A stretch of 64,000 nt of DNA from Aphrocallistes beatrix (Eukaryota > Porifera > Hexactinellida > Sceptrulophora > Aphrocallistidae), in the NCBI GenBank assembly GCA_963281255.1, contig OY725497.1:3836968-3900967 (forward strand). Reading direction: 5' to 3'. Below the pieces are notes generated by a model that had not been told where the DNA came from, did not search any database, and saw only the letters and a program-made list of their open reading frames with translations. A program made the translations under genes and the position numbers. Positions 1-64,000 of the stretch are shown in pieces. Numbering within the stretch: position 1 is the stretch's first letter; each line of letters starts with the position of its first letter.

Positions 1-1609
1 TGGGACTCATCACAAAATCTGGATCCATCCCCATGAAGTCTGTGAACGGCTCTAGCTCCCCATTCCCTGCATCCGTCTCCTTCCCCGTCTCCTTATCTTC
101 CTGCTGCTGCTTTCTGGCGCGTTTCTCATTCCGCTTCTGAGCGATGAACGCCATACTCACGTAATGCTCCTGAAATTCTTGGATGTCGAACTCAACCAGG
201 GATGATAGGTACTTCTGGAAGCGCACCATGTTGATCTTTCCCGCCTTGGAGAGATATCCGTCCAGCTTAGGAAGGATCGAGACGTACTTGCGGTGCAGGT
301 AGGGAAGGCCCTCCTGCTTGATGTGCAGGCCAGGAAGGTTAGGAACAAAGTCATTGCCCGCCAGGAAACCCATCAGTACCCAGTCGTCTATGATGCAATC
401 GATATCGAATTCGAATCGGATCTGCTCTTTCAGCTCTTTGAAATCGTACTCCAGATACTTCCGCACGATGGAGAGATGCAGCAGGTGGAAGGTCTGGTCC
501 TCCAGTCGCTTGCTCTTCTTCTGGCCGTGGCCATATCTGAGGAGTGGGGTACGGTATAAATAGCATTTACTCTAGCAGCACAGAGTTGTAACTCACTTTA
601 ACTCTTCTCTCAGGATGGAAAAGTGTGGCTCGTGGGTAGCCAGCCCCAGCATGATGAGGTCAGCGTCCAGGCCGTGCACACAGTGCCGTATGTTGGGATT
701 ATAGTCCGATTGAGAACGACAACAGCGAATGTAATCCATAATCTTATGCTCTCCCTCCCCGGGAATGTTATGTCCGGAGTAGACCACTTCCATGCGCGAC
801 CACAACGCATCTGTGGAGATTTTCCTCTGGATGAAGAATTTGAGGTAGGAATGCAGCCTGCACATGAACTCTGTTCCCGGAGTGATACAGTTGGAGTCGA
901 ATCTTGGACCTTTGGGCACGTTCTCTCCGATGATTTCCTTTTCCTTGTTGTGTTCCATCGCATCTTTAGCAGATCGGAATCTATGTACAGAATAATAAAT
1001 CTCAGAAATTCGCCATTATAGGTAATAGGCTACAAAAGACTTGCGTAAGTGCGTAAGAATTTACCGCTAGCTTGTGATAGAAATGTATCGAAAACTGGGG
1101 CGAAATATTCGAATAATTTCATTTGAAATCTTCAGTTTGTAACACAAATTCAAAGAAATCATTAACAAAATTGTATATGATAGAGTAGGATACAATCTTA
1201 ACCCTTTTAAGAGTTTAGTTTGAACCAACTTCACTGACATAAATGCAAATAATAAAAGCCCAAAAAGCTAAAACTTTCAGGAATGATTGGATAAATGATG
1301 CACATACCTCCTCCCTCTCTGCTGGTTCATCTTGGCCCGGGGGGCTACTCCGTCGACTGCGAGGAAGAAGAGCTTCCTCGGCTTGATTATCTTGAACAAA
1401 TGCTCTACGTAGCGGCCAATGTTATGGAATATCTCCTCCTCCTCTACGATAGGGTTAGGGTCTGAGTCGTCGGGATGGGAACACTGATGGATGATTCCAT
1501 TCATGTCCAAGTAGAAGTGGTCGATCTCTGGAATCTGATAGTCGACCACTGGTTGCAGGAGGCACGGGTATCTCTGACTTAGCCACGCGAAAAATTTTGG
1601 TACACCCAT
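1..1609 (-). CDS. XRN1: 5'-3' exoribonuclease XRN1 (5' part, truncated by window edge)
   Basis: Cytoplasmic 5'-3' exoribonuclease that degrades decapped mRNA. Three exons are visible: 1308-1609, 597-980, and 536 running off the left edge. The joins keep phase (AGG AG|A TTC and TTA AA|A TAT) and use GT-AG borders. The start MGVPKFFAWLSQRYPCL, followed by LYLDMNGIIHQCSHP-type sequence (here YLDMNGIIHQCSHPDD), is the XRN1 signature; XRN2 starts MGVPAFFRWLS. Catalytic-core motifs follow: VDGVAPRAKMNQQRGRR, FDSNCITPGTEFM, SGHNIPGEGEHKIMDYIR, GLDADLIMLGL and DDWVLMGFLAGNDFVP, which carry the acidic metal ligands. Only about the first 400 residues of a protein usually over 1,600 residues long are present. 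The last visible exon is still open at base 1. Confidence 0.93.
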
Positions 1610-1782
1610 TACTGATAATTTTACCTACTGTAATTAAATTAAAAACTACACATTGGAGAGAAATTAATCGAGAACGAGCGTACTAATGGCAAATAATATA
1701 AAAAATAAGCGCGCTTGTAAATCTAATTTACTGAAGGCTATATGTACTAGCTGAGTTCTATTCTAGATTTAAATTTCGATAT

Positions 1783-2123
1783 CAGTAGAACGTCAGTTAT
1801 CCGAACTTCAGTTATCCGAACACTTCAGTTATCCGAACACTTCAGTTATCCGAACCCCTTGGTTGACCAAACTAAAATATATTAAATTTATAAATGATGC
1901 ATCCTTGAGTAGAGAATTGAAAGTACTACACTGCCATCATTTTATATACTTTTGATGATACGTACATAGATCAATATGTATTTTATCCATATTAATCATT
2001 ATGACTACTTAGTACTACTGACAATCTTTTCTATATAATTACATAACAACTTCAGTTATCCGAACATTTCAGTTATCCGAACCCCCTCGGTCCCAACCCG
2101 TTCGGATAACTGACGTCCTACTG
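1783..2123. mobile_element. Pogo/Tigger-like MITE with subterminal repeats
   Basis: The terminal inverted repeats match: the left end reads CAGTAGAACGTCAGTTATCC and the right end, on the minus strand, reads CAGTAGGACGTCAGTTATCC. The unit TTCAGTTATCCGAAC is repeated about four times behind the left end and two to three times before the right end. A TA follows the right end; the left flank reads TAT, so the TA duplication is imperfect by one base. No ORF of transposase size is present, so the element is non-autonomous. CAG-starting TIRs at TA sites are typical of pogo/Tigger elements. It sits between XRN1 and LTV1, and I see no gene in 1610-2391. Confidence 0.75.
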
Positions 2124-2391
2124 TACAACTATGCAGTTATTTAAAATATGTATGAATAAACTATATATATACTATGAACTGAGAGACCAGCACTCAATAA
2201 AATATCGCAGTTTAGTTCTGTGGTTCAACAGGACAGGACTATTAGTCACTAATAGCTCACAAATACTCTCAGGTGTGCTAAATCAGTTTTCTGTGCCAGA
2301 AAGTTCTTCAATCAATTCCGATGAATTACCAAGAGGATGGGAGTTATGACCAAAAAAGATAGCTAAGCTAGCAAAAGGAAACTAATTAGTA

Positions 2392-3681
2392 TCAAACAAC
2401 ATGAACCATGGATACAGAAGAGTCGCATATCTTCGCATTAATTTTTTCAGCTTTATAAATATGTTTCATTTCTTTCTTTCTCTCCCTCGCCTCTTTCCTC
2501 TCAGTTCTCACGGCGAGCTTCCTGTCTTTCCGGTCCTGACTGGATTCTCCCCGAACCCTCGAATGCACCTTCCCGCGCCCTGTCCCTACACTGATACTCA
2601 AGGGGTCGTCGGCGGAATCGGCATCGCTTCGCTCGGGCCTGCTTTTCCTGTGAAGAGGAGGGGGTAGCGGGATCTCCTTGGGATGGTTGTACAGGTTTGA
2701 GTAGGTGCTCAGGATGGACTCACAGTCCCATTGCTCTCTCTCACGAGCTGGACTCAGCATCGCATCCAGTCGGGTGTCAATGTCACTCTCCGAAGAACTT
2801 TCGTCACCACATGATGCAGCCACACGTTTCCCGCTCAAGGAATAGCCCTGTTCACTGTCAACCCGAGTCTGCTTGAACTGACGCACAACCTGTTCCAACA
2901 GCTTGTCTCCTTTACCTCCGACTTCGTCCACAGCTACCATCTCATTGGCTCCCTGTCCGGAGACCCCATCGTCATACTCCTCTATCAGCCGTTCAAACTG
3001 AGCATCCAACAGCTGCATGCCCTCATTCCTGGGGACCGATGATGACGTCATAGAGCAGTCAGTCAGCTTAGACTGTCTGTCCGTATCGTAGTGCTTGCCC
3101 ACTTCACCGGAAGCCGGCTGCTCCCATGGACTATAGTCGCCGAGCAGATCCCGCCATTGACCAGGTGGAGCGCCATACTCGCCACAGAACATCTCACCCT
3201 CTGGAACCTGATTAGCTTGCAGCACGAAGTCATCTTCAAGCTGAGACGATGGGTCCAAGCAATCAACTTCGCCTTCTAGCGCTGCTTGGATATCCTCATC
3301 AATGAACTCTGTCTCACTGAAAGGATCAAAGGGAGGGAGAGGAGGCAGGAGGGATTTAGAGGGGAACACCTCTGGAGGGAGGTCTAGAGAGATACTTGTC
3401 TCCTTCGTAAGAGGGACAGTTTTTAGTAAGGAGCAGGATGATGGTTTCATGTGCTGCATGTAGTCGTATTCATCGGTGAAGTGAATTCCTAACTTATTCT
3501 GCGCCTCAAACTGATCTTCTGGCGGATCCGATTCATCTGAGTCGTGATCGCCGGCGAGAGGAGCTAAGACCATCTGAGGGGCGCCTGGTTCCTTAGAGAG
3601 AGGATCGTCTTGTCCCCTATAAACAAGCTTGTAACTCGAGGAAGTTCTCTTGTCAATCCATGGTTTCTTCTTCCTTCCCAT
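2392..3681 (-). CDS. LTV1: LTV1 ribosome biogenesis factor
   Basis: Factor for 40S subunit maturation and nuclear export. The start chosen is the ATG at 3681 (MGRKKKPWIDKRTSSSYKL), because the 23 upstream codons of the open frame look like untranslated AT-rich sequence. Family landmarks are the basic N-terminus with IDK....Y.L.YRGQDDP, an acidic stretch near residues 50-65, the FTDEYDYMQHMK segment, LEDDFVLQANQV, and a charged, probably helical C-terminus rich in R, K and E. The protein is 429 residues; the human one is about 475. The last residues (from about NAKICDSS) do not resemble the usual LTV1 tail, so the true end could be an unrecognised further exon. Single exon as read. Confidence 0.88.
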   Translation of the reverse strand: MGRKKKPWIDKRTSSSYKLVYRGQDDPLSKEPGAPQMVLAPLAGDHDSDESDPPEDQFEAQNKLGIHFTDEYDYMQHMKPSSCSLLKTVPLTKETSISLDLPPEVFPSKSLLPPLPPFDPFSETEFIDEDIQAALEGEVDCLDPSSQLEDDFVLQANQVPEGEMFCGEYGAPPGQWRDLLGDYSPWEQPASGEVGKHYDTDRQSKLTDCSMTSSSVPRNEGMQLLDAQFERLIEEYDDGVSGQGANEMVAVDEVGGKGDKLLEQVVRQFKQTRVDSEQGYSLSGKRVAASCGDESSSESDIDTRLDAMLSPAREREQWDCESILSTYSNLYNHPKEIPLPPPLHRKSRPERSDADSADDPLSISVGTGRGKVHSRVRGESSQDRKDRKLAVRTERKEARERKKEMKHIYKAEKINAKICDSSVSMVHVV

Positions 3682-4374
3682 TCTAACATCAATCGTAAAA
3701 AACACACTCCAATCAAAATATTGGTATGGAAAATATGAATAATAAAACATTCAAGTATATAAAATAAGTAAAGGGATTGAGCATATTTTGAACATATTTT
3801 GAGCATAATTTGATTATACTTAGTGTATCGTTTGGGCATTTTTAGCATTTTTTGAAATTTAGAACCAACTGTAATCTTGAATCCTGGATTCTGATTTTAA
3901 ACCTTCTGTGAGGTGTGAAATTTTCAGAATTTACACCTAGTTTCAAATCTCCACCAGTTAAGGAATATATCGTACAAATTTGGTGCAATTTGGTTCATTG
4001 AATTTCCAGGAGCAAGCAGACACACGTAAGTATGGACGTAACACGCCGATCATGACATAAGGCATCTCCTATACTATGAGTTGAACTAAAAATCCTAGCG
4101 TTTTATTAATATAGAAGATTGAAATAAATAGAGTATAGTTTCTTTTCAAGAACCACTCAGTAGCAAATACAGATAGACAAAATCTCCAAAGTGCAGCAGC
4201 GAACAAACAACTTTCGTACTTAGTTACAGATTAACTAGACAATCATGCATAAACAAATAAACAAAACAATACTGTGCTTTTTCTGTTGTACTACCAAAGC
4301 GCAAAAATATATTAGCCATATTTTCTAGTGCTGTGACTAATAAGCGAGGAGATTGTTGACACTGTATGTGGGAG
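3682..4374. other. Intergenic region, no gene seen
   Basis: AT-rich sequence between the LTV1 start and the Argonaute stop. It should contain the LTV1 promoter and the Argonaute 3' UTR. No convincing ORF, repeat or RNA gene is visible. Confidence 0.6.
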
Positions 4375-7300
4375 TTAGGCCCAATACATCAGGCCGGTTT
4401 TTATTTTCAACTTCTTACGCTTCTCATCCCAATCAATATGGTCACTGCCCTCACTGCTCCCGCTCCGAACTGAATAAGAGTCGTCTTCAAAACTGGTGGA
4501 CATCATCGCCCTGAAAGCGACCCAATGCGCGTAGTAGACTGGAGCTGGGATGGAAACAGCTTTGGTACAGCGGGCATAGAGGTGACAAAGGTGGTATGTC
4601 AACGCTTGTAGTTGGTTGGAATCGAAGTTGTTCTCATCCCACAGTACATGGTAATGAGCTGGCTTACTGGTGCCCTGAAGACCGAAATGGCTGCAGAGAT
4701 AGAAATCGAACTCCACCGGGTGTGAAACATCAGTGTCTACAACACAGCCAGGAGGTACGTTTTTGCCTCTCCCAACACCGTCGCGTTCATTCTTCGGAAA
4801 CATCCTAAGATGATGACGCTTTTGAACGCAGACAATTGTCACAGCTGGCTGGTATTCGTCAGAGAAACGCCTGCAAGCGGCTCTCAGTGCATTCAGCTCC
4901 TTGTCGAGCACTTTCCGGAACTGTCCCTCTGAAACCCCGTCTCTGTAGTAGATGATTCTCTCCGGCAATCTCCCCTTGCAGTTAGTCTTGAAAGCGCTGA
5001 TTAGCTCCTCGCACATATCTTCAAAGTGGTCGATCATCTCCAGCCGCTCTTTCTTCTTTGGCGCCCCCTTCGGTTGGTCCTTCTTCTCCACGGTGCGGCT
5101 GTGCTTCTGAAAGCGAACACTACTCACATACTTGGCCAGCTTCGAGTCAATGGAGCCCACGGCTGCGGCAATTGACGGCATGACTTCGTCCATGCCCGGG
5201 TGCGGATGGTTCACGTCAGCTCCGATAAACATGATCGGCTTCTTAAACAGGTGTGCGAAGGTTGTGTTTGAAGTGTCAATCACGTGGTTCACTCCGCCCA
5301 GTTTGGCATTCATCTTGAGACAGATGTTCGCAACAGTGCTTTTGTTCGCCTTTAAGATATTCTTATCTTTAACACACTGAGAGAGAACTCCCAGTTCGTA
5401 GTCACAGATCCTTTTCACGTGCTTGTACATCTCCTTGTTGGGAAGAGGGAAAGGCTTCTTTTCGTTCAGAAATATTATGAACATCATTGGGTTGTATTTT
5501 TGAAATAATTTATTGAATTCGTCTTCAATCAAACCAATCTTTCTGAATTCATCTTCGTTCTGGTGTATTTTGGGACAGACTACATCCCGAGGGTCGTTGA
5601 TCATGATTCCGCTATTCTTCCCAACCCCCCTGAGTTCGTCCAGGAAGTTGTACAGCGCATCGTTTCGCACTCCCACGAAGTCTATGATGACCCAGTTATC
5701 CAGCGTCATAGCAGTCTTGAACCGCACCCCCCGGAGGTCCCACGACCCATCTCTAGGCACGAGGTCCTTGTTCTCATATGTAATCTTGGGCGGATCGAGC
5801 ACTCTCCCTTCTACCCCTAGCATATTGGGATTAATCTTGATCCCATAATGGTCTAGCAGGGGAGTGGCGACTAGATTCTCCTTCGAGACCTTTTCTATCT
5901 TCCACATTCTCTCGTCAGCTGGCATGGCTGCTTGCTTGATCATTTCAGAGGTCTGATCGGCTGTTAGCTTCCCCTTCTTATGCTGTCCCCTGACAACAGT
6001 GCACAGCTCCATCGGCAGGAGAGTATTGCCTCTACCCACTAGCACCTGAGGAAGGTTAGGAAACTCAATGCGGATTTTGTATTTTTCTTTAAAATACTTT
6101 TCGCTGTTCGTTTTTGTACCGTCACTGAGTTCGAATTTGTGCTCACTTGCTTTCGTACCGAGCACTTTCTTCTTTTCGTTGCAGAGTTTGTAAGTCCGCT
6201 CATAGCCCATGTGTTTCGTTGTCACCTTTAGACCGCACAAGTGGTTTATAACCTCACAAGCATTCCTCCCTTTCAGTGCGTCTAGAGGGTGACGAGTGTT
6301 GGTGACGTCACAGATGAAGTCGAGGAGGTTGCTATCCTGCATTATGGCCGTGAAAGAGATGTCAATGTTGATGTATGGCTTCCACTGACCGGGACGGAGG
6401 GACTGGTAGTACCCTTCCCAAATGTCACACCCTTGTCCTAGGTTCCTCGCCTTGTAACCAGGATCCAGGTAGTGGCTCCTTCCGATCGTGGTGTAGCGAG
6501 ATTTCGGGAGTTGGCTCAGAATTATTTCGATTGCTTGGATAGCTGACCGACCCAGATCGAACTCTCTCTGTCTTGTGTCTGCTGTTTCGTACGGCCTATC
6601 TCTGTCGATGAATCTCTGCAGCAATGAGAGTTCAACTTCTCCCGTGTGAACGATCTTTAAAAGATGGGTCCGTTTCCTGTTCCCATCCTCTGCATCCTCC
6701 CAGGTCACCTGCGTCTGGAAGGCTCCAGGATTGGATCCCCACAGCCGCTGTTTCGTGTACAGGGCAGCCTGTCCATCGTAGACAGGGAACTTCGGTGCGA
6801 GTTCTTTCGAATTCTGTTTCAAGAAAGCACTCCACACAGATCGACACACGTGCTTCTGTATCACGTTTTCCTCCGGATTCCTTCGCCGCTCATCGAATAT
6901 CTCCACGCGGTATTGATTCAAGATTGTGTTGTCGGGAATTTTGATCCCAAAGAAATTTATTTTCAGCGCAATTCTGCGCCCCAGTGTCCCATGCCCTGAG
7001 CGGGGTCTGGCTGGAGGGTAGAGGTTAGTGCCGGAAACAAGAGCCGAGCTGCTCACACTAGATCCTATCCGCACATCTGCCACAGGTGGTGCAGGAGTGA
7101 CTTCTTCCGGTAGGAAGCTAGCCCCAGGAGACCCCTCACTAAGAGTGAGTGGAGGAGACAGGGACTCAGGAGTGAGGGACCGAAATTCGTCCGGAGACGA
7201 GGTGCTATTAGAAGATGTCGAGGACGAAGTAGTAGTCGGACGATCTTGAATATTCATAGCTGTTAAAGCTTGGGCCACCTCTTGTTGTGGACCTTGTCCC

Positions 7301-7392
7301 CTTTCACTTCCTCTCCCTCTGCCACCCCCTCTGCTCCCTCTACCCCCACGACCTCCCCGACCACGAGCTCCTCTCCCACGTTGATCTGACAT
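4375..7392 (-). CDS. Argonaute protein (AGO clade), intronless, predicted slicer-competent
   Basis: Small-RNA-guided effector of RNA silencing, 1,005 residues in one exon. Order: an RG/GRG-rich tail (residues 1-35), a Ser/Thr/Pro-rich stretch (to about 105), ArgoN and linker 1, PAZ (about 350-460), MID, then PIWI. The MID 5'-phosphate pocket keeps the Y..K...Q...K pattern (YKHVKRI, SQCVKDK, CLKMNAKLGG). The PIWI catalytic tetrad is complete: D726 (GADVNHPHPG), E785 (ERLEMIDHF), D818 (YYRDGVSEGQF) and H956 (YYAHWVAF). About 20 extra, lysine-rich residues (KKDQPKGAPKKK) lie just before the glutamate finger and lengthen the D726-D818 spacing relative to human AGO2. The RG tail resembles PIWI-type arginine-methylation tails, but the core is AGO clade. 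Human AGOs are about 860 residues; the excess is mainly the N-terminal tail. Confidence 0.96.
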   Translation of the reverse strand: MSDQRGRGARGRGGRGGRGSRGGGRGRGSERGQGPQQEVAQALTAMNIQDRPTTTSSSTSSNSTSSPDEFRSLTPESLSPPLTLSEGSPGASFLPEEVTPAPPVADVRIGSSVSSSALVSGTNLYPPARPRSGHGTLGRRIALKINFFGIKIPDNTILNQYRVEIFDERRRNPEENVIQKHVCRSVWSAFLKQNSKELAPKFPVYDGQAALYTKQRLWGSNPGAFQTQVTWEDAEDGNRKRTHLLKIVHTGEVELSLLQRFIDRDRPYETADTRQREFDLGRSAIQAIEIILSQLPKSRYTTIGRSHYLDPGYKARNLGQGCDIWEGYYQSLRPGQWKPYINIDISFTAIMQDSNLLDFICDVTNTRHPLDALKGRNACEVINHLCGLKVTTKHMGYERTYKLCNEKKKVLGTKASEHKFELSDGTKTNSEKYFKEKYKIRIEFPNLPQVLVGRGNTLLPMELCTVVRGQHKKGKLTADQTSEMIKQAAMPADERMWKIEKVSKENLVATPLLDHYGIKINPNMLGVEGRVLDPPKITYENKDLVPRDGSWDLRGVRFKTAMTLDNWVIIDFVGVRNDALYNFLDELRGVGKNSGIMINDPRDVVCPKIHQNEDEFRKIGLIEDEFNKLFQKYNPMMFIIFLNEKKPFPLPNKEMYKHVKRICDYELGVLSQCVKDKNILKANKSTVANICLKMNAKLGGVNHVIDTSNTTFAHLFKKPIMFIGADVNHPHPGMDEVMPSIAAAVGSIDSKLAKYVSSVRFQKHSRTVEKKDQPKGAPKKKERLEMIDHFEDMCEELISAFKTNCKGRLPERIIYYRDGVSEGQFRKVLDKELNALRAACRRFSDEYQPAVTIVCVQKRHHLRMFPKNERDGVGRGKNVPPGCVVDTDVSHPVEFDFYLCSHFGLQGTSKPAHYHVLWDENNFDSNQLQALTYHLCHLYARCTKAVSIPAPVYYAHWVAFRAMMSTSFEDDSYSVRSGSSEGSDHIDWDEKRKKLKIKTGLMYWA

Positions 7393-8191
7393 CTAGATTG
7401 CTAGTTAGAAGGATTTCTAATTCTACCGAAAATATAATAAATTTAGGTAATTCCCCGTAGATTCATTTCCTATATACAAAAACGAATATCAAGTACAAAG
7501 TACGTATATCGAACCATAATCAGGAGCTCTGGGAAGAATAAAGGAACGATAGTGTATATAGAACTGAAGAATGAATATCGAGGAAAGCGTGAAGTTTATA
7601 AACTCGATAATGGAATTACGTAGGTAGGTATGCTGATTTTAAATTAAAGAGCCTATTGAACATACACATTGTTTGAACAGCGGATGAATGAAAACTATTC
7701 AAGGGCCTTTCTTTATTTCTCCAGGTAAATATAATACGTATATAATTCGAGAGTTTCACCTCAATTGATTATTTAAAAGAAAGTTATAACCGTGTAGTCA
7801 GACGATAACGCCTTTAGTGTACTCCACAATCCACGATAATGCAGACAGGTAATACGTATGATTAAAATGGATAATATAATCGATTTGATTAGTAAAAATA
7901 ATTGAGAGATTCAGAATATGTTTCTTATTGATTTTTTTTGGTTTGCAGATTATACTCTATACTATAGTAGCCAACTTAAGAAATTGAGTGGCGATATAAT
8001 AATACGTATGTTATTTTAATTTAAAAATATAATTGAATAATTTGGAATTATAGATTGTGGCATGCTTCGAGGGGGTAGATTCGAATGTATATATGTACTA
8101 TAAATCAAGTATAAACCAAGATACGTAGTATAATACTAATAAAGTATAATTAAGATGTAGCACCTCACCCAATGACACAGCACTAAACTTC
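7393..8191. other. Intergenic region, no gene seen
   Basis: About 0.8 kb of AT-rich DNA between the Argonaute start and the LACTB stop codon. It would hold the Argonaute promoter. No ORF, repeat or RNA gene can be supported. Confidence 0.6.
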
Positions 8192-11100
8192 TCAATCAAA
8201 CACAGAAGAATAAACATCTTCTCCTATGTCTGAAGCTAGCTGGGAGAAGGAAACACTCTCCAAATTTCCTATTATAGCCACAACAACCCCACTAGGAGAT
8301 CTTTCCTCGGACACAATGTCCCCCTCCCTTCCTCTCGGTAAGACCAGTAAGTGACTGGAGGCGCCTACTGAGCCCCCAGAATGGAACACAGCAATTCGCT
8401 GGAGCTCATTGTGTGGGATGGAAGAAATGGTGTTGGATAGTTTCTTAATGAACCAACCGAGACCTGTGCATACTCCGTTGGGTTGAGATGGACCCTGACA
8501 ACTCCACAACCTCCCAGCCGTATCCGGTGACAATACGTGCTTATTCGTGATGCTACGCGAATCAATAGAGTGGACACCTTGATAGAAACTCAACATGACA
8601 CTGCCAAACCTGCCCACATCGAGAACATTAGAAACAAACCCTCCACCTGCCCACTTATAAGAGTTATCAACATACGGCGTGTTCTTCAACTTGTTCCCCT
8701 CTTTCCTGTCGTAGAACCTGCTTCTGTGAGGAAGTAGAGGGTCGTTTAATTCCCCCTGCGTGCTAGTCAGCTGATACGGTGAGAACACGTGGTTATGCAT
8801 GAATGTTAAGAAGCGCTCCTCCCCTGCAGTCTCGACAGCGGCACTGACCAATGTCCACGCGAGAGTAGAGTAGAGGAAGCGCGTGTTAGGGGCGTGCATC
8901 AGTTCGTCTGCTTTAAACAGCTGTAGGGAGGAACTCATGTCGGAGAAGTGAGATTTACTATGCCATTCTGTGTCAATGCTGGATTCCTAAAACAGAGTCA
9001 ATTATTGTGCAATGCCTACGATACGCTATAAAGAATTATAAAATGTCGGTCGACAGACCGATAGTGCAGCTCTATTAAAACTCGAAGATCTAAGCGAAAT
9101 CTTTACACCTCACCAAGATATGTGACAAATTGTGCTGACCAATCAAAAACGACGTACATACATAGAGACGAGCGTTGTACAACATTCATGCTATAAGGGA
9201 ATCTCTTTTGGAATTGCACTAAAAATTATCTATCATATTAGTACTTAGTTAAAAGAGTTGCATGAGTTCTCACTTGTGTTTTACCTTCTCCTTTCTCGAC
9301 TGGTTTAACCTTTCCCTTGTAGTTCCTGATGCCCGACATGTGAGACATAACATTTCTTGTCGTTATCTCAACCTCTGTTCCATCGAACGTCTTGACTGGA
9401 AAGTCTGGCACATACTTCTGTACAGGTAGGTCGATATCCAGCTTTCCTTCCTGCCAAAGTATGGCAACGGCAGCAGCAGTCATAGGCTTGCTAATGCTAG
9501 CAATGCGCATGACTGTGTAAGGGGTACATGGGACTAAGCTCTCTACGTCAGAGTATCCATACCCTCTGCTCCACACCAGTCTACCGTTGACAGAGACGGA
9601 TGCGCTGAGACCTGGAATACCTAAATAGAAAGAAAAATGTGAAATTCACACACACAACGAAAAGTTATACTCCAAAGAATTTGATAGAGTTCCTCTATTA
9701 TAAAATCAATTTTCTAACTTACATTAATGAACGATATACAATTTCTAGCGCAGGTGAATTGCAAATGAAATTCTTAAATTCCGAACTGAATTTATAATTC
9801 AATAGAGGCTATTTATAGTTACAGCGTTTAATTTAGATAATGAACACGTAATACAGTTGCCATAGAAACTGAGACTATTACACAAGAGCTGGGAATTCCC
9901 TAGATATTATTAGAATAGAATGAGCATTATTAAAACTTCTTCAGCAGTTTTGTGCGTCTTCACAAGACGTGGTGTAACCTCATGTTTATGGAACGATATG
10001 CAATTTAGAATGTACTCATTTGCAGATCTCGTTCTATTTTAAGTAGTGTGTAGACTAGAGCCAAGCTTGTAAAAGGTTAGGTCAGGACTTCCCAAATGAT
10101 GCTAGTTAGATAGTAGAGGATTGTATTTTCATTCTAAATCAAAATTCATAATTTAGGAGCATTGACAGGTTGTGGCGCTTCTAACTTTGCAAATAGAGGC
10201 ATATGGCACTCCACCTTATCTAATCTAATTGGGAAGCGGGAAGCCCTGGGTTAGGTCATACACGCGTATTTTATCAAAGTGTAAAAATGTCTTGAAAACG
10301 AGGTCGACAGTTGACTATGTACATGGATGACATTCAACATACCATCGACATTAACCGTATAAGTGCTAGAGAATTTGATAAAAGGCTGCAGTTGTACAAA
10401 TTTCATAAAACAAATGATTCAGGTACATTCCTCAATTGCATTGGGGTAACTGTTGTAGGATTCAACCTTGTATTGCTATGCTGCTGCTGTTCAATGTATC
10501 AGCACATAGATGCTAGATTGAATGAATAACTCTGCAATCAGTGAGCGAAATTTCGTGCAAATTTCGCTCGCTCTCTCGGAATGAGTTCTCCCTTCGCAAG
10601 GTTTTACTATTTTAAGGGGGTGAGAGCTACCTTCTGAAAAATAATTCGTTTGTTTACGCTATAAAGCAAAAATTAAATTGCTGGCTGTTCCACAGTGAAA
10701 AATAAGTAAACATTGCATTGCAACTATTCCGAGCAAGTGAAATTTTGCATGAATTTGTCAGCAAGCAAAGCTTGCTTACGAATTCCTGATAAATTTTTCT
10801 GCAAAAACTAAATCGAAGAGATCCATTCCTTTATTCCTAGAGTCGGAACTAAATCGCATAGCGCTATTGATAGCTGATCGATAAGAGTTGTGGAACATGC
10901 CCATCTATCATTCCAGATTAAAAATCCCAGGGTGCAAATCTATAAACGCACCTTACAAAAATGTTTGTATACTTTAAACTCTGGTCAGAGTATCAGATCA
11001 TCAGCATTTATTTCAAAGTGGTCATCCTGTGCCACACACGTGTAATTGCATAGGAAGCACACTAAAATATGAATATTTCGAGAATAAAACATGCTCGAAA

Positions 11101-13825
11101 CAGACCTACAGTTTACAGAGTAAAGATTAGTGATTAACTATTGGTTCTGATTCCTCAAAGTCAGACTAATCCCAATTTCCTCCCGATCTTTCCTAGCTGC
11201 ACGATTTTTAGCTGCAGCTCGGTACTTGTTGATATCCTCCTTCAACTTCTCCCTCTTCTCCCTTTTCTCCTTCCTACCGACACGACACAATGGAGCTATG
11301 CACACGAGACAGGGGAGATAGAGGAAGAAGCAAGCACCAAGGAACCAATCCACTGTGTTCTCGCTTACTTGGTGTCTCCTGTGGTACTTACTCTTACTAC
11401 CAAGAAAGCTATCCACGAACCGACGCCTCCGTCTCTCTTTATCTCTGCAGAAACAGTCCTCAATAAGCATTTTCAACATCCCTAGTGTGAGTAGTACAGT
11501 GATTACGACGACTACAATCTTGACAGGGTCTAGCATCTGAGCCAGTAGGTAGCAGGCGTAGCAGGGAGGTCGTGTGTAGGAGATGTTCAAGTTATACAGC
11601 GCCTCAGAGGAGAAGCAATCGGACTGCAGCATGCTCGTGTTCATAGAGTAGTTGGAAGTGGAGTTAGAATCTAGTGTTATGTTAGCTTTCAAGCTCCCAT
11701 CAGGTTCTGGTGAGCACATACACCCACATGTGACAGGGCAGTAGCAGCTCATTTTAGCAGAAAACGAGAAGGGTCTCTTGTCCGCCACTTCCCCGACGCT
11801 GTCCCTGAGGACTGCCTGGCAGGAGTAGTTGGCTGTGACGTCAAGGGTGACGGAAACTTGGAAGTCGACGGTGTGAATGCCGGAGGGGTTGAGCTCGAAG
11901 GAACGGTCCCCCACAGGTAGCACCGCGTCATCGCAATCCTCTAGGGAGAGGATGAAGGTACTAGTCAAGTGTCCGATATTCATCGCGGAGACTTTAACTT
12001 TGCCGCCGCCCCCCAGAGCGTGGAAGTCCTTCGAGTTGACACTGGCGATGCGGCCCGTAGCCACATTCATGATGTAACTCACGTTGGAAGCTCTGAACTC
12101 CAGACGCACCTCCGTAGTGTGCGTCTGCTCCAGCAAGTAACGCAGGTAGGTCTGCGTATCGGACTGCCTGCTGGAGCCGAAAATGTCCCGGATAAGATCC
12201 GCGTTCTGAGTGGCAGCTACTTTGAAGTGTCCGTAGGCGGAGGGGAAGTGGGTGGGACTGGTCTTGTTCCCGACAGCCCACTTGTTCCGTAGCCAGATGA
12301 TACGCGGGGAGTACTGGAAGCAAGAGCCTCGTTGCCGGTAACATTTCCGCGGTTGAGAAACGAATGCTTTGAACTCTGAGCCTAACTTGTTACACACAAA
12401 ACTGTTCTTCTCGTAGCGAGACGCGTCCACTAACAACCACTCCCTCGCCCCCCCGACGACCTGCTCGTGTGTCTGTAATTCCGAGCCTTTAGAGCTGGGT
12501 ATGAGCACCAGCTTGGAAGAGAGGTCTGGCAGTCTATCCGTGAGGAAGAAGTTCCCAATCGCCTCCACTTTGATGTCGGCAGAAGACTGCATCAGTCGAG
12601 ACACGCCAATGGCGCTGGAGAGCGTGGCTGAGTCGATGGTCTCCCATCCATCTCCTCCCCTCCCAAACACCTTCAACAGAGGGGCGAATCGGGAGCTAGC
12701 TCTGCGCTGTACTTCCACTTCAATGTTGAATCTCAGCATGGGCTGCCCAGGCCGGTACACTTCGTACCAGAGCGGATCGTACTTGGGACAGTAGGAGATG
12801 CTGCGTAACCAGATCTCTTGGGTGGTCAGCTGGCGTGAAAAACCGCGTCTGTATATACGCTCTCCACCCCATCTCTCAGCAGTGGTGGGGTTACAGCAGA
12901 AGCCCTTGCTGTGCTCTATCAAATCGCCCTGGGAGTCCTTCTCCCCTGGACACACCTCAGTCGTACAGCCGCGAAATAAATTCTTACCAATGACGACGGG
13001 CTGTGACTCTCTCAATTGGTTGTTCACATGGTCGCCTGAAAACTCGAGAGGATAGTCGTAGTGGACGGCTGTCTTACTCACCACGATACGATACGGGTCT
13101 CTGAGTCGAATAGACTCGCCAGTCTGATCCTTAGAGTCGCGGATGTGTACCATCAGGTTAGAACCCTTCGCGTTGTTGGACTTAACAGCCAGTACCACAA
13201 TGAATGTGGATTTGCAATCTTCAGTTGAAACCGTCATTGAAGAGGTGCGGCGGTTGCAAATATTCACCTCACTGCTCGAAACGATTGAGGAGTTTGTTGT
13301 GTGAGGATAATACATGAGAATGAGAAGGAATGACAAAATACACACTTGAGTAAACATGCTACAGAACCTATGTGCTAGTGTGTGGAAATCCGCGATTTCG
13401 TATTATAACTAACCGTGCTTTTCTTTGAATAACAGAAGTCTCTGCTCAGTTCGCTTCAGCGCCGTCTTGAGCTTCTTGGACAGCTGGATATTCTCTCTGA
13501 CACAGGGGCTTGTGGGGGTGACAGGGGCTTGTGAAGGAGGGTCCGAGGTAGTTCGAGTCGTAGCGTCCAGACAATAAGCAGAAGGTATCAAACTCTCTCT
13601 GTCTGTTGTAGTACTTTTATCTCTCTTCGTATAATATAAAGCAGCAATAATGCCGCATGCAAATACTCCGAACTGAAAGATTGAACTCTGCCTGTTGTCC
13701 GAGTCTCTGCTCTTGTCATGTCCACTGCTCTGAGTTCTCAATTGTATCTGTTTATTGAAGTTATGACCGGTAACATTAGCCACAAATAATCGTTGTATTT
13801 TAACCGAGTTAATCCTTGAGATCAT
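8192..13825 (-). CDS. LACTB: LACTB, mitochondrial serine beta-lactamase-like protein (three exons)
   Basis: Filament-forming serine protease-like protein of the mitochondrial intermembrane space. Proposed exons: 13414-13825, 9274-9620 and 8192-8986 (517 residues; human 547). Exon 1 encodes a basic presequence and one membrane segment (FQFGVFACGIIAALYY), then a proline-rich linker. It ends in phase 1 with G before GTTAGT, and exon 2 starts GT ATT CCA, giving a continuous HGIPGLSASVSVNGRLVW. Exon 2 carries the catalytic SxxK (S179-I-S-K182) and PVQKYVPDFPVKTFDG. Exon 3 carries FLYSTLAW, NTPYVDNSYKWAGGG and HSGGSVGASS, the HTGG-like third motif. Exons 2 and 3 are secure. Exon 1 rests on phase, order and targeting logic, and could instead be a separate 138-residue ORF. 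Intron 1 (9621-13413) contains HAP2 on the same strand. Confidence 0.82.
10317..10529 (+). CDS. Possible small ORF, 70 residues, unrecognised
   Basis: An ATG-started ORF with a charged N-terminal half and one hydrophobic segment that ends in a cysteine cluster (VGFNLVLLCCCCSMYQ). It lies in the LACTB intron on the opposite strand. I recognise no family, and an ORF this long can arise by chance. It is listed because the single-pass layout with juxtamembrane cysteines is protein-like. Confidence 0.18.
   Translation: MYMDDIQHTIDINRISAREFDKRLQLYKFHKTNDSGTFLNCIGVTVVGFNLVLLCCCCSMYQHIDARLNE
11138..13357 (-). CDS. HAP2: HAP2/GCS1 gamete fusogen, intronless
   Basis: Single-pass class II-type membrane fusogen that acts in gamete membrane merger. 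It is 739 residues long: a signal peptide (about 1-22), a cysteine-rich ectodomain, a membrane segment (about 611-632, VKIVVVVITVLLTLGML) and a basic cytoplasmic tail. HAP2-domain landmarks are GFCCNPTTAERWGGERIYRR, YCPKYDPLWYEVYRPGQP (the WYEVY..G.P motif) and a CYCPVTCGCMC cluster before the stalk. The ectodomain has many N-glycosylation sequons near the membrane (NITLDSNSTSNYS). The tail has RRRRR after the membrane and, oddly, a second hydrophobic, cysteine-rich stretch (about 671-691, WFLGACFFLYLPCLVCIAPL) before a long Lys/Arg/Glu-rich helix-like end. The gene lies wholly inside the first intron of LACTB in the same orientation. Confidence 0.93.
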   Translation of the reverse strand: MFTQVCILSFLLILMYYPHTTNSSIVSSSEVNICNRRTSSMTVSTEDCKSTFIVVLAVKSNNAKGSNLMVHIRDSKDQTGESIRLRDPYRIVVSKTAVHYDYPLEFSGDHVNNQLRESQPVVIGKNLFRGCTTEVCPGEKDSQGDLIEHSKGFCCNPTTAERWGGERIYRRGFSRQLTTQEIWLRSISYCPKYDPLWYEVYRPGQPMLRFNIEVEVQRRASSRFAPLLKVFGRGGDGWETIDSATLSSAIGVSRLMQSSADIKVEAIGNFFLTDRLPDLSSKLVLIPSSKGSELQTHEQVVGGAREWLLVDASRYEKNSFVCNKLGSEFKAFVSQPRKCYRQRGSCFQYSPRIIWLRNKWAVGNKTSPTHFPSAYGHFKVAATQNADLIRDIFGSSRQSDTQTYLRYLLEQTHTTEVRLEFRASNVSYIMNVATGRIASVNSKDFHALGGGGKVKVSAMNIGHLTSTFILSLEDCDDAVLPVGDRSFELNPSGIHTVDFQVSVTLDVTANYSCQAVLRDSVGEVADKRPFSFSAKMSCYCPVTCGCMCSPEPDGSLKANITLDSNSTSNYSMNTSMLQSDCFSSEALYNLNISYTRPPCYACYLLAQMLDPVKIVVVVITVLLTLGMLKMLIEDCFCRDKERRRRRFVDSFLGSKSKYHRRHQVSENTVDWFLGACFFLYLPCLVCIAPLCRVGRKEKREKREKLKEDINKYRAAAKNRAARKDREEIGISLTLRNQNQ

Positions 13826-14433
13826 TCAGTAAAGAAACAAATACTGATGATAAATAAGCTTAGACAAATATTCTATGTAGTAAGATGCAAGATGTTTTTG
13901 ATTATGCTGTATATAGTTTAGGTGTCTAGATGGCACTTATTGCTCTGGATAGTTCAGTTTTTTATTTTATACGGTGTCGAGGAAAGTCCGGTCTTTTGTC
14001 GAAAAAAGTAAAATATTCAGTTTGGGTACAATTTTTCTGGCTACCCTATGTAACTCAACATTACAAATACTTCGGTTGCTTGAATTAAATCTGAGATCTC
14101 CAAGCGCTTCGCTATACGTGAGTTTTATAATCGACAATAATATTCTGTAATAATCTGAAACAATAAGAATTGTATGGGAATATATTAGCAACGCCACAAA
14201 TCTGAGACTTGATATCAGATTTACTCTCAAAATCACAAAACCCGAAATTCATAATGAGTCAATCTATCTTCGTCTAAATCAGCGTCATAGAGCGATTTAG
14301 CACCGAAACTATGGTCTTGACTCTTTAGGTAAAAAAGGTTGAGAATCCCTGGTCTAAATTAGAAGTTCATTTAATTCAATTATAATCTGAAGTAAATATT
14401 AGAAAAATTTCGCGTAACATAAATTATTTCAAA
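13826..14433. other. Intergenic region, no gene seen
   Basis: About 0.6 kb between the first exon of LACTB and the CHCHD7 stop codon. An 89-codon open frame on the minus strand here has no recognisable features and is probably chance. No repeat is visible. Confidence 0.55.
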
Positions 14434-14673
14434 TCAATCTCGATGTTTTTCCATTTCTCCCTGCCAATCTTTGGGTACAGGTAATAAACCTTGACTCCTT
14501 CGTTCGGATTTAACTTTATTCATCATTATTTTGCACTCTCTGTAGGCAATGAAAAACTTGGTACATTTCGACCGGTCATAGTTTGAATCAGCCAAACACT
14601 TATAACTAGCTTGTGCCTCTTCAATACAGGGATTTGTCCGGGGGCTGTTATGTTTGCTGTAAGGTTCACTCAT
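14434..14673 (-). CDS. CHCHD7: CHCHD7 / COX23-like twin CX9C protein
   Basis: Small intermembrane-space protein of the twin CX9C class, imported by the MIA40 disulfide relay and linked to cytochrome c oxidase assembly (yeast Cox23). The start is the ATG at 14673 (MSEPYSKHN), giving 79 residues; the open frame extends upstream but reads as AT-rich leader. Both cysteine pairs are exact: CIEEAQASYKC and CTKFFIAYREC, with the family sequence NPC before the first and NYDR between them. Human CHCHD7 is 85 residues with the same NPC...C...NYDR..C layout. Single exon. Confidence 0.87.
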   Translation of the reverse strand: MSEPYSKHNSPRTNPCIEEAQASYKCLADSNYDRSKCTKFFIAYRECKIMMNKVKSERRSQGLLPVPKDWQGEMEKHRD

Positions 14674-15039
14674 CCAAAAAAATAAAATAAAATATACTGA
14701 CTCTAAATTAAAATTTAAAAGTAAACCCTTCAATCATTTCAAATAATGAATACAGAAACAAAAAATGTCAGTCGAGAAACCGAAAGTAGGAATAAAACTA
14801 AGGGGATTGAAATGAATTATCTTATAAAAATGCAAAAAAATCTTGGTGATCACTCCTTTTTCTTTTGCTGCTCCTGTTGAATGAAATAGCTTCCCTGCCT
14901 ACATCCGGAATACTCAATCCATTACCATCTTCTCAAATCTCTTGAAAACTAAACCGCGGAAAATTTTAGCAGTGGTTTAATTAACCGTGAGTTTTTACAC
15001 TTATTTTTAACACTTTAGGAAAGGTGTAAAAATGAGGTA

Positions 15040-15106
15040 TTTAAAATATTTTAGCGCATGCGCTGTTTTCATTTTAGCGCATGCGCTAAAATATTTTAAA
15101 TATATG
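15040..15106. repeat. Palindromic block TTTAGCGCATGCGCTAAA, left flank of array
   Basis: The palindrome TTTAGCGCATGCGCTAAA, embedded in ATATTTTA/TAAAATAT arms, occurs here in partial plus complete form. It recurs once at 15478-15516 on the other side of the (TCGTG)n array, so the array is bracketed by the same palindrome. Confidence 0.8.
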
Positions 15107-15152
15107 ACAAGTATGTATATTTCATATTGCATTTTGTAAAATGTCATGGAAA

Positions 15153-15478
15153 GTGTTGTGTTGTGTTGTGTCGTGTTGTGTTGTGTCGTGTTGTGTCGTG
15201 TTGTGTCGTGTCGTGTCGTGTCGTGTCGTGTCGTGTCGTGTCGTGTCGTGTCGTGTCGTGTCGTGTCGTGTCGTGTCGTGTCGTGTCGTGTCGTGTCGTG
15301 TCGTGTCGTGTCGTGTCGTGTCGTGTCGTGTCGTGTCGTGTCGTGTCGTGTCGTGTCGTGTCGTGTCGTGTCGTGTCGTGTCGTGTCGTGTCGTGTCGTG
15401 TCGTGTCGTGTCGTGTCGTGTCGTGTCGTGTCGTGTCGTGTCGTGTCGTGTCGTGTCGTGTCGTGTCGTGTCGTGTCG
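15153..15478. repeat. (TCGTG)n pentanucleotide array
   Basis: About 325 bp of tandem TGTCG units. The first 50 bases show the variant TGTTG and the rest is essentially pure. The purity suggests recent expansion or a collapsed assembly. Long open frames read through it (CRVVS repeats) because the unit has no stop codon; these are not genes. Confidence 0.97.
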
Positions 15479-15554
15479 AATATTTTAGCGCATGCGCTAA
15501 AATATTTTAAATATATGGTAAAAATATAAACAATAATTACGCTAGGTACAAATC

Positions 15555-15754
15555 NNNNNNNNNNNNNNNNNNNNNNNNNNNNNNNNNNNNNNNNNNNNNN
15601 NNNNNNNNNNNNNNNNNNNNNNNNNNNNNNNNNNNNNNNNNNNNNNNNNNNNNNNNNNNNNNNNNNNNNNNNNNNNNNNNNNNNNNNNNNNNNNNNNNNN
15701 NNNNNNNNNNNNNNNNNNNNNNNNNNNNNNNNNNNNNNNNNNNNNNNNNNNNNN
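15555..15754. other. Assembly gap of exactly 200 N
   Basis: The run of N is 200 bases, a conventional scaffold-gap length, so the true size is unknown. It follows the pentanucleotide array by about 75 bases and hides the 5' part of the TRAF-like gene. Confidence 0.99.
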
Positions 15755-15756
15755 GC

Positions 15757-16539
15757 ATTGACACCTTCACCACACAATCCTCACTCGTTGAAAAGGTTGT
15801 GTGTCCAGCTAAAGGGTGTTTAAAGGAACTGCCAGCAGACATCAGCCAGTTGAAGGCGGGAAACATCCTATCTAAGTTTGTTAGGAAGCAGTTGCTGTAC
15901 TGTCCCTTTCATCTGAGAGGGTGTACCTGGAGAGGTCCCTGTGATGAGGTGAGTTCACACGTAGCGAGCTGCTACCAGCCGGAGCCGACCTGGGACCTGG
16001 TACAGGGGCTAGCCAATGAACTCCGTAAGCTGGCTATTGAAAACACAGACCTATCGAAACGGATGCGTGAATTGGAGCAAATGATTGAAGCCAATGACAG
16101 ACCTGCGTTCTATTGGAAGATTCACCATGTGCAGAAAGCAATTCAAAATCACTCCGAGCTGTTCAGTCCCACCTTCATGACCGGGAAGTGTGGGTACCAG
16201 GCTTGTCTACACGTGTACATGGGAGGGAACTCCACTGGGACAGACACTCACATCTCTATCTACATTCAACTGCAGCTGGGCTCAAATAATGATATCTTGC
16301 CATGGCCGATTAGGTGTAGCTTTGCGATATCTATCCTCAACTTTGCTCTCGATAACCATCATCACACGCAGAGGGGAAACACTGAATTCGATGGGACGGG
16401 GAAAGGGGTGGGATTCCCCAAATTCATCTCTAGAGTAGATCTCCTCCAGCGTGAGGCCAGGAGTAAATTCGTAGAACGAGACTGCTTACTAATCAAATGT
16501 TCTCTTACGCCTGACTCGCACATTGCTAACTTGAAGTAG
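15757..16539 (+). CDS. TRAF-like adaptor with zf-TRAF and MATH domain (5' end in gap)
   Basis: Signalling adaptor of the TNF-receptor-associated-factor type. The frame is open from the first base after the gap (ATT GAC ACC TTC at 15757) to a stop at 16539, about 260 residues, so the N-terminus and any RING finger are missing. In order: VVCPAKGC (end of a RING-like or first zinc finger), YCPFHLRGCTWRGPCDEV followed by a His and Cys (zf-TRAF), a short coiled coil (LANELRKLAIENTDLSKRM), then MATH with FYWKIHHV, SPTFMTGKCGYQACLHVY, LPWPIRCSF and a closing FVERDCLLIKC strand. In the MATH domain the usual YLNGDG turn is replaced by YMGGNSTG. It could belong to TRAF3/5/6-like or invertebrate-specific TRAFs; the visible part does not decide. 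Confidence 0.88.
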   Translation: MDTFTTQSSLVEKVVCPAKGCLKELPADISQLKAGNILSKFVRKQLLYCPFHLRGCTWRGPCDEVSSHVASCYQPEPTWDLVQGLANELRKLAIENTDLSKRMRELEQMIEANDRPAFYWKIHHVQKAIQNHSELFSPTFMTGKCGYQACLHVYMGGNSTGTDTHISIYIQLQLGSNNDILPWPIRCSFAISILNFALDNHHHTQRGNTEFDGTGKGVGFPKFISRVDLLQREARSKFVERDCLLIKCSLTPDSHIANLK

Positions 16540-16745
16540 TTCAATTCTTACCAGAGCCACCTCACGCTCTTATTATAATTTTTATCTCATAAAATATCTA
16601 TTTTAGTACCTTTAGTAAATTACAATTTTGAAGTTCCTTAATAAAATACAATATTTTCAATCGAATTTCAAGCAAAATGTGGTTGTTAGGGAGACCTACT
16701 GACGAATAAGTTTTATCCTATGGTGACTTCATGGTGACTTCATGG

Positions 16746-17012
16746 CATAGGCGTCGTAACCCACTCGGTTACCCGGCAATTGCCGGGCGGCCCAGAGTGA
16801 ATGCCGGGTACTACCCGGTAAAAAGCTTAGTGCTATTATGTACTGGTAATTGGCTGTTACTAATTCCTCATGTAGATCAAGGGTTCACGGCCCATTTGGC
16901 TGACGGTAACGCTGGATCAGCTGAAGATACGGCCCGATTAACTGACTGAACGGCCCTGGATTATTGTGGCCGGGCAGTCCAAGGGTAGGAAATAAAGTTT
17001 ACGACGCCTATG
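16746..17012. mobile_element. hAT-like MITE with exact 8-bp TSD CTTCATGG
   Basis: 267 bp with 14-bp terminal inverted repeats, CATAGGCGTCGTAA at the left and its exact complement at the right. It is flanked on both sides by CTTCATGG (16738-16745 and 17013-17020). An 8-bp duplication is the hAT hallmark. The interior contains GC-rich short inverted repeats (CCCGGCAATTGCCGGG) and no transposase. The rest of 16540-17406 between the TRAF-like and cytochrome b5 genes holds no gene that I can see. Confidence 0.9.
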
Positions 17013-17406
17013 CTTCATGGGGATGAAAATACCCGATTTTAGTGAAAGTCGTTGTTGATTACTCCTGGATCTGATTAGAAAAGCTTGATCATTTTTATTT
17101 GAATACGTAATATCATAAATTATCTCAATAGCGAGATATTAATGAATTTGTTGGCTCGTAACATTCGAATGTTTTAAAGAATTCAGCAGCTTCTTAACTC
17201 AGAAAAGATTTTTTCTTCTAAACTCGAGAGTACAATTACATCAGCGTTGATACGTAGTATACATGTTATGAAGTACAAAAGTATTCTCTACCCAAATCAA
17301 TAGCACCTTCATGATTTATTTATAGTATGCTGGTTATTAACATTGAAAGTATAAATAGACTGCATAAATATGAAAATATATCTGAATTGGATACTTGACA
17401 TTACCA

Positions 17407-19029
17407 ATGTATTCAGACAATGCACTTTACGTCCTCTTCTCATTGACCCTTGTATTTTTACTTGTTGTTCATTTAGCATCGCCTCGCCTCAAAAGAGCCT
17501 TCCCTCCTCTCCCTATTTGGCGTGGTGCATTCTGGTATCGATGGAGGTCTCTCCCCTCTAAGAAGGCGCTAGCATTCTCCCCTTTCACCGGAATCATATT
17601 CCCACATAAATTAATAATCCGAGCTAAATCTGCTTGGCTATGTTTCCTTCTCCATCTTCTCTTCATGACATCCATGGTCGCCTGGAGCCAGTACCAACAC
17701 TCATCTCGTGAGACTCACAACTGTCCTCATCCTGCTCCACCTCACTGGTGCGGTTGGACCAGCCAGCTGGAACCCACGCACTATGTTACCATCCTTGGTT
17801 CCATTATATTTATAGTACTTCGGCTTGTGCAGACTCATATGTGGTACGACGGATTGGCTCTTGACGTCCCAGAAGCTTCAGCCATGGTTGCAACAATAGT
17901 CGCTTCGTGTGTCGCTCTTTTCATGCAACAGACTGAAAGGGGACTTGTCTTTGGCCAATCAATTAATACGGAAACATCACTGGCACTGACTAATATCGCT
18001 CGGCGCTTCCACGGTTATGTATTCACTACGTCGCTTGTATTCACATTCTGGTACCATCCCACTGAGGGCGGGATCATGCACAGCAGCGGTTTCTTGCTTC
18101 TGATTTTGTTTCTAATTCAAGGTTCCCTCATGTATACAGTCACACACTTGGGCGTAGTTTGGAGGAATTTACTAGAATTCACTGTGCTTCCTCACTCATT
18201 ACTGATCGAATGGACTAGATCTCGTCCGAAAAACGAATCGTGGAAAATGTTCCTGAGTGGCTACTTGTTAACTTTCCTCATTACGCATATACATGCTTTT
18301 GAAATTCCAAACTCGATTAAAATCTGTATCTTCTGTGCCTTCATTATTCTTTTATACTTTCTGTTTTCCAGAAATCTTCGAGCTGGCTGGAGTACAACAG
18401 TGAGTATTCCAATAATATACCTAGTATGTGTGATATTTTTCTACTCAATGCTCTATCTCCCTTATGTGGTGATAAAGCTATTAGGCTATTGGCCTGAGAG
18501 TTCACTCGAAGGTACTATTCCTAGTGGGCTCCATCCAGCTCTTGTTATTTGTGGTGTTGTACTTCTGATTGCATCAATCATCTTGATTGCATTAGTGGGT
18601 GAGGCAATTGAAGCATTGCTTCGCTCTTTGGCGAAGAAAGCTGGGTCTCCTTCCACTAGCGTTGAAGCCATATTCTCCGATCCTTCGATCAAGGTTCATT
18701 TTAAACGTGACAACTTACCCAAGGTATCGCCTGAAGAGCTGAGAAAGCACGATAAGGAGTTTGACTGTTGGCTGGCCATCCACGGCATAGTTTATGATGT
18801 GACTGATTTTGTTAAGTTTCATCCTGGGGGGGTTAAAACTCTTCTCGAACACTGTGGCGGAGATGTAAGTGAGGCTTTTGATAGCATTAACCGGAATAAC
18901 GGACACCCCGCTGTGATAAAGGAAAGGATGAGGCTATTTGCTTGTGGGGTGTTATGTTCCGCCAACAATCACCACCCTCCAGAACAATATGCCCAGAGGC
19001 TTAGCTCTGTTAGTACTTCGAAGTTCTAG
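17407..19029 (+). CDS. Polytopic membrane protein with C-terminal cytochrome b5 domain
   Basis: 540 residues from the first in-frame ATG (MYSDNALYV). The first 420 or so contain about nine to ten hydrophobic segments, for example LYVLFSLTLVFLLVVHL, VTILGSIIFIVLRLV, GFLLLILFLIQGSLMY, ICIFCAFIILLYFLF and ALVICGVVLLIASIILIALV. Histidines in or next to segments (RRFHGYVF, YHPTEGGIMH, THIHAFEI) could bind a second cofactor, but that is a guess. Residues about 440-520 are a cytochrome b5 fold: FDCWLAIHGIVYDVTDFV and FHPGGVKTLLEHCGGD, with heme ligands H472 (HPGG) and H500 (NNGHP). The ligand spacing is 28, against 24 in classical b5. I do not recognise the membrane part. An electron-transfer role, as b5 donor for an integral oxidoreductase, is inferred. 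Single exon, convergent with UBA5. Confidence 0.85.
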   Translation: MYSDNALYVLFSLTLVFLLVVHLASPRLKRAFPPLPIWRGAFWYRWRSLPSKKALAFSPFTGIIFPHKLIIRAKSAWLCFLLHLLFMTSMVAWSQYQHSSRETHNCPHPAPPHWCGWTSQLEPTHYVTILGSIIFIVLRLVQTHMWYDGLALDVPEASAMVATIVASCVALFMQQTERGLVFGQSINTETSLALTNIARRFHGYVFTTSLVFTFWYHPTEGGIMHSSGFLLLILFLIQGSLMYTVTHLGVVWRNLLEFTVLPHSLLIEWTRSRPKNESWKMFLSGYLLTFLITHIHAFEIPNSIKICIFCAFIILLYFLFSRNLRAGWSTTVSIPIIYLVCVIFFYSMLYLPYVVIKLLGYWPESSLEGTIPSGLHPALVICGVVLLIASIILIALVGEAIEALLRSLAKKAGSPSTSVEAIFSDPSIKVHFKRDNLPKVSPEELRKHDKEFDCWLAIHGIVYDVTDFVKFHPGGVKTLLEHCGGDVSEAFDSINRNNGHPAVIKERMRLFACGVLCSANNHHPPEQYAQRLSSVSTSKF

Positions 19030-19311
19030 ATTGAAATTTCGGCATAAATAATGTGTGTATCAGGTTCACAATTCCATTCAAGGAATTGGTTTCTCTCCTT
19101 TTGTGAACTTGATTTATTAGAATACATATTTGCATTATTTACTGAATGTTAATGACTTCGTAAATATATTAGAAATACAACTATTTTAATGGAGAAGATG
19201 GAGTGAATGAATATTTTGATAGGGGAGTGTATATACTAAGACTGCTACGTATACTTGACAGCAGGTACAAATTAATCTATAATTCACTTTATAACAATTC
19301 ATTAATTTTAT

Positions 19312-20625
19312 TTACAGATTCTTGAGCATATTACTGAGTTGTTCATTCGTAAGTTCGTCCATTCCACCAGTCACAATTGTATTATCTACCGCACTTACTT
19401 TCTCTTGCACCTCTTCGACTAGTTCGATGTTCCATTCATTCGCTGTTTCAGTACATTTTTCAATTGGTTCTTCTGATTTCATTTGAAATATTCTACTCAA
19501 TTCATCTAGTTTTCCATTCTCCAGAACTTCTCGCTGCGTCTGTAAGCAAAACTTAGAAGTGCACTGGGGGTTGGGCTTGAGGGAGTAGGAAGAGAAAAAA
19601 TCTTGAATCGAGTTATAGGCTAACAATTCTGAACACTGCCCGAATTCCAACAAATATTTGAGTGCGTTTTGTACCAATAAACCTGCTATAATGGCAGAGG
19701 TAGTGGGTAGAGAGGCCACGCACACTCCTTCCTTCTTCAAGCTGGCTTCCAGCCCTGTAGCCACCACGAGAGGGGGCGCACATGAGAAACAGGCTGTCAA
19801 CCCAGGGATCATAAACTGAATATGTCCCGAAACTGCATTCTCACTGAGCCCTGACTCTAGCCAGGGAGTCTTCGCCTCCAAACACAGCTGATTGACAGAC
19901 ATTCGAGCCGTAAAATTGTCCACACAGCACAGTAGCAGCTGCTTCTTCCCGTGCAGTAGAGCTAGGAGAGGGTTGTAGCTGTCAAGGTGTGTCACGTCGA
20001 GATTGTAACTTCTTAACTGTTGAGGAAACGAGGCGATATTATATTCTTACTAATATAGCTGACTGAATCTTACTCAAATAGTTAGTTACCTTGACGTCAG
20101 GATTGATGGCTGTTAATGTTTGCACGGCAGCTTCCACCTTTGTCAATCCGCAATGGCTAGGCCTGTAGAACATTCTGTTCATGTTGGCAAGCTCTACGTG
20201 GTCGTTGTCTACGAGAGTCAACTCTCCAATCCCACATCTCGTTAACATTTCTGCTGCCACGATCCCAATACCTCCTAAAATATCAATTTAATTTATAACT
20301 TAGTAGACATTGATCTTTCTCTAACGTACTTACCAACACCAACTATTGTGACTGAACAATTGAGGATTTTAGCATAGTCTGCTACCACGCCCATCTTCTG
20401 TAACGCCATTAATCGGCTGTATCTATTCGCACTGCTCACCTCATCCGACATTACCACATTCTCTCCTCCCTGTAGACCTGTGCTACTCGAAGTATTTGTC
20501 TCATTGGACAGGATTTGGATTGTTTTCTGTAACTCTTCGTTTCTCACACATGCATCTTTTAATTTCTGCTTGCAAACTTTTAATTCTTCCTCCAGTAGGT
20601 TTGTAGCATCAACTTTCGCGTCCAT
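19312..20625 (-). CDS. UBA5: UBA5, UFM1-activating E1 enzyme (three exons)
   Basis: Activates the ubiquitin-like protein UFM1 by adenylation and thioester formation, the first step of ufmylation. Exons 20334-20625, 20090-20274 and 19312-20016 join in phase to 393 residues (human 404). There is an N-terminal coiled coil, then [16 protein letters not shown]. The nucleotide-binding glycine loop VGVGGIG spans the first junction and is followed by [16 protein letters not shown] and [11 protein letters not shown]. The catalytic cysteine is in [14 protein letters not shown]. Structural zinc cysteines are CFSCAPP and QCTSKFC. The C-terminal UFM1-interaction sequence [10 protein letters not shown] is present. 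I placed the exon 2 donor at AAG|GTAACT; a second donor, ATATTA|GTAAGA, 37-39 bases downstream, is possible. The start lies head-to-head with the bHLH gene, 483 bp away. Confidence 0.93.
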
Positions 20626-21108
20626 TCTATTTTAATAACTAAGATTGGTATTAATTAATCAGTTGAATCGACTTTACGAAGTACAGTTACATCTACATTA
20701 AACTCTCCACTCTTTTTGTTATCATAGGCTCAGTTCAAAATATTGAGTTATACAAATAATATATTGTGCGTTCTAATTTTCTACTTTTACAGTTACGGTC
20801 TGTGTCTTTGCGGCAGTTACCTCCATCAAGTCTTTATATTAATAAATTCTAGTCAATTCGTTATAGATTAGAACGAATCAGAAAGTTGCTCCCGTCTCTT
20901 TTCCTCCGAAACTGTCAAATCCTGAACCAAAAGGAACGCAAGATACGACCGTAGAAGAGTAGTATGTTCATTAAATTAGAATTATGATTTAGCATTATGC
21001 ATTTGACCCAATCACCCATACTGCGTGTAAAAAATACTCACATCTGCCTAATCATCTTGGGAAATAAATTGGATCGTGCTGAATTTTTCTCGAGTTCATT
21101 GTACGTTC
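20626..21108. promoter_or_regulatory. Divergent promoter interval between UBA5 and bHLH gene
   Basis: A 483-bp AT-rich interval between two head-to-head start codons. By position it must contain both 5' UTRs and both core promoters. I see no clear TATA or initiator arrangement, so the assignment is positional only. Confidence 0.4.
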
Positions 21109-22407
21109 ATGACTAATTCAAGAATTTCTAATTCATCAAATCCTGCCAATGCATGCTCACTTACATGTGGTAATGCAGCCGAGTATCAATCTGATTATTC
21201 TCCTGAAAAGGAATCTTTCATAGATCCCACAACTTGTCTCTTCGGCAATGATCTCTTCTTTGAACTCAACTTTGAAGGATACGAGTCACCTCCAATTCTA
21301 CCAGAACACCAAGAGAAAAACTCGATCACAATCACACGTACCCCTTTACCACACTCTCCCCCTCGCGCTATACATACACCTCCTGTTTGTGAAGACAGTA
21401 ACCAGTTTACTCCTCCTGTCCCTTCCCCTTCTAGGGTCAATGCACCCGATTACTTCACTCCACCCCTGCCTACCTCGAATATAGAGTATTTCCATAATGT
21501 ACCGCCTAATTGCCATCCCCGTGATACAAATGATAAATTTGTATCTCCATCACATTGCAAGCCTCTCTATCAAAGCACTCTCCCTCATCACTTTCACCAG
21601 GAGGATTATCGAATTGATCAATCTCTATTTTCTCACTCTACAATGCCCTTAGTCATTCCTCCTGACAATCCTCAGAGAACTAATGGCAACAATTGCCCCT
21701 ACTCTCCTTGCAGAAGCAGTAGCTGTCCCAATAGTCCCGTACCTGTATATAAACAAGCTTATTGCCATTCAAACACGTGTATAACTGAACATTTACCTTC
21801 CCCTAAGAACAATAATAATCATCCTGTTGTCCCTCCAAACTATCGGATCTTCTCTAGCAACACTACTCACTTCCCTAACAATTCTCAAGAATGTGTAGAT
21901 AAGAGAGTGAGTAGAAAAGATGTCACAGCATCATCATTGACTATTTCCAGCAATGAAACGGGTGTCCTGGAAAATGCATTGCTCTCACAGACCAGCGGTT
22001 CCTACCCTGATGATGATTATTTCTGCTCCACTCAGCAATCCAATACGCAGACTTCCACATACTCAGAAGATACGCATGATTTCACAGAAGTATCTTCGCA
22101 ACAACAAGAATGGAGTCCGCCGGGAAATGTTGAAATCAATTTCTCTCCTGGTTTGGAGAAATTACCCGCCGAGAAAGGGAAAATTTCTAAGAAAAGGAAA
22201 AACATCAATGAAAGGGAAAGGAATCGAGTCCGGACTATGAACATGGCATTTAAGGAGCTGGGAGATGTGTGCGCATTATTCACGAATGAACGAGCCAATA
22301 CGAAACTGGCTACAATCAACCAGGCTCTGTCTCTACTGAGCAAACTTGACTCTTCAAAACCTAGAGAAGCTCCCCCTTCCCCATCTCGTACCCCAAATAA
22401 AGACTAG
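21109..22407 (+). CDS. Class A (E-protein-like) bHLH transcription factor
   Basis: 432 residues from ATG 21109 in one exon. The first 350 or so residues are disordered, rich in Pro, Ser, His and Asn, with repeated TPP/VPP-type motifs (HTPPVCEDSNQFTPPVPSPS). The bHLH lies at about residues 360-417. The basic region NINERERNRVRTMN contains the E-box-contacting ERERNRVR, helix 1 is AFKELGDVCALF, and helix 2 begins ANTKLATINQALSLLSKL. FKELG.-C-L- in helix 1 is characteristic of E proteins (TCF3/4/12, Daughterless), which bind CANNTG as the common partner of tissue-specific bHLH factors. Vertebrate E proteins are longer, about 650-700 residues, and multi-exonic; I cannot identify their AD1/AD2 activation domains here. 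Confidence 0.82.
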   Translation: MTNSRISNSSNPANACSLTCGNAAEYQSDYSPEKESFIDPTTCLFGNDLFFELNFEGYESPPILPEHQEKNSITITRTPLPHSPPRAIHTPPVCEDSNQFTPPVPSPSRVNAPDYFTPPLPTSNIEYFHNVPPNCHPRDTNDKFVSPSHCKPLYQSTLPHHFHQEDYRIDQSLFSHSTMPLVIPPDNPQRTNGNNCPYSPCRSSSCPNSPVPVYKQAYCHSNTCITEHLPSPKNNNNHPVVPPNYRIFSSNTTHFPNNSQECVDKRVSRKDVTASSLTISSNETGVLENALLSQTSGSYPDDDYFCSTQQSNTQTSTYSEDTHDFTEVSSQQQEWSPPGNVEINFSPGLEKLPAEKGKISKKRKNINERERNRVRTMNMAFKELGDVCALFTNERANTKLATINQALSLLSKLDSSKPREAPPSPSRTPNKD

Positions 22408-24253
22408 GTACTCTATGTAGTATTAGAAGTTTACTTCTATTTCTCGAGATCTTTTTGTTGCCATATAAAGCAGTTTAGTTCGATATTTGACAATTGACCT
22501 TATTTTGTTGAAGCTTTGTTCCATTAGATTCGCTGTATAAAGTTGGTCCGTTAGTACCATTTTTACCTGAACCGAATATTTCTATTTGATCCGGGGTTGC
22601 TTTTTTACTTGAAAAAGAGAGGTAAGCTCTATCACATAAGAGTATACAGCCTGAGCGAACGACGCATAAATTGTCCAAAAGGCGAAAAAAGTGGCCCTCA
22701 TAGACTCGGCATGGTGAATACAAGAGTCAACGGCCTATATCCAAATTTTGGAACTTTTTGCTCAAACTTCATAGTCTGGGGTAAATCGATTGGTAGAATC
22801 GGAAAATCGAGGCTAAAAAGACAATTTTCAAAAATATACAAAAAATAATGGTAAGTATGACCTTAATAAAGGACTCTAAGATTCAAAAAATTTTATCGTC
22901 CTTTGCTTTTAACCTCCCTCCACCTTTATAATATATTATGCATATCCGCCACTTCTTTAAAGATGGCAGTTTAATTTACAGAGGATGTGAGTAGGAATTA
23001 TTACGAAACACTTGGCAACTTTTAGGATCTCATTCTCAATTTATTGGTAATCTCTTAATATTCTGGCAATACATTTTAGATATTATTAATCAATCAAATA
23101 TCAATGGAAGATTTCCCAACTACGCCCAGCCTACTGGAACATCTTGGAAATGGTGAACGACTCATCTAACAATCTGGAGTTCTGATCGAAACTTCTTTGT
23201 TTCTAGGAGCAGTTTAGCCTTTGGAATATTTGCCAGCCAAGCTGAATAGCCACCGGATCCTAGCTCTTCACCTCCAATATCCCGCTAAACTGCATTGCTA
23301 AAGAGGTGTGTTCCAAGGAGATCTCAGCATTCAGTGTCTATATGCCTGATTAGAAGGCGGGCGCCGTTTCATCATATATTTATTATCTCATGATTTAATT
23401 ACATCAGTTTCCCATTATTAATATTGATCTTGTTGTCCTATGTTCGTATTTATAGCATTGAAATATGATTATTTTTGTCACTATTATAGGAAAACTCATT
23501 GTCAAATTTATTACAAATACAGTCGAAACCGTTTTTTCTCACTCCGGTTTATCCCTACTTATCGTTTTTTTCTTCTATTTCAGAATCTTAATTATGCAAA
23601 AGATTCCACATCTATATTAATTTCCATCGGTTTTTTCTTACTGTTTGAACCTGTAAAGAAATAGTAAGAAAAAACCGGTTTCGATTGTACATTGTAAAAG
23701 GAAGAGGAATGATGCTATAATGACAATAATGGCATTCCTATATGAATCAATTTAGAAAAAGTGGGGGACCTGAAGTGAGTTTTCAACCACGAACAGACTC
23801 TTATTTCTGTGGATCTGAGGAACTCCTTCATGTGTATTCCGCAATGAATTAACTTGTTGCTTGTCAAATTCTATACGACAGCTGTATAGAATTTGTAAGA
23901 ACAACAAAGCATTTCAAATGTTAAAGTACATTTATTTTCTAATTATTTGTCTAAGAAAGTGTAAGTGGTGTAGCTAGAAGAAATCTAGGTTATTTGTGTC
24001 TTCTACCAGACCTTGGTTCGAGCACTGGGCAAAAATGATCGCCACTCTTTTTCAAAAGTCAACTCAACGACACTTCACACCCTTGTGGTTCTAAATTTAA
24101 TTATAAATGAAAGACACGAACTCTATCCATATGCAGTATTTGTAATCACACACTCAGTCATTACTTATAATACTTATATGTAGTATCTTGTTTATTTTGT
24201 ATGTTTTGAAGTTGATTGATACGTACTAGAGATTGAGAATTATCTGAGAAGCT
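22408..24253. other. Intergenic region with one MITE, no gene seen
   Basis: 1.8 kb of AT-rich sequence between the bHLH gene and the RS-rich gene. It holds the MITE at 23520-23687. A short stretch near 23965-24030 ends in GGTTCGAGCAC, like a tRNA B-box, but has no foldable tRNA body. No ORF can be supported. Confidence 0.6.
23520..23687. mobile_element. Pogo-like MITE, TIR CAGTCGAAACCG, TA duplication
   Basis: 168 bp. The left end reads CAGTCGAAACCGTTTTTTCT and the right end, on the minus strand, reads CAATCGAAACCGGTTTTTTC. TA flanks both sides (23518-23519, 23688-23689). The inverted repeat extends about 25 bp with few mismatches. No coding capacity. Confidence 0.8.
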
Positions 24254-27200
24254 ATGTCTAACAAAGGTGTAGCTAACACGGCGCCTTTGGTCATCCAGCA
24301 ACCTCCCATTGTGTCGCAACAGCCGATGCAACCCCCCTCCGATCCAGGAGAAGAAGGGAAGCCTGGGATTAGTAAGGAGTCCCAGACCTCTACTCAAGGG
24401 GAGGTCAGCGAAAATCATCTAATCGAGCTGAATAACCGAGATCAGAGTGGCTCCCAACCACCAGATCAGAATGAATCAGTGCCTGCTAAGGACCCATTGG
24501 GGACAGAAGCAGACCTCAACACCTTACTCACTTCCCCTCCTACCTCCCCTTCAAATATTTCTCCAGAGATTAATCCCCCAGTAGCAACTACCGAAATCAC
24601 TTCACCAAGCTTGGGTAAGCCTCTTACTAACTCGGCTGATACGCTTCCAGTTGTAGAGGATACTTCAACAGAACACACTCACCAGTCCACCATCGCACTC
24701 GACTCAGTCTCAGATAGCACCGCTCCCAACCCCAAATCTGAGACGAAGGAGGTGAGAAGGATACTCGTGAGAACTGTAGAGAATAATGAGCAGAAGCTCG
24801 GAGCTACAAAGGAGCAGTCAGCTCAAAAAAAAGAGTCATTAGAAGTGAGACCTAAAATCAAAGTACAAGCAAAGCAACCTTGTATGCCAAAGATTAGAAT
24901 CGAATCGAATCAACTTCCACCTAAAATTACATTTGAACCAAACCAATATCAAGCAAAGATAAAAATTGACTGCCATAATGATTTCATTGATGTTCAGAAT
25001 GAAATAAAGCAGGCAGTACCTAAAATACCGAATAGAACTCTTCCCAAATTGAAAGTCGAAGTCAGGAAGCCTACAGTGGTTGTTCAGGCTAGAACGACTC
25101 CGACTATCAATCGGGCTGTAGTTAGAACTGATAGCACGGAGAATGAGATACAAGAGAGAGATTCTAGAGAGACAGGTGTCAGCACCTGTAAGCAGGAGGT
25201 TGAGTCAACTGGGGATGTGAGAGGCAGAAGAGAGGAAGCTAGGCTAAAGAGAAGAGCGGAGAGACAGGCAAAACTTAGGTTAGTAGCATTTTAATATTAC
25301 TCTGTCTCTCCTTTTATTTGTAAGAGAATGTAATTCTCGCTGGAATTATTTTACACTTATTTGTAGAAAGCAGATGTAGTAGCTCTCTACTTCATCTCCG
25401 AAATGTGCTCGCATGAACCCAAAATCTGATATTTAAAAATGAATTAAAGAGGGTTTTTTTGTGCATATAATGTGTGTCTAATAGCGTGCACTCTCCTAAA
25501 ATGCCGCAGTTGAGTGCAGGGAATTTACGTTTAATTTTTTAATTCAAGCACTATTTTATGAGAGAATAGGAAATTTGGAAATTTGCTAAAATAAGCTTGA
25601 AACATTCGATTTATAAAAAGCAAATCCCCATGCACCAGACACTGACCAGGAAAAAGAGTTGAAGCGATTGATCTTAGCTCATAAATATGTTAGAGACCAG
25701 CTTTCTGCTGTTGATCCGGGGTTTAGGGGTGTAGATTCCGAATTACATATTCCTTTGGCCAATTTATTTGCTTTAGTTGACAATATAATATTATATTTAC
25801 CACTAATACCACTATTTGGAAATACTTGTATTTGGGGATGTTAACAGCAATCTCGTCTGGTATTTTACTTCGTAGTTTGTATATACTACAATTACTACAT
25901 ATATCAACTAGTAAATGATGTTCTCAATAAGATTTGACACAATCTACAAGTGTGGCTTTATAATATGTTGTTTAATCTTTATCCTAACAATATTCTAATT
26001 GCACGAATTTTTAGTTTGCCGACTATTCTTTGTGGGTGGTCAATGTTAAATGCGTCTTTCTTCAATTCTCTCAATGGCGATCGCTTCCTCTTTAAAATAT
26101 ATCGTGAGACAGTCTGTTTTGATTTTACCGTAACTCGATAACTCGAACAAAAGCGAAGAAGCGTTTCGTACTGAAAGTATTAAAATGCTCCATACCATAT
26201 CCAAGATGAGTCCGTAGGAAGCGGTGCAGCTGGTAAGACCATGCCTTGTCACCTTTTTTAATTCTATGGACGATAAGGTGGATGAACCACACCACTTTTG
26301 ATGAACATAGCGAATGTGGCCACTTTTTATGGGCTTCCGAGGGCCTTGCAATTTAGGAGGTGTTGTTCAGTTCCTTGTCCGTTTTCTTTTTGCCAATGCA
26401 ACTTTCTTATAACTCATCAGAACAATGGCGTATCTGCCGGTATATGCCTTCAAAAATCAGTGGGCCCCGGTATTAGAGAATTTTGACTGCCACCACGCAA
26501 GCAAATGATTAAACCGTCCTCAAAAAATACGATTTTTGTATAGTTAAAATGGGGCTTGAATGCTTGATACAGACTGAGTGGAATATCTCTTTTTAATAAG
26601 TTTTGGTACACACAGTACTCCTCTTAAGGTATTGCTGTTAAAGCTGACCGTACGGATTGCTGAGTCTAGCAAAAGCATAACAAAGAAAACTTTCTGTGTG
26701 TTTTAACAAGGAGACACGGGTGAAGTTTCGGATTCACCTGCCCGAGACTTCATCGAAAGCCAGCCAAGGCATGGAGAAATATTCCTTAAAATCTGAGGGG
26801 ACAGGTCAAGTATTTTATTTATTTTAATGATAGATATATCACAAGTATTGAAAGACCTGCCATTACCTCTCTTCTAAAATGCTCCAAACTCAGTACTGGA
26901 GTTGTGTACCAAACTTGTACAATATCTGTTTCTTAAAACACATTTTGGAAACTGATTCTAGGATCTTTGAACTCGGCACAAAAATTTTAATTTAACTCTG
27001 TATATCCATAGTCTAGTGCTGAGAGACATGAAGCTGTCGAGGAACTGAACCCAGTACAATTACTATCACATATTTGTTAGTGATGCATGGGGCACATACT
27101 CAGTCATTCATCATGGAATGTTTGTGAAATGGAGAGTTATAGCGTTTTATCAGTAAAACACCACTAAATTATATAAATCAGTTAATATTATGCCTTTTCA

Positions 27201-30200
27201 AGTCTCATGGAAGATATTCATCGCGTAATTATCCTGCATCGACTTCAATCGTAAGATTAATTGGACTGATTTTTACGACTTCTAATTGACAAGTAATACT
27301 TACACTTCAAAGGGGTTCCACAAATTCACTTTACTTACATAATACAAGTAATTTGGAAGTACAATCCTAGAAACATACATACCTATTCAGCGCCGGCGCC
27401 ACCGGTCCGGTTGGTCCGGTTTTCACCGGACCACTTTTAAGAAAAAGCTAAAGTGGTCCGGATAGGTCCGGAAAGGTCCGGTTGTTGCGCTTTTAATACG
27501 ATACGCTAGATCATACACTTCATTCAATAAGATTGAATAATGTCTACATCTAGTAAGAAAGAGTGTTGATTGTACTAAGGTAGCAATGTGATGACAATTG
27601 TTTACTATTAGTATAGAACCAATTTTTCCACATACTTACTGTTGCGCTTTGGCCACCGAAAAATAACCACATTCGATAGTATACGCCTGAATCCCAGATC
27701 AATAGCTTCTTTGAACCATGTCAGATCATCATTTAATGCTAAATTCGTGCTCAGCACTAAATTTCCAGCAATTTGATATATACTACTATATTGACCATAT
27801 TTGGAGAATCTTTTGGATGTCCGTGCATAGCAACGGCCTGGAATTTTTTCACATTCCTGGCCGTTGCTAGGAACTGAACTTTCGTAGTTAAGTTCAACCG
27901 GACCACTTCAAATGAGGTGGCGCCGGCCCTGCTATTGTATATAGTTCCACGCTATTCATTAGAATGTATTACTATATTCAAACTCCATCTTCTTATTAGA
28001 CCATGAACACTATGTTTTCTCTAACCTCTCTCCCTGTCATATACTATTTAGCCTATATTTTATCCGATTACATTATTGCATCTCAGTTGGTAATCCTGCT
28101 ATTTTTTCTCTCAAACAGTTTTGTGAGTCTTCGAGATACGTATATTTATTTTTGTTCATTTTAATAATCTTAATTTTGCAATGTTGGCATAATCTTGTTG
28201 TTGAGGTTATTTATTTTTATACTATTCATGTAATTACTAACAAAATTCTCACTTCATCCATTCCCATTGATTCATAGCTATGCATTCTCGTAATGGACTA
28301 TTTGCATTGGAATATCTGTTATATAATTCATGTTTGTATAGAGCTGAGACGATGAGTGGCACCTCCAGCAATTCCAATCTTCCTCCCACTCCCGAAGCTT
28401 CCCCCTCTCTCCAAACTCGCCCCGACTACACTCTACCCTTCAGAGGCTCCTATGGGTTCAGCACCCTGGACTTCTCCTCCCCCGAGATCACTCACACTCC
28501 GAACAGGAGCCAAGAGAGAGTTTCCCCTACCACGAGATCTTCAGAGTCCCACCGCACTCGAATTACTCACAGCACACCCAGTGATCAGACTAGAGATAGG
28601 ACGAAATCCCCCCAAACTCCCAAATCAGATCCCTCTCTCTCTGGATTTATGAAACCTGAAGCAATAGGTTTGGGCATGAAGCCCGGGTCCTTCATGCTCT
28701 ACCCTAAGGGCATACCCACGGCTGTTTCCCCGGACGAACCGGAGCTCAGTGCAGATCCGTACTCCGGACCGGTCGACCTGTCGGACAGTCCTGAGTTTGA
28801 GCAGATGGAAGACACTGCCCCGGAGAGCATCGAAGAGTCGGATCGGATGGATGAAGAGAAGAGTTCTTGTCGTGATACTACCCCGTCGCTGAGTAGCAGG
28901 ACAGCCACAGTCAGCCCCAGCCGATCCTCTTCCTTCTCCATGTCTCGAGGCTCCAGGTCCCGCTCTTGGACTAAATCCAGCTCTCAATCCAACCAATCCA
29001 AGAGGTCAGTTATTCACGAGGGAACATCTAGGAGCTAATTGTTTAATTTTCCGTCCAATTGCGTTTGGGATCGCGAAAATTAAGAATATTCTCCTATTAA
29101 TCGGTTAGAATTAGCAGTGTATAATTGGAATGCTGCATAGTGACCTCTATAACCACATCAAACATCACAGTAATGGTTAACACTATACATTTATATAGAG
29201 ACAGTGCTAGTGTTTTATGTGTCAATGCAATTCTCCATTTGTCGAGTTATGTGCTCTCTTGAACGATACTTTTCACTTGATCACTCAACTCTTCAAGGTA
29301 CTCATCTTTCTTTAGTGGGAAGTGCTCTCTGACGGCTGCCACCAACTTGTCGAGGTACCACCTGTTGGTGCCACTGGCACCAACAGACCTGGCAATCACC
29401 TCCGCTGTCTTTCCTATTTCTTCGAATTTCAGGAACTCAGGATTATCTGCTGTTCCCATGTAGCAGAATGTATTCAGCTCTCCTCCGCTTTCTGGATAGA
29501 ATGTTATCTCTTTCAATTCGTACCCGCACTTCTCTCTTACGTTTAGTCGAGCGATTGTCTCGTCCTTGTCCTGATCACAAACTTCATAAGCAAACCCCCA
29601 TACTTCCCCCTCCCCCTCCTCTACAAGAGTGGCTACGCGGCCTGGAGACTCGGGTGTGCCCCTATGGTCCGTTGACTCCTGCCAGAATCTGCGAATATAT
29701 CCCCTGACTCTCCCAGATATGCGCTGCGAATATTGGATATTCGGATAAAATATGAGAGAGCCATACCCGAATATCCACATGGAGTCTACTTTTGCCATTA
29801 TAGGTGCTTGCTTGATAAATAATGAATGAATCGAGAATCAGATTGTAGGCTGTTGGTTGTTTGATAATTTTGGTTGTTTGATGCTGCGCTTTTATGGATG
29901 CCACAATCAAAGTTATTGCTTGTCGAATTATGTAAGCTTTAAATCTACTTGAGTGGACACTCGTAATATTTGCTCAGTGATCTTACATGTGCAATTGTAC
30001 ATTGAGAATACATCTCAAAACGTGATTAATATTTTAACGCAAATCTAAGTTGAACAATCAATGCGTAAATGTGTCTAGACTCTAATCTAGAATAAATAAC
30101 AGATATCGCAATTCGAGCATATAATAGGGTATTTTCACTCACTGAGTGGGTTTAGTAATTTGTTGGCATTCCAATTCCCAAAAAATAGCACTTAGATTTG

Positions 30201-30720
30201 ACCAATCACCTACGGGTATTTTGTAATACAAGCGCACTTCGCTTGCTTTCGCTACGCGGCTCGCGGACACTTTGTGTCCGCCGGAGGCGCCCTTTGGGCG
30301 CCTGTGGTCGCCATTGATTAATTATATGGGCGATAACATCTCTAAATACGTCTGTCCTACTGTTATAATCGATATCGCACGAAAAATCACCAAATTTATC
30401 AATTTTTAAACTCTTTGATGAGTAATGATGACGTCATAACAAAGTGATGAGTCATCATTTTTTGATGATTGTTGCATCATATGTGAGGTATGTTAGTATA
30501 CAGGTTCTATTAAAATTTCAGCCTTCTATCTCCTATAATAGCTGAGTTATGCTCGAATAACTGTATTACTTAACTTTTAAAAATGTGACAATGACGTCAT
30601 AATTCCATGATGAATTGACATTTTGCTCTGAGCTCAGAACTTAGTGGAGCCATAGCCAAAAGACTCCCACATGCCAAAAATCAGCTTTCTGCGCCCGGCA
30701 GTTTCTTCAATCAATTCGTT

Positions 30721-30753
<33 letters not shown>

Positions 30754-33700
30754 GTAGAACTCGGTTAGTACGTACCCCTCCGGGAAGCGGAAAAAAGTAC
30801 TAACCGAGTTGATATTACATAGGAATCTATATAATAAATGAATTCTGGTTCAGAGAACTGAGTACGTACTAAGCCGAAGTACGTTGTATCCCGAGTACGT
30901 ACTAACCGAGTTCTACTGTATATACACAAACATTAATCGAGTTTTAATAGTAAGGATAATACGTATAAAATATCTATTATATTAATAATATCGCCTATCA
31001 ACAACATGGGTATCATACGTTATTTGTAATTTCATTTGTAAAGCTTTTATTGAAATTCAAATTTCCGTGAGCTATTTTCAAAGTTTAATTTAAATTCTCC
31101 TATATGTAAAACCCGAAATCGCTCTCATCAAATCAGTTCCAAAACAAAATTCAAAATTATACTAGATATTATTTGTGTGAACTTTCGCATAGTTGAGAGA
31201 TAAAAAAATAAGGCAAATGAGGCGTCGGTTTGCTGCCCCAATTGATTGATGAAACTAAAATAATTCAAATTAGGTAAGCCAGTCTCTATTATACTATGTG
31301 GTGTTCTGTGAAATGGGGAAGTTATTCGAAAGGAATCGACAAGCAGAGGAATTCCATTGGTTCACTAAATTCGAATCGTGCCTATTGGAATTTCGTTCAG
31401 ACTTTTTAGTTTCATTTTATATATACTGGAGAACCAGAGTGCTATGTTAGTACATCTACCACATGCCGCCTTGTTCTCCTACATCCTAGGGGGTTTTTGA
31501 CAGGCTAACAGAGATGTTTTCCTGCTCGTTCCCTCCCTTACATTGGATATTGACATAACAAATAATTTCCTATTTAATTTTGTTCATTCTAAATGTCAGA
31601 ATTGGTGGTTTCCTAATGGACAAAACACAAATAAGTAATACCCATAAAAATAATTGCATTCGACAACGACTCCTTGTGTTACAGTGAAACCTGGTATGAC
31701 CATCACTCCAGTTACTGCAACCTGCTTACTGTATTGTGCGAGTTTCTTGGGTGCTGCTATAGAGGATTATTGTAGTCCCAATTTAAGATAGCAAACACGT
31801 TAATTATTTCGAATCTAGACAGGTTCCACTGAATCACCGAGTTGAACCTGTACACGTATATCAATGCAGACGCTATTCTCTATTAGACTGCCATGTAATT
31901 GCTCGCTTGTACTCTCAACTGTTTAATATCAGTCCCCATCTACCAGTAGATCTCCGTCTCGCTCTCGTTCACACAACAGCAGCACCTCTTCCACCACTCC
32001 CACCAGGAGCAGGAAGCACAGGAGGAGACGGCGACGCACCCCTAGCACTCCGTCAATGCGCTCCCGCTCCCCCTCCCCCTCTCAGTCTCTCACCCCAACT
32101 CCTACTCCTACCCCCACCCGCTCTCGACACTCCAGCAAGAGAAAGAAAGAGAAGTTCTCATCCTCTGAGTCGCCAGTTCCCAGAAAGTACCGAAATTCTT
32201 CTACCGGTAAACTTACTTTTTATTTCCTATTTATAGGTTTGTGAGGCTAGATTTATGCTTTCTCCATTCTAGATGAATTCGATCCCGATTACGCGGCATT
32301 CACAGAAGTCCCACCTGGGAACCGAGACACGGATGCATTTGCTTACTTCGGAAACCAGAGTGCAGATGAGAGAGAACGCACTCCTCACTCCTACACCACA
32401 CCACGCGTCTCCGTGGACAGATACCACCCCCCACGCCCCTACACCCCCCGATTCCCCCGATCAGGGTATTCACACAACCACGCCTACGGTTCGCGAGGTC
32501 ACGACGTCCACATACACGACCATCACGACACCAGTCCACGCCATCGGGGCTCGTACAGGGGTGGATACACCAACTACTCTCATACCAACAGAGAGCGCTC
32601 CAACTACTCGGGCAATTACATCAGCTCACGGTCCTCACCTCAGAAGAGTAGTTACCCACATATACCACACAGAGGCAGCTATAATAACCACCCATCATCT
32701 TACAGAGGCTCCTACAACAGCTCTACCTACCAGAAACCTAGTTACACCAGCCACACTCAACCAAGAGCGCATTATGGCTACCCCCAGAGAGGGGGCTACA
32801 CGAATTACCAACATCAGAGAGAGAGCTACCACACCACCAAGCGACACAGCGACACAGGCAGCAGTGAGAAGAAGGATAATTCTGGGTTCGGCGCCTTCTA
32901 CAGAAAGGATGAGGCTGAATGGTGAGTATTGGTCCTGTGGAGGAGAGGCCAAAGGCGCTTCCCTAGAGTGTCGGAGGCCATACTTCCATGGCTTTATTTA
33001 TAGAACTGAATCGATTTTCGCTTTTCGTATATTTCCTTATGTATCATATTAGAATGACACTACATATAATTTACGTCAAATGAGATTAGAACAGTTCATG
33101 ATTCAATGATTGCCTATTGTCACTTGGCTGCCACCACTTGCCACAACTTGACTGTTCTGTCGTCAGAGCATGAGGCGAGTACTCCTGTCTGTTTCGGATT
33201 CCAGCTCACACAGTTCACATCTTTCTCGTGTGCTTCTGCCTTTACAATGCTCAGACTCAGTCCTTCTTTTTCATCGGCATCCGGTGCGTATATCCTGATT
33301 ATGTCATCTTCACATCCTGTTGCCACCATTCCGCTATTTTTGCACCAGTCTACACTGTAAATAACGCGTGGGTGGTCTCCTGATAGAGTCAGACCACATT
33401 TCCAGACACCTGTCTTCTTCAGGGGCCCTTCAATCTCCCACACCTTCAGTGCCTTATCCGCACTGCAGGAAATCAAACGTCTGCCTACAGAGTTTACTTG
33501 CTAGTTACGAGAACGCTTGACTACACATCTCATTCATAAGACATGGTGCGATTCTATTTATAGCTACATGCTCTCTATCAACGGATTACCTGACGCGTCA
33601 AATGAGAGAGCCCAGACAGTGCTATCATGTCCACTCAGTGTCTGCTGCAGACTCCAGTCATCATCATCTTGACAATACAAGTTAATCTTGTTGTCGTAGC

Positions 33701-35363
33701 TGGCGGAGGCCAGTAGCTCCATGCTCGGATGCCATAGCACCTGTTTCACATCCTGACTGTGGTGCGTGAGAACCCCTGAGCACTCGTACTCGCTCCCATC
33801 CTCACCGTTCTAAACGAGGATTAGATACAAACTGCTTGGAAGTGACGTATTTTTCAACGTGTGAACATTGTTACATTCTTATTCACAGATTCAGTAATGA
33901 TGATCGATCTGCATATATCATAAGTGGATAGTGGAATACAAGAGAATTCGATATATTATATCTTTGTATTGATGACTAGAATAGTTGAGATCTTTTAGGC
34001 AATACTAAAGGACTGATGTACGTAGATGTATCAAAGCATTAGGATTGTGACTCTATTTCGATCTCAATAACTTCACATTCATTCTAACGTATGTCTAAAA
34101 GACAATTAGAAATAAAATGTTATTCAGCTGACCTCCCACACCCACACAGACTTGTCCCTGCTGCAGGTCGCTATGTACCCTCCGCAAGCAGACCACCTGG
34201 CCCATTTCACTTCATTCTCGTGCCCCTCTAGGGTTGCAATTGATTCGAACTCTCCACTCTTACTCTTGTCCCAAATACAGCACGTCCCGTCGAAGCTACA
34301 ACTCGCCAGTAGATTGCCGCAGGGAGAGAATGAGACTGAACGGATCGTGCGAGTGTGTTCTCCACTCAGAATACTTCTACACGCCTGTAAAATGCAGATT
34401 CAAAGAAGAAGTAAATATAATAAAGAATTATTCATTGCTAAAGACAATAACTTTATGAATTTACTGTGAAAAGTATGTTTGTGATTCCTAAGCTCTATCT
34501 ATTACTTTGAATTTGTAAATTGATTTCCAAATTAATAATTCCAATATTAGCTTCTTCACATCGCATTAAGAGCGGTTATCGATAAAACCCAGTCCAATAC
34601 AACGATATAGCACTACAATTAGTCCCTCTTTCAATCACCACAAATCATATCCTTTGGAAGTAGATTTAATGCGACATACTAATCTATGTGTATACCATTT
34701 CCTCTCCATCCTTGACCCATATCCGGATAGTCTTATCAGCTCCACAGCTAGCAAGAAGGTTCCCCTTAGGACTCCATGCTGCACACCACACCCTGTCCTC
34801 ATGTCCTAACAGAGTGTGTTCAAGTTGGAGTTTCAGAGTTTGACTGCTTGAATATATCATGCTCTCCCCTGTGCTAATATTAGTAGCCATTCTAACTAGC
34901 ATAATAGTTAATATGAACAAATTAAATACGAAAAATCCTGAACTATGATTCAACGTGTAACAATATATTTTGGCTAATAAAATGTACTATCAATGTTAAA
35001 ACGATAAAACAAATGAAATGTGAACTTTCTTATAGGGAAGATGAAGGACACAATCGACGTATCCAACGAAATAGCTCTCCGTCAAGCAGCAATCGGAGTG
35101 TGCCTGCACGTCTAGCCGGAAGACTAGGCCCCCTCCCCTCGGGGCAGTACCATAAGAACGAGTCCATTCTTTGGAAGGGAGGGAGTCGAGGTCGACCGTA
35201 CCAAGACCGAAGCGGATACAAAAAATGGCGCACGGGCTCCTATAATAGCGACGAGGAATATAAACTAAACTTAAAGATTAAAGATATTATTGCTAAAAAT
35301 GAAGAAATTCTTAGGAGAAAGATCGAAATAGAGGAAGATAAAATGATTCATGGCATCTCCTAA
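24254..35363 (+). CDS. RS/RG/SY-rich disordered nuclear-type protein (five exons, reconstructed)
   Basis: I reconstruct 974 residues from exons 24254-25278, 28342-29004, 31947-32206, 32273-32921 and 35036-35363. Every junction is GT-AG and phase-compatible (AG|A, AG|T, G|AT, TG|G). In order: a Pro/Gln/Ser/Thr-rich start; a basic segment with repeated PKIK/PKIR motifs and [18 protein letters not shown]; a Ser/Pro-rich, [16 protein letters not shown] acidic part; an SR block ([28 protein letters not shown]); a [10 protein letters not shown] segment; a region of repeated RGSY/RGGY; and an ordered-looking end ([11 protein letters not shown], then [20 protein letters not shown]). RS, RGG-like and SY composition suggests an RNA-processing or nuclear-speckle protein, but I recognise no family. 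CHAC2 lies antisense in intron 2 and CIAO1 antisense in intron 4. Exons 1 and 2 could belong to a separate gene, although phase supports the join. Confidence 0.62.
25279..28341. other. Intron 1 of RS-rich gene: decayed transposon sequence
   Basis: A 3-kb intron with no intact gene. Around 25630-26480 short open frames on both strands look like eroded transposase. On the minus strand near 26290-26350, [11 protein letters not shown] resembles the KPIKxG motif of piggyBac-type transposases, but stops and frame breaks prevent a firm call. A hAT-like element lies at 27388-27931. Confidence 0.35.
27388..27931. mobile_element. hAT-like MITE, TIR CAGSGCCGGCGCCACC
   Basis: The left end reads CAGCGCCGGCGCCACC and the right end, on the minus strand, reads CAGGGCCGGCGCCACC. 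CTATT flanks both sides, which is shorter than the 8 bp expected of hAT. The subterminal motif GGTCCGG is repeated several times near both ends. No transposase. It lies in intron 1 of the RS-rich gene. Confidence 0.72.
29247..29798 (-). CDS. CHAC2: ChaC-type gamma-glutamylcyclotransferase (CHAC2-like)
   Basis: Cleaves glutathione to 5-oxoproline and Cys-Gly in the cytosol. 183 residues (human CHAC2 is 184), one exon. Landmarks are [14 protein letters not shown] (substrate-binding YGSL loop), [20 protein letters not shown], and the catalytic glutamate in REKCGY, followed by [12 protein letters not shown] and a C-terminal helix. Seven residues precede the usual MW start; the first ATG was used. 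The whole gene sits antisense inside intron 2 of the RS-rich gene. Confidence 0.93.
   Translation of the reverse strand: MAKVDSMWIFGYGSLIFYPNIQYSQRISGRVRGYIRRFWQESTDHRGTPESPGRVATLVEEGEGEVWGFAYEVCDQDKDETIARLNVREKCGYELKEITFYPESGGELNTFCYMGTADNPEFLKFEEIGKTAEVIARSVGASGTNRWYLDKLVAAVREHFPLKKDEYLEELSDQVKSIVQEST
30227..30960 (+). repeat. Interspersed repeat family, copy 1 (with nested MITE)
   Basis: Begins TACAAGCGCACTTCGCTTGC, passes through GGACACTTTGTGTCCGCCGG and TGATGACGTCATAACAAAG, and ends in GCGCCCGGCAGTTTCTTCAA, GTTAC, an AT-rich microsatellite and GAGTTTTAATAGTAAGGAT. The same order occurs at 44501-45046 and, inverted, at 49930-50450. Copy 1 is longer because a MITE (30752-30918) interrupts its AT microsatellite. 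Confidence 0.85.
30752..30918. mobile_element. Pogo-like MITE, TIR CAGTAGAACTCGGTTAGTAC
   Basis: 167 bp. The right end on the minus strand reads CAGTAGAACTCGGTTAGTAC and the left end is the same except for its first base. TA flanks both sides. Internal copies of GTACGTACTAAC repeat the TIR. It is inserted inside the (AT)n tract of interspersed repeat copy 1. Confidence 0.82.
33120..34890 (-). CDS. CIAO1: CIAO1, WD40 subunit of cytosolic Fe-S targeting complex (four exons)
   Basis: Targeting-complex (CIA) WD40 propeller that helps hand Fe-S clusters to cytosolic and nuclear apoproteins. Exons 34696-34890, 34133-34384, 33590-33809 and 33120-33484 join in phase to 343 residues (human 339). Seven-blade WD motifs are visible: [101 protein letters not shown] and [21 protein letters not shown] took the ATG at 34890 ([10 protein letters not shown]) as start; the open frame reaches upstream through an unlikely hydrophobic leader. 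The gene lies entirely within intron 4 (32922-35035) of the RS-rich gene, on the other strand. Confidence 0.94.
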
Positions 35364-37848
35364 CTTGTCAAGTTATCGAGGAATGCCTAGAGCTAACTAT
35401 CAGTATTAGCGTATCTATTCGAACATTATGTTCTGCCCAATTAATATTAACCTGTACGATATGCTACTATGACTACTCGGTTTGACATATTCATTATTCC
35501 ATCTCTATTTCTCAGCTGTGGTTAAAATGATGTAGCATACAGACATACACAAAAAACATATAATAGCGTCCTCTATTCAGAATTAATGTAGTTGATTAAA
35601 TATTATGTTAGATCCGAATACGTTCAATCGGTCATTTCGCGAAATGATCGAAGAGAAATGTTTGTGTTAATTAACCATATTATAAATGAAGAATATTTGT
35701 AATGCAGATAATTATTGTCTTGATCACAATTTCATACTCTATCTGATTTAAATTTTGTTCAGAAACTTTATGGATGACTATTAAGAAGTTTTGTACTTCG
35801 TTCTCGAAGAGGAGTATTGTGTGGCATCAGCTTTGAACATTTTAATTATCATATAATGTAAAGTCGTTAAGATTTATTTTAAAATACAGCCTTGCTTGCG
35901 CTGTGCGCTGGCAACACTTCGTGTCTACATGAGGCACCCTACGGGCGCCTCATTACTTCCATTATCTAAACGACAGATGCATCATATGTAGAATTCCTAA
36001 TTTCCTAGTACTGTAATTAGATGGTGACAATGGCATCATCATCCATTATGTAATTTTTTAGAATATACTCTTTTTTCACCTATCACATTACGTAATTATA
36101 TTTATGCTCAAATTACTGAATTTTTTTAAATAAAAAAATGGCAAACTATGTCATAATTCCGCGAAGAGTTAACTCTTTTGTCTGAGACTCTGGCAGCCAA
36201 AAAGAATCGCAATACCAGCCGCACTGTGCCCCCCCCGGTATATCTTCAAATATTATCTGAACGGTTATTAATTTAAATTTCCATCATCTACCTCCGCGTT
36301 TCTCAAACTGTGTTACGCGTCGACGCGAGCTCCTAGTGGAGCTATGGAGGTATATTTCTCATTTTTACGTTAAAAATACATCAATACTTAAATATTATTA
36401 AATGCCAGTCATAGTATATTTATAGTAATTTTACATTGTTTATTTTATGTGTTTTTCAAATGGTTTACAGGGGCGTGCACCGCATTGTTCACAGGCAGGG
36501 GTAGCGCCAGGAATTGCCCGATAGGGGGCTAAATTAGAGTGTCCTCTGAAATACCCAAATATTCTATTTATAAATCCAAGAGTGATCATATTTATTTTAT
36601 GCTTATAAGGAAATTCTACATTTAGGAAACTTTGCTTGGAATCTATTTATCACAATGCTAAGTCAGGCTTGCTGCCTCGATCTCGATGAATTCCTAGCAC
36701 TAATAATTATGCTCTCCAAATTGTCTTGTTATCCAATTGTTCTGAAATTATTGGCGACTCCTTACAGAAATAAAGAACTTTAGAGTGCATATTCTTTTTC
36801 TAAATTCTTCCAATTCTTTCCCCAACGGGGGGGGATGTAACCCCCCCTGGCGCCACCCCCTGTTCACAGGTTGCATGAGAACCCCCCTCCCCTCCGATTT
36901 TTATTCTCGTCAAAATCGTCAAATTTGTCAAATTTGTAGCACGAACCAGTTTGCGAAACCCCCTTGTTAGCTCGGGCTATGCCAATGCCGGGGCAATCCA
37001 CCCCCTGACAAAAGTTTAAATTTAGTCTCTAGTAATTTGTACTCCCATCAGGATTTAAAAACTATATTTTTGAAAAATATTGGATTTATTTTGTCAAAAT
37101 TTGAGGGATGTGGGCATATTTTGAGATAAATACCGTCAGTCCAGGGGCAAAGCCCCTGGACCCAACTGGGGGGCTTACACCGTCCCCCAGACCCCCATCT
37201 AACTGTTGTGTCCCTGCATCATAAAAACTGCTTTGTGTTTGTCCCCTAGAGGAAAATCCTGACGATGTCCTTGTTTGTGGATCCCCTTTTGACTCGGGGT
37301 ACGCCAATGTCTTATTTTGTGGGAGTGCATTTAAATAATCGGTCATTATGGTGATACGCGGAGAACATTTGCTGAAGCGGTACGCGGTGTAAAAGTATGG
37401 GAACCACTTATCTAAATGTAATATTTAAAAAAATAAAAACACATTCAGATACATTTAATTATACGTATATACGCGTTTTAGACTTGCTTTTAATCAACTT
37501 TAATGTAATTCAAGTGAATCAATAAAAAGTTACTCCCTAGTCCCCCTTAATAACCTTGGAAAAATTTGGAATTTTTCTATTTATAGTAGTAACCCCAAAC
37601 TTATATGGCTTCCCCGTTGAAAATGGCTTAAACCGGAAATGACGCAAAACCTTCCTGTGGCAAGCGTGGTTATTAATTAAAATTAGTCATATGTATCCCG
37701 TCAGGTTTCGAATAGGCATAATAGGAATTCAAATACTACATCCATGTTACTCACGTGTCTGGTTAGTATAAAAAGAAACCAACAACTGATTCGACATAAT
37801 ATTTTACTTTTTCCTTGCTCCAAGTAATTTCTCATTCAAGTATTTGCT
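35364..37848. other. Intergenic region rich in transposon fragments
   Basis: 2.5 kb with no gene. It contains a degraded copy of the interspersed family (about 35888-36245), the hAT-like MITE at 36496-36862, and GC-rich fragments near 37130-37400 (GGGGGACGGTGTAAGCCCCC on the minus strand; GGGAACCAC near 37400) that look like ends of further hAT-type elements. Confidence 0.6.
36496..36862. mobile_element. hAT-like MITE with exact 8-bp TSD TTCACAGG
   Basis: 367 bp. The left end reads CAGGGGTAGCGCCAGG and the right end, on the minus strand, reads CAGGGGGTGGCGCCAGG. TTCACAGG occurs directly at both sides (36488-36495, 36863-36870). No coding capacity. Confidence 0.9.
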
Positions 37849-40800
37849 ATGGCGAAAATGACAGACAGCATTGACCATTCTCTGGTCCGCTCCACCAATG
37901 TTCAATTTCAAGAAGGACACGTCACGAGAGGGATGCGCTCCATGACCTTCGGATACCGCGGGAAGTTTACCGGATGTACTGTCTGGTTCACGGGCTTGTC
38001 CGGTTCTGGAAAGACAACGGTCTCCTTCGCTCTTGAGAACAGACTGTGTTCCCAGGGTCTGCCTTCGTACGGACTCGATGGAGACAACATCAGAACGGGA
38101 CTCAACAAGAACCTCGGCTTCAGTCCTAATGACAGAGCGGAGAACATTAGGAGAATTTCAGAGGTGAGTATCGTCATGCTTTCAGCTATCACAGGTCTTC
38201 ATTTAGTAATTTTTCCAAGGGGGGGCGAAACGAGTGTTCGTGTACGTAGGGCCCGTCCTGTAGGTGGGTGTGGGGGCATGCCCCCTCAGGAAATTTTTGT
38301 TTTTTCAAGCATGCTCTGGTATTAATTTAACTTCTGTGCGAATTGGGAAATCTTCTGCTTGTAGAAGCACTTACTATAACAAAGTACAATTAGACAATTA
38401 TGTCGATCACAAAAGCTTAACTAATAAATCTTGCACGATTATTATCAATCATACATTAAGTAGACACCCTGTCTTGTAAAAATGGTGCTAAGACCACATT
38501 TATCCCTCAACCGTGTTAACTTCTAATTTAATTAAATTCTTGTGACATTTAATTTTAAACTCAAAATAGTTTTACAGCTAGACTCAGCTTTGAAGTGTTC
38601 TAAATCTAAATCTAAATCTAAATCTAAATCTAAATCTAAATCTAAATCTAAATCTATATATACAATATATATATTTGTTACTATTGAAAGGTTCACCTAA
38701 ACTCCAAGGAGTGGGCAGTTGTTCCCTCCCTAAATGAAGCCCTGTATCATCAGTAAGACAGTAACATCCAAACCGAACAAAATAAACTACTTACCGGTGC
38801 TATTGTAGGTATCCAAACTTTTTGCAGACTCAGGAATGGTATGCTTGGCTAGCTTCATCAGCCCTTATGCCAAGGACAGAGAGAAAGCGAGAGAGATCCA
38901 TGAGGAGGCAGGACTGAAATTCTTCGAAGTGTACCTCTCTACTCCTCTCAACGTAAGACGAATATCTATATCGATGCCTTGTGTAGGTTGCTTCATTTCA
39001 TATTATTCCATTTCAGATATGCGAGGAGAGAGATGTGAAGGGACTGTACAAGAAAGCTAGGAATGGGCTGATCAAAGGCTTCACGGGTATAGACTCAGCC
39101 TACGAGGCTCCTGTCAACCCCTCTCTTGAGTTAGACACGAGCAAGTTGAGTGTTCCTGAGTGTGTAGAGCAGATGATGGAATTGCTGAATCGGAATGATG
39201 TCATCCCTGCACAGGCGTTGCAGTCAGTGAAAGAGTTGTTTGTGCCTGTGGAGCATAAGGAGCAGTTGAAGAGTGAGGCGGAACTGATGCAGCGAGTGGA
39301 CCTCACAAAGTTAGACATGCAGTGGCTACAGGTGAATGTGAATGCTTACACCAGTTCTAACTAGGTTCACTAACCCGTGGAAATTTAATGAGGAATTTTA
39401 ATGTAATTCCTAGCTTACACCATACCGAGTAATTATCATAGTTTGCTCACCTCAGTTAATAATATCCCCAAAAATAACGAAACAATCCACGTTACACATA
39501 GGTTACTAGGAATGCTTGTTGTAGGTTCTATCTGAAGGCTGGGCCAGCCCCTTGTCAGGGTTCATGAGAGAGGATGAATACCTCCAAACACTCCACTTCA
39601 ACAACCTGCTAGGACAAGGCCTCTACTCCCAATCTGTCCCCATCGTACTCCCAATCTCAGACGAGCTTAAAAAGACGCTAGAGCAGAACGGAGAGAGAAA
39701 TGTGGCTCTCTACTACGAGGAGAAGATGATAGCCTACATGACTGACATTGAAGTGTTTCCTCACCGGAAAGAAGAAAGGTGTTCCCGTCAGTTCGGGACC
39801 TCACACGAAGGCCATCCTTACATTGCTATGATAAAAAAATCAGGAGACTGGCTACTAGGAGGAGATCTGAATGTGAGTGCATCCTTGTGCATTCTTATAA
39901 TTATTTTCAATGTAGAAGGTTGGTAGCACAATAATTACACAGAAGAATGGGTGTGTAGGTGTTTGAGAGAGTGTACTGGGGAGATGGTCTCGACGCATAC
40001 AGGAAGAAGCCTCTTGAACTGAGATCGGAATTCAAAGAGATGAGTGCAGACACTGTGTTTGCTTTCCAACTGAGAAACCCGATTCACAATGGACACGCGT
40101 GTCTGATGCGTGACACGAAACAGCAGCTGTTGAAAAAGGGTTATAGGAAACCAGTTCTACTCCTCCATCCACTGGGTGAGCAATGTGCAATAATGAACTT
40201 TTAAGATTTCTTTTCGTTCTTTGAAAAACTTACAGACCGGAGTCACGGGACGGGACGAGAGTGTGCTTCTACATTCTTTGCAAAGTTAACAATATTTGAC
40301 TTCAAGTTTTGCATAATGAGTATATATTTTTAAAAATAATTTTGGAAAATATATCCCCATGCACCCCAGAGTGTCTCTACCGGCACGCAGCGAAAGCAAG
40401 CGATTCGCGCTTGTACGCGTACGTATTGAAAATCGTAGGGCAAATCAACGTATGCTATATACTTGTAGTAGTCGCACCGTCATTATCTGGTCAGCCAAGG
40501 CCGGACTCCGATCATCAGGACTTATCTCAATAGTGTCTGTCATAGACAATTAGTATTGTAGCAAAGTATAGGACAAAAATGTATGTGAGTTTTGAGGATA
40601 TTATACATTGTACAGGTGGTTGGACTAAGTGTGATGATGTCCCTCTTGACGTAAGGATAAAACAGCACCTCGCGGTGATAGAGGAAGGTGTCCTGGACCC
40701 ACAAGCCACCGTGCTGGCCATCTTCCCCTCCCCCATGATGTACGCAGGACCCACAGAGGTGCAGTGGCATGCCAAGGCAAGAGTGGCTGCAGGCGCTAAG

Positions 40801-41136
40801 TTCTACATCGTAGGGAGGGACCCCGCGGGGATGCCACACCCAGACAAGTCTGGAGACCTCTACGACCCCACACACGGACGGAGGGTGCTAAAGATGGCCC
40901 CGGGTCTCACTCAATTGGAGATTGTTCCGTTCAAGGTGGCCGCTTATAATAAGAAAGAGAAAATGATGGCATTCTTCGACCCCGAGAAAGCTGACGAATT
41001 CGAATTCATTTCCGGTACCAAGATGCGCGCGATGGCACGCGAGGGGCGAGACCCTCCTGATGGATTCATGGCTCCTACTGCTTGGAAAGTAATGTCGGAT
41101 TACTACAAAGGCTTAGCGACATCTGGAAAGGACTGA
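37849..41136 (+). CDS. PAPSS: Bifunctional PAPS synthase, tandem copy 1 (six exons)
   Basis: Makes the universal sulfate donor PAPS from ATP and sulfate: an APS kinase at the N-terminus and an ATP sulfurylase at the C-terminus. Exons 37849-38163, 38809-38952, 39017-39331, 39525-39872, 39959-40175 and 40616-41136 join to 619 residues (human PAPSS1 is 624). The kinase P-loop is GLSGSGKTT, with [17 protein letters not shown] and [11 protein letters not shown]. The sulfurylase has [11 protein letters not shown] (HNGH motif), [14 protein letters not shown] across the last junction, [28 protein letters not shown] and [10 protein letters not shown]. Copy 2 lies 1.46 kb downstream. By eye the two proteins differ at about 15 positions, roughly half of them in exon 2. 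Intron 1 holds an (AAATCT)n array. Confidence 0.96.
38601..38655. repeat. (TAAATC)n hexanucleotide array in PAPSS copy 1 intron 1
   Basis: About nine perfect copies of the hexamer TAAATC followed by a short AT run. Copy 2 lacks it; its intron 1 is only 80 bases long. Confidence 0.95.
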
Positions 41137-41445
41137 TGCCTCCTCAGCTCAGTCTATTAATTAAATAACTTAGTTCTTGTTTATAGATTTGGATTGCATT
41201 CTTCGCAATACAGTAGTTTATTCTATGAATATGTTCATCCTGTGATAATTATTCTATGAATAATTCACTCCCTTTGTATAGATTAGCCTTAATTCTCTCA
41301 AGTATTTTATTGACTGTTGATTGAGTAAATTCTTGAATGGGTGTAGTTCAAGTAAAAATTCATGATGATCTGTGGCTTTGACTGAATTCTGCGATGACTG
41401 ATGACCTGAGCTGTTTGTCAAGTGCCAATCAGCAAATACCTAATG

Positions 41446-41617
41446 CAGCGGTTTTCAACCTTTTTCTGCTGTGGACCCCTATTGCAAGTTTCCCATTGTC
41501 TGTGGACCCCCTGAGGTCCTCCCATTGACAGTAATACAAATTTTCAAATCTCGTGGACCCCCTGGAACCGTCCGTGGACCACCAAGGGGTCCATGGACCC
41601 CAGGTTGGGAAACACTG
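41446..41617. mobile_element. hAT-like MITE with exact 8-bp TSD ACCTAATG
   Basis: 172 bp between the two PAPS synthase genes. The left end reads CAGCGGTTTTCAACCTTTTT and the right end, on the minus strand, reads CAGTGTTTCCCAACCTGGGG. ACCTAATG is duplicated at 41438-41445 and 41618-41625. The interior repeats GTGGACCCC. The termini match the CAGnGGTTnnCAACCT type common in hAT/Charlie elements. Confidence 0.92.
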
Positions 41618-42593
41618 ACCTAATGAAATAGAACTTTATAGACTTTTCCCACATCGGACTCATTAACGGCACGGAGGTCCCTTCTTTCCCCCAAATATGT
41701 TAGCTCCCTAGAATTTATAGCTGCTTCTCATTGATAGTAGATTAATATTATTCGTCTTGAAATTTAAGCATTTACGTTACATTGTTTATCTAGAAATTTT
41801 TGCGGGCTTTTCGCGGGTTGGGCTGGGCCAGGTTGCAATACAATTGCGGGCCTCAATAATTAGACTCCGATCGAAAAGTGGGTCAAAACATGGATGCAAA
41901 ATGGAAGAAAAATGAATGAAAAATGGTCTGAAAATGAACAGAAATGGATGAAAAATGAAATTGAAACAAGATTGAAACAATAATAAGATAAAATTGAGAC
42001 AAGATTGGGACATGACTGAGACAGAGCATTCTGGGTCACCATAGTGACTCAACTGACTTACTAAGTTCCTCAGTAATTTAGTTCAATGGACGCGTTCGGC
42101 TGTCATACTGACCCGAGCTATCCAATGGAAATCATCTGAAGCAGGAAAGGGAAAACTCTCCATTCCAACTTATCCCAGGGAATAGCTTTAAAGGACCCAG
42201 GAACACCGGTACATGGAGTAAAGATACATTTCAAATACTCTCCATCGCTAACCCATTCACGGGCCAGGAGCGGTACAGTAGTTCGTTGGTTGGTCGAGCT
42301 TATGACAAGCAGGAATCACTACGAATGAATATGGAGCACATTCCACTGATCTGCGGGTACTTCAGGTGCTATGAAAAGGGGTCTAAGCTCCAAGGAAATA
42401 CAAACTGCAGCTGGTGGTCTAGAGAGACCACTTTAAAAGATTTACCCCCGGAACCATCCACAGTTAGTACGCATTCAAGTTGCTAGTAGAATGTAGAGTT
42501 CTCGTGAATGAGGCGATTTGTATAAAAGAAATCAAACAACCGACTGAAAACTCCAATATTTGAGTAATATTATTCTCAACTCAATCATTTACT

Positions 42594-45500
42594 ATGGCGA
42601 ACAGAAAAGAAAGCATTGACCATTCTCTGGTCCGCTCCACCAATGTTCAATTTCAAGAAGGACACGTCACGAGAGGGATGCGCTCCATGACCTTCGGATA
42701 CCGCGGGAAGTTTACCGGATGTACTGTCTGGTTCACGGGCTTGTCCGGTTCTGGAAAGACAACGGTCTCCTTCGCTCTTGAGAACAGACTGTGTTCCCAG
42801 GGTCTGCCTTCGTACGGACTCGATGGAGACAACATCAGAACGGGACTCAACAAGAACCTCGGGTTCAGTCCTAATGACAGAGCGGAGAACATTAGGAGAA
42901 TTTCAGAGGTGAGTATCGTCATACTTTCAACTATCAGTAAATCCAAACTGATCATAATAATTATGTTTACCTTTTATTTCTTGTGCAGGTATCCAAACTT
43001 TTTGCAGACTCAGGAATTATATGCTCGATTAGCTTCATCAGCCCTTATGCCAAGGACAGAGAGAGAGCGAGAGAGATCCATGAGGAGGCAGGACTGAAAT
43101 TCTTCGAAATCTATATCTCTACTCCTCTCAACGTAAGACGAATATCTTGTGTAGGTTGCTTCATTTCATATTATTCCATTTCAGATATGCGAGGAGAGAG
43201 ATGTGAAGGGACTGTACAAGAAAGCTAGGAATGGGCTGATCAAAGGCTTCACGGGTATAGACTCAGCCTACGAGGCTCCTGTCAACCCCTCTCTTGAGTT
43301 AGACACGAGCAAGCTGAGTGTTCCTGAGTGTGTAGAGCAGATAATGGAATTGCTGAATCGGAATGATGTCATCCCTGCACAGGCGTTGCAGTCAGTGAAA
43401 GAGTTGTTTGTGCCTGTGGAGCATAAGGAGCAGTTGAAGAGTGAGGCGGAACTGATGCAGCGAGTGGACCTCACAAAGTTAGACATGCAGTGGCTACAGG
43501 TGAATGTGAATGCTTACACCAGCTCTAACTAGGTTCACTAACCCGTGGAAATTTAATGAGGAATTTTAATGTAATTCCTAGCTTACACCATACCGAGTAA
43601 TGATCATAGTTTGCCAAAAATAACGAAACAATACCTTCGATTACTTTGGGGAGAATTGAATCAAAACAATCTACGTTACACATAGGTTACTAGGAATGCT
43701 TGTTGTAGGTTCTATCTGAAGGCTGGGCCAGCCCCTTGTCAGGGTTCATGAGAGAGGATGAATACCTCCAAACACTCCACTTCAACAACCTGCTAGGACA
43801 AGGCCTCTACTCCCAATCTGTCCCCATCGTACTCTCAATCTCAGACGAGCTTAAAAAGACGCTAGAGCAGAACGGAGAGAGAAATGTGGCTCTCTACTAC
43901 GAGGAGAAGATGATAGCCTACATGACTGACATTGAAGTGTTTCCTCACCGGAAAGAAGAAAGGTGTTCTCGTCAGTTCGGGACCTCACACGAAGGCCATC
44001 CTTACATTGCTATGATAAAAAAATCAGGAGACTGGCTACTAGGAGGAGATCTGAATGTGAGTACATCACTGTGCATTCTTATAATTATTTTCAATGTAGA
44101 AGGTTGGTAGCATAATAATTACGCAGAAGAATGGGTGTGTAGGTGTTTGAGAGAGTGTACTGGGGAGATGGTCTCGACGCATACAGGAAGAAGCCTCTTG
44201 AACTGAGATCGGAATTCAAAGAGATGAGTGCAGACACTGTGTTTGCTTTCCAACTGAGAAACCCGATTCACAATGGACACGCGTGTTTGATGCGTGACAC
44301 GAAACAGCAGCTGTTGAAAAAGGGTTATAGGAAACCAGTTCTACTCCTCCATCCACTGGGTGAGCAATGTGCAATAATGAACTTCCATACTGAGCATCCT
44401 ACCAATCATACGTCCACTTCTTCAACTTTTTATTTAAGAGATATTATACGTCCAATTGTGTGGTTTATAAATCATAGATTTACATTCCATATTATGTAAT
44501 TACAAGCGCGCTTCGCTTGCTTGCGCTGCGCGGCTGGCGGACACTTTGTGTCCGCCGGAGGCTCCCTTCGGTCGCCTGGATGTGACATTGGTTAATTATA
44601 AGGGAGATAACATCTCTAAATATGTCCATCTTAGTGTTAAAACCGATTTCACTCGAAAAATCACAAAATTTGTCAATTTTAAAATTTTTGATGCGTAATG
44701 ATGACATCATAACAAAGTGATGAGTCATCATTTTTTTATGAAAGTCGCATCATATGTGAGATATGTTAGTATACAGTTTCTATTAAAATTTCAGCCTTCT
44801 ATCTCCTATAATGGCTGAGTTATGCCCGAAAACTGTGTTGCTTAACTTTTAAAAATGTGACAATGACGTCATAATTCCATGATGAGTCGACATTTTGCTC
44901 TGAACTCAGAACTTACTGGAGCCATAGCCAAAAGAATCCCACATGCCAGAAATCAGCCTTCTGCGCCCGGCAGTTTCTTCAATCAATTCGTTACAGATAT
45001 ATATAGATATATATATACAATAATCGAGTTTTAATAGTAAGGATAAGTTGCTACAAGCAAAACTACCAGCATAATATTTGTCATTCTACTTAACATTTCT
45101 TCAGTTTTAAGTTTATTTTATCTCTTCTTTTTTGTGAGATATTAATCTTAATATGAAATTAGGTGATGAAGACGCGTTCTCGCGTAACTTCAAATAAGTT
45201 AGCGCGGGGCAATTTATGATTGAATTAAGACAGAAATAGGTTTTTGACGAGGCATCTACCTTCGATATGAATATAGACTCATCTCAATAGTGTCTGTCAT
45301 AGACAATTAGTATTATAGCGAAGCAACAATACTAAGTAGAGAACACAAAAAAATGTAAGTATGAGTTTTGAGGATATTATACGTTGTACAGGTGGTTGGA
45401 CTAAGTGCGATGATGTCCCTCTTGACGTAAGGATAAAGCAGCACCTCGCGGTGATAGAGGAAGGTGTCCTGGACCCACAAGCCACCGTGCTGGCCATCTT

Positions 45501-45912
45501 CCCCTCCCCCATGATGTACGCAGGACCCACAGAGGTGCAGTGGCATGCCAAGGCAAGAGTGGCTGCAGGCGCTAAGTTCTACATCGTAGGGAGGGACCCC
45601 GCGGGGATGCCACACCCAGACAAGTCTGGAGACCTCTACGACCCCACACACGGACGGAGGGTGCTAAAGATGGCCCCGGGTCTCACTCAATTGGAGATTG
45701 TTCCGTTCAAGGTGACCGCTTATAATAAGAAAGAGAAAAAGATGGCATTCTTCGACCCCGAGAAAGCTGACGAATTCGAATTCATTTCCGGTACCAAGAT
45801 GCGCGCGATGGCACGCGAGGGGCGAGACCCTCCTGATGGATTCATGGCTCCTACTGCTTGGAAAGTAATGTCGGATTACTACAAAGGTTTAGCGACATCT
45901 GGAAAGGACTGA
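42594..45912 (+). CDS. PAPSS: Bifunctional PAPS synthase, tandem copy 2 (six exons)
   Basis: Same product and exon structure as the upstream copy: 42594-42908, 42989-43132, 43185-43499, 43709-44056, 44143-44359 and 45392-45912, again 619 residues, with exon lengths identical one by one. All catalytic motifs are intact ([20 protein letters not shown]). Differences I can see: the N-terminus (MANRKES in place of MAKMTDS), GIICSIS for GMVCLAS, EIYIS for EVYLS, and a few single changes in later exons. Short introns 2-4 are also close to those of copy 1, so duplication or conversion is recent. Intron 5 carries interspersed repeat copy 2. Confidence 0.96.
44501..45046 (+). repeat. Interspersed repeat family, copy 2
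   Basis: Same layout as the copy at 30227: TACAAGCGCGCTTCGCTTGC, GGACACTTTGTGTCCGCCGG, a TGATGAGTCATCA block, GCGCCCGGCAGTTTCTTCAA, GTTAC, a short AT tract and GAGTTTTAATAGTAAGGATA. It lies in the last intron of PAPSS copy 2. No transposase is encoded. Confidence 0.85.
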
Positions 45913-46756
45913 TGCCTCCTCAGCTCAGTCTATTAATTAAATAGCTTAGTTCTTATTTATAGATTTGGATTGCATTCTTCGCAATGAAGTTTGTTATTTA
46001 TGAGTTACTATCCCCTTTTGTTTGTATAGATTACTCGAATTAGTAATATCTTAAATCAGTATTTACGCACCCTTTGGGCTCGGTCGCTTAGCGGCGGGAA
46101 CACTCACTCACAAAGGCCGCTTTGCGGCCTTTGTTCGCTTTCCTCTAAGTGGGTATTAATTTCTTTTTGATGAATGGTGGAAAGATGGACGCGAGGAAGA
46201 TTCAAGCAAGTAAAGATGTTACCGGGAAAATTTGTCGCGGAGAAAGTTTGGGGGCTAAATAATCAATTCTTGGTATATTACTCATTGTTATGCTAATGTC
46301 ACGGAGTTAAAGTGTTGTCTTAACAGGGGCATGGTATCTTTGACACAACAGGGTTTGGTATTTAAGCTAATCTTAACAATACTTCACAATACTTAATTTA
46401 ATTTCACATACAATACGTATTTTACTTTTTCACTGATGGCATCTGAATTGATTATTGAAGGATCAAGAGCAACAAAAATAGAGATAAAGCAGCTGTAATG
46501 GGATATACTATACGCTAAACCGAGTTAAGCTGATGATTTGTCATATTGGGTATGTGAAAAACGTGGCACATGCAAAGCTAGAATTCATACGAGAACTGAT
46601 ATTTTAATAAACCCTGCTGCATCCGAAATTGAATAAGCCCATACACATACGCCCTCGCTAGATCGTATACAGATGTTCAAGGATTATAGAAAAATGAAAG
46701 ACATATGACATAATTCCACGCAAAGAACTAGCAGGACATTATCTACGTGTAGAGAA

Positions 46757-47084
46757 CAGGGTTGGGTTTTGTCCGTCCAAAACAGGTTTTGGACAGGGCA
46801 GTGGACAAAACCTAATGGAAACTGTAAATCATTGCAGTGGGTACGAAACAGTTTAGGATGGAAAGAGAGCGAGGACAATGAATGGATTTTCTTGCTAACT
46901 CCTGTTTATTACTATAACTATATTTTATATTCGATTTATCATGGAAGACACGAACAACACTTGGACAAAACCTGGACAAAACGTTTTGTCCAGTTTTGTC
47001 CACCCAAGAGGTTTTGGACAGGACGGTTTTAACCTGGTTAAAACCACTAGGTTTTGTCCAAGTGGACAAAACCTGCCAACCCTG
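46757..47084. mobile_element. hAT-like MITE with exact 8-bp TSD GTAGAGAA
   Basis: 328 bp. The left end reads CAGGGTTGGGTTTTGTCC and the right end, on the minus strand, reads CAGGGTTGGCAGGTTTTGTC. GTAGAGAA flanks both sides (46749-46756, 47085-47092). TTTTGTCC and its complement recur many times inside, near both ends. No coding capacity. Confidence 0.93.
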
Positions 47085-47107
47085 GTAGAGAAGGAATGCA
47101 TCCAAGT

Positions 47108-47571
47108 ACTGTAAACAAGCTGCCAAAATTGGAATCCGTGAAGCGAACGATTCGTAATCACAAAAGCATGAGTTTCGAAAATTGTGATAGTCCCACTTGT
47201 GCAGCTGAAATTGTCATCCCTGAAAAATATAAATACTATCTTAAGGGCGAACCTTTTTTACTGTGTGATTCAGTTGGGGATGGGCAAAGGATCATTATAT
47301 ACGGTACATCTAAGTTTCTTTCTTTCTTTCCTGAGGAACTCAGATAGCTGGTTTTGCGACGGAACCTTTAGTGTTGTTCCTGATTACAGAACTATATACT
47401 ATCCATGCGGAAAAATATGACAAAATATTCCCTTGCATCTATGCACTGCTTCCAAATAAAAAAACCATCTTTCCGTTAAAGCTCATTATGGCGCCATCAA
47501 ATAACGAGATAATGGTAATGAAAGGCCGCCCGCCCGCGTCCTCAGAAATGGAGATTTTGGAGCTGATATAA
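47108..47571 (+). pseudogene. MULE-type transposase relic (frameshifted)
   Basis: Three consecutive short frames give a family-like order: LPKLESVKRTIR and PFLLCDS...RIIIYGT in one frame, then SWFCDGTFSVVPD, then LYTIHAEKYDKIFPCIYALLP followed by NKKT in another. This string (L..L..S..W..DGTF...P....LYTIH.......P..YALL.NK) is the conserved core of MULE-type transposases often found with FLYWCH fingers in animal genomes. At least two frameshifts, an in-frame stop after FFPEELR and missing ends make it non-functional. The upstream 46757-47084 MITE ends just before it. Confidence 0.6.
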
Positions 47572-47739
47572 GTTTTATTAACAGTGACCTTAGTTTAAAT
47601 CATTATTCCATTCTTAATTTAAGTTAAAACAAGTACTCTTTACAGCTTTTAGTTCACGGGATAGGTTAACTTTTGTTGTATAGAATGACTGATTATTAAT
47701 CCTTTAATACAAATGCAATCTTGTTTTTTTCAGTTTCTA

Positions 47740-48078
47740 ATGTCAAGACAATCCAGACTGATCCGATCTCTACGCAACTTCCTTTCAGGGAGAGACATGG
47801 ACCTCCATCCTAATCACAGGTCTGTCGAAGCTCAATCCTCCAGGTCAATCCCCCCACCCTATCTTCCCTCTGGCGCAGCTCATAAGCTAGCAGATAACTA
47901 CTACTACTCACGGGACAAACGGAGCCAAGTTGTTCCGCCTACAATAATCAGTACTAATACCCCGACACAACTAGCAATTGGCACTAACAAGAATCTACTG
48001 GAAACTGTGAAAAAGGACACATTGAGCGACACTCCACCTGTGCCTGGACGGGGTCATGAATGGGTCGAGATAGTCTGA
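47740..48078 (+). CDS. NDUFA7: NDUFA7, accessory subunit of mitochondrial complex I
   Basis: Accessory (B14.5a) subunit of NADH:ubiquinone oxidoreductase, on the matrix side. 112 residues from ATG 47740 (human 113). Landmarks: SRLIRSLRNFLSGRD near the start, PPPYLPSGAAHKLADNYYYS, then RDKRSQVVPPTII, all matching the family pattern (PPP.LP.G..HKL..NYY..RD.R....PP.II). A ttttttcag directly upstream of TTTCTAATG could be the acceptor of a 5' UTR intron. It is followed on the same strand, 254 bases on, by the microprotein ORF. Confidence 0.88.
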   Translation: MSRQSRLIRSLRNFLSGRDMDLHPNHRSVEAQSSRSIPPPYLPSGAAHKLADNYYYSRDKRSQVVPPTIISTNTPTQLAIGTNKNLLETVKKDTLSDTPPVPGRGHEWVEIV

Positions 48079-48332
48079 ACCTCCTTGTCAACTGCCTCAT
48101 TCGAATGTGATTGCATGAATTGTTAACCTCACTAATCCAATGAATATCTATAGGTATTGTGATGAAGAATGATTCAACTAAGTACTAGTGCCATGACCTA
48201 TGCTTTTTATTTTAGTAATGAAACAAAATTTTCAGAATGTCTCTACCCATAGAATTGCCATGTTAATATCATGTTACTAGATATCTATTGCACGTGTGTA
48301 GCCTAGCATGTGCCTCATCTACTCACTCTAAT

Positions 48333-48575
48333 ATGGACAAAAGAAATTCAGGAAAGAAAGGGAAAGTCGAACTATTCTCATCTGCAAATTCTGTCAACTA
48401 CCTCAAAGGATTTCTTACCGGATTCATTTTCGCTAACCTCAATAGACATCTTTTCATTGGTTTCATAGTTGGGACTGCAGCAGGCCTTTACTTGGAGCAA
48501 CAGTCACCTGATTCATTCCTGGACATAGGCGAGTATCTCCGAGACCTGAAACACCGTATCACTAGAAAGGACTGA
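48333..48575 (+). CDS. SLC35A4-MP-like mitochondrial microprotein
   Basis: 80 residues from ATG 48333. The central part YLKGFLTGFIFANLNR followed by HLFIGFIVGTAAGLYLEQQ and the closing helix IGEYLRDLKHRI aligns by eye with human SLC35A4-MP (FLKGFLAGYVVAKL, LGFAVGTCTGIYAAQ, LRDYLQLLRK), a single-pass inner-mitochondrial-membrane microprotein encoded upstream of SLC35A4. STMP1 also shares part of the GFxxGNxxGxYLAQ pattern and is the alternative assignment. The start codon context is strong (A at -3, G at +4). The stop TGA (48573-48575) is separated from the EI24 ATG (48577) by one base, so both ORFs probably share one mRNA. No splice acceptor exists between them. Confidence 0.8.
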   Translation: MDKRNSGKKGKVELFSSANSVNYLKGFLTGFIFANLNRHLFIGFIVGTAAGLYLEQQSPDSFLDIGEYLRDLKHRITRKD

Positions 48576-48576
48576 A

Positions 48577-51513
48577 ATGGAGGCGGTACAGGCTTTCGTT
48601 TCCTCTTTCTTCGCAGGACTGGTCGATTCAGTGAGAGGAGTATCTCTGTTCATTGAACTCATCAAACAGCATAATGATATTAAAAAAACTTTCCTTAACT
48701 CGGTATTCCTTAATATTTTCGTCCTTGCATTCAGTGTCCTCACTCTAGAATACTTGGTCTACCCCGTCTTCTATTACCTGCTCCATTTCCTTTACGGTCT
48801 CCTATTCCCTGGAGATACCACGAAGGACATGATCGGAGTGGTGATCACGGTGGTATCCTATGTGATTAACGGTCTGTGGATTCTCCCTCTTCTCTGGATC
48901 AGTAAAATTATCAACATTCTCACATTCCAGAAGATGGCCTGGGCGGCTTATAGGGCTACGTACTCTCCAAAAGATAGAAATTCTCGAAGCCCCAACCACG
49001 AGCTCAGCAAATCTGTTACCAGTGAGTTATTTTTGATTTTTGATATATCAATATGCGTACGTGCATAAGTGAGAAGCTAGTTTTGTTCCCAAGTACTATA
49101 TTATGTAGGTTCTCAACTTGTTTGCATAAAATTAATCAAATTTCATTGTTTAAAGTAATTAAACAGAGGGACGATAACGCTTTTCGCAATCAGGAATTCA
49201 TATTTCGATGCATATGAACTACTCAAGATGAGCCTGAAAATGGCATGCTCTATGAATTATTTAGGGATGTTTGGGACATTTTTTTTGCATCCTAAAATAT
49301 CTTCACCTTTAGGTGATGAGCATCGTCCAAAATGAATAACTTTTACAAAAGATATTAACGTTTAAAAGCATTTAAAACAGATTAAGAATCTAAAGTAATA
49401 TATTTTGATTAGCACTTATGATGACTTCATACTTCACAGTTAAATTAAAAAGCACGCGATTCAGTGTGTCCAGGAAGTGTAGCTCGTGTAAATTAATGCA
49501 AATACTGTGTGGCTATTACATATTCATCGAATCCTTAGCTAAAAAGGCTACAATTACATACTACTCTGATTTGTATCCCTGGAGGCTACATCAATTTAGA
49601 GTTTATTTAATGTACCATATTTTGTTTCCTCAAAGATACTACCCTAATTAAGGACAAGCCCACACAAATCTAAATGTGAATTAATTTCTGGAATCGCCAA
49701 TTTATATTTGACACAATTTAATTAAACTGGTAGTTTTAGCTTAGAGTACGCTGAGACAAGAAGTATTGTAAATTACTATCATATAGTTTTGAATATGCGA
49801 TATTCGGAATCTACTCCCTAAAACCCAGGCCAACCGTTGGAAGCTAGTGTCTAGCATATTTTAAAAATTAGCCAAAAGGTGTGAAAATATACACCTAATC
49901 TTTTTTAGATATATACGCTATCAGAAACATCCTTGCTATTAAAACTCGATTAATGTGTATGGTGTATATATCTATCTGTCTGTAACGAATTGATCAAAGA
50001 AACTGCCAGGCACAGAAAGCTGATTTTTGGAGTCTTTTGGCAATGGCTCCACTAAGTTCTGACCTCAGACGAAAATGGCGACTCATCATGGAATTATGAT
50101 GTGTTTTTATGATTAGAAATTTCAGCTTTTCGACTATAACTCACCCATTTTAGGTGATAGAAGGCTGAAATTTTAATATAATATGTATATTAATATTCTT
50201 CACATCTGATGCAACTATCAAAAAATGATGACTCATCACTCTGTTATGACATCATCATTACGCATCAAAAAGTAAAAAAATGACAAATTTTGTGATTTTT
50301 CGAGTGATATCAATTATAACAGTAAGACGTATTTAGAGATGCTATCTACCTTATAATTAATCAATGTGAGCTTAGGCGCCCAAAGGACGTCTCTGGCGGA
50401 CACTTTGTGTCCGCTAGCCGCGAAACGCGAGCAAGTGAATCGCGCTTGTATGTATATATAAGTTACTTTGAAGCAGTATTATTAACAACGACAGTTTATT
50501 GTAGCGTCGCACAGTGATTTGCAGAGTGAAACCATATACTATAATATATAGAAAAGGTGTGAAAAATGTTGTTGGGTTTTTTTTCAGAGGTGTGAAATTT
50601 TCGCTTAGATATTCGATTTTATTTTAGACTCACCATTTGACACCTACATGGCAATTTTCACATTTCTATGATTTGCAAGTTCTCCAATTAATTCGGACAG
50701 AAAAGAAACAAACCAACTAGCGTTTTTAATATACTGTTGTATAAGAGAATGTCAAATTTGACTATTAAATAGGTCTTCACCTCACCAAGGAGAGATTCGA
50801 TATGATCCTATTTTAGAACTTAGTATATACGTAGTCGGGTGGTTGAATCACTAGATTACTTTTGTATCACGTATGTGTACCCCTCAGCTCACATTTCTCG
50901 CATTCTTGCTGACTGCATATTCGGAATGGTGATAGAGCTATTATTCATGCTACAGTCAATCTGCATCTCATTTGTTCCTGTTATCGGCTCTCTCGCATAC
51001 ATTCTGCACTTGTCCATACTTAACGCACTCTACGCATTCGAGTACAAGTGGATGCACCAAGGAATAGAGACGAAGACTAGACTCAGAATCATACACTGTG
51101 GTAAATTCTGGCTTATTCTACTATAAATCTCCTAAGATATCGCATACAAGTTCATTTAATTGCTGTTTGCTGTATTACGAACTTTAATCCATCTTCATTT
51201 AGGCTGGCCCTATTTCATCGGGTATGCTTCCATCCTGACACTGGCTACTTTCATTCCTTCTTCTTTCGTCCTGAGTGCATGCATCTACTCGGCCTTCTTC
51301 CCTCTCTACATTGTTAGCGCGTACCCAGCTAAAATTAAATTTTCTCATCACGCGATCCCACAGCTGCGAATTTTCACACTCTCAAGCCTAGCTGCAGACA
51401 AGATGTTTGTCAAATCGACAGGTACACGGAGTCCTGGACCAGAGAAGAGAAAGCATGCGCGAGATGTCACTCAGTCTATTCCTGATAACATCACAAGCTC
51501 AGATTCTTTATAG
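48577..51513 (+). CDS. EI24: EI24 (autophagy-associated ER membrane protein), three exons
   Basis: Multi-pass ER membrane protein involved in autophagy and in ER-mitochondria contacts. Exons 48577-49021, 50888-51100 and 51203-51513 join in phase (A|CT, G|GC) to 322 residues (human 340). Matching features: the N-terminal FFAGLVDSVRGV helix, several membrane segments (LNIFVLAFSVLTLEYLVYPV, VINGLWILPLLWISKIIN), then SRILADCIFGMVIELLFML, LSILNALYAFEYKWMHQGIE, WPYFIGYASILTL, and PLYIVSAYPAK before the cytosolic tail. Its ATG context is strong (G at -3, G at +4) and lies one base after the stop of the microprotein ORF. Intron 1 (1.87 kb) holds an inverted copy of the interspersed repeat. Confidence 0.9.
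49930..50450 (-). repeat. Interspersed repeat family, copy 3 (inverted)
   Basis: Minus-strand copy of the family at 30227 and 44501. Reading the plus strand it opens with TCCTTGCTATTAAAACTCGA, passes through GTAACGAATTGATCAAAGAA, and ends with CGCGAGCAAGTGAATCGCGC and TTGTA. It lies in EI24 intron 1. Confidence 0.82.
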
Positions 51514-52117
51514 TGACAGTGTATGCAATCTGTAATGTATAATAAATGATTACACTATGTCCTATGTCTGGTGGCACTCGACTCGAGACACATCGAGTCT
51601 CGATATTTCGTCCCCATTAAAATTTCCAATTATCTGATGTAATTTAATATTAATTCCTATATATGGGAGGAATTCAGTCCCAAGAGATTTGTCCAAATTA
51701 AGTGGTTGTCCCGATTAATCTCCCAATTAAATGAGTGCCATACCCCCACCCGTAGCTTCCTCTGGATACGCCACTGGTTCAGATAGAGAGAAAGTCGATT
51801 ATTTATTTGGACACCATTCACTCAAGATTGGCCTCGTGTACCTTTTAAATTTATTTTAATCCAGGGCATATTTTCCTGCATCAACCTTGCCATGTGTTTA
51901 GGATCATTGTCCTGACTACTGACTAGGAAGCTAAGTGGAAGACATAAGCTTGTGCAGTCAATGTCCATTTAAAATATTTTTTACGATTATGCATTCAACA
52001 TTTGTGGGACCATTGTTTGGATCTAAAAATTAAGAAAATGAACAGATTAATAAATATTAACGATATAGTTTAAAAATTTTAAACTAATGTAACGTTTGTA
52101 TTGATTTTATAGCTATC
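51514..52117. other. Intergenic region, no gene seen
   Basis: 0.6 kb between EI24 and MMTAG2. GGTGGCACTC near 51572 and GAGTGCCATAC near 51733 could be weak inverted ends of an old element. Just before the MMTAG2 ATG the sequence TTTTATAG|CTATC looks like a 5' UTR acceptor. Nothing else can be supported. Confidence 0.5.
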
Positions 52118-52582
52118 ATGTCTCTTCGTATGCCATCTAGGGGTGGAGTGAGAGGGGGGAAGGATCAATTCGACTGGGAGGACGTTAAAGCTGATAAATA
52201 CCGCGAAAATTATCTTGGCCATTCTCTTAAAGCTCCAATCGGCCATGTCCATAAAGTGCGTGAACAGAATTGGTATTTGAAAGACGGTAGTGGTAGCAAA
52301 GAAGAGAGATTGAGTGAAGAACTGAGGATGGTGAAAGAAATGGAAGCTCGAGGTATGGCGATAGCACTAGGACAAGAGGAAGCTGACCGTGGGGAGGAAG
52401 AGAGGAAAGGGGAAAGTATTTCTCTTTCTGATAAAATGGTTAAAGAAATTCTAGGAGTACAAGGTGAGCGAACTAAGAAACGGAAGAAGAACAAGAAAGA
52501 GAAGAAAGCAAAGAAACATAAATATGAAAATGAATTAAAAGTTGAAAAGAAAGCACTCACAAAGAAGAAACAAAGACATTAA
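52118..52582 (+). CDS. MMTAG2: MMTAG2-like protein (multiple myeloma tumor-associated protein 2 family)
   Basis: 154 residues, single coding exon. The N-terminus is the family signature: SRGGVRGGKDQFDWEDVKAD, then YRENYLGHSLKAPIGH and WYLKDG, and a kinase-substrate-like acidic helix (SEELRMVKEMEARGMAIAL). The C-terminal third is Lys/Glu/Arg-rich (KKRKKNKKEKKAKKHKY), consistent with a nuclear or nucleolar location. The human protein is longer (about 263 residues); the extra length there is mostly a longer disordered tail. Molecular function is not established for the family. Confidence 0.87.
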   Translation: MSLRMPSRGGVRGGKDQFDWEDVKADKYRENYLGHSLKAPIGHVHKVREQNWYLKDGSGSKEERLSEELRMVKEMEARGMAIALGQEEADRGEEERKGESISLSDKMVKEILGVQGERTKKRKKNKKEKKAKKHKYENELKVEKKALTKKKQRH

Positions 52583-53070
52583 GCATGTTATTTTAATTTA
52601 AGTTTAATTGTTACTAAATACAAAAGAATCCTATTAGCATCAATGTTTTTTGTTATAAGGAAAATCAGCACAATAAATATTTTCTCTGGAGTAAAATTGT
52701 ATCCTGCTGGACAGAGGAGTGTTCGGGCGATTTGGGCGTTAATATTTGCTCAATTCTCAGATTCACCTCAGTTCTGGGTCCTCTCTATCTGATTTCTTGA
52801 AATAGAGCTAATTTGAATTTAGCCACACTACCATATGAGTGCATTGTGAAGATGAATAGTAAGTACGCGAGATTATAGAGATATCTATATATGCATGTAT
52901 TGTTCAGTTTCGATTCAAATGCCTATGAACTAATTAATTGGCTAGAATTGAACAACAGGCCTGTGGAGCTGGTACTACAGGACAAATTATATTTTTAAAT
53001 GTTCAGCTGTTATAAGGGGATGTGCTAATGGCATGGATGGTATACCACGTCTGTGTCCGTATGTAAGTAT

Positions 53071-53198
53071 CGTGGCCGGCGCCATGTTTTATGGGCAGTG
53101 GGTGTCCACTTATGGAGGGATATATATTGTACAAAAAGATAAAATAGGAGGCAGTGGGTGTCCGGACACCCAGGACACCCACGATGGCGCCGGCCCTG
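53071..53198. mobile_element. Short hAT-like MITE, TIR GGCCGGCGCCAT
   Basis: 128 bp. The right end, on the minus strand, starts CAGGGCCGGCGCCATC and the left end reads CGTGGCCGGCGCCATG. The GGCAGTGGGTGTCC motif occurs twice inside, plus inverted GGACACCCAC. The terminus closely resembles that of the 27388-27931 element, so the two are probably related. No clear duplication of the target. Confidence 0.55.
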
Positions 53199-53604
53199 AG
53201 TGTATATATGTATATATGTACGCATGCATGTATGCTTGGATTGAATACTCTTTGTTATATTATGTATGGTGGTGGCTCAGGGTGTGAAAAATATTTAAAA
53301 CGTTCCACCGCATAGCTATGGATACTATCTAGTATGCTGAGGCCTAACTGTCCTGACTACAGTGGATAATGTAGCATACAAGCATAACGTAACATAAGAA
53401 TTATTTGTTATAAACTTGTTTCATATTCACACAGTAGAGTCTCACAAAACGTTTGCGAGTTCACTGTATCACCACAGTAATATAACAAACTCTGAAATGT
53501 GGCACAAGTGGTATTGCCTGATAATGTCACATCTCCAGCTGTTTATATTTGAGTAGGATGAAAGTTAATCAGTTTATAATAATGCTTTATTAAACATTTG
53601 GGTC

Positions 53605-53801
53605 GTTGACTAATTCACGAATTAATGAATAATTCGAAAATTCATAATTCATCAAGCCTCAGAAGAATTATTCAAAATTGAAAGTTTTTTACAAGAAAAT
53701 ATCATGAATTATATGAATGAATTCGAATAATTCATAATTCAGGATTCTGAATTATTCGAATAATTCATAATCCTGTGCCATTTTTTAATGAATTAGTCAA
53801 C
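53605..53801. mobile_element. AT-rich inverted-repeat element, TIR GTTGACTAATTCA
   Basis: The left end reads GTTGACTAATTCA and the right end is its complement, TGAATTAGTCAAC. The interior is built of repeated, self-complementary GAATAATTC-type units. No target duplication is recognisable, so transposon origin is plausible but unproven. Confidence 0.45.
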
Positions 53802-54065
53802 TTAGATTTGAGTACGTATTAAGAGTTGACTTCTGCAGTGCTATAGCTTTCCAATAATATTATGGATTCTTCAGGCATATAAGAATTGCTTATATAGCCA
53901 TATCGAATTGTATGTTCGAACAACACTGCGTGTGTGATTAACTTGTCTGAACTAAATAAACATTCACTTCCTATACACCATACCTATTCTCGTTCTCACG
54001 TAATTGTGTACAACATTGAGATGGCCATACACTTGAATGGAATTGCTCTCATTAGTGGTTAGCTG

Positions 54066-57000
54066 ATGATGCTATCCCAGGTGAGTCGTAGAGAAGCTGA
54101 AGATGTGTTTGACGCTTGTGATGAGGATAATAAGTCTTATCTGAACAGAGAGGATTACAAAACTGCAGTCATTTCTTTGTTTGGACTAAAACCAACCGAA
54201 GCTGAGGTCAACGAGGTATTTTCTGCAGATCCAGAAAGAAAGGATGAAGGTATGTGTATATACAGAATATACAAATGAGATTAACTCTATAAAATTTATG
54301 AACAACGCAATATTTCCTTTGAAAATTATGCTACATAAATATATACGAGTGGAATCATAGTCATGCAAGTAAGTGTGCTGTAAGTTAGATCATTTCTAAC
54401 GTTTTTAAAAGGGAGCTGCTGAAATGTGGCAGACAAGCTTGTCAAAAGATCAGGTCATTACTTGACCTGACCTTTGAGTGACCAACTCATCAGGCGAACA
54501 ACAAACCAGGAAAATTCAATTCGATTCGATCGGTCCCCTGTATCAATCCCATCATATCAGATTAATTTGAGTAAAATTATAAGCGTCTTCAATACTTTCA
54601 TCAATCAATGTTATAACACGTGTTATAACTTGTGTTATAACACGTGTTATAACATGTGTTATAACACGTGTTATAACTCGTGTTATAACATGTGTTATAA
54701 CACGTGTTATAACTCGTGTTATAACACAAGTTATAACACGTGTTATAACACGAGTTATAACACGTGTTATAACTCGTGTTATAACACAAGTTATAACACG
54801 TGTTATAACACGAGTTATAACACGTGTTATAACACATGTTATAACACGTGTTATAACACGAGTTATAACACGTGTTCAATACTTTCATCAATCAATGTTA
54901 TAACATGTGTTATAACACGTGTTATAATACAAGTTATAACACGTGTTATAACATATGTTATAACACGTGTTATAACTTGTGTTATAACACGAGTTATAAC
55001 ATATGTTATAACATATGTTATAACACGTGTTATAACACGTGTTATAACATATGTTATAACATATGTTATAACTCGTGTTATAACACGTGTTATAACATAT
55101 GTTATAACTCGTGTTATAACACAAGTTATAACACGTGTTATAACACATGTTATAACATTGATTGATGAAAGTATTGAACACGTGTTATAACTCGTGTTAT
55201 AACACGTGTTATAACATGTGTTATAACACGTGTTATAACATATGTTATAACACGTGTTATAACTTGTGTTATAACACGTGTTATAACATGTGTTATAACA
55301 CGTGTTATAACACGTGTTATAACATATGTTATAACATATGTTATAACTCGTGTTATAACACAAGTTATAACACGTGTTATAACTTGTATTATAACACGTG
55401 TTATAACACATGTTATAACATTGATTGATGAAAGTATTGAACACGTGTTATAACTCGTGTTATAACACGTGTTATAACATGTGTTATAACACGTGTTATA
55501 ACATATGTTATAACACGTGTTATAACTTGTGTTATAACACGTGTTATAACTCGTGTTATAACACGTGTTATAACTTGTGTTATAACACGTGTTATAACTT
55601 GTGTTATAACACGTGTTATAACTTGTGTTATAACACGAGTTATAACATATGTTATAACACGTGTTATAACACGTGTTATAACATATGTTATAACATATGT
55701 TATAACTCGTGTTATAACACAAGTTATAACACGTGTTATAACTTGTATTATAACACGTGTTATAACACATGTTATAACTTGTATTATAACACGTGTTATA
55801 ACACATGTTATAACATTGATTGATGAAAGTATTGAACACGTGTTATAACACGTGTTCAATACTTTCATCAATCAATGTTATAACATATGTTATAACACGT
55901 GTTATAACACAAGTTATAACACGTGTTATAACTTGTATTATAACACGTGTTATAACACATTTTATAACATTGATTGATGAAAGTATTGAACACGTGTTAT
56001 AACTCGTGTTATAACACGTGTTATAACACGTGTTATAACACAAGTTATAACACGTGTTATAACATATGTTATAACACAAGTTATAACACGTGTTATAACA
56101 TATGTTATAACACGTGTTATAACACAAGTTATAACACGTGTTATAACATATGTTATAACACGTGTTATAACACATGTTATAACACGTGTTATAACACGAG
56201 TTATAACACGTGTTCAATACTTTCATCAATCAATGTTATAACATGTGTTATAACACGTGTTATAATACAAGTTATAACACGTGTTATAACTTGTGTTATA
56301 ACACGAGTTATAACATATGTTATAACATATGTTATAACACGTGTTATAACACGTGTTATAACACGTGTTATAACATATGTTATAACATATGTTATAACTC
56401 GTGTTATAACACAAGTTATAACATAACGAGCACCCATAGGGACACATTAGGTAATATTATATACGTACTACGATATCTAAGTGAAACTATTCGACCGCAC
56501 TAAATTTTCCATACAATAATATTGAAGTGCTTATACCTTAATAGTCCTATGCACTCGAAATGTTGAATATTCTTTGTGGCCGGCACTCACATAATATACG
56601 AAATTAAGCATTATCCATCTACCCGCAGGCCGCAGTAGATATGTATACTGTAGGCTACTGGTGCTTTATTTCTCTGCCTTTGTTAGCTATCGAGGCGTTG
56701 GGGATAAGGAAAGATAGGTTCGTCAATATTATGTTGTGGAGAAGTGGGTCTGCTCTCAATTGCTACAATTATGAGCGACTTTTATTTGACGCATTCGATC
56801 CTTTGCAAGATGGAGTTATCAAGCTGGAGGACTTTGAGAGTGTTGTGCGCGAGTTCTACCCAAAGGTAATTATAGAACCTGTGAAGTGTGTTTAGGTTAG
56901 GCCATGGAATTATGACCAACCACATTCATCATTTCAATATTTTTAGGGGCTGAAATTTTTTTAATTTTCTATGTCTTATCCTCAATAAATAATGTTATTT

Positions 57001-59400
57001 GTCTACGAGATATGAAGAACTTTGAAGATTTCGCTCCTCTAACGGATCTAGTATAACATATTTTTCATAGGCCCGCTTAATGCTCTGAGAGTGTAATATA
57101 ATAATTATGATGAAGTTATTAAGCGCCAGAAAATAACACTATGAGACTATATAATATGTATTGCATTAATGAGAATAAACCGCCCCCTGGATTAGGTGTA
57201 AGTTTTTTTAATTCACGTAACGAATGTTCTAAGATATTAAAATACTAGAGCGGACCAGATTTTAAATTCTGAATTACCAGACTAACATTTCGACGACACC
57301 CGTATTCCCGCATATAAACTTGATTTTTACAAATCTTTAAACTTGTACCCACAATAATGTACTTGCATGTAGAGTGCATTTCAAATGAGAGTAAAACTAT
57401 CCAATTAAAACCGTCCGTTTGGTCTGGCGAGGTTCATTATCCGAGATTGAACTTGGAAAGACTAACCAACATCACACCAGTAAGTATAACTGCGAACGAG
57501 AAGAGGAAGAGTAGTAAGTTCTTCAAACCTCGTATCTCTCTAAACAGCAGAATTCCCCAGAGAGATGAGACGATAGGCGGACCTGAAGATACGATTGGGA
57601 AGGAAATGGACCCGGATAAGATTCCGTTGATATAGATCCATGACATTGAGGCAGTTGCCCAAATGCCTCCAGATAAAAGCCCGGGTAGGAGAACCTTAGG
57701 GTTGATATACGGCTTGTTCAATTTAATCACGCAGTAAATAACCAGAGATAGAGTTGCCATCAAGAAAATGCCTACGGTGTATGGGAACGCGTAGTCAATA
57801 GTGTTTGGGCTCAAGTAAGAATTGTTGGAATGTTTCGATTCAGTTGTCAAGACATTGATCGGTGTGAACTGGAAACCATAGAAGGTCCCCGACAGGACTC
57901 CCAAACCTACCCCGAGCGTTTTCCTCAGAATGGGATGCAATGATTCCACCCATTCGAGACCATCTCCGTTTCCTGGATCTTCAACTTCTGTGTTCCGTTT
58001 GAAGATGTGTTTTACTTTCGTAATAAAACCCTTCTCTTCTTTAACGTTTTGGGTGAGAAGAAGGTGAGAGTCTTTTGTTAATGAGGGAGGCGAGTTTTCT
58101 TCTTCGTTAGTGATATCTTGGTTTTGAACAAGATGATTACTTTTGTTCGACAAGAGTGGACTGTTTTCTTGATCGCTTCCTGCCTCTTTCTTGTCCAAAC
58201 TTGGTTTGACGAATGCAATCATTGCTGCCCCGATAGCACACACTGCTACTCCGGTATAATTCAGATAATCATAGCAGAGTTCTGACTTATCGGTACCGAA
58301 TAAACCAAACGTACTGACGGCCCATCCAACGATCATACACGTGATTGCCCATATTAAGAGCCCTATGGACAACCCTACTAGCCTCACTATTGGTACCACA
58401 CACAGGTTTCCCAATGACCAGATACAGCCGCCTATCATTGCCCCCACATAGAAGGGCGGGAACTTTTGAATCGAATAGGTTACGAATCCTCCTATTAGAA
58501 TAGCTACAGACATCACCCACTGAAAGAACACCCCGTCTCCTGTATCAAAGCTCTTAACCGGCAAGTAATTGCTCCCGAAACAGACAATCGGGATTATGGT
58601 GAGTAGAACCCCAGTTAGCGTATCATCACCATTTGAGCTGTTTGTTGCATTAGCTACGCATGAAGTCTGCGTTGAGAGAGCTGGGAGAGATATTAACAAG
58701 GCAATAAGGAGTATCATTGTTTGAGTTGTAGCATTAGCTAAAATTTCTGATGAAGTTAGTAAATTACTAATATTTATGTGCTTATATATATTTAGAAAAT
58801 CATTATGTACAGGTGGTTCGCCTATCAGCCATTGCTCTACTACAAGATTGTTCAACTTTGGCTTCGAGGGCCAGATTAGGAACTTTTTAATTACTTGTGG
58901 GCCACGCGACCTGTGTATCAAGGTAACATGATCACCAACATGTAACTTTAGATGGCGGTTTACGATATCTCATTATATCTGAAAGTTTTCTTTACAATGA
59001 ACAATGGATTTTGCTAACTCATTTCAAGTTGTCATTTTGGGCGGGGAAGCCATATAAATATGGGGTCCAAGCTATAAATAGAATGGACCCCAGGTCATTG
59101 ATGGGATTTATTAATGTAGTTATGATTCTAATGAACATAATCTAGATAATACTAGATCCATTAGAACCATATGTACGTACAATAATAGCAAGATTCGCCT
59201 CTATAGTACGTAATGTTAATTCGCTCCTTAAGTCATTCCATCTTTTGCTAACGAATTTTAGATGATTAACCAAACAAGTTCTTTAGGTGGGAAATACCTT
59301 TATCCACGAGGTCTTCAACAAAATGGATCTGGACAGAGACAACAAATTGAGCTACAAGGAGTTTACATTGTTCTTGCAGCAGTACACTCATAGCCAATGA
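54066..59400 (+). CDS. EFCAB11: EFCAB11, EF-hand calcium-binding protein (three exons)
   Basis: Exons 54066-54249, 56687-56865 and 59287-59400 join in phase (G|CT, AAG|GTG) to 158 residues (human 163). EF-hand 1: VFDACDEDNKSYLNREDYKT. After a degenerate second hand (FVNIMLW), hand 3 is LLFDAFDPLQDGVIKLEDF, and hand 4, EVFNKMDLDRDNKLSYKEF, has a canonical loop. The human order (FKACDEDHKGYLSREDFKTA, then FDTYYRGFLTLEDF, then FREVDRDSDGHVSFRDF) matches hand by hand. Intron 1 (2.4 kb) is mostly a palindromic satellite. Intron 2 (2.4 kb) contains the TMEM144-like gene on the opposite strand. The start could lie a little upstream, since the first in-frame ATG pair is only about ten codons before hand 1. 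Confidence 0.87.
54610..56426. repeat. 12-bp palindromic satellite (GTTATAAC plus 4-bp linker) with flipping 22-bp spacers
   Basis: About 1.8 kb of 12-bp units. Each unit is the perfect palindrome GTTATAAC plus a 4-bp linker drawn from a small set: ACGT, ATAT, TTGT/ACAA, ATGT/ACAT and TCGT/ACGA. ACGT occupies roughly every second position. A 22-bp spacer, TTCAATACTTTCATCAATCA plus AT, interrupts the array eight times: forward at 54588, 54875, 55855 and 56213, and reverse-complemented at 55157, 55420, 55815 and 55969. The linkers ACGT, ATGT, ACAT and ATAT create CACGTG, CATGTG, CACATG and CATATG, all CANNTG E-boxes. The 12-bp period has no stop codon on either strand, which explains long CYNTCYN-type frames there; these are not proteins. 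Confidence 0.97.
55807..55884. repeat. 78-bp perfect palindrome inside the satellite
   Basis: A reverse spacer, CACGTGTTATAACACGTG and a forward spacer, enclosed by GTTATAAC on both sides, read identically on both strands over 78 bases. Both arms diverge at the next linker (ACAT on the left, ATAT on the right). Confidence 0.95.
57437..58717 (-). CDS. TMEM144: TMEM144-like multi-pass membrane protein (nested in EFCAB11 intron 2)
   Basis: Member of the TMEM144 family, predicted carbohydrate/drug-metabolite-type transporters with ten membrane segments. The start at 58717 gives 426 residues and places a signal-like helix (MILLIALLISLPALS) first; the open frame extends 68 codons upstream without family similarity. 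Landmarks: CFGSNYLPVKSFDTGDGVFF, IGGCIWSLGNLCVVPIVR, GLSIGLLIWA, a long Ser/Glu-rich loop (about 190-265) that is longer than in human TMEM144 (345 residues), FYGFQFTPI, LLSGGIWATASMSWIYIN, SFPIVSSGPP and a final ILTGVMLV helix. Single exon, antisense to EFCAB11. The substrate is unknown. Confidence 0.87.
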   Translation of the reverse strand: MILLIALLISLPALSTQTSCVANATNSSNGDDTLTGVLLTIIPIVCFGSNYLPVKSFDTGDGVFFQWVMSVAILIGGFVTYSIQKFPPFYVGAMIGGCIWSLGNLCVVPIVRLVGLSIGLLIWAITCMIVGWAVSTFGLFGTDKSELCYDYLNYTGVAVCAIGAAMIAFVKPSLDKKEAGSDQENSPLLSNKSNHLVQNQDITNEEENSPPSLTKDSHLLLTQNVKEEKGFITKVKHIFKRNTEVEDPGNGDGLEWVESLHPILRKTLGVGLGVLSGTFYGFQFTPINVLTTESKHSNNSYLSPNTIDYAFPYTVGIFLMATLSLVIYCVIKLNKPYINPKVLLPGLLSGGIWATASMSWIYINGILSGSISFPIVSSGPPIVSSLWGILLFREIRGLKNLLLFLFSFAVILTGVMLVSLSKFNLG

Positions 59401-59576
59401 ATGCTTTGCATTCTAAGAATAGCTGTTCCATCAGATCCAGAGCCCATGTCACTGCATACAAACTCGAATTTTGTGTGCTGTGTTTGAAAGCATAAATACT
59501 ACAAAGTCACTTCCATCTCGTCTGTGATGGCTTTTTAATATACGGATATAGTATATATTGATTTTAGGTTCTTATC

Positions 59577-59637
59577 GAAGATTAATTTCAATATATTCTG
59601 ACGAGTTTATCCTCAGAATATATTGAAATTAATCTTC
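59577..59637. repeat. Perfect 25-bp inverted repeat with 11-base loop
   Basis: The arm 59577-59601 starts GAAGATTAATTTCAATATAT; its exact complement occupies 59613-59637, and the loop is 59602-59612 (CGAGTTTATCC). The hairpin lies 61 bases upstream of the SLC35C1 start codon, so it is in the promoter or 5' UTR. It may be a foldback transposon remnant or a small-RNA-type hairpin. Confidence 0.95.
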
Positions 59638-59697
59638 ATTTTTTTGTGATTAGTATTTTCAACTGGATACACCTTGCTGGCTTATTGAGCTCAAAGG

Positions 59698-60738
59698 ATG
59701 GAGAATTCGAATCTAGTCACGGAATGGGTTAAGATAGCAGGGGCGATCTCATTCTACTGGTGTAATTCCATTGGGATGATCTTTTTAAACAAATTTCTTT
59801 TCAGTTCTAAAGACCTTAACCTAAATGCGCCCCTATTCGTCACATGGTACCAGTCCATCGTGACAGTCATCTTCTGCTATTCAGCGGGATTCCTGGTTGG
59901 AAACTCGATCCCAATAATCGGCTCCTTTCCCAAGATCACTCCCAACATGAAGATGTGCTACAGCTGTCTCCTGCTGTCATTATTCACCGCAGGAGCGATC
60001 ACCTTCAAGAACCTGACTCTTACTGAGATAGAAATTTCTTTCTATAACGTCAGTCTCGCCATGGGTACCATCTTCACTGTATTCTTCTCTTGGAGCATTC
60101 TGAAGCAGCGCATCTCATTCGTCATAATTTTAATATGCTTTCTTATATCCGCCGGTTTTGTCATGGGAGTGGAACAAGAGAAGAAGCTAACAGACGTCCC
60201 CATGCTAGGTCTCTTCTATGGCGTCATGTCCTCCATTGTGGGGCCTCTCTCCCAAATCCAACTGAAGAGGACTCTGCCTCTTGTCGAAAATAACTTATGG
60301 CTGCTCACATTTTATACGAATCTGAACGGATTGTACATCTACCCTATTGCTGCCTTCTTTTTTGGTGAATTCAAAAACGTAATTCAGTTTGACCAGCTGA
60401 CCAGTCCCCACTTCTGGCTGTTGATGACACTTAGCGGGGGTTTGGGCGTGTCGCTGTCCTTCGCAGTCTCTCTCCAGATTTCATTCACGTCCCCACTCAC
60501 CGCTAACATCAGCGGCGTGGCTAAGAACTGCATTCAGACCGTCCTGGCCGTGCTCGTATTCTCACAGAACAAGACCCTTATGTGGTGGGGTGGGAACATG
60601 GCGGTACTTGGGGGGTCCGGGGCCTACACGTTCTTTAGGATGCAGGAGATGAAGAAAATAACTGCAGCAGCGAAGGAGGAGCCCACCGATTCTCTATCTG
60701 CTGTGGAGTTGGGTCAAAGCGCCAAAGAGATTAAATAA
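59698..60738 (+). CDS. SLC35C1: SLC35C1-like GDP-fucose transporter
   Basis: Golgi nucleotide-sugar antiporter that imports GDP-fucose in exchange for GMP, needed for fucosylation. 346 residues in one exon (human 364), with ten hydrophobic segments. Landmarks: SFYW.NSIGMIFLNKFL-type helix 1 (here ISFYWCNSIGMIFLNKFLFS), APLFVTWYQSIVT, ITFKNLTLTEIEISFYNVSL, LLTFYTNLNG, HFWLLMTLSGGLGVSLSFAV, and the conserved FTSPLTANISGVAKNCIQTV followed by VLGGSGAYTFFR. The tail lacks a dilysine signal and has a KSE-free acidic end. It is divergent from the TMEM144-like gene, and the 25-bp hairpin sits just upstream. Confidence 0.93.
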   Translation: MENSNLVTEWVKIAGAISFYWCNSIGMIFLNKFLFSSKDLNLNAPLFVTWYQSIVTVIFCYSAGFLVGNSIPIIGSFPKITPNMKMCYSCLLLSLFTAGAITFKNLTLTEIEISFYNVSLAMGTIFTVFFSWSILKQRISFVIILICFLISAGFVMGVEQEKKLTDVPMLGLFYGVMSSIVGPLSQIQLKRTLPLVENNLWLLTFYTNLNGLYIYPIAAFFFGEFKNVIQFDQLTSPHFWLLMTLSGGLGVSLSFAVSLQISFTSPLTANISGVAKNCIQTVLAVLVFSQNKTLMWWGGNMAVLGGSGAYTFFRMQEMKKITAAAKEEPTDSLSAVELGQSAKEIK

Positions 60739-61135
60739 GACTTGACAATCAAGTTTCTTGCTTTTAATTTATTATTTACTTTAGTTATTTGTAGGGAATA
60801 TTTAATGGAACAGAAAAGATAAATCTCATTAATCAGCTGATGATGTAAAGGGTTAACGACGCATCTTGTATTATAATAATTGTGACATACGTATTTTGTC
60901 TTGAGCTATAGTCAATTGGATTGTACCACCCCTTCCTATCCTTGTTATAACTTTCCCTATTTCTATTTCGTTAGATCCGAGTGATTATAATTTCAGTATA
61001 GAATATATATCGAGATTAATATCAGTGAATGCATTATGCATAATTATGTCAATATCGATACTATACGTACTCGAGGAAAATACTTATATCTAGTCCATAT
61101 TAAGATTCGTGTGTTTGTGGTAGGTAACTCGGGAG
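60739..61135. other. Intergenic region between SLC35C1 and PECR copy A, no gene seen
   Basis: About 0.4 kb of AT-rich sequence between two convergent stop codons. No repeat or RNA gene is visible. Confidence 0.6.
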
Positions 61136-63746
<2,611 letters not shown>

Positions 63747-64000
63747 TCAGGTAATTATCTACGTTAAAGTTACTTAGTAGAACAGGTATTTTGATGCTCT
63801 GATAAAAGCTCTCGACAATGGCACGCCAAAGGTCGGTCATAAAATTAAAGAGACATTATGGGAGGGTATTTGAAGGTCATGAATATTTTAAGGATTTTTT
63901 AATTAACGCGTTTGAATGACCACTAACTTGGTAAGTCAAAATGAAATGCCACTGGACTCTCAAGAAGAGAGTCAAATGACATTATGAGAAACAATATCGA

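What the first reader, a model, noticed from the sequence alone, without database searches (positions are those of the whole stretch)
48333..49021. Bicistronic pairing of a SLC35A4-MP-like mitochondrial microprotein with EI24, one base apart
Seen: an 80-residue ORF with SLC35A4-MP-like sequence ends TGA and, after a single A, EI24 starts ATGG. Both start codons have strong context, and no splice acceptor or promoter-sized space separates them. Known: in vertebrates SLC35A4-MP is translated from an upstream ORF in the SLC35A4 mRNA. Inference: the microprotein is an ancient gene that rides in dicistronic mRNAs, here with a different membrane-protein partner, and the TGA-A-ATG spacing favours termination-reinitiation. 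A coupled mitochondrial inner-membrane microprotein and an ER/autophagy protein linked to mitochondrial contacts would be a previously undescribed unit.
Basis: partly seen in the sequence, partly recalled or inferred. Interest (0 to 1): 0.85.

Follow-up and report, generated by a model that had tools for sequence, protein, structure and literature searches.

The report
Mitochondrial microprotein-EI24 two-gene mRNA candidate
In a small, sponge-like animal genome, a gene for a tiny mitochondrial membrane protein that was thought to exist only in vertebrates ends one base before the start of EI24, an ER protein, so the two are probably read from one messenger RNA.

Summary
An 80-codon ORF (48333-48575, TGA) is followed by one A and then the ATGG of EI24 (48577). 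The 80-residue protein is a strong homologue of human SLC35A4-MP/STREMI: score 97 against a shuffle mean of 24, 0 of 3000 reaching it; 16/33 identities in the ungapped membrane core; five membrane glycines at the same spacing. STMP1 and MIC10 have their own genes elsewhere in this genome. EI24's start is supported by N-terminal similarity to human EI24 (3 of 5000 shuffles reach it). The 2026 STREMI paper calls the protein vertebrate-only and dates its pairing with SLC35A4 to jawed vertebrates. Here it lies in a 100.5-Mb genome, probably a sponge's, beside a different partner whose CDS keeps introns. One shared mRNA is likely but unproven: no transcripts or related genomes were available. ORF1 holds no internal ATG, which suits leaky scanning; the 1-nt gap suits reinitiation. 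An EI24-only transcript starting or spliced inside ORF1 is not excluded. The N-terminal helix needed for human STREMI targeting is absent. Verdict: real, a new variant of a known kind, worth testing.

The parts
47740..48078 (+). NDUFA7 (complex I B14.5a) CDS, the upstream neighbour on the same strand, 254 nt before ORF1
   Evidence: Pfam PF07347 E 8.2e-24; frame checked
48079..48332 (+). 254-nt gap between NDUFA7 stop and ORF1: 12 upstream ATGs, no AATAAA or ATTAAA (AATGAA twice), a T-rich acceptor-like site ending at 48215
48308..48331 (+). 7-codon uORF ending TAA-T-ATGG directly before ORF1, weak start context
   Evidence: may be chance
48333..48575 (+). ORF1: 80-aa STREMI/SLC35A4-MP homologue, first cistron
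48576..48576 (+). single-base intercistronic spacer (A) between TGA and ATG
48577..49021 (+). EI24 exon 1 coding part; N-terminus similar to human EI24 from residue 2 on
48679..48684 (+). ATTAAA inside EI24 exon 1, a possible poly(A) signal for a microprotein-only mRNA
   Evidence: use not tested
50888..51100 (+). EI24 exon 2
51203..51513 (+). EI24 exon 3 to stop
51541..51546 (+). AATAAA poly(A) signal after EI24, the first AATAAA after the NDUFA7 start

Best explanation
ORF1 is a genuine protein-coding gene, an orthologue of STREMI/SLC35A4-MP (a two-helix mitochondrial membrane microprotein), and forms the first cistron of a dicistronic mRNA whose second cistron is EI24. Transcription most likely starts in the 254-nt gap after NDUFA7 and ends at the AATAAA at 51541; introns 1 and 2 of EI24 are spliced out. 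Most ribosomes translate ORF1. EI24 is made by those that miss the ORF1 start (the next AUG they can meet is EI24's) and perhaps also by ribosomes that restart after the TGA one base upstream. ORF1 therefore also acts as a repressive uORF that limits EI24, as STREMI's ORF does for SLC35A4 in humans. Shown: both genes, their spacing, homology, single place in the genome and the AUG-free first cistron. Inferred: the common mRNA, the translation route, the mitochondrial location and the regulation.
For: Homology to recalled human STREMI, with the recalled letters checked against residue numbers printed in PMC13303939 (length 103, G54/G71/G75, L52/A69/C73). Five membrane glycines with identical spacing, human 50/54/67/71/75 and window 26/30/43/47/51. 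C-terminal amphipathic segment kept. Separate STMP1 and MIC10 genes in the genome. EI24's N-terminus resembles the human one from residue 2 on (7 of 27 identical, score 38 against shuffle mean 17.3, 3 of 5000 reaching it), so its start lies one base after ORF1's stop, and any EI24 5'UTR must lie in or beyond ORF1 unless an exon is spliced into it. No ATG inside ORF1 in any frame. No AATAAA between the NDUFA7 start and 51541, and no ATTAAA before 48679. Human precedent of STREMI as a repressive first cistron.
Against: No transcript or ribosome data and no related genome. ORF1's start context is strong, which limits leaky scanning. Reinitiation after an 80-codon ORF is usually poor in animals (recalled). 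Acceptor-like sites inside ORF1 would allow an EI24-only mRNA, and an ATTAAA at 48679 could end a microprotein-only mRNA. The absence of out-of-frame ATGs in ORF1 is wholly fixed by its protein sequence (synonymous null P=1), so it need not be selected. Human STREMI (recalled) passes the Pfam STMP1 profile PF15054 (37.1 bits, cut-off 28.3) while ORF1 does not match it at E<=10. AlphaFold without an alignment gives one long helix 17-55 rather than a hairpin, at low confidence. The N-terminal helix that targets human STREMI is missing.
Confidence: 0.65

Rival explanations
1. Two overlapping monocistronic transcription units in a compact genome: the microprotein mRNA ends inside EI24, and EI24 has its own start site or a first exon joined inside ORF1.
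For: Acceptor-like AGs at 48445 and 48468 with 13/19 and 14/19 pyrimidines, comparable to the modelled EI24 acceptors (12 and 14). An ATTAAA at 48679, 104 nt after ORF1's stop, and further ones in EI24 intron 1. Spliced-leader trans-splicing is reported in the glass sponge Aphrocallistes, in 4% of long reads (PMC10282587, passages).
Against: No AATAAA lies between ORF1 and 51541. An EI24 promoter would have to lie in conserved coding sequence. No spliced leader was looked for here.
Confidence: 0.22
2. The two cistrons share an mRNA but are coupled mainly by termination-reinitiation at TGA-A-ATG rather than by leaky scanning.
For: Single-base spacing. In an activated yeast strain, 80S-mediated reinitiation works with one base or none between cistrons and weakens with longer spacers (PMC11952965, passages). 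Both start contexts are strong.
Against: The yeast effect needed an activated strain. A reinitiating ribosome does not need an AUG-free ORF1. RNA folding of 48333-48632 is no stronger than shuffles (z 1.17, 181 of 200 shuffles fold at least as well), so no structural element is indicated.
Confidence: 0.3
3. A three-gene unit, NDUFA7-STREMI-EI24, transcribed together and resolved by trans-splicing or internal promoters.
For: Same strand, 254-nt gap, no AATAAA until 51541 and no ATTAAA until 48679; T-rich acceptor-like site ending at 48215 (14/19 pyrimidines).
Against: Twelve ATGs in the gap would block scanning from an unprocessed mRNA. Two AATGAA variants in the gap could serve as the NDUFA7 poly(A) signal. 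No spliced leader was looked for.
Confidence: 0.1
4. One fused protein split by a sequencing error at the junction.
For: EI24's frame is open upstream of its ATG back to 48550, so a one-base error could join the two.
Against: Both proteins keep natural ends: ORF1 has 24 residues after the aligned Gln and human STREMI 23, and EI24's N-terminus resembles the human one. EI24's frame is closed by a TGA just before 48550.
Confidence: 0.03

Closest known systems
STREMI / SLC35A4-MP (alt-SLC35A4, uSLC35A4), 103-aa microprotein of the human SLC35A4 mRNA
   Same: Core with five glycines at identical spacing, 16/33 core identities, C-terminal amphipathic segment; upstream ORF ahead of a membrane-protein gene of the secretory pathway
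   Different: 80 rather than 103 residues, lacks the N-terminal helix 11-28; partner is EI24, not SLC35A4; 1-nt spacing; very probably a non-vertebrate genome; no match to PF15054, which human STREMI passes
STMP1 / mitolamban (Pfam DUF4535, PF15054)
   Same: Homologous second helix and GxxxGxxxG motif
   Different: STMP1 lacks the first helix with its glycine pair; alignment score with ORF1 only 44 (human, 1 of 3000 shuffles) or 28 (own genome, 264 of 3000) against 97 for STREMI; a separate STMP1 lies at C1:7969149
MIC10 (PF04418)
   Same: Glycine motifs in two membrane segments (paper's statement)
   Different: Separate MIC10 gene at C18:823051; local score 31 with ORF1, reached by 108 of 3000 shuffles
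EI24 / PIG8 (PF07264)
   Same: EI24 with three coding exons; one match in the genome at E<=1
   Different: Preceded one base upstream by another coding ORF; no paper in the library holds EI24 with 'bicistronic' or 'upstream open reading frame'
Human bicistronic mRNAs such as MIURF-MIEF1, PYURF-PIGY, ASDURF-ASNSD1
   Same: Two conserved proteins in one mRNA
   Different: Different proteins, human examples. Here the downstream CDS keeps introns, unlike SLC35A4's intronless CDS

Membership tests
STREMI / SLC35A4-MP | Sequence homology across both helices, beyond what STMP1 shares | tested here: met
   Score 97, 0 of 3000 shuffles; block shuffles 0 of 5000 for each of 4 block sizes; human letters recalled, checked against printed residue numbers
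STREMI / SLC35A4-MP | GxxxG motifs in both membrane segments (G54, G71, G75 mutated in the human work) | tested here: met
   G26, G30, G43, G47, G51 align with human G50, G54, G67, G71, G75
STREMI / SLC35A4-MP | Two membrane segments in a hairpin | tested here: inconclusive
   Hydropathy profile resembles human; single-sequence AlphaFold gives one helix 17-55, pTM 0.38
STREMI / SLC35A4-MP | N-terminal amphipathic helix (human 11-28) needed for mitochondrial localisation | tested here: not met
   ORF1 is shorter and has a basic N-terminus instead; an upstream exon joined in frame between 48267 and 48332 is not excluded (first in-frame stop at 48264)
STREMI / SLC35A4-MP | C-terminal amphipathic helix (human 87-103) | tested here: met
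   Moment 0.58 at 61-78 against 0.67 in recalled human at 86-103; helix 60-79 in the model
STREMI / SLC35A4-MP | Match to PF15054 (human STREMI passes it) | tested here: not met
   ORF1 0 families at E<=10; recalled human STREMI 37.1 bits, cut-off 28.3
STREMI / SLC35A4-MP | Mitochondrial location and MIC10 binding | not testable with these tools
   Needs cell experiments
STREMI-SLC35A4 bicistronic transcript | Downstream partner SLC35A4, intronless | tested here: not met
   Partner is EI24 with two introns in its CDS; the 4 SLC35A-type matches lie on C7 and C19, not C11
STMP1 (PF15054) | Match to the family profile | tested here: not met
   0 families at E<=10; the profile alone does not separate the two families, since human STREMI passes it
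MIC10 (PF04418) | Match to the family profile | tested here: not met
   0 families for ORF1; MIC10 found elsewhere
EI24 (PF07264) | Match over the curated cut-off and conserved N-terminus | tested here: met
   41.6 bits against 32 for the spliced protein; N-terminal alignment, 3 of 5000 shuffles
Dicistronic mRNA | Both complete ORFs on one mature transcript, both translated | not testable with these tools
   No RNA data for this genome

The most novel reading that the evidence does not exclude
STREMI is an ancient animal gene that has become the leading cistron of a two-protein mRNA at least twice independently, with SLC35A4 in jawed vertebrates and with EI24 here, each time placing an ER or Golgi membrane protein under translational control of a mitochondrial microprotein ORF. 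With EI24, an ER-mitochondria tether acting through VDAC, one mRNA would supply both sides of the contact site, with stress shifting output from the cristae protein to the tether.
Probability: 0.4. Interest if true: 0.85.

Novelty: new variant of a known kind. Interest (0 to 1): 0.68.

Why it matters
It contradicts a 2026 statement that STREMI homologues are exclusive to vertebrates, moving the gene back to early animals if orthology holds. It gives a second, apparently independent bicistronic partner for the same microprotein, so whether the microprotein ORF itself favours downstream ER/Golgi partners becomes testable. Because the downstream CDS keeps introns, the retroposition route proposed for SLC35A4 does not fit here in its simple form. 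A conserved protein hidden in a 5'UTR-like position may also be missed by annotation in other invertebrates (inference).

Tried and rejected
Rejected: ORF1 as STMP1 (separate STMP1 gene, much weaker alignment); as MIC10 (separate gene, weak alignment); as a chance ORF; as part of an EI24 fusion (both ends resemble the human ones); as a retrocopy or repeat (one place found in the genome for 48079-49021).

Led nowhere: searches for relatives in viral contigs (3 of 8 scans used), one genome-contig scan (a second was allowed and not run), plasmids (one weak hit, E 0.1), phages. None of these collections is meant to hold animal genomes, so the misses say nothing about conservation. PDB sequence searches with ORF1, recalled human STREMI and the own STMP1 gave only chance-level matches (best E 2.7, 0.15 and 0.63). 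RNA folding over ORF1 shows no unusual structure (z 1.17). Silicatein as a sponge marker: of 32 C1-peptidase matches I read nine starts; six keep CGSCW, L035 shows no such motif, L037 and L038 read CGGGW, none has Ser for Cys, so the sponge class is undecided.

Errors found and mended: the NDUFA7 piece used for codon usage was one base out of frame; one search repeats the test in frame with nearly the same result (P0 0.072 for shuffled residues, 0.005 for random codons; before 0.079 and 0.006). The synonymous test gives P=1, so absence of out-of-frame ATGs cannot be claimed as selection at the DNA level. For that I lowered the main explanation from 0.68 to 0.65 and the three-gene rival from 0.12 to 0.10, and raised the separate-transcript rival from 0.20 to 0.22.

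Full report
What is there. The window lies in a 100.5-Mb genome of 28 contigs (G000:C11:3836968-3900967). ORF1 runs 48333-48575 (80 codons, TGA); one A follows; EI24 starts at 48577. EI24 has three coding exons in the best-scoring splice model (48577-49021, 50888-51100, 51203-51513), 322 aa, Pfam EI24 E 2e-10. Its residues 2-28 align with residues 3-29 of recalled human EI24: 7 of 27 identical, score 38 against a shuffle mean of 17.3, 3 of 5000 shuffles reaching it. This supports the start codon. ORF1, the spacer and EI24 exon 1 are one uninterrupted stretch of 689 bases. The stretch 48079-49021 was found once in the genome, ORF1 once, and EI24's domain once at E<=1 (2 candidates scored, exon by exon, 25.6 bits).

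What ORF1 is. Against human SLC35A4-MP/STREMI (recalled; its length and six residue numbers agree with those printed in PMC13303939) the local score is 97 against a shuffle mean of 24, 0 of 3000 reaching it. With shuffles inside blocks of 5, 8, 10 and 15 residues, which keep the hydrophobic pattern, 0 of 5000 reach it in each. The ungapped core has 16 of 33 identities. Five glycines have the same spacing (4, 13, 4, 4) in both. Against recalled human STMP1 the score is 44 (1 of 3000), against the genome's own STMP1 28 (264 of 3000), against its own MIC10 31 (108 of 3000). For scale, recalled human STREMI and human STMP1 score 74 with each other (0 of 3000), so the two families are related through the second helix. 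The STMP1 family is found elsewhere in the genome (C1:7969149, 38.6 bits, cut-off 28.3), as is MIC10 (C18:823051, 48.5 bits, cut-off 24.1). So three small membrane proteins of this kind coexist, and ORF1 is the STREMI one. Against full equivalence: recalled human STREMI passes the STMP1 profile PF15054 (37.1 bits), while ORF1 matches no Pfam family at E<=10. Human STREMI's N-terminal helix (11-28), whose deletion mislocalises it, has no counterpart; ORF1 has a short basic N-terminus. A single-sequence AlphaFold model gives one helix 17-55 plus 60-79, with pTM 0.38, which neither supports nor excludes a hairpin.

Which organism. Not given. Homeodomain search: 19 matches from 24 candidates, a lower bound. 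I read 18 of the 19 (L022 was not read on its strand); by eye and from memory they include Msx/NK-like, POU, paired-like, LIM, SIX and TALE types, and I saw no Hox gene. With the small genome this fits a sponge and makes a vertebrate very unlikely. Of 32 cathepsin-type matches I read nine starts; none shows a silicatein-like Cys-to-Ser change, so the sponge class, and strictly the phylum, is open.

How it may work. EI24's start lies one base after ORF1's stop, so unless an exon is spliced into ORF1, every EI24 mRNA carries ORF1 or part of it in its 5' leader. ORF1 has no internal ATG in any frame. For random codons of this window's usage the chance of that is 0.005; for shuffled ORF1 residues 0.072; 7 of 300 overlapping coding windows, all in NDUFA7, are also ATG-free. 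But with the real protein sequence the chance is 1 for any synonymous choice: the protein alone dictates it. It therefore permits leaky scanning without proving selection for it. The single-base gap is the kind of spacing at which 80S reinitiation was seen in an activated yeast strain, where longer gaps lowered output (PMC11952965, passages). Folding shows no special RNA structure. In human cells the STREMI ORF represses SLC35A4 and stress relieves it (PMC13303939 section 11); start-codon loss raised SLC35A4 in a second study (PMC10908861 section 11). By analogy I expect ORF1 to limit EI24. The gap before ORF1 (254 nt) holds 12 ATGs, so the mRNA start is probably close to ORF1. This is inference.

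Alternatives. Acceptor-like sites inside ORF1 at 48445 and 48468 resemble EI24's modelled acceptors in pyrimidine content (13 and 14 of 19 against 12 and 14). An EI24-only mRNA made by cis- or trans-splicing into ORF1, or an internal promoter, is therefore open. An ATTAAA at 48679 in EI24 exon 1 could end a microprotein-only mRNA. NDUFA7 ends 254 nt upstream on the same strand. From its start to EI24's exon 1 there is no AATAAA and no ATTAAA, only AATGAA twice in the gap and weaker variants in ORF1 (AATAGA, AAGAAA), and the first AATAAA is at 51541, so a three-gene unit is conceivable.

What is known. PMC13303939 (outline, passages and sections 7, 10, 11, 13 and 42 read) states that STREMI homologues are exclusive to vertebrates, that STMP1 is in land plants and metazoans, that lamprey and hagfish have STREMI away from SLC35A genes, and that the bicistronic mRNA arose in jawed vertebrates, likely by retroposition of the intronless SLC35A4 CDS. 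The present locus disagrees with the first point and shows a second pairing in which the downstream CDS keeps introns. The genome's SLC35A-type matches (4) are on C7 and C19. EI24 promotes ER-mitochondria contacts through VDAC2 (PMC6063967 abstract and outline) and is listed as a tether in a complex with IP3R1, Grp75 and VDAC1 (PMC7487091 passages; PMC7314981 passages). One group found human uSLC35A4 to bind VDAC1/3 and placed it in the outer membrane, against the inner-membrane placement of PMC13303939. A functional link of the two products is thus conceivable, not shown. In the library, no paper holds EI24 with 'bicistronic' or with 'upstream open reading frame'; SLC35A4 with uORF and 'invertebrate' gives one review (listing only). 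Subscription papers and preprints are not covered.

Verdict. The dicistronic mRNA is likely, the translation route undecided, and conservation of the pair untested.

Noticed in passing
window 37828-45912: Two tandem PAPSS-like genes on the + strand: APS kinase exons at 37828-38322 and 42564-43094, ATP-sulfurylase exons at 40546-41133 and 45361-45912, PUA_2 at 39525-39923.
   Followed up: no
window 54609-56423: About 152 copies of a 12-bp unit TGTTATAACACG, largely its own reverse complement, with long open frames on both strands that look like repeat artefacts.
   Followed up: no
window 48308-48331: A 7-codon uORF ends TAA-T-ATGG directly before ORF1, so two successive stop-one base-start junctions occur in a row.
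   Followed up: partly
window 47740-51546: NDUFA7, the microprotein and EI24 follow each other on one strand, and the first AATAAA after the NDUFA7 start is after EI24.
   Followed up: partly
window 11141-13402 (-) and 4378-7392 (-): A HAP2-GCS1 gamete fusogen and an Argonaute, each matched within one long uninterrupted reading frame.
   Followed up: no
L037 and L038 (G000:C17): Cathepsin-like proteins in which the usual CGSCW active-site stretch reads CGGGW.
   Followed up: no
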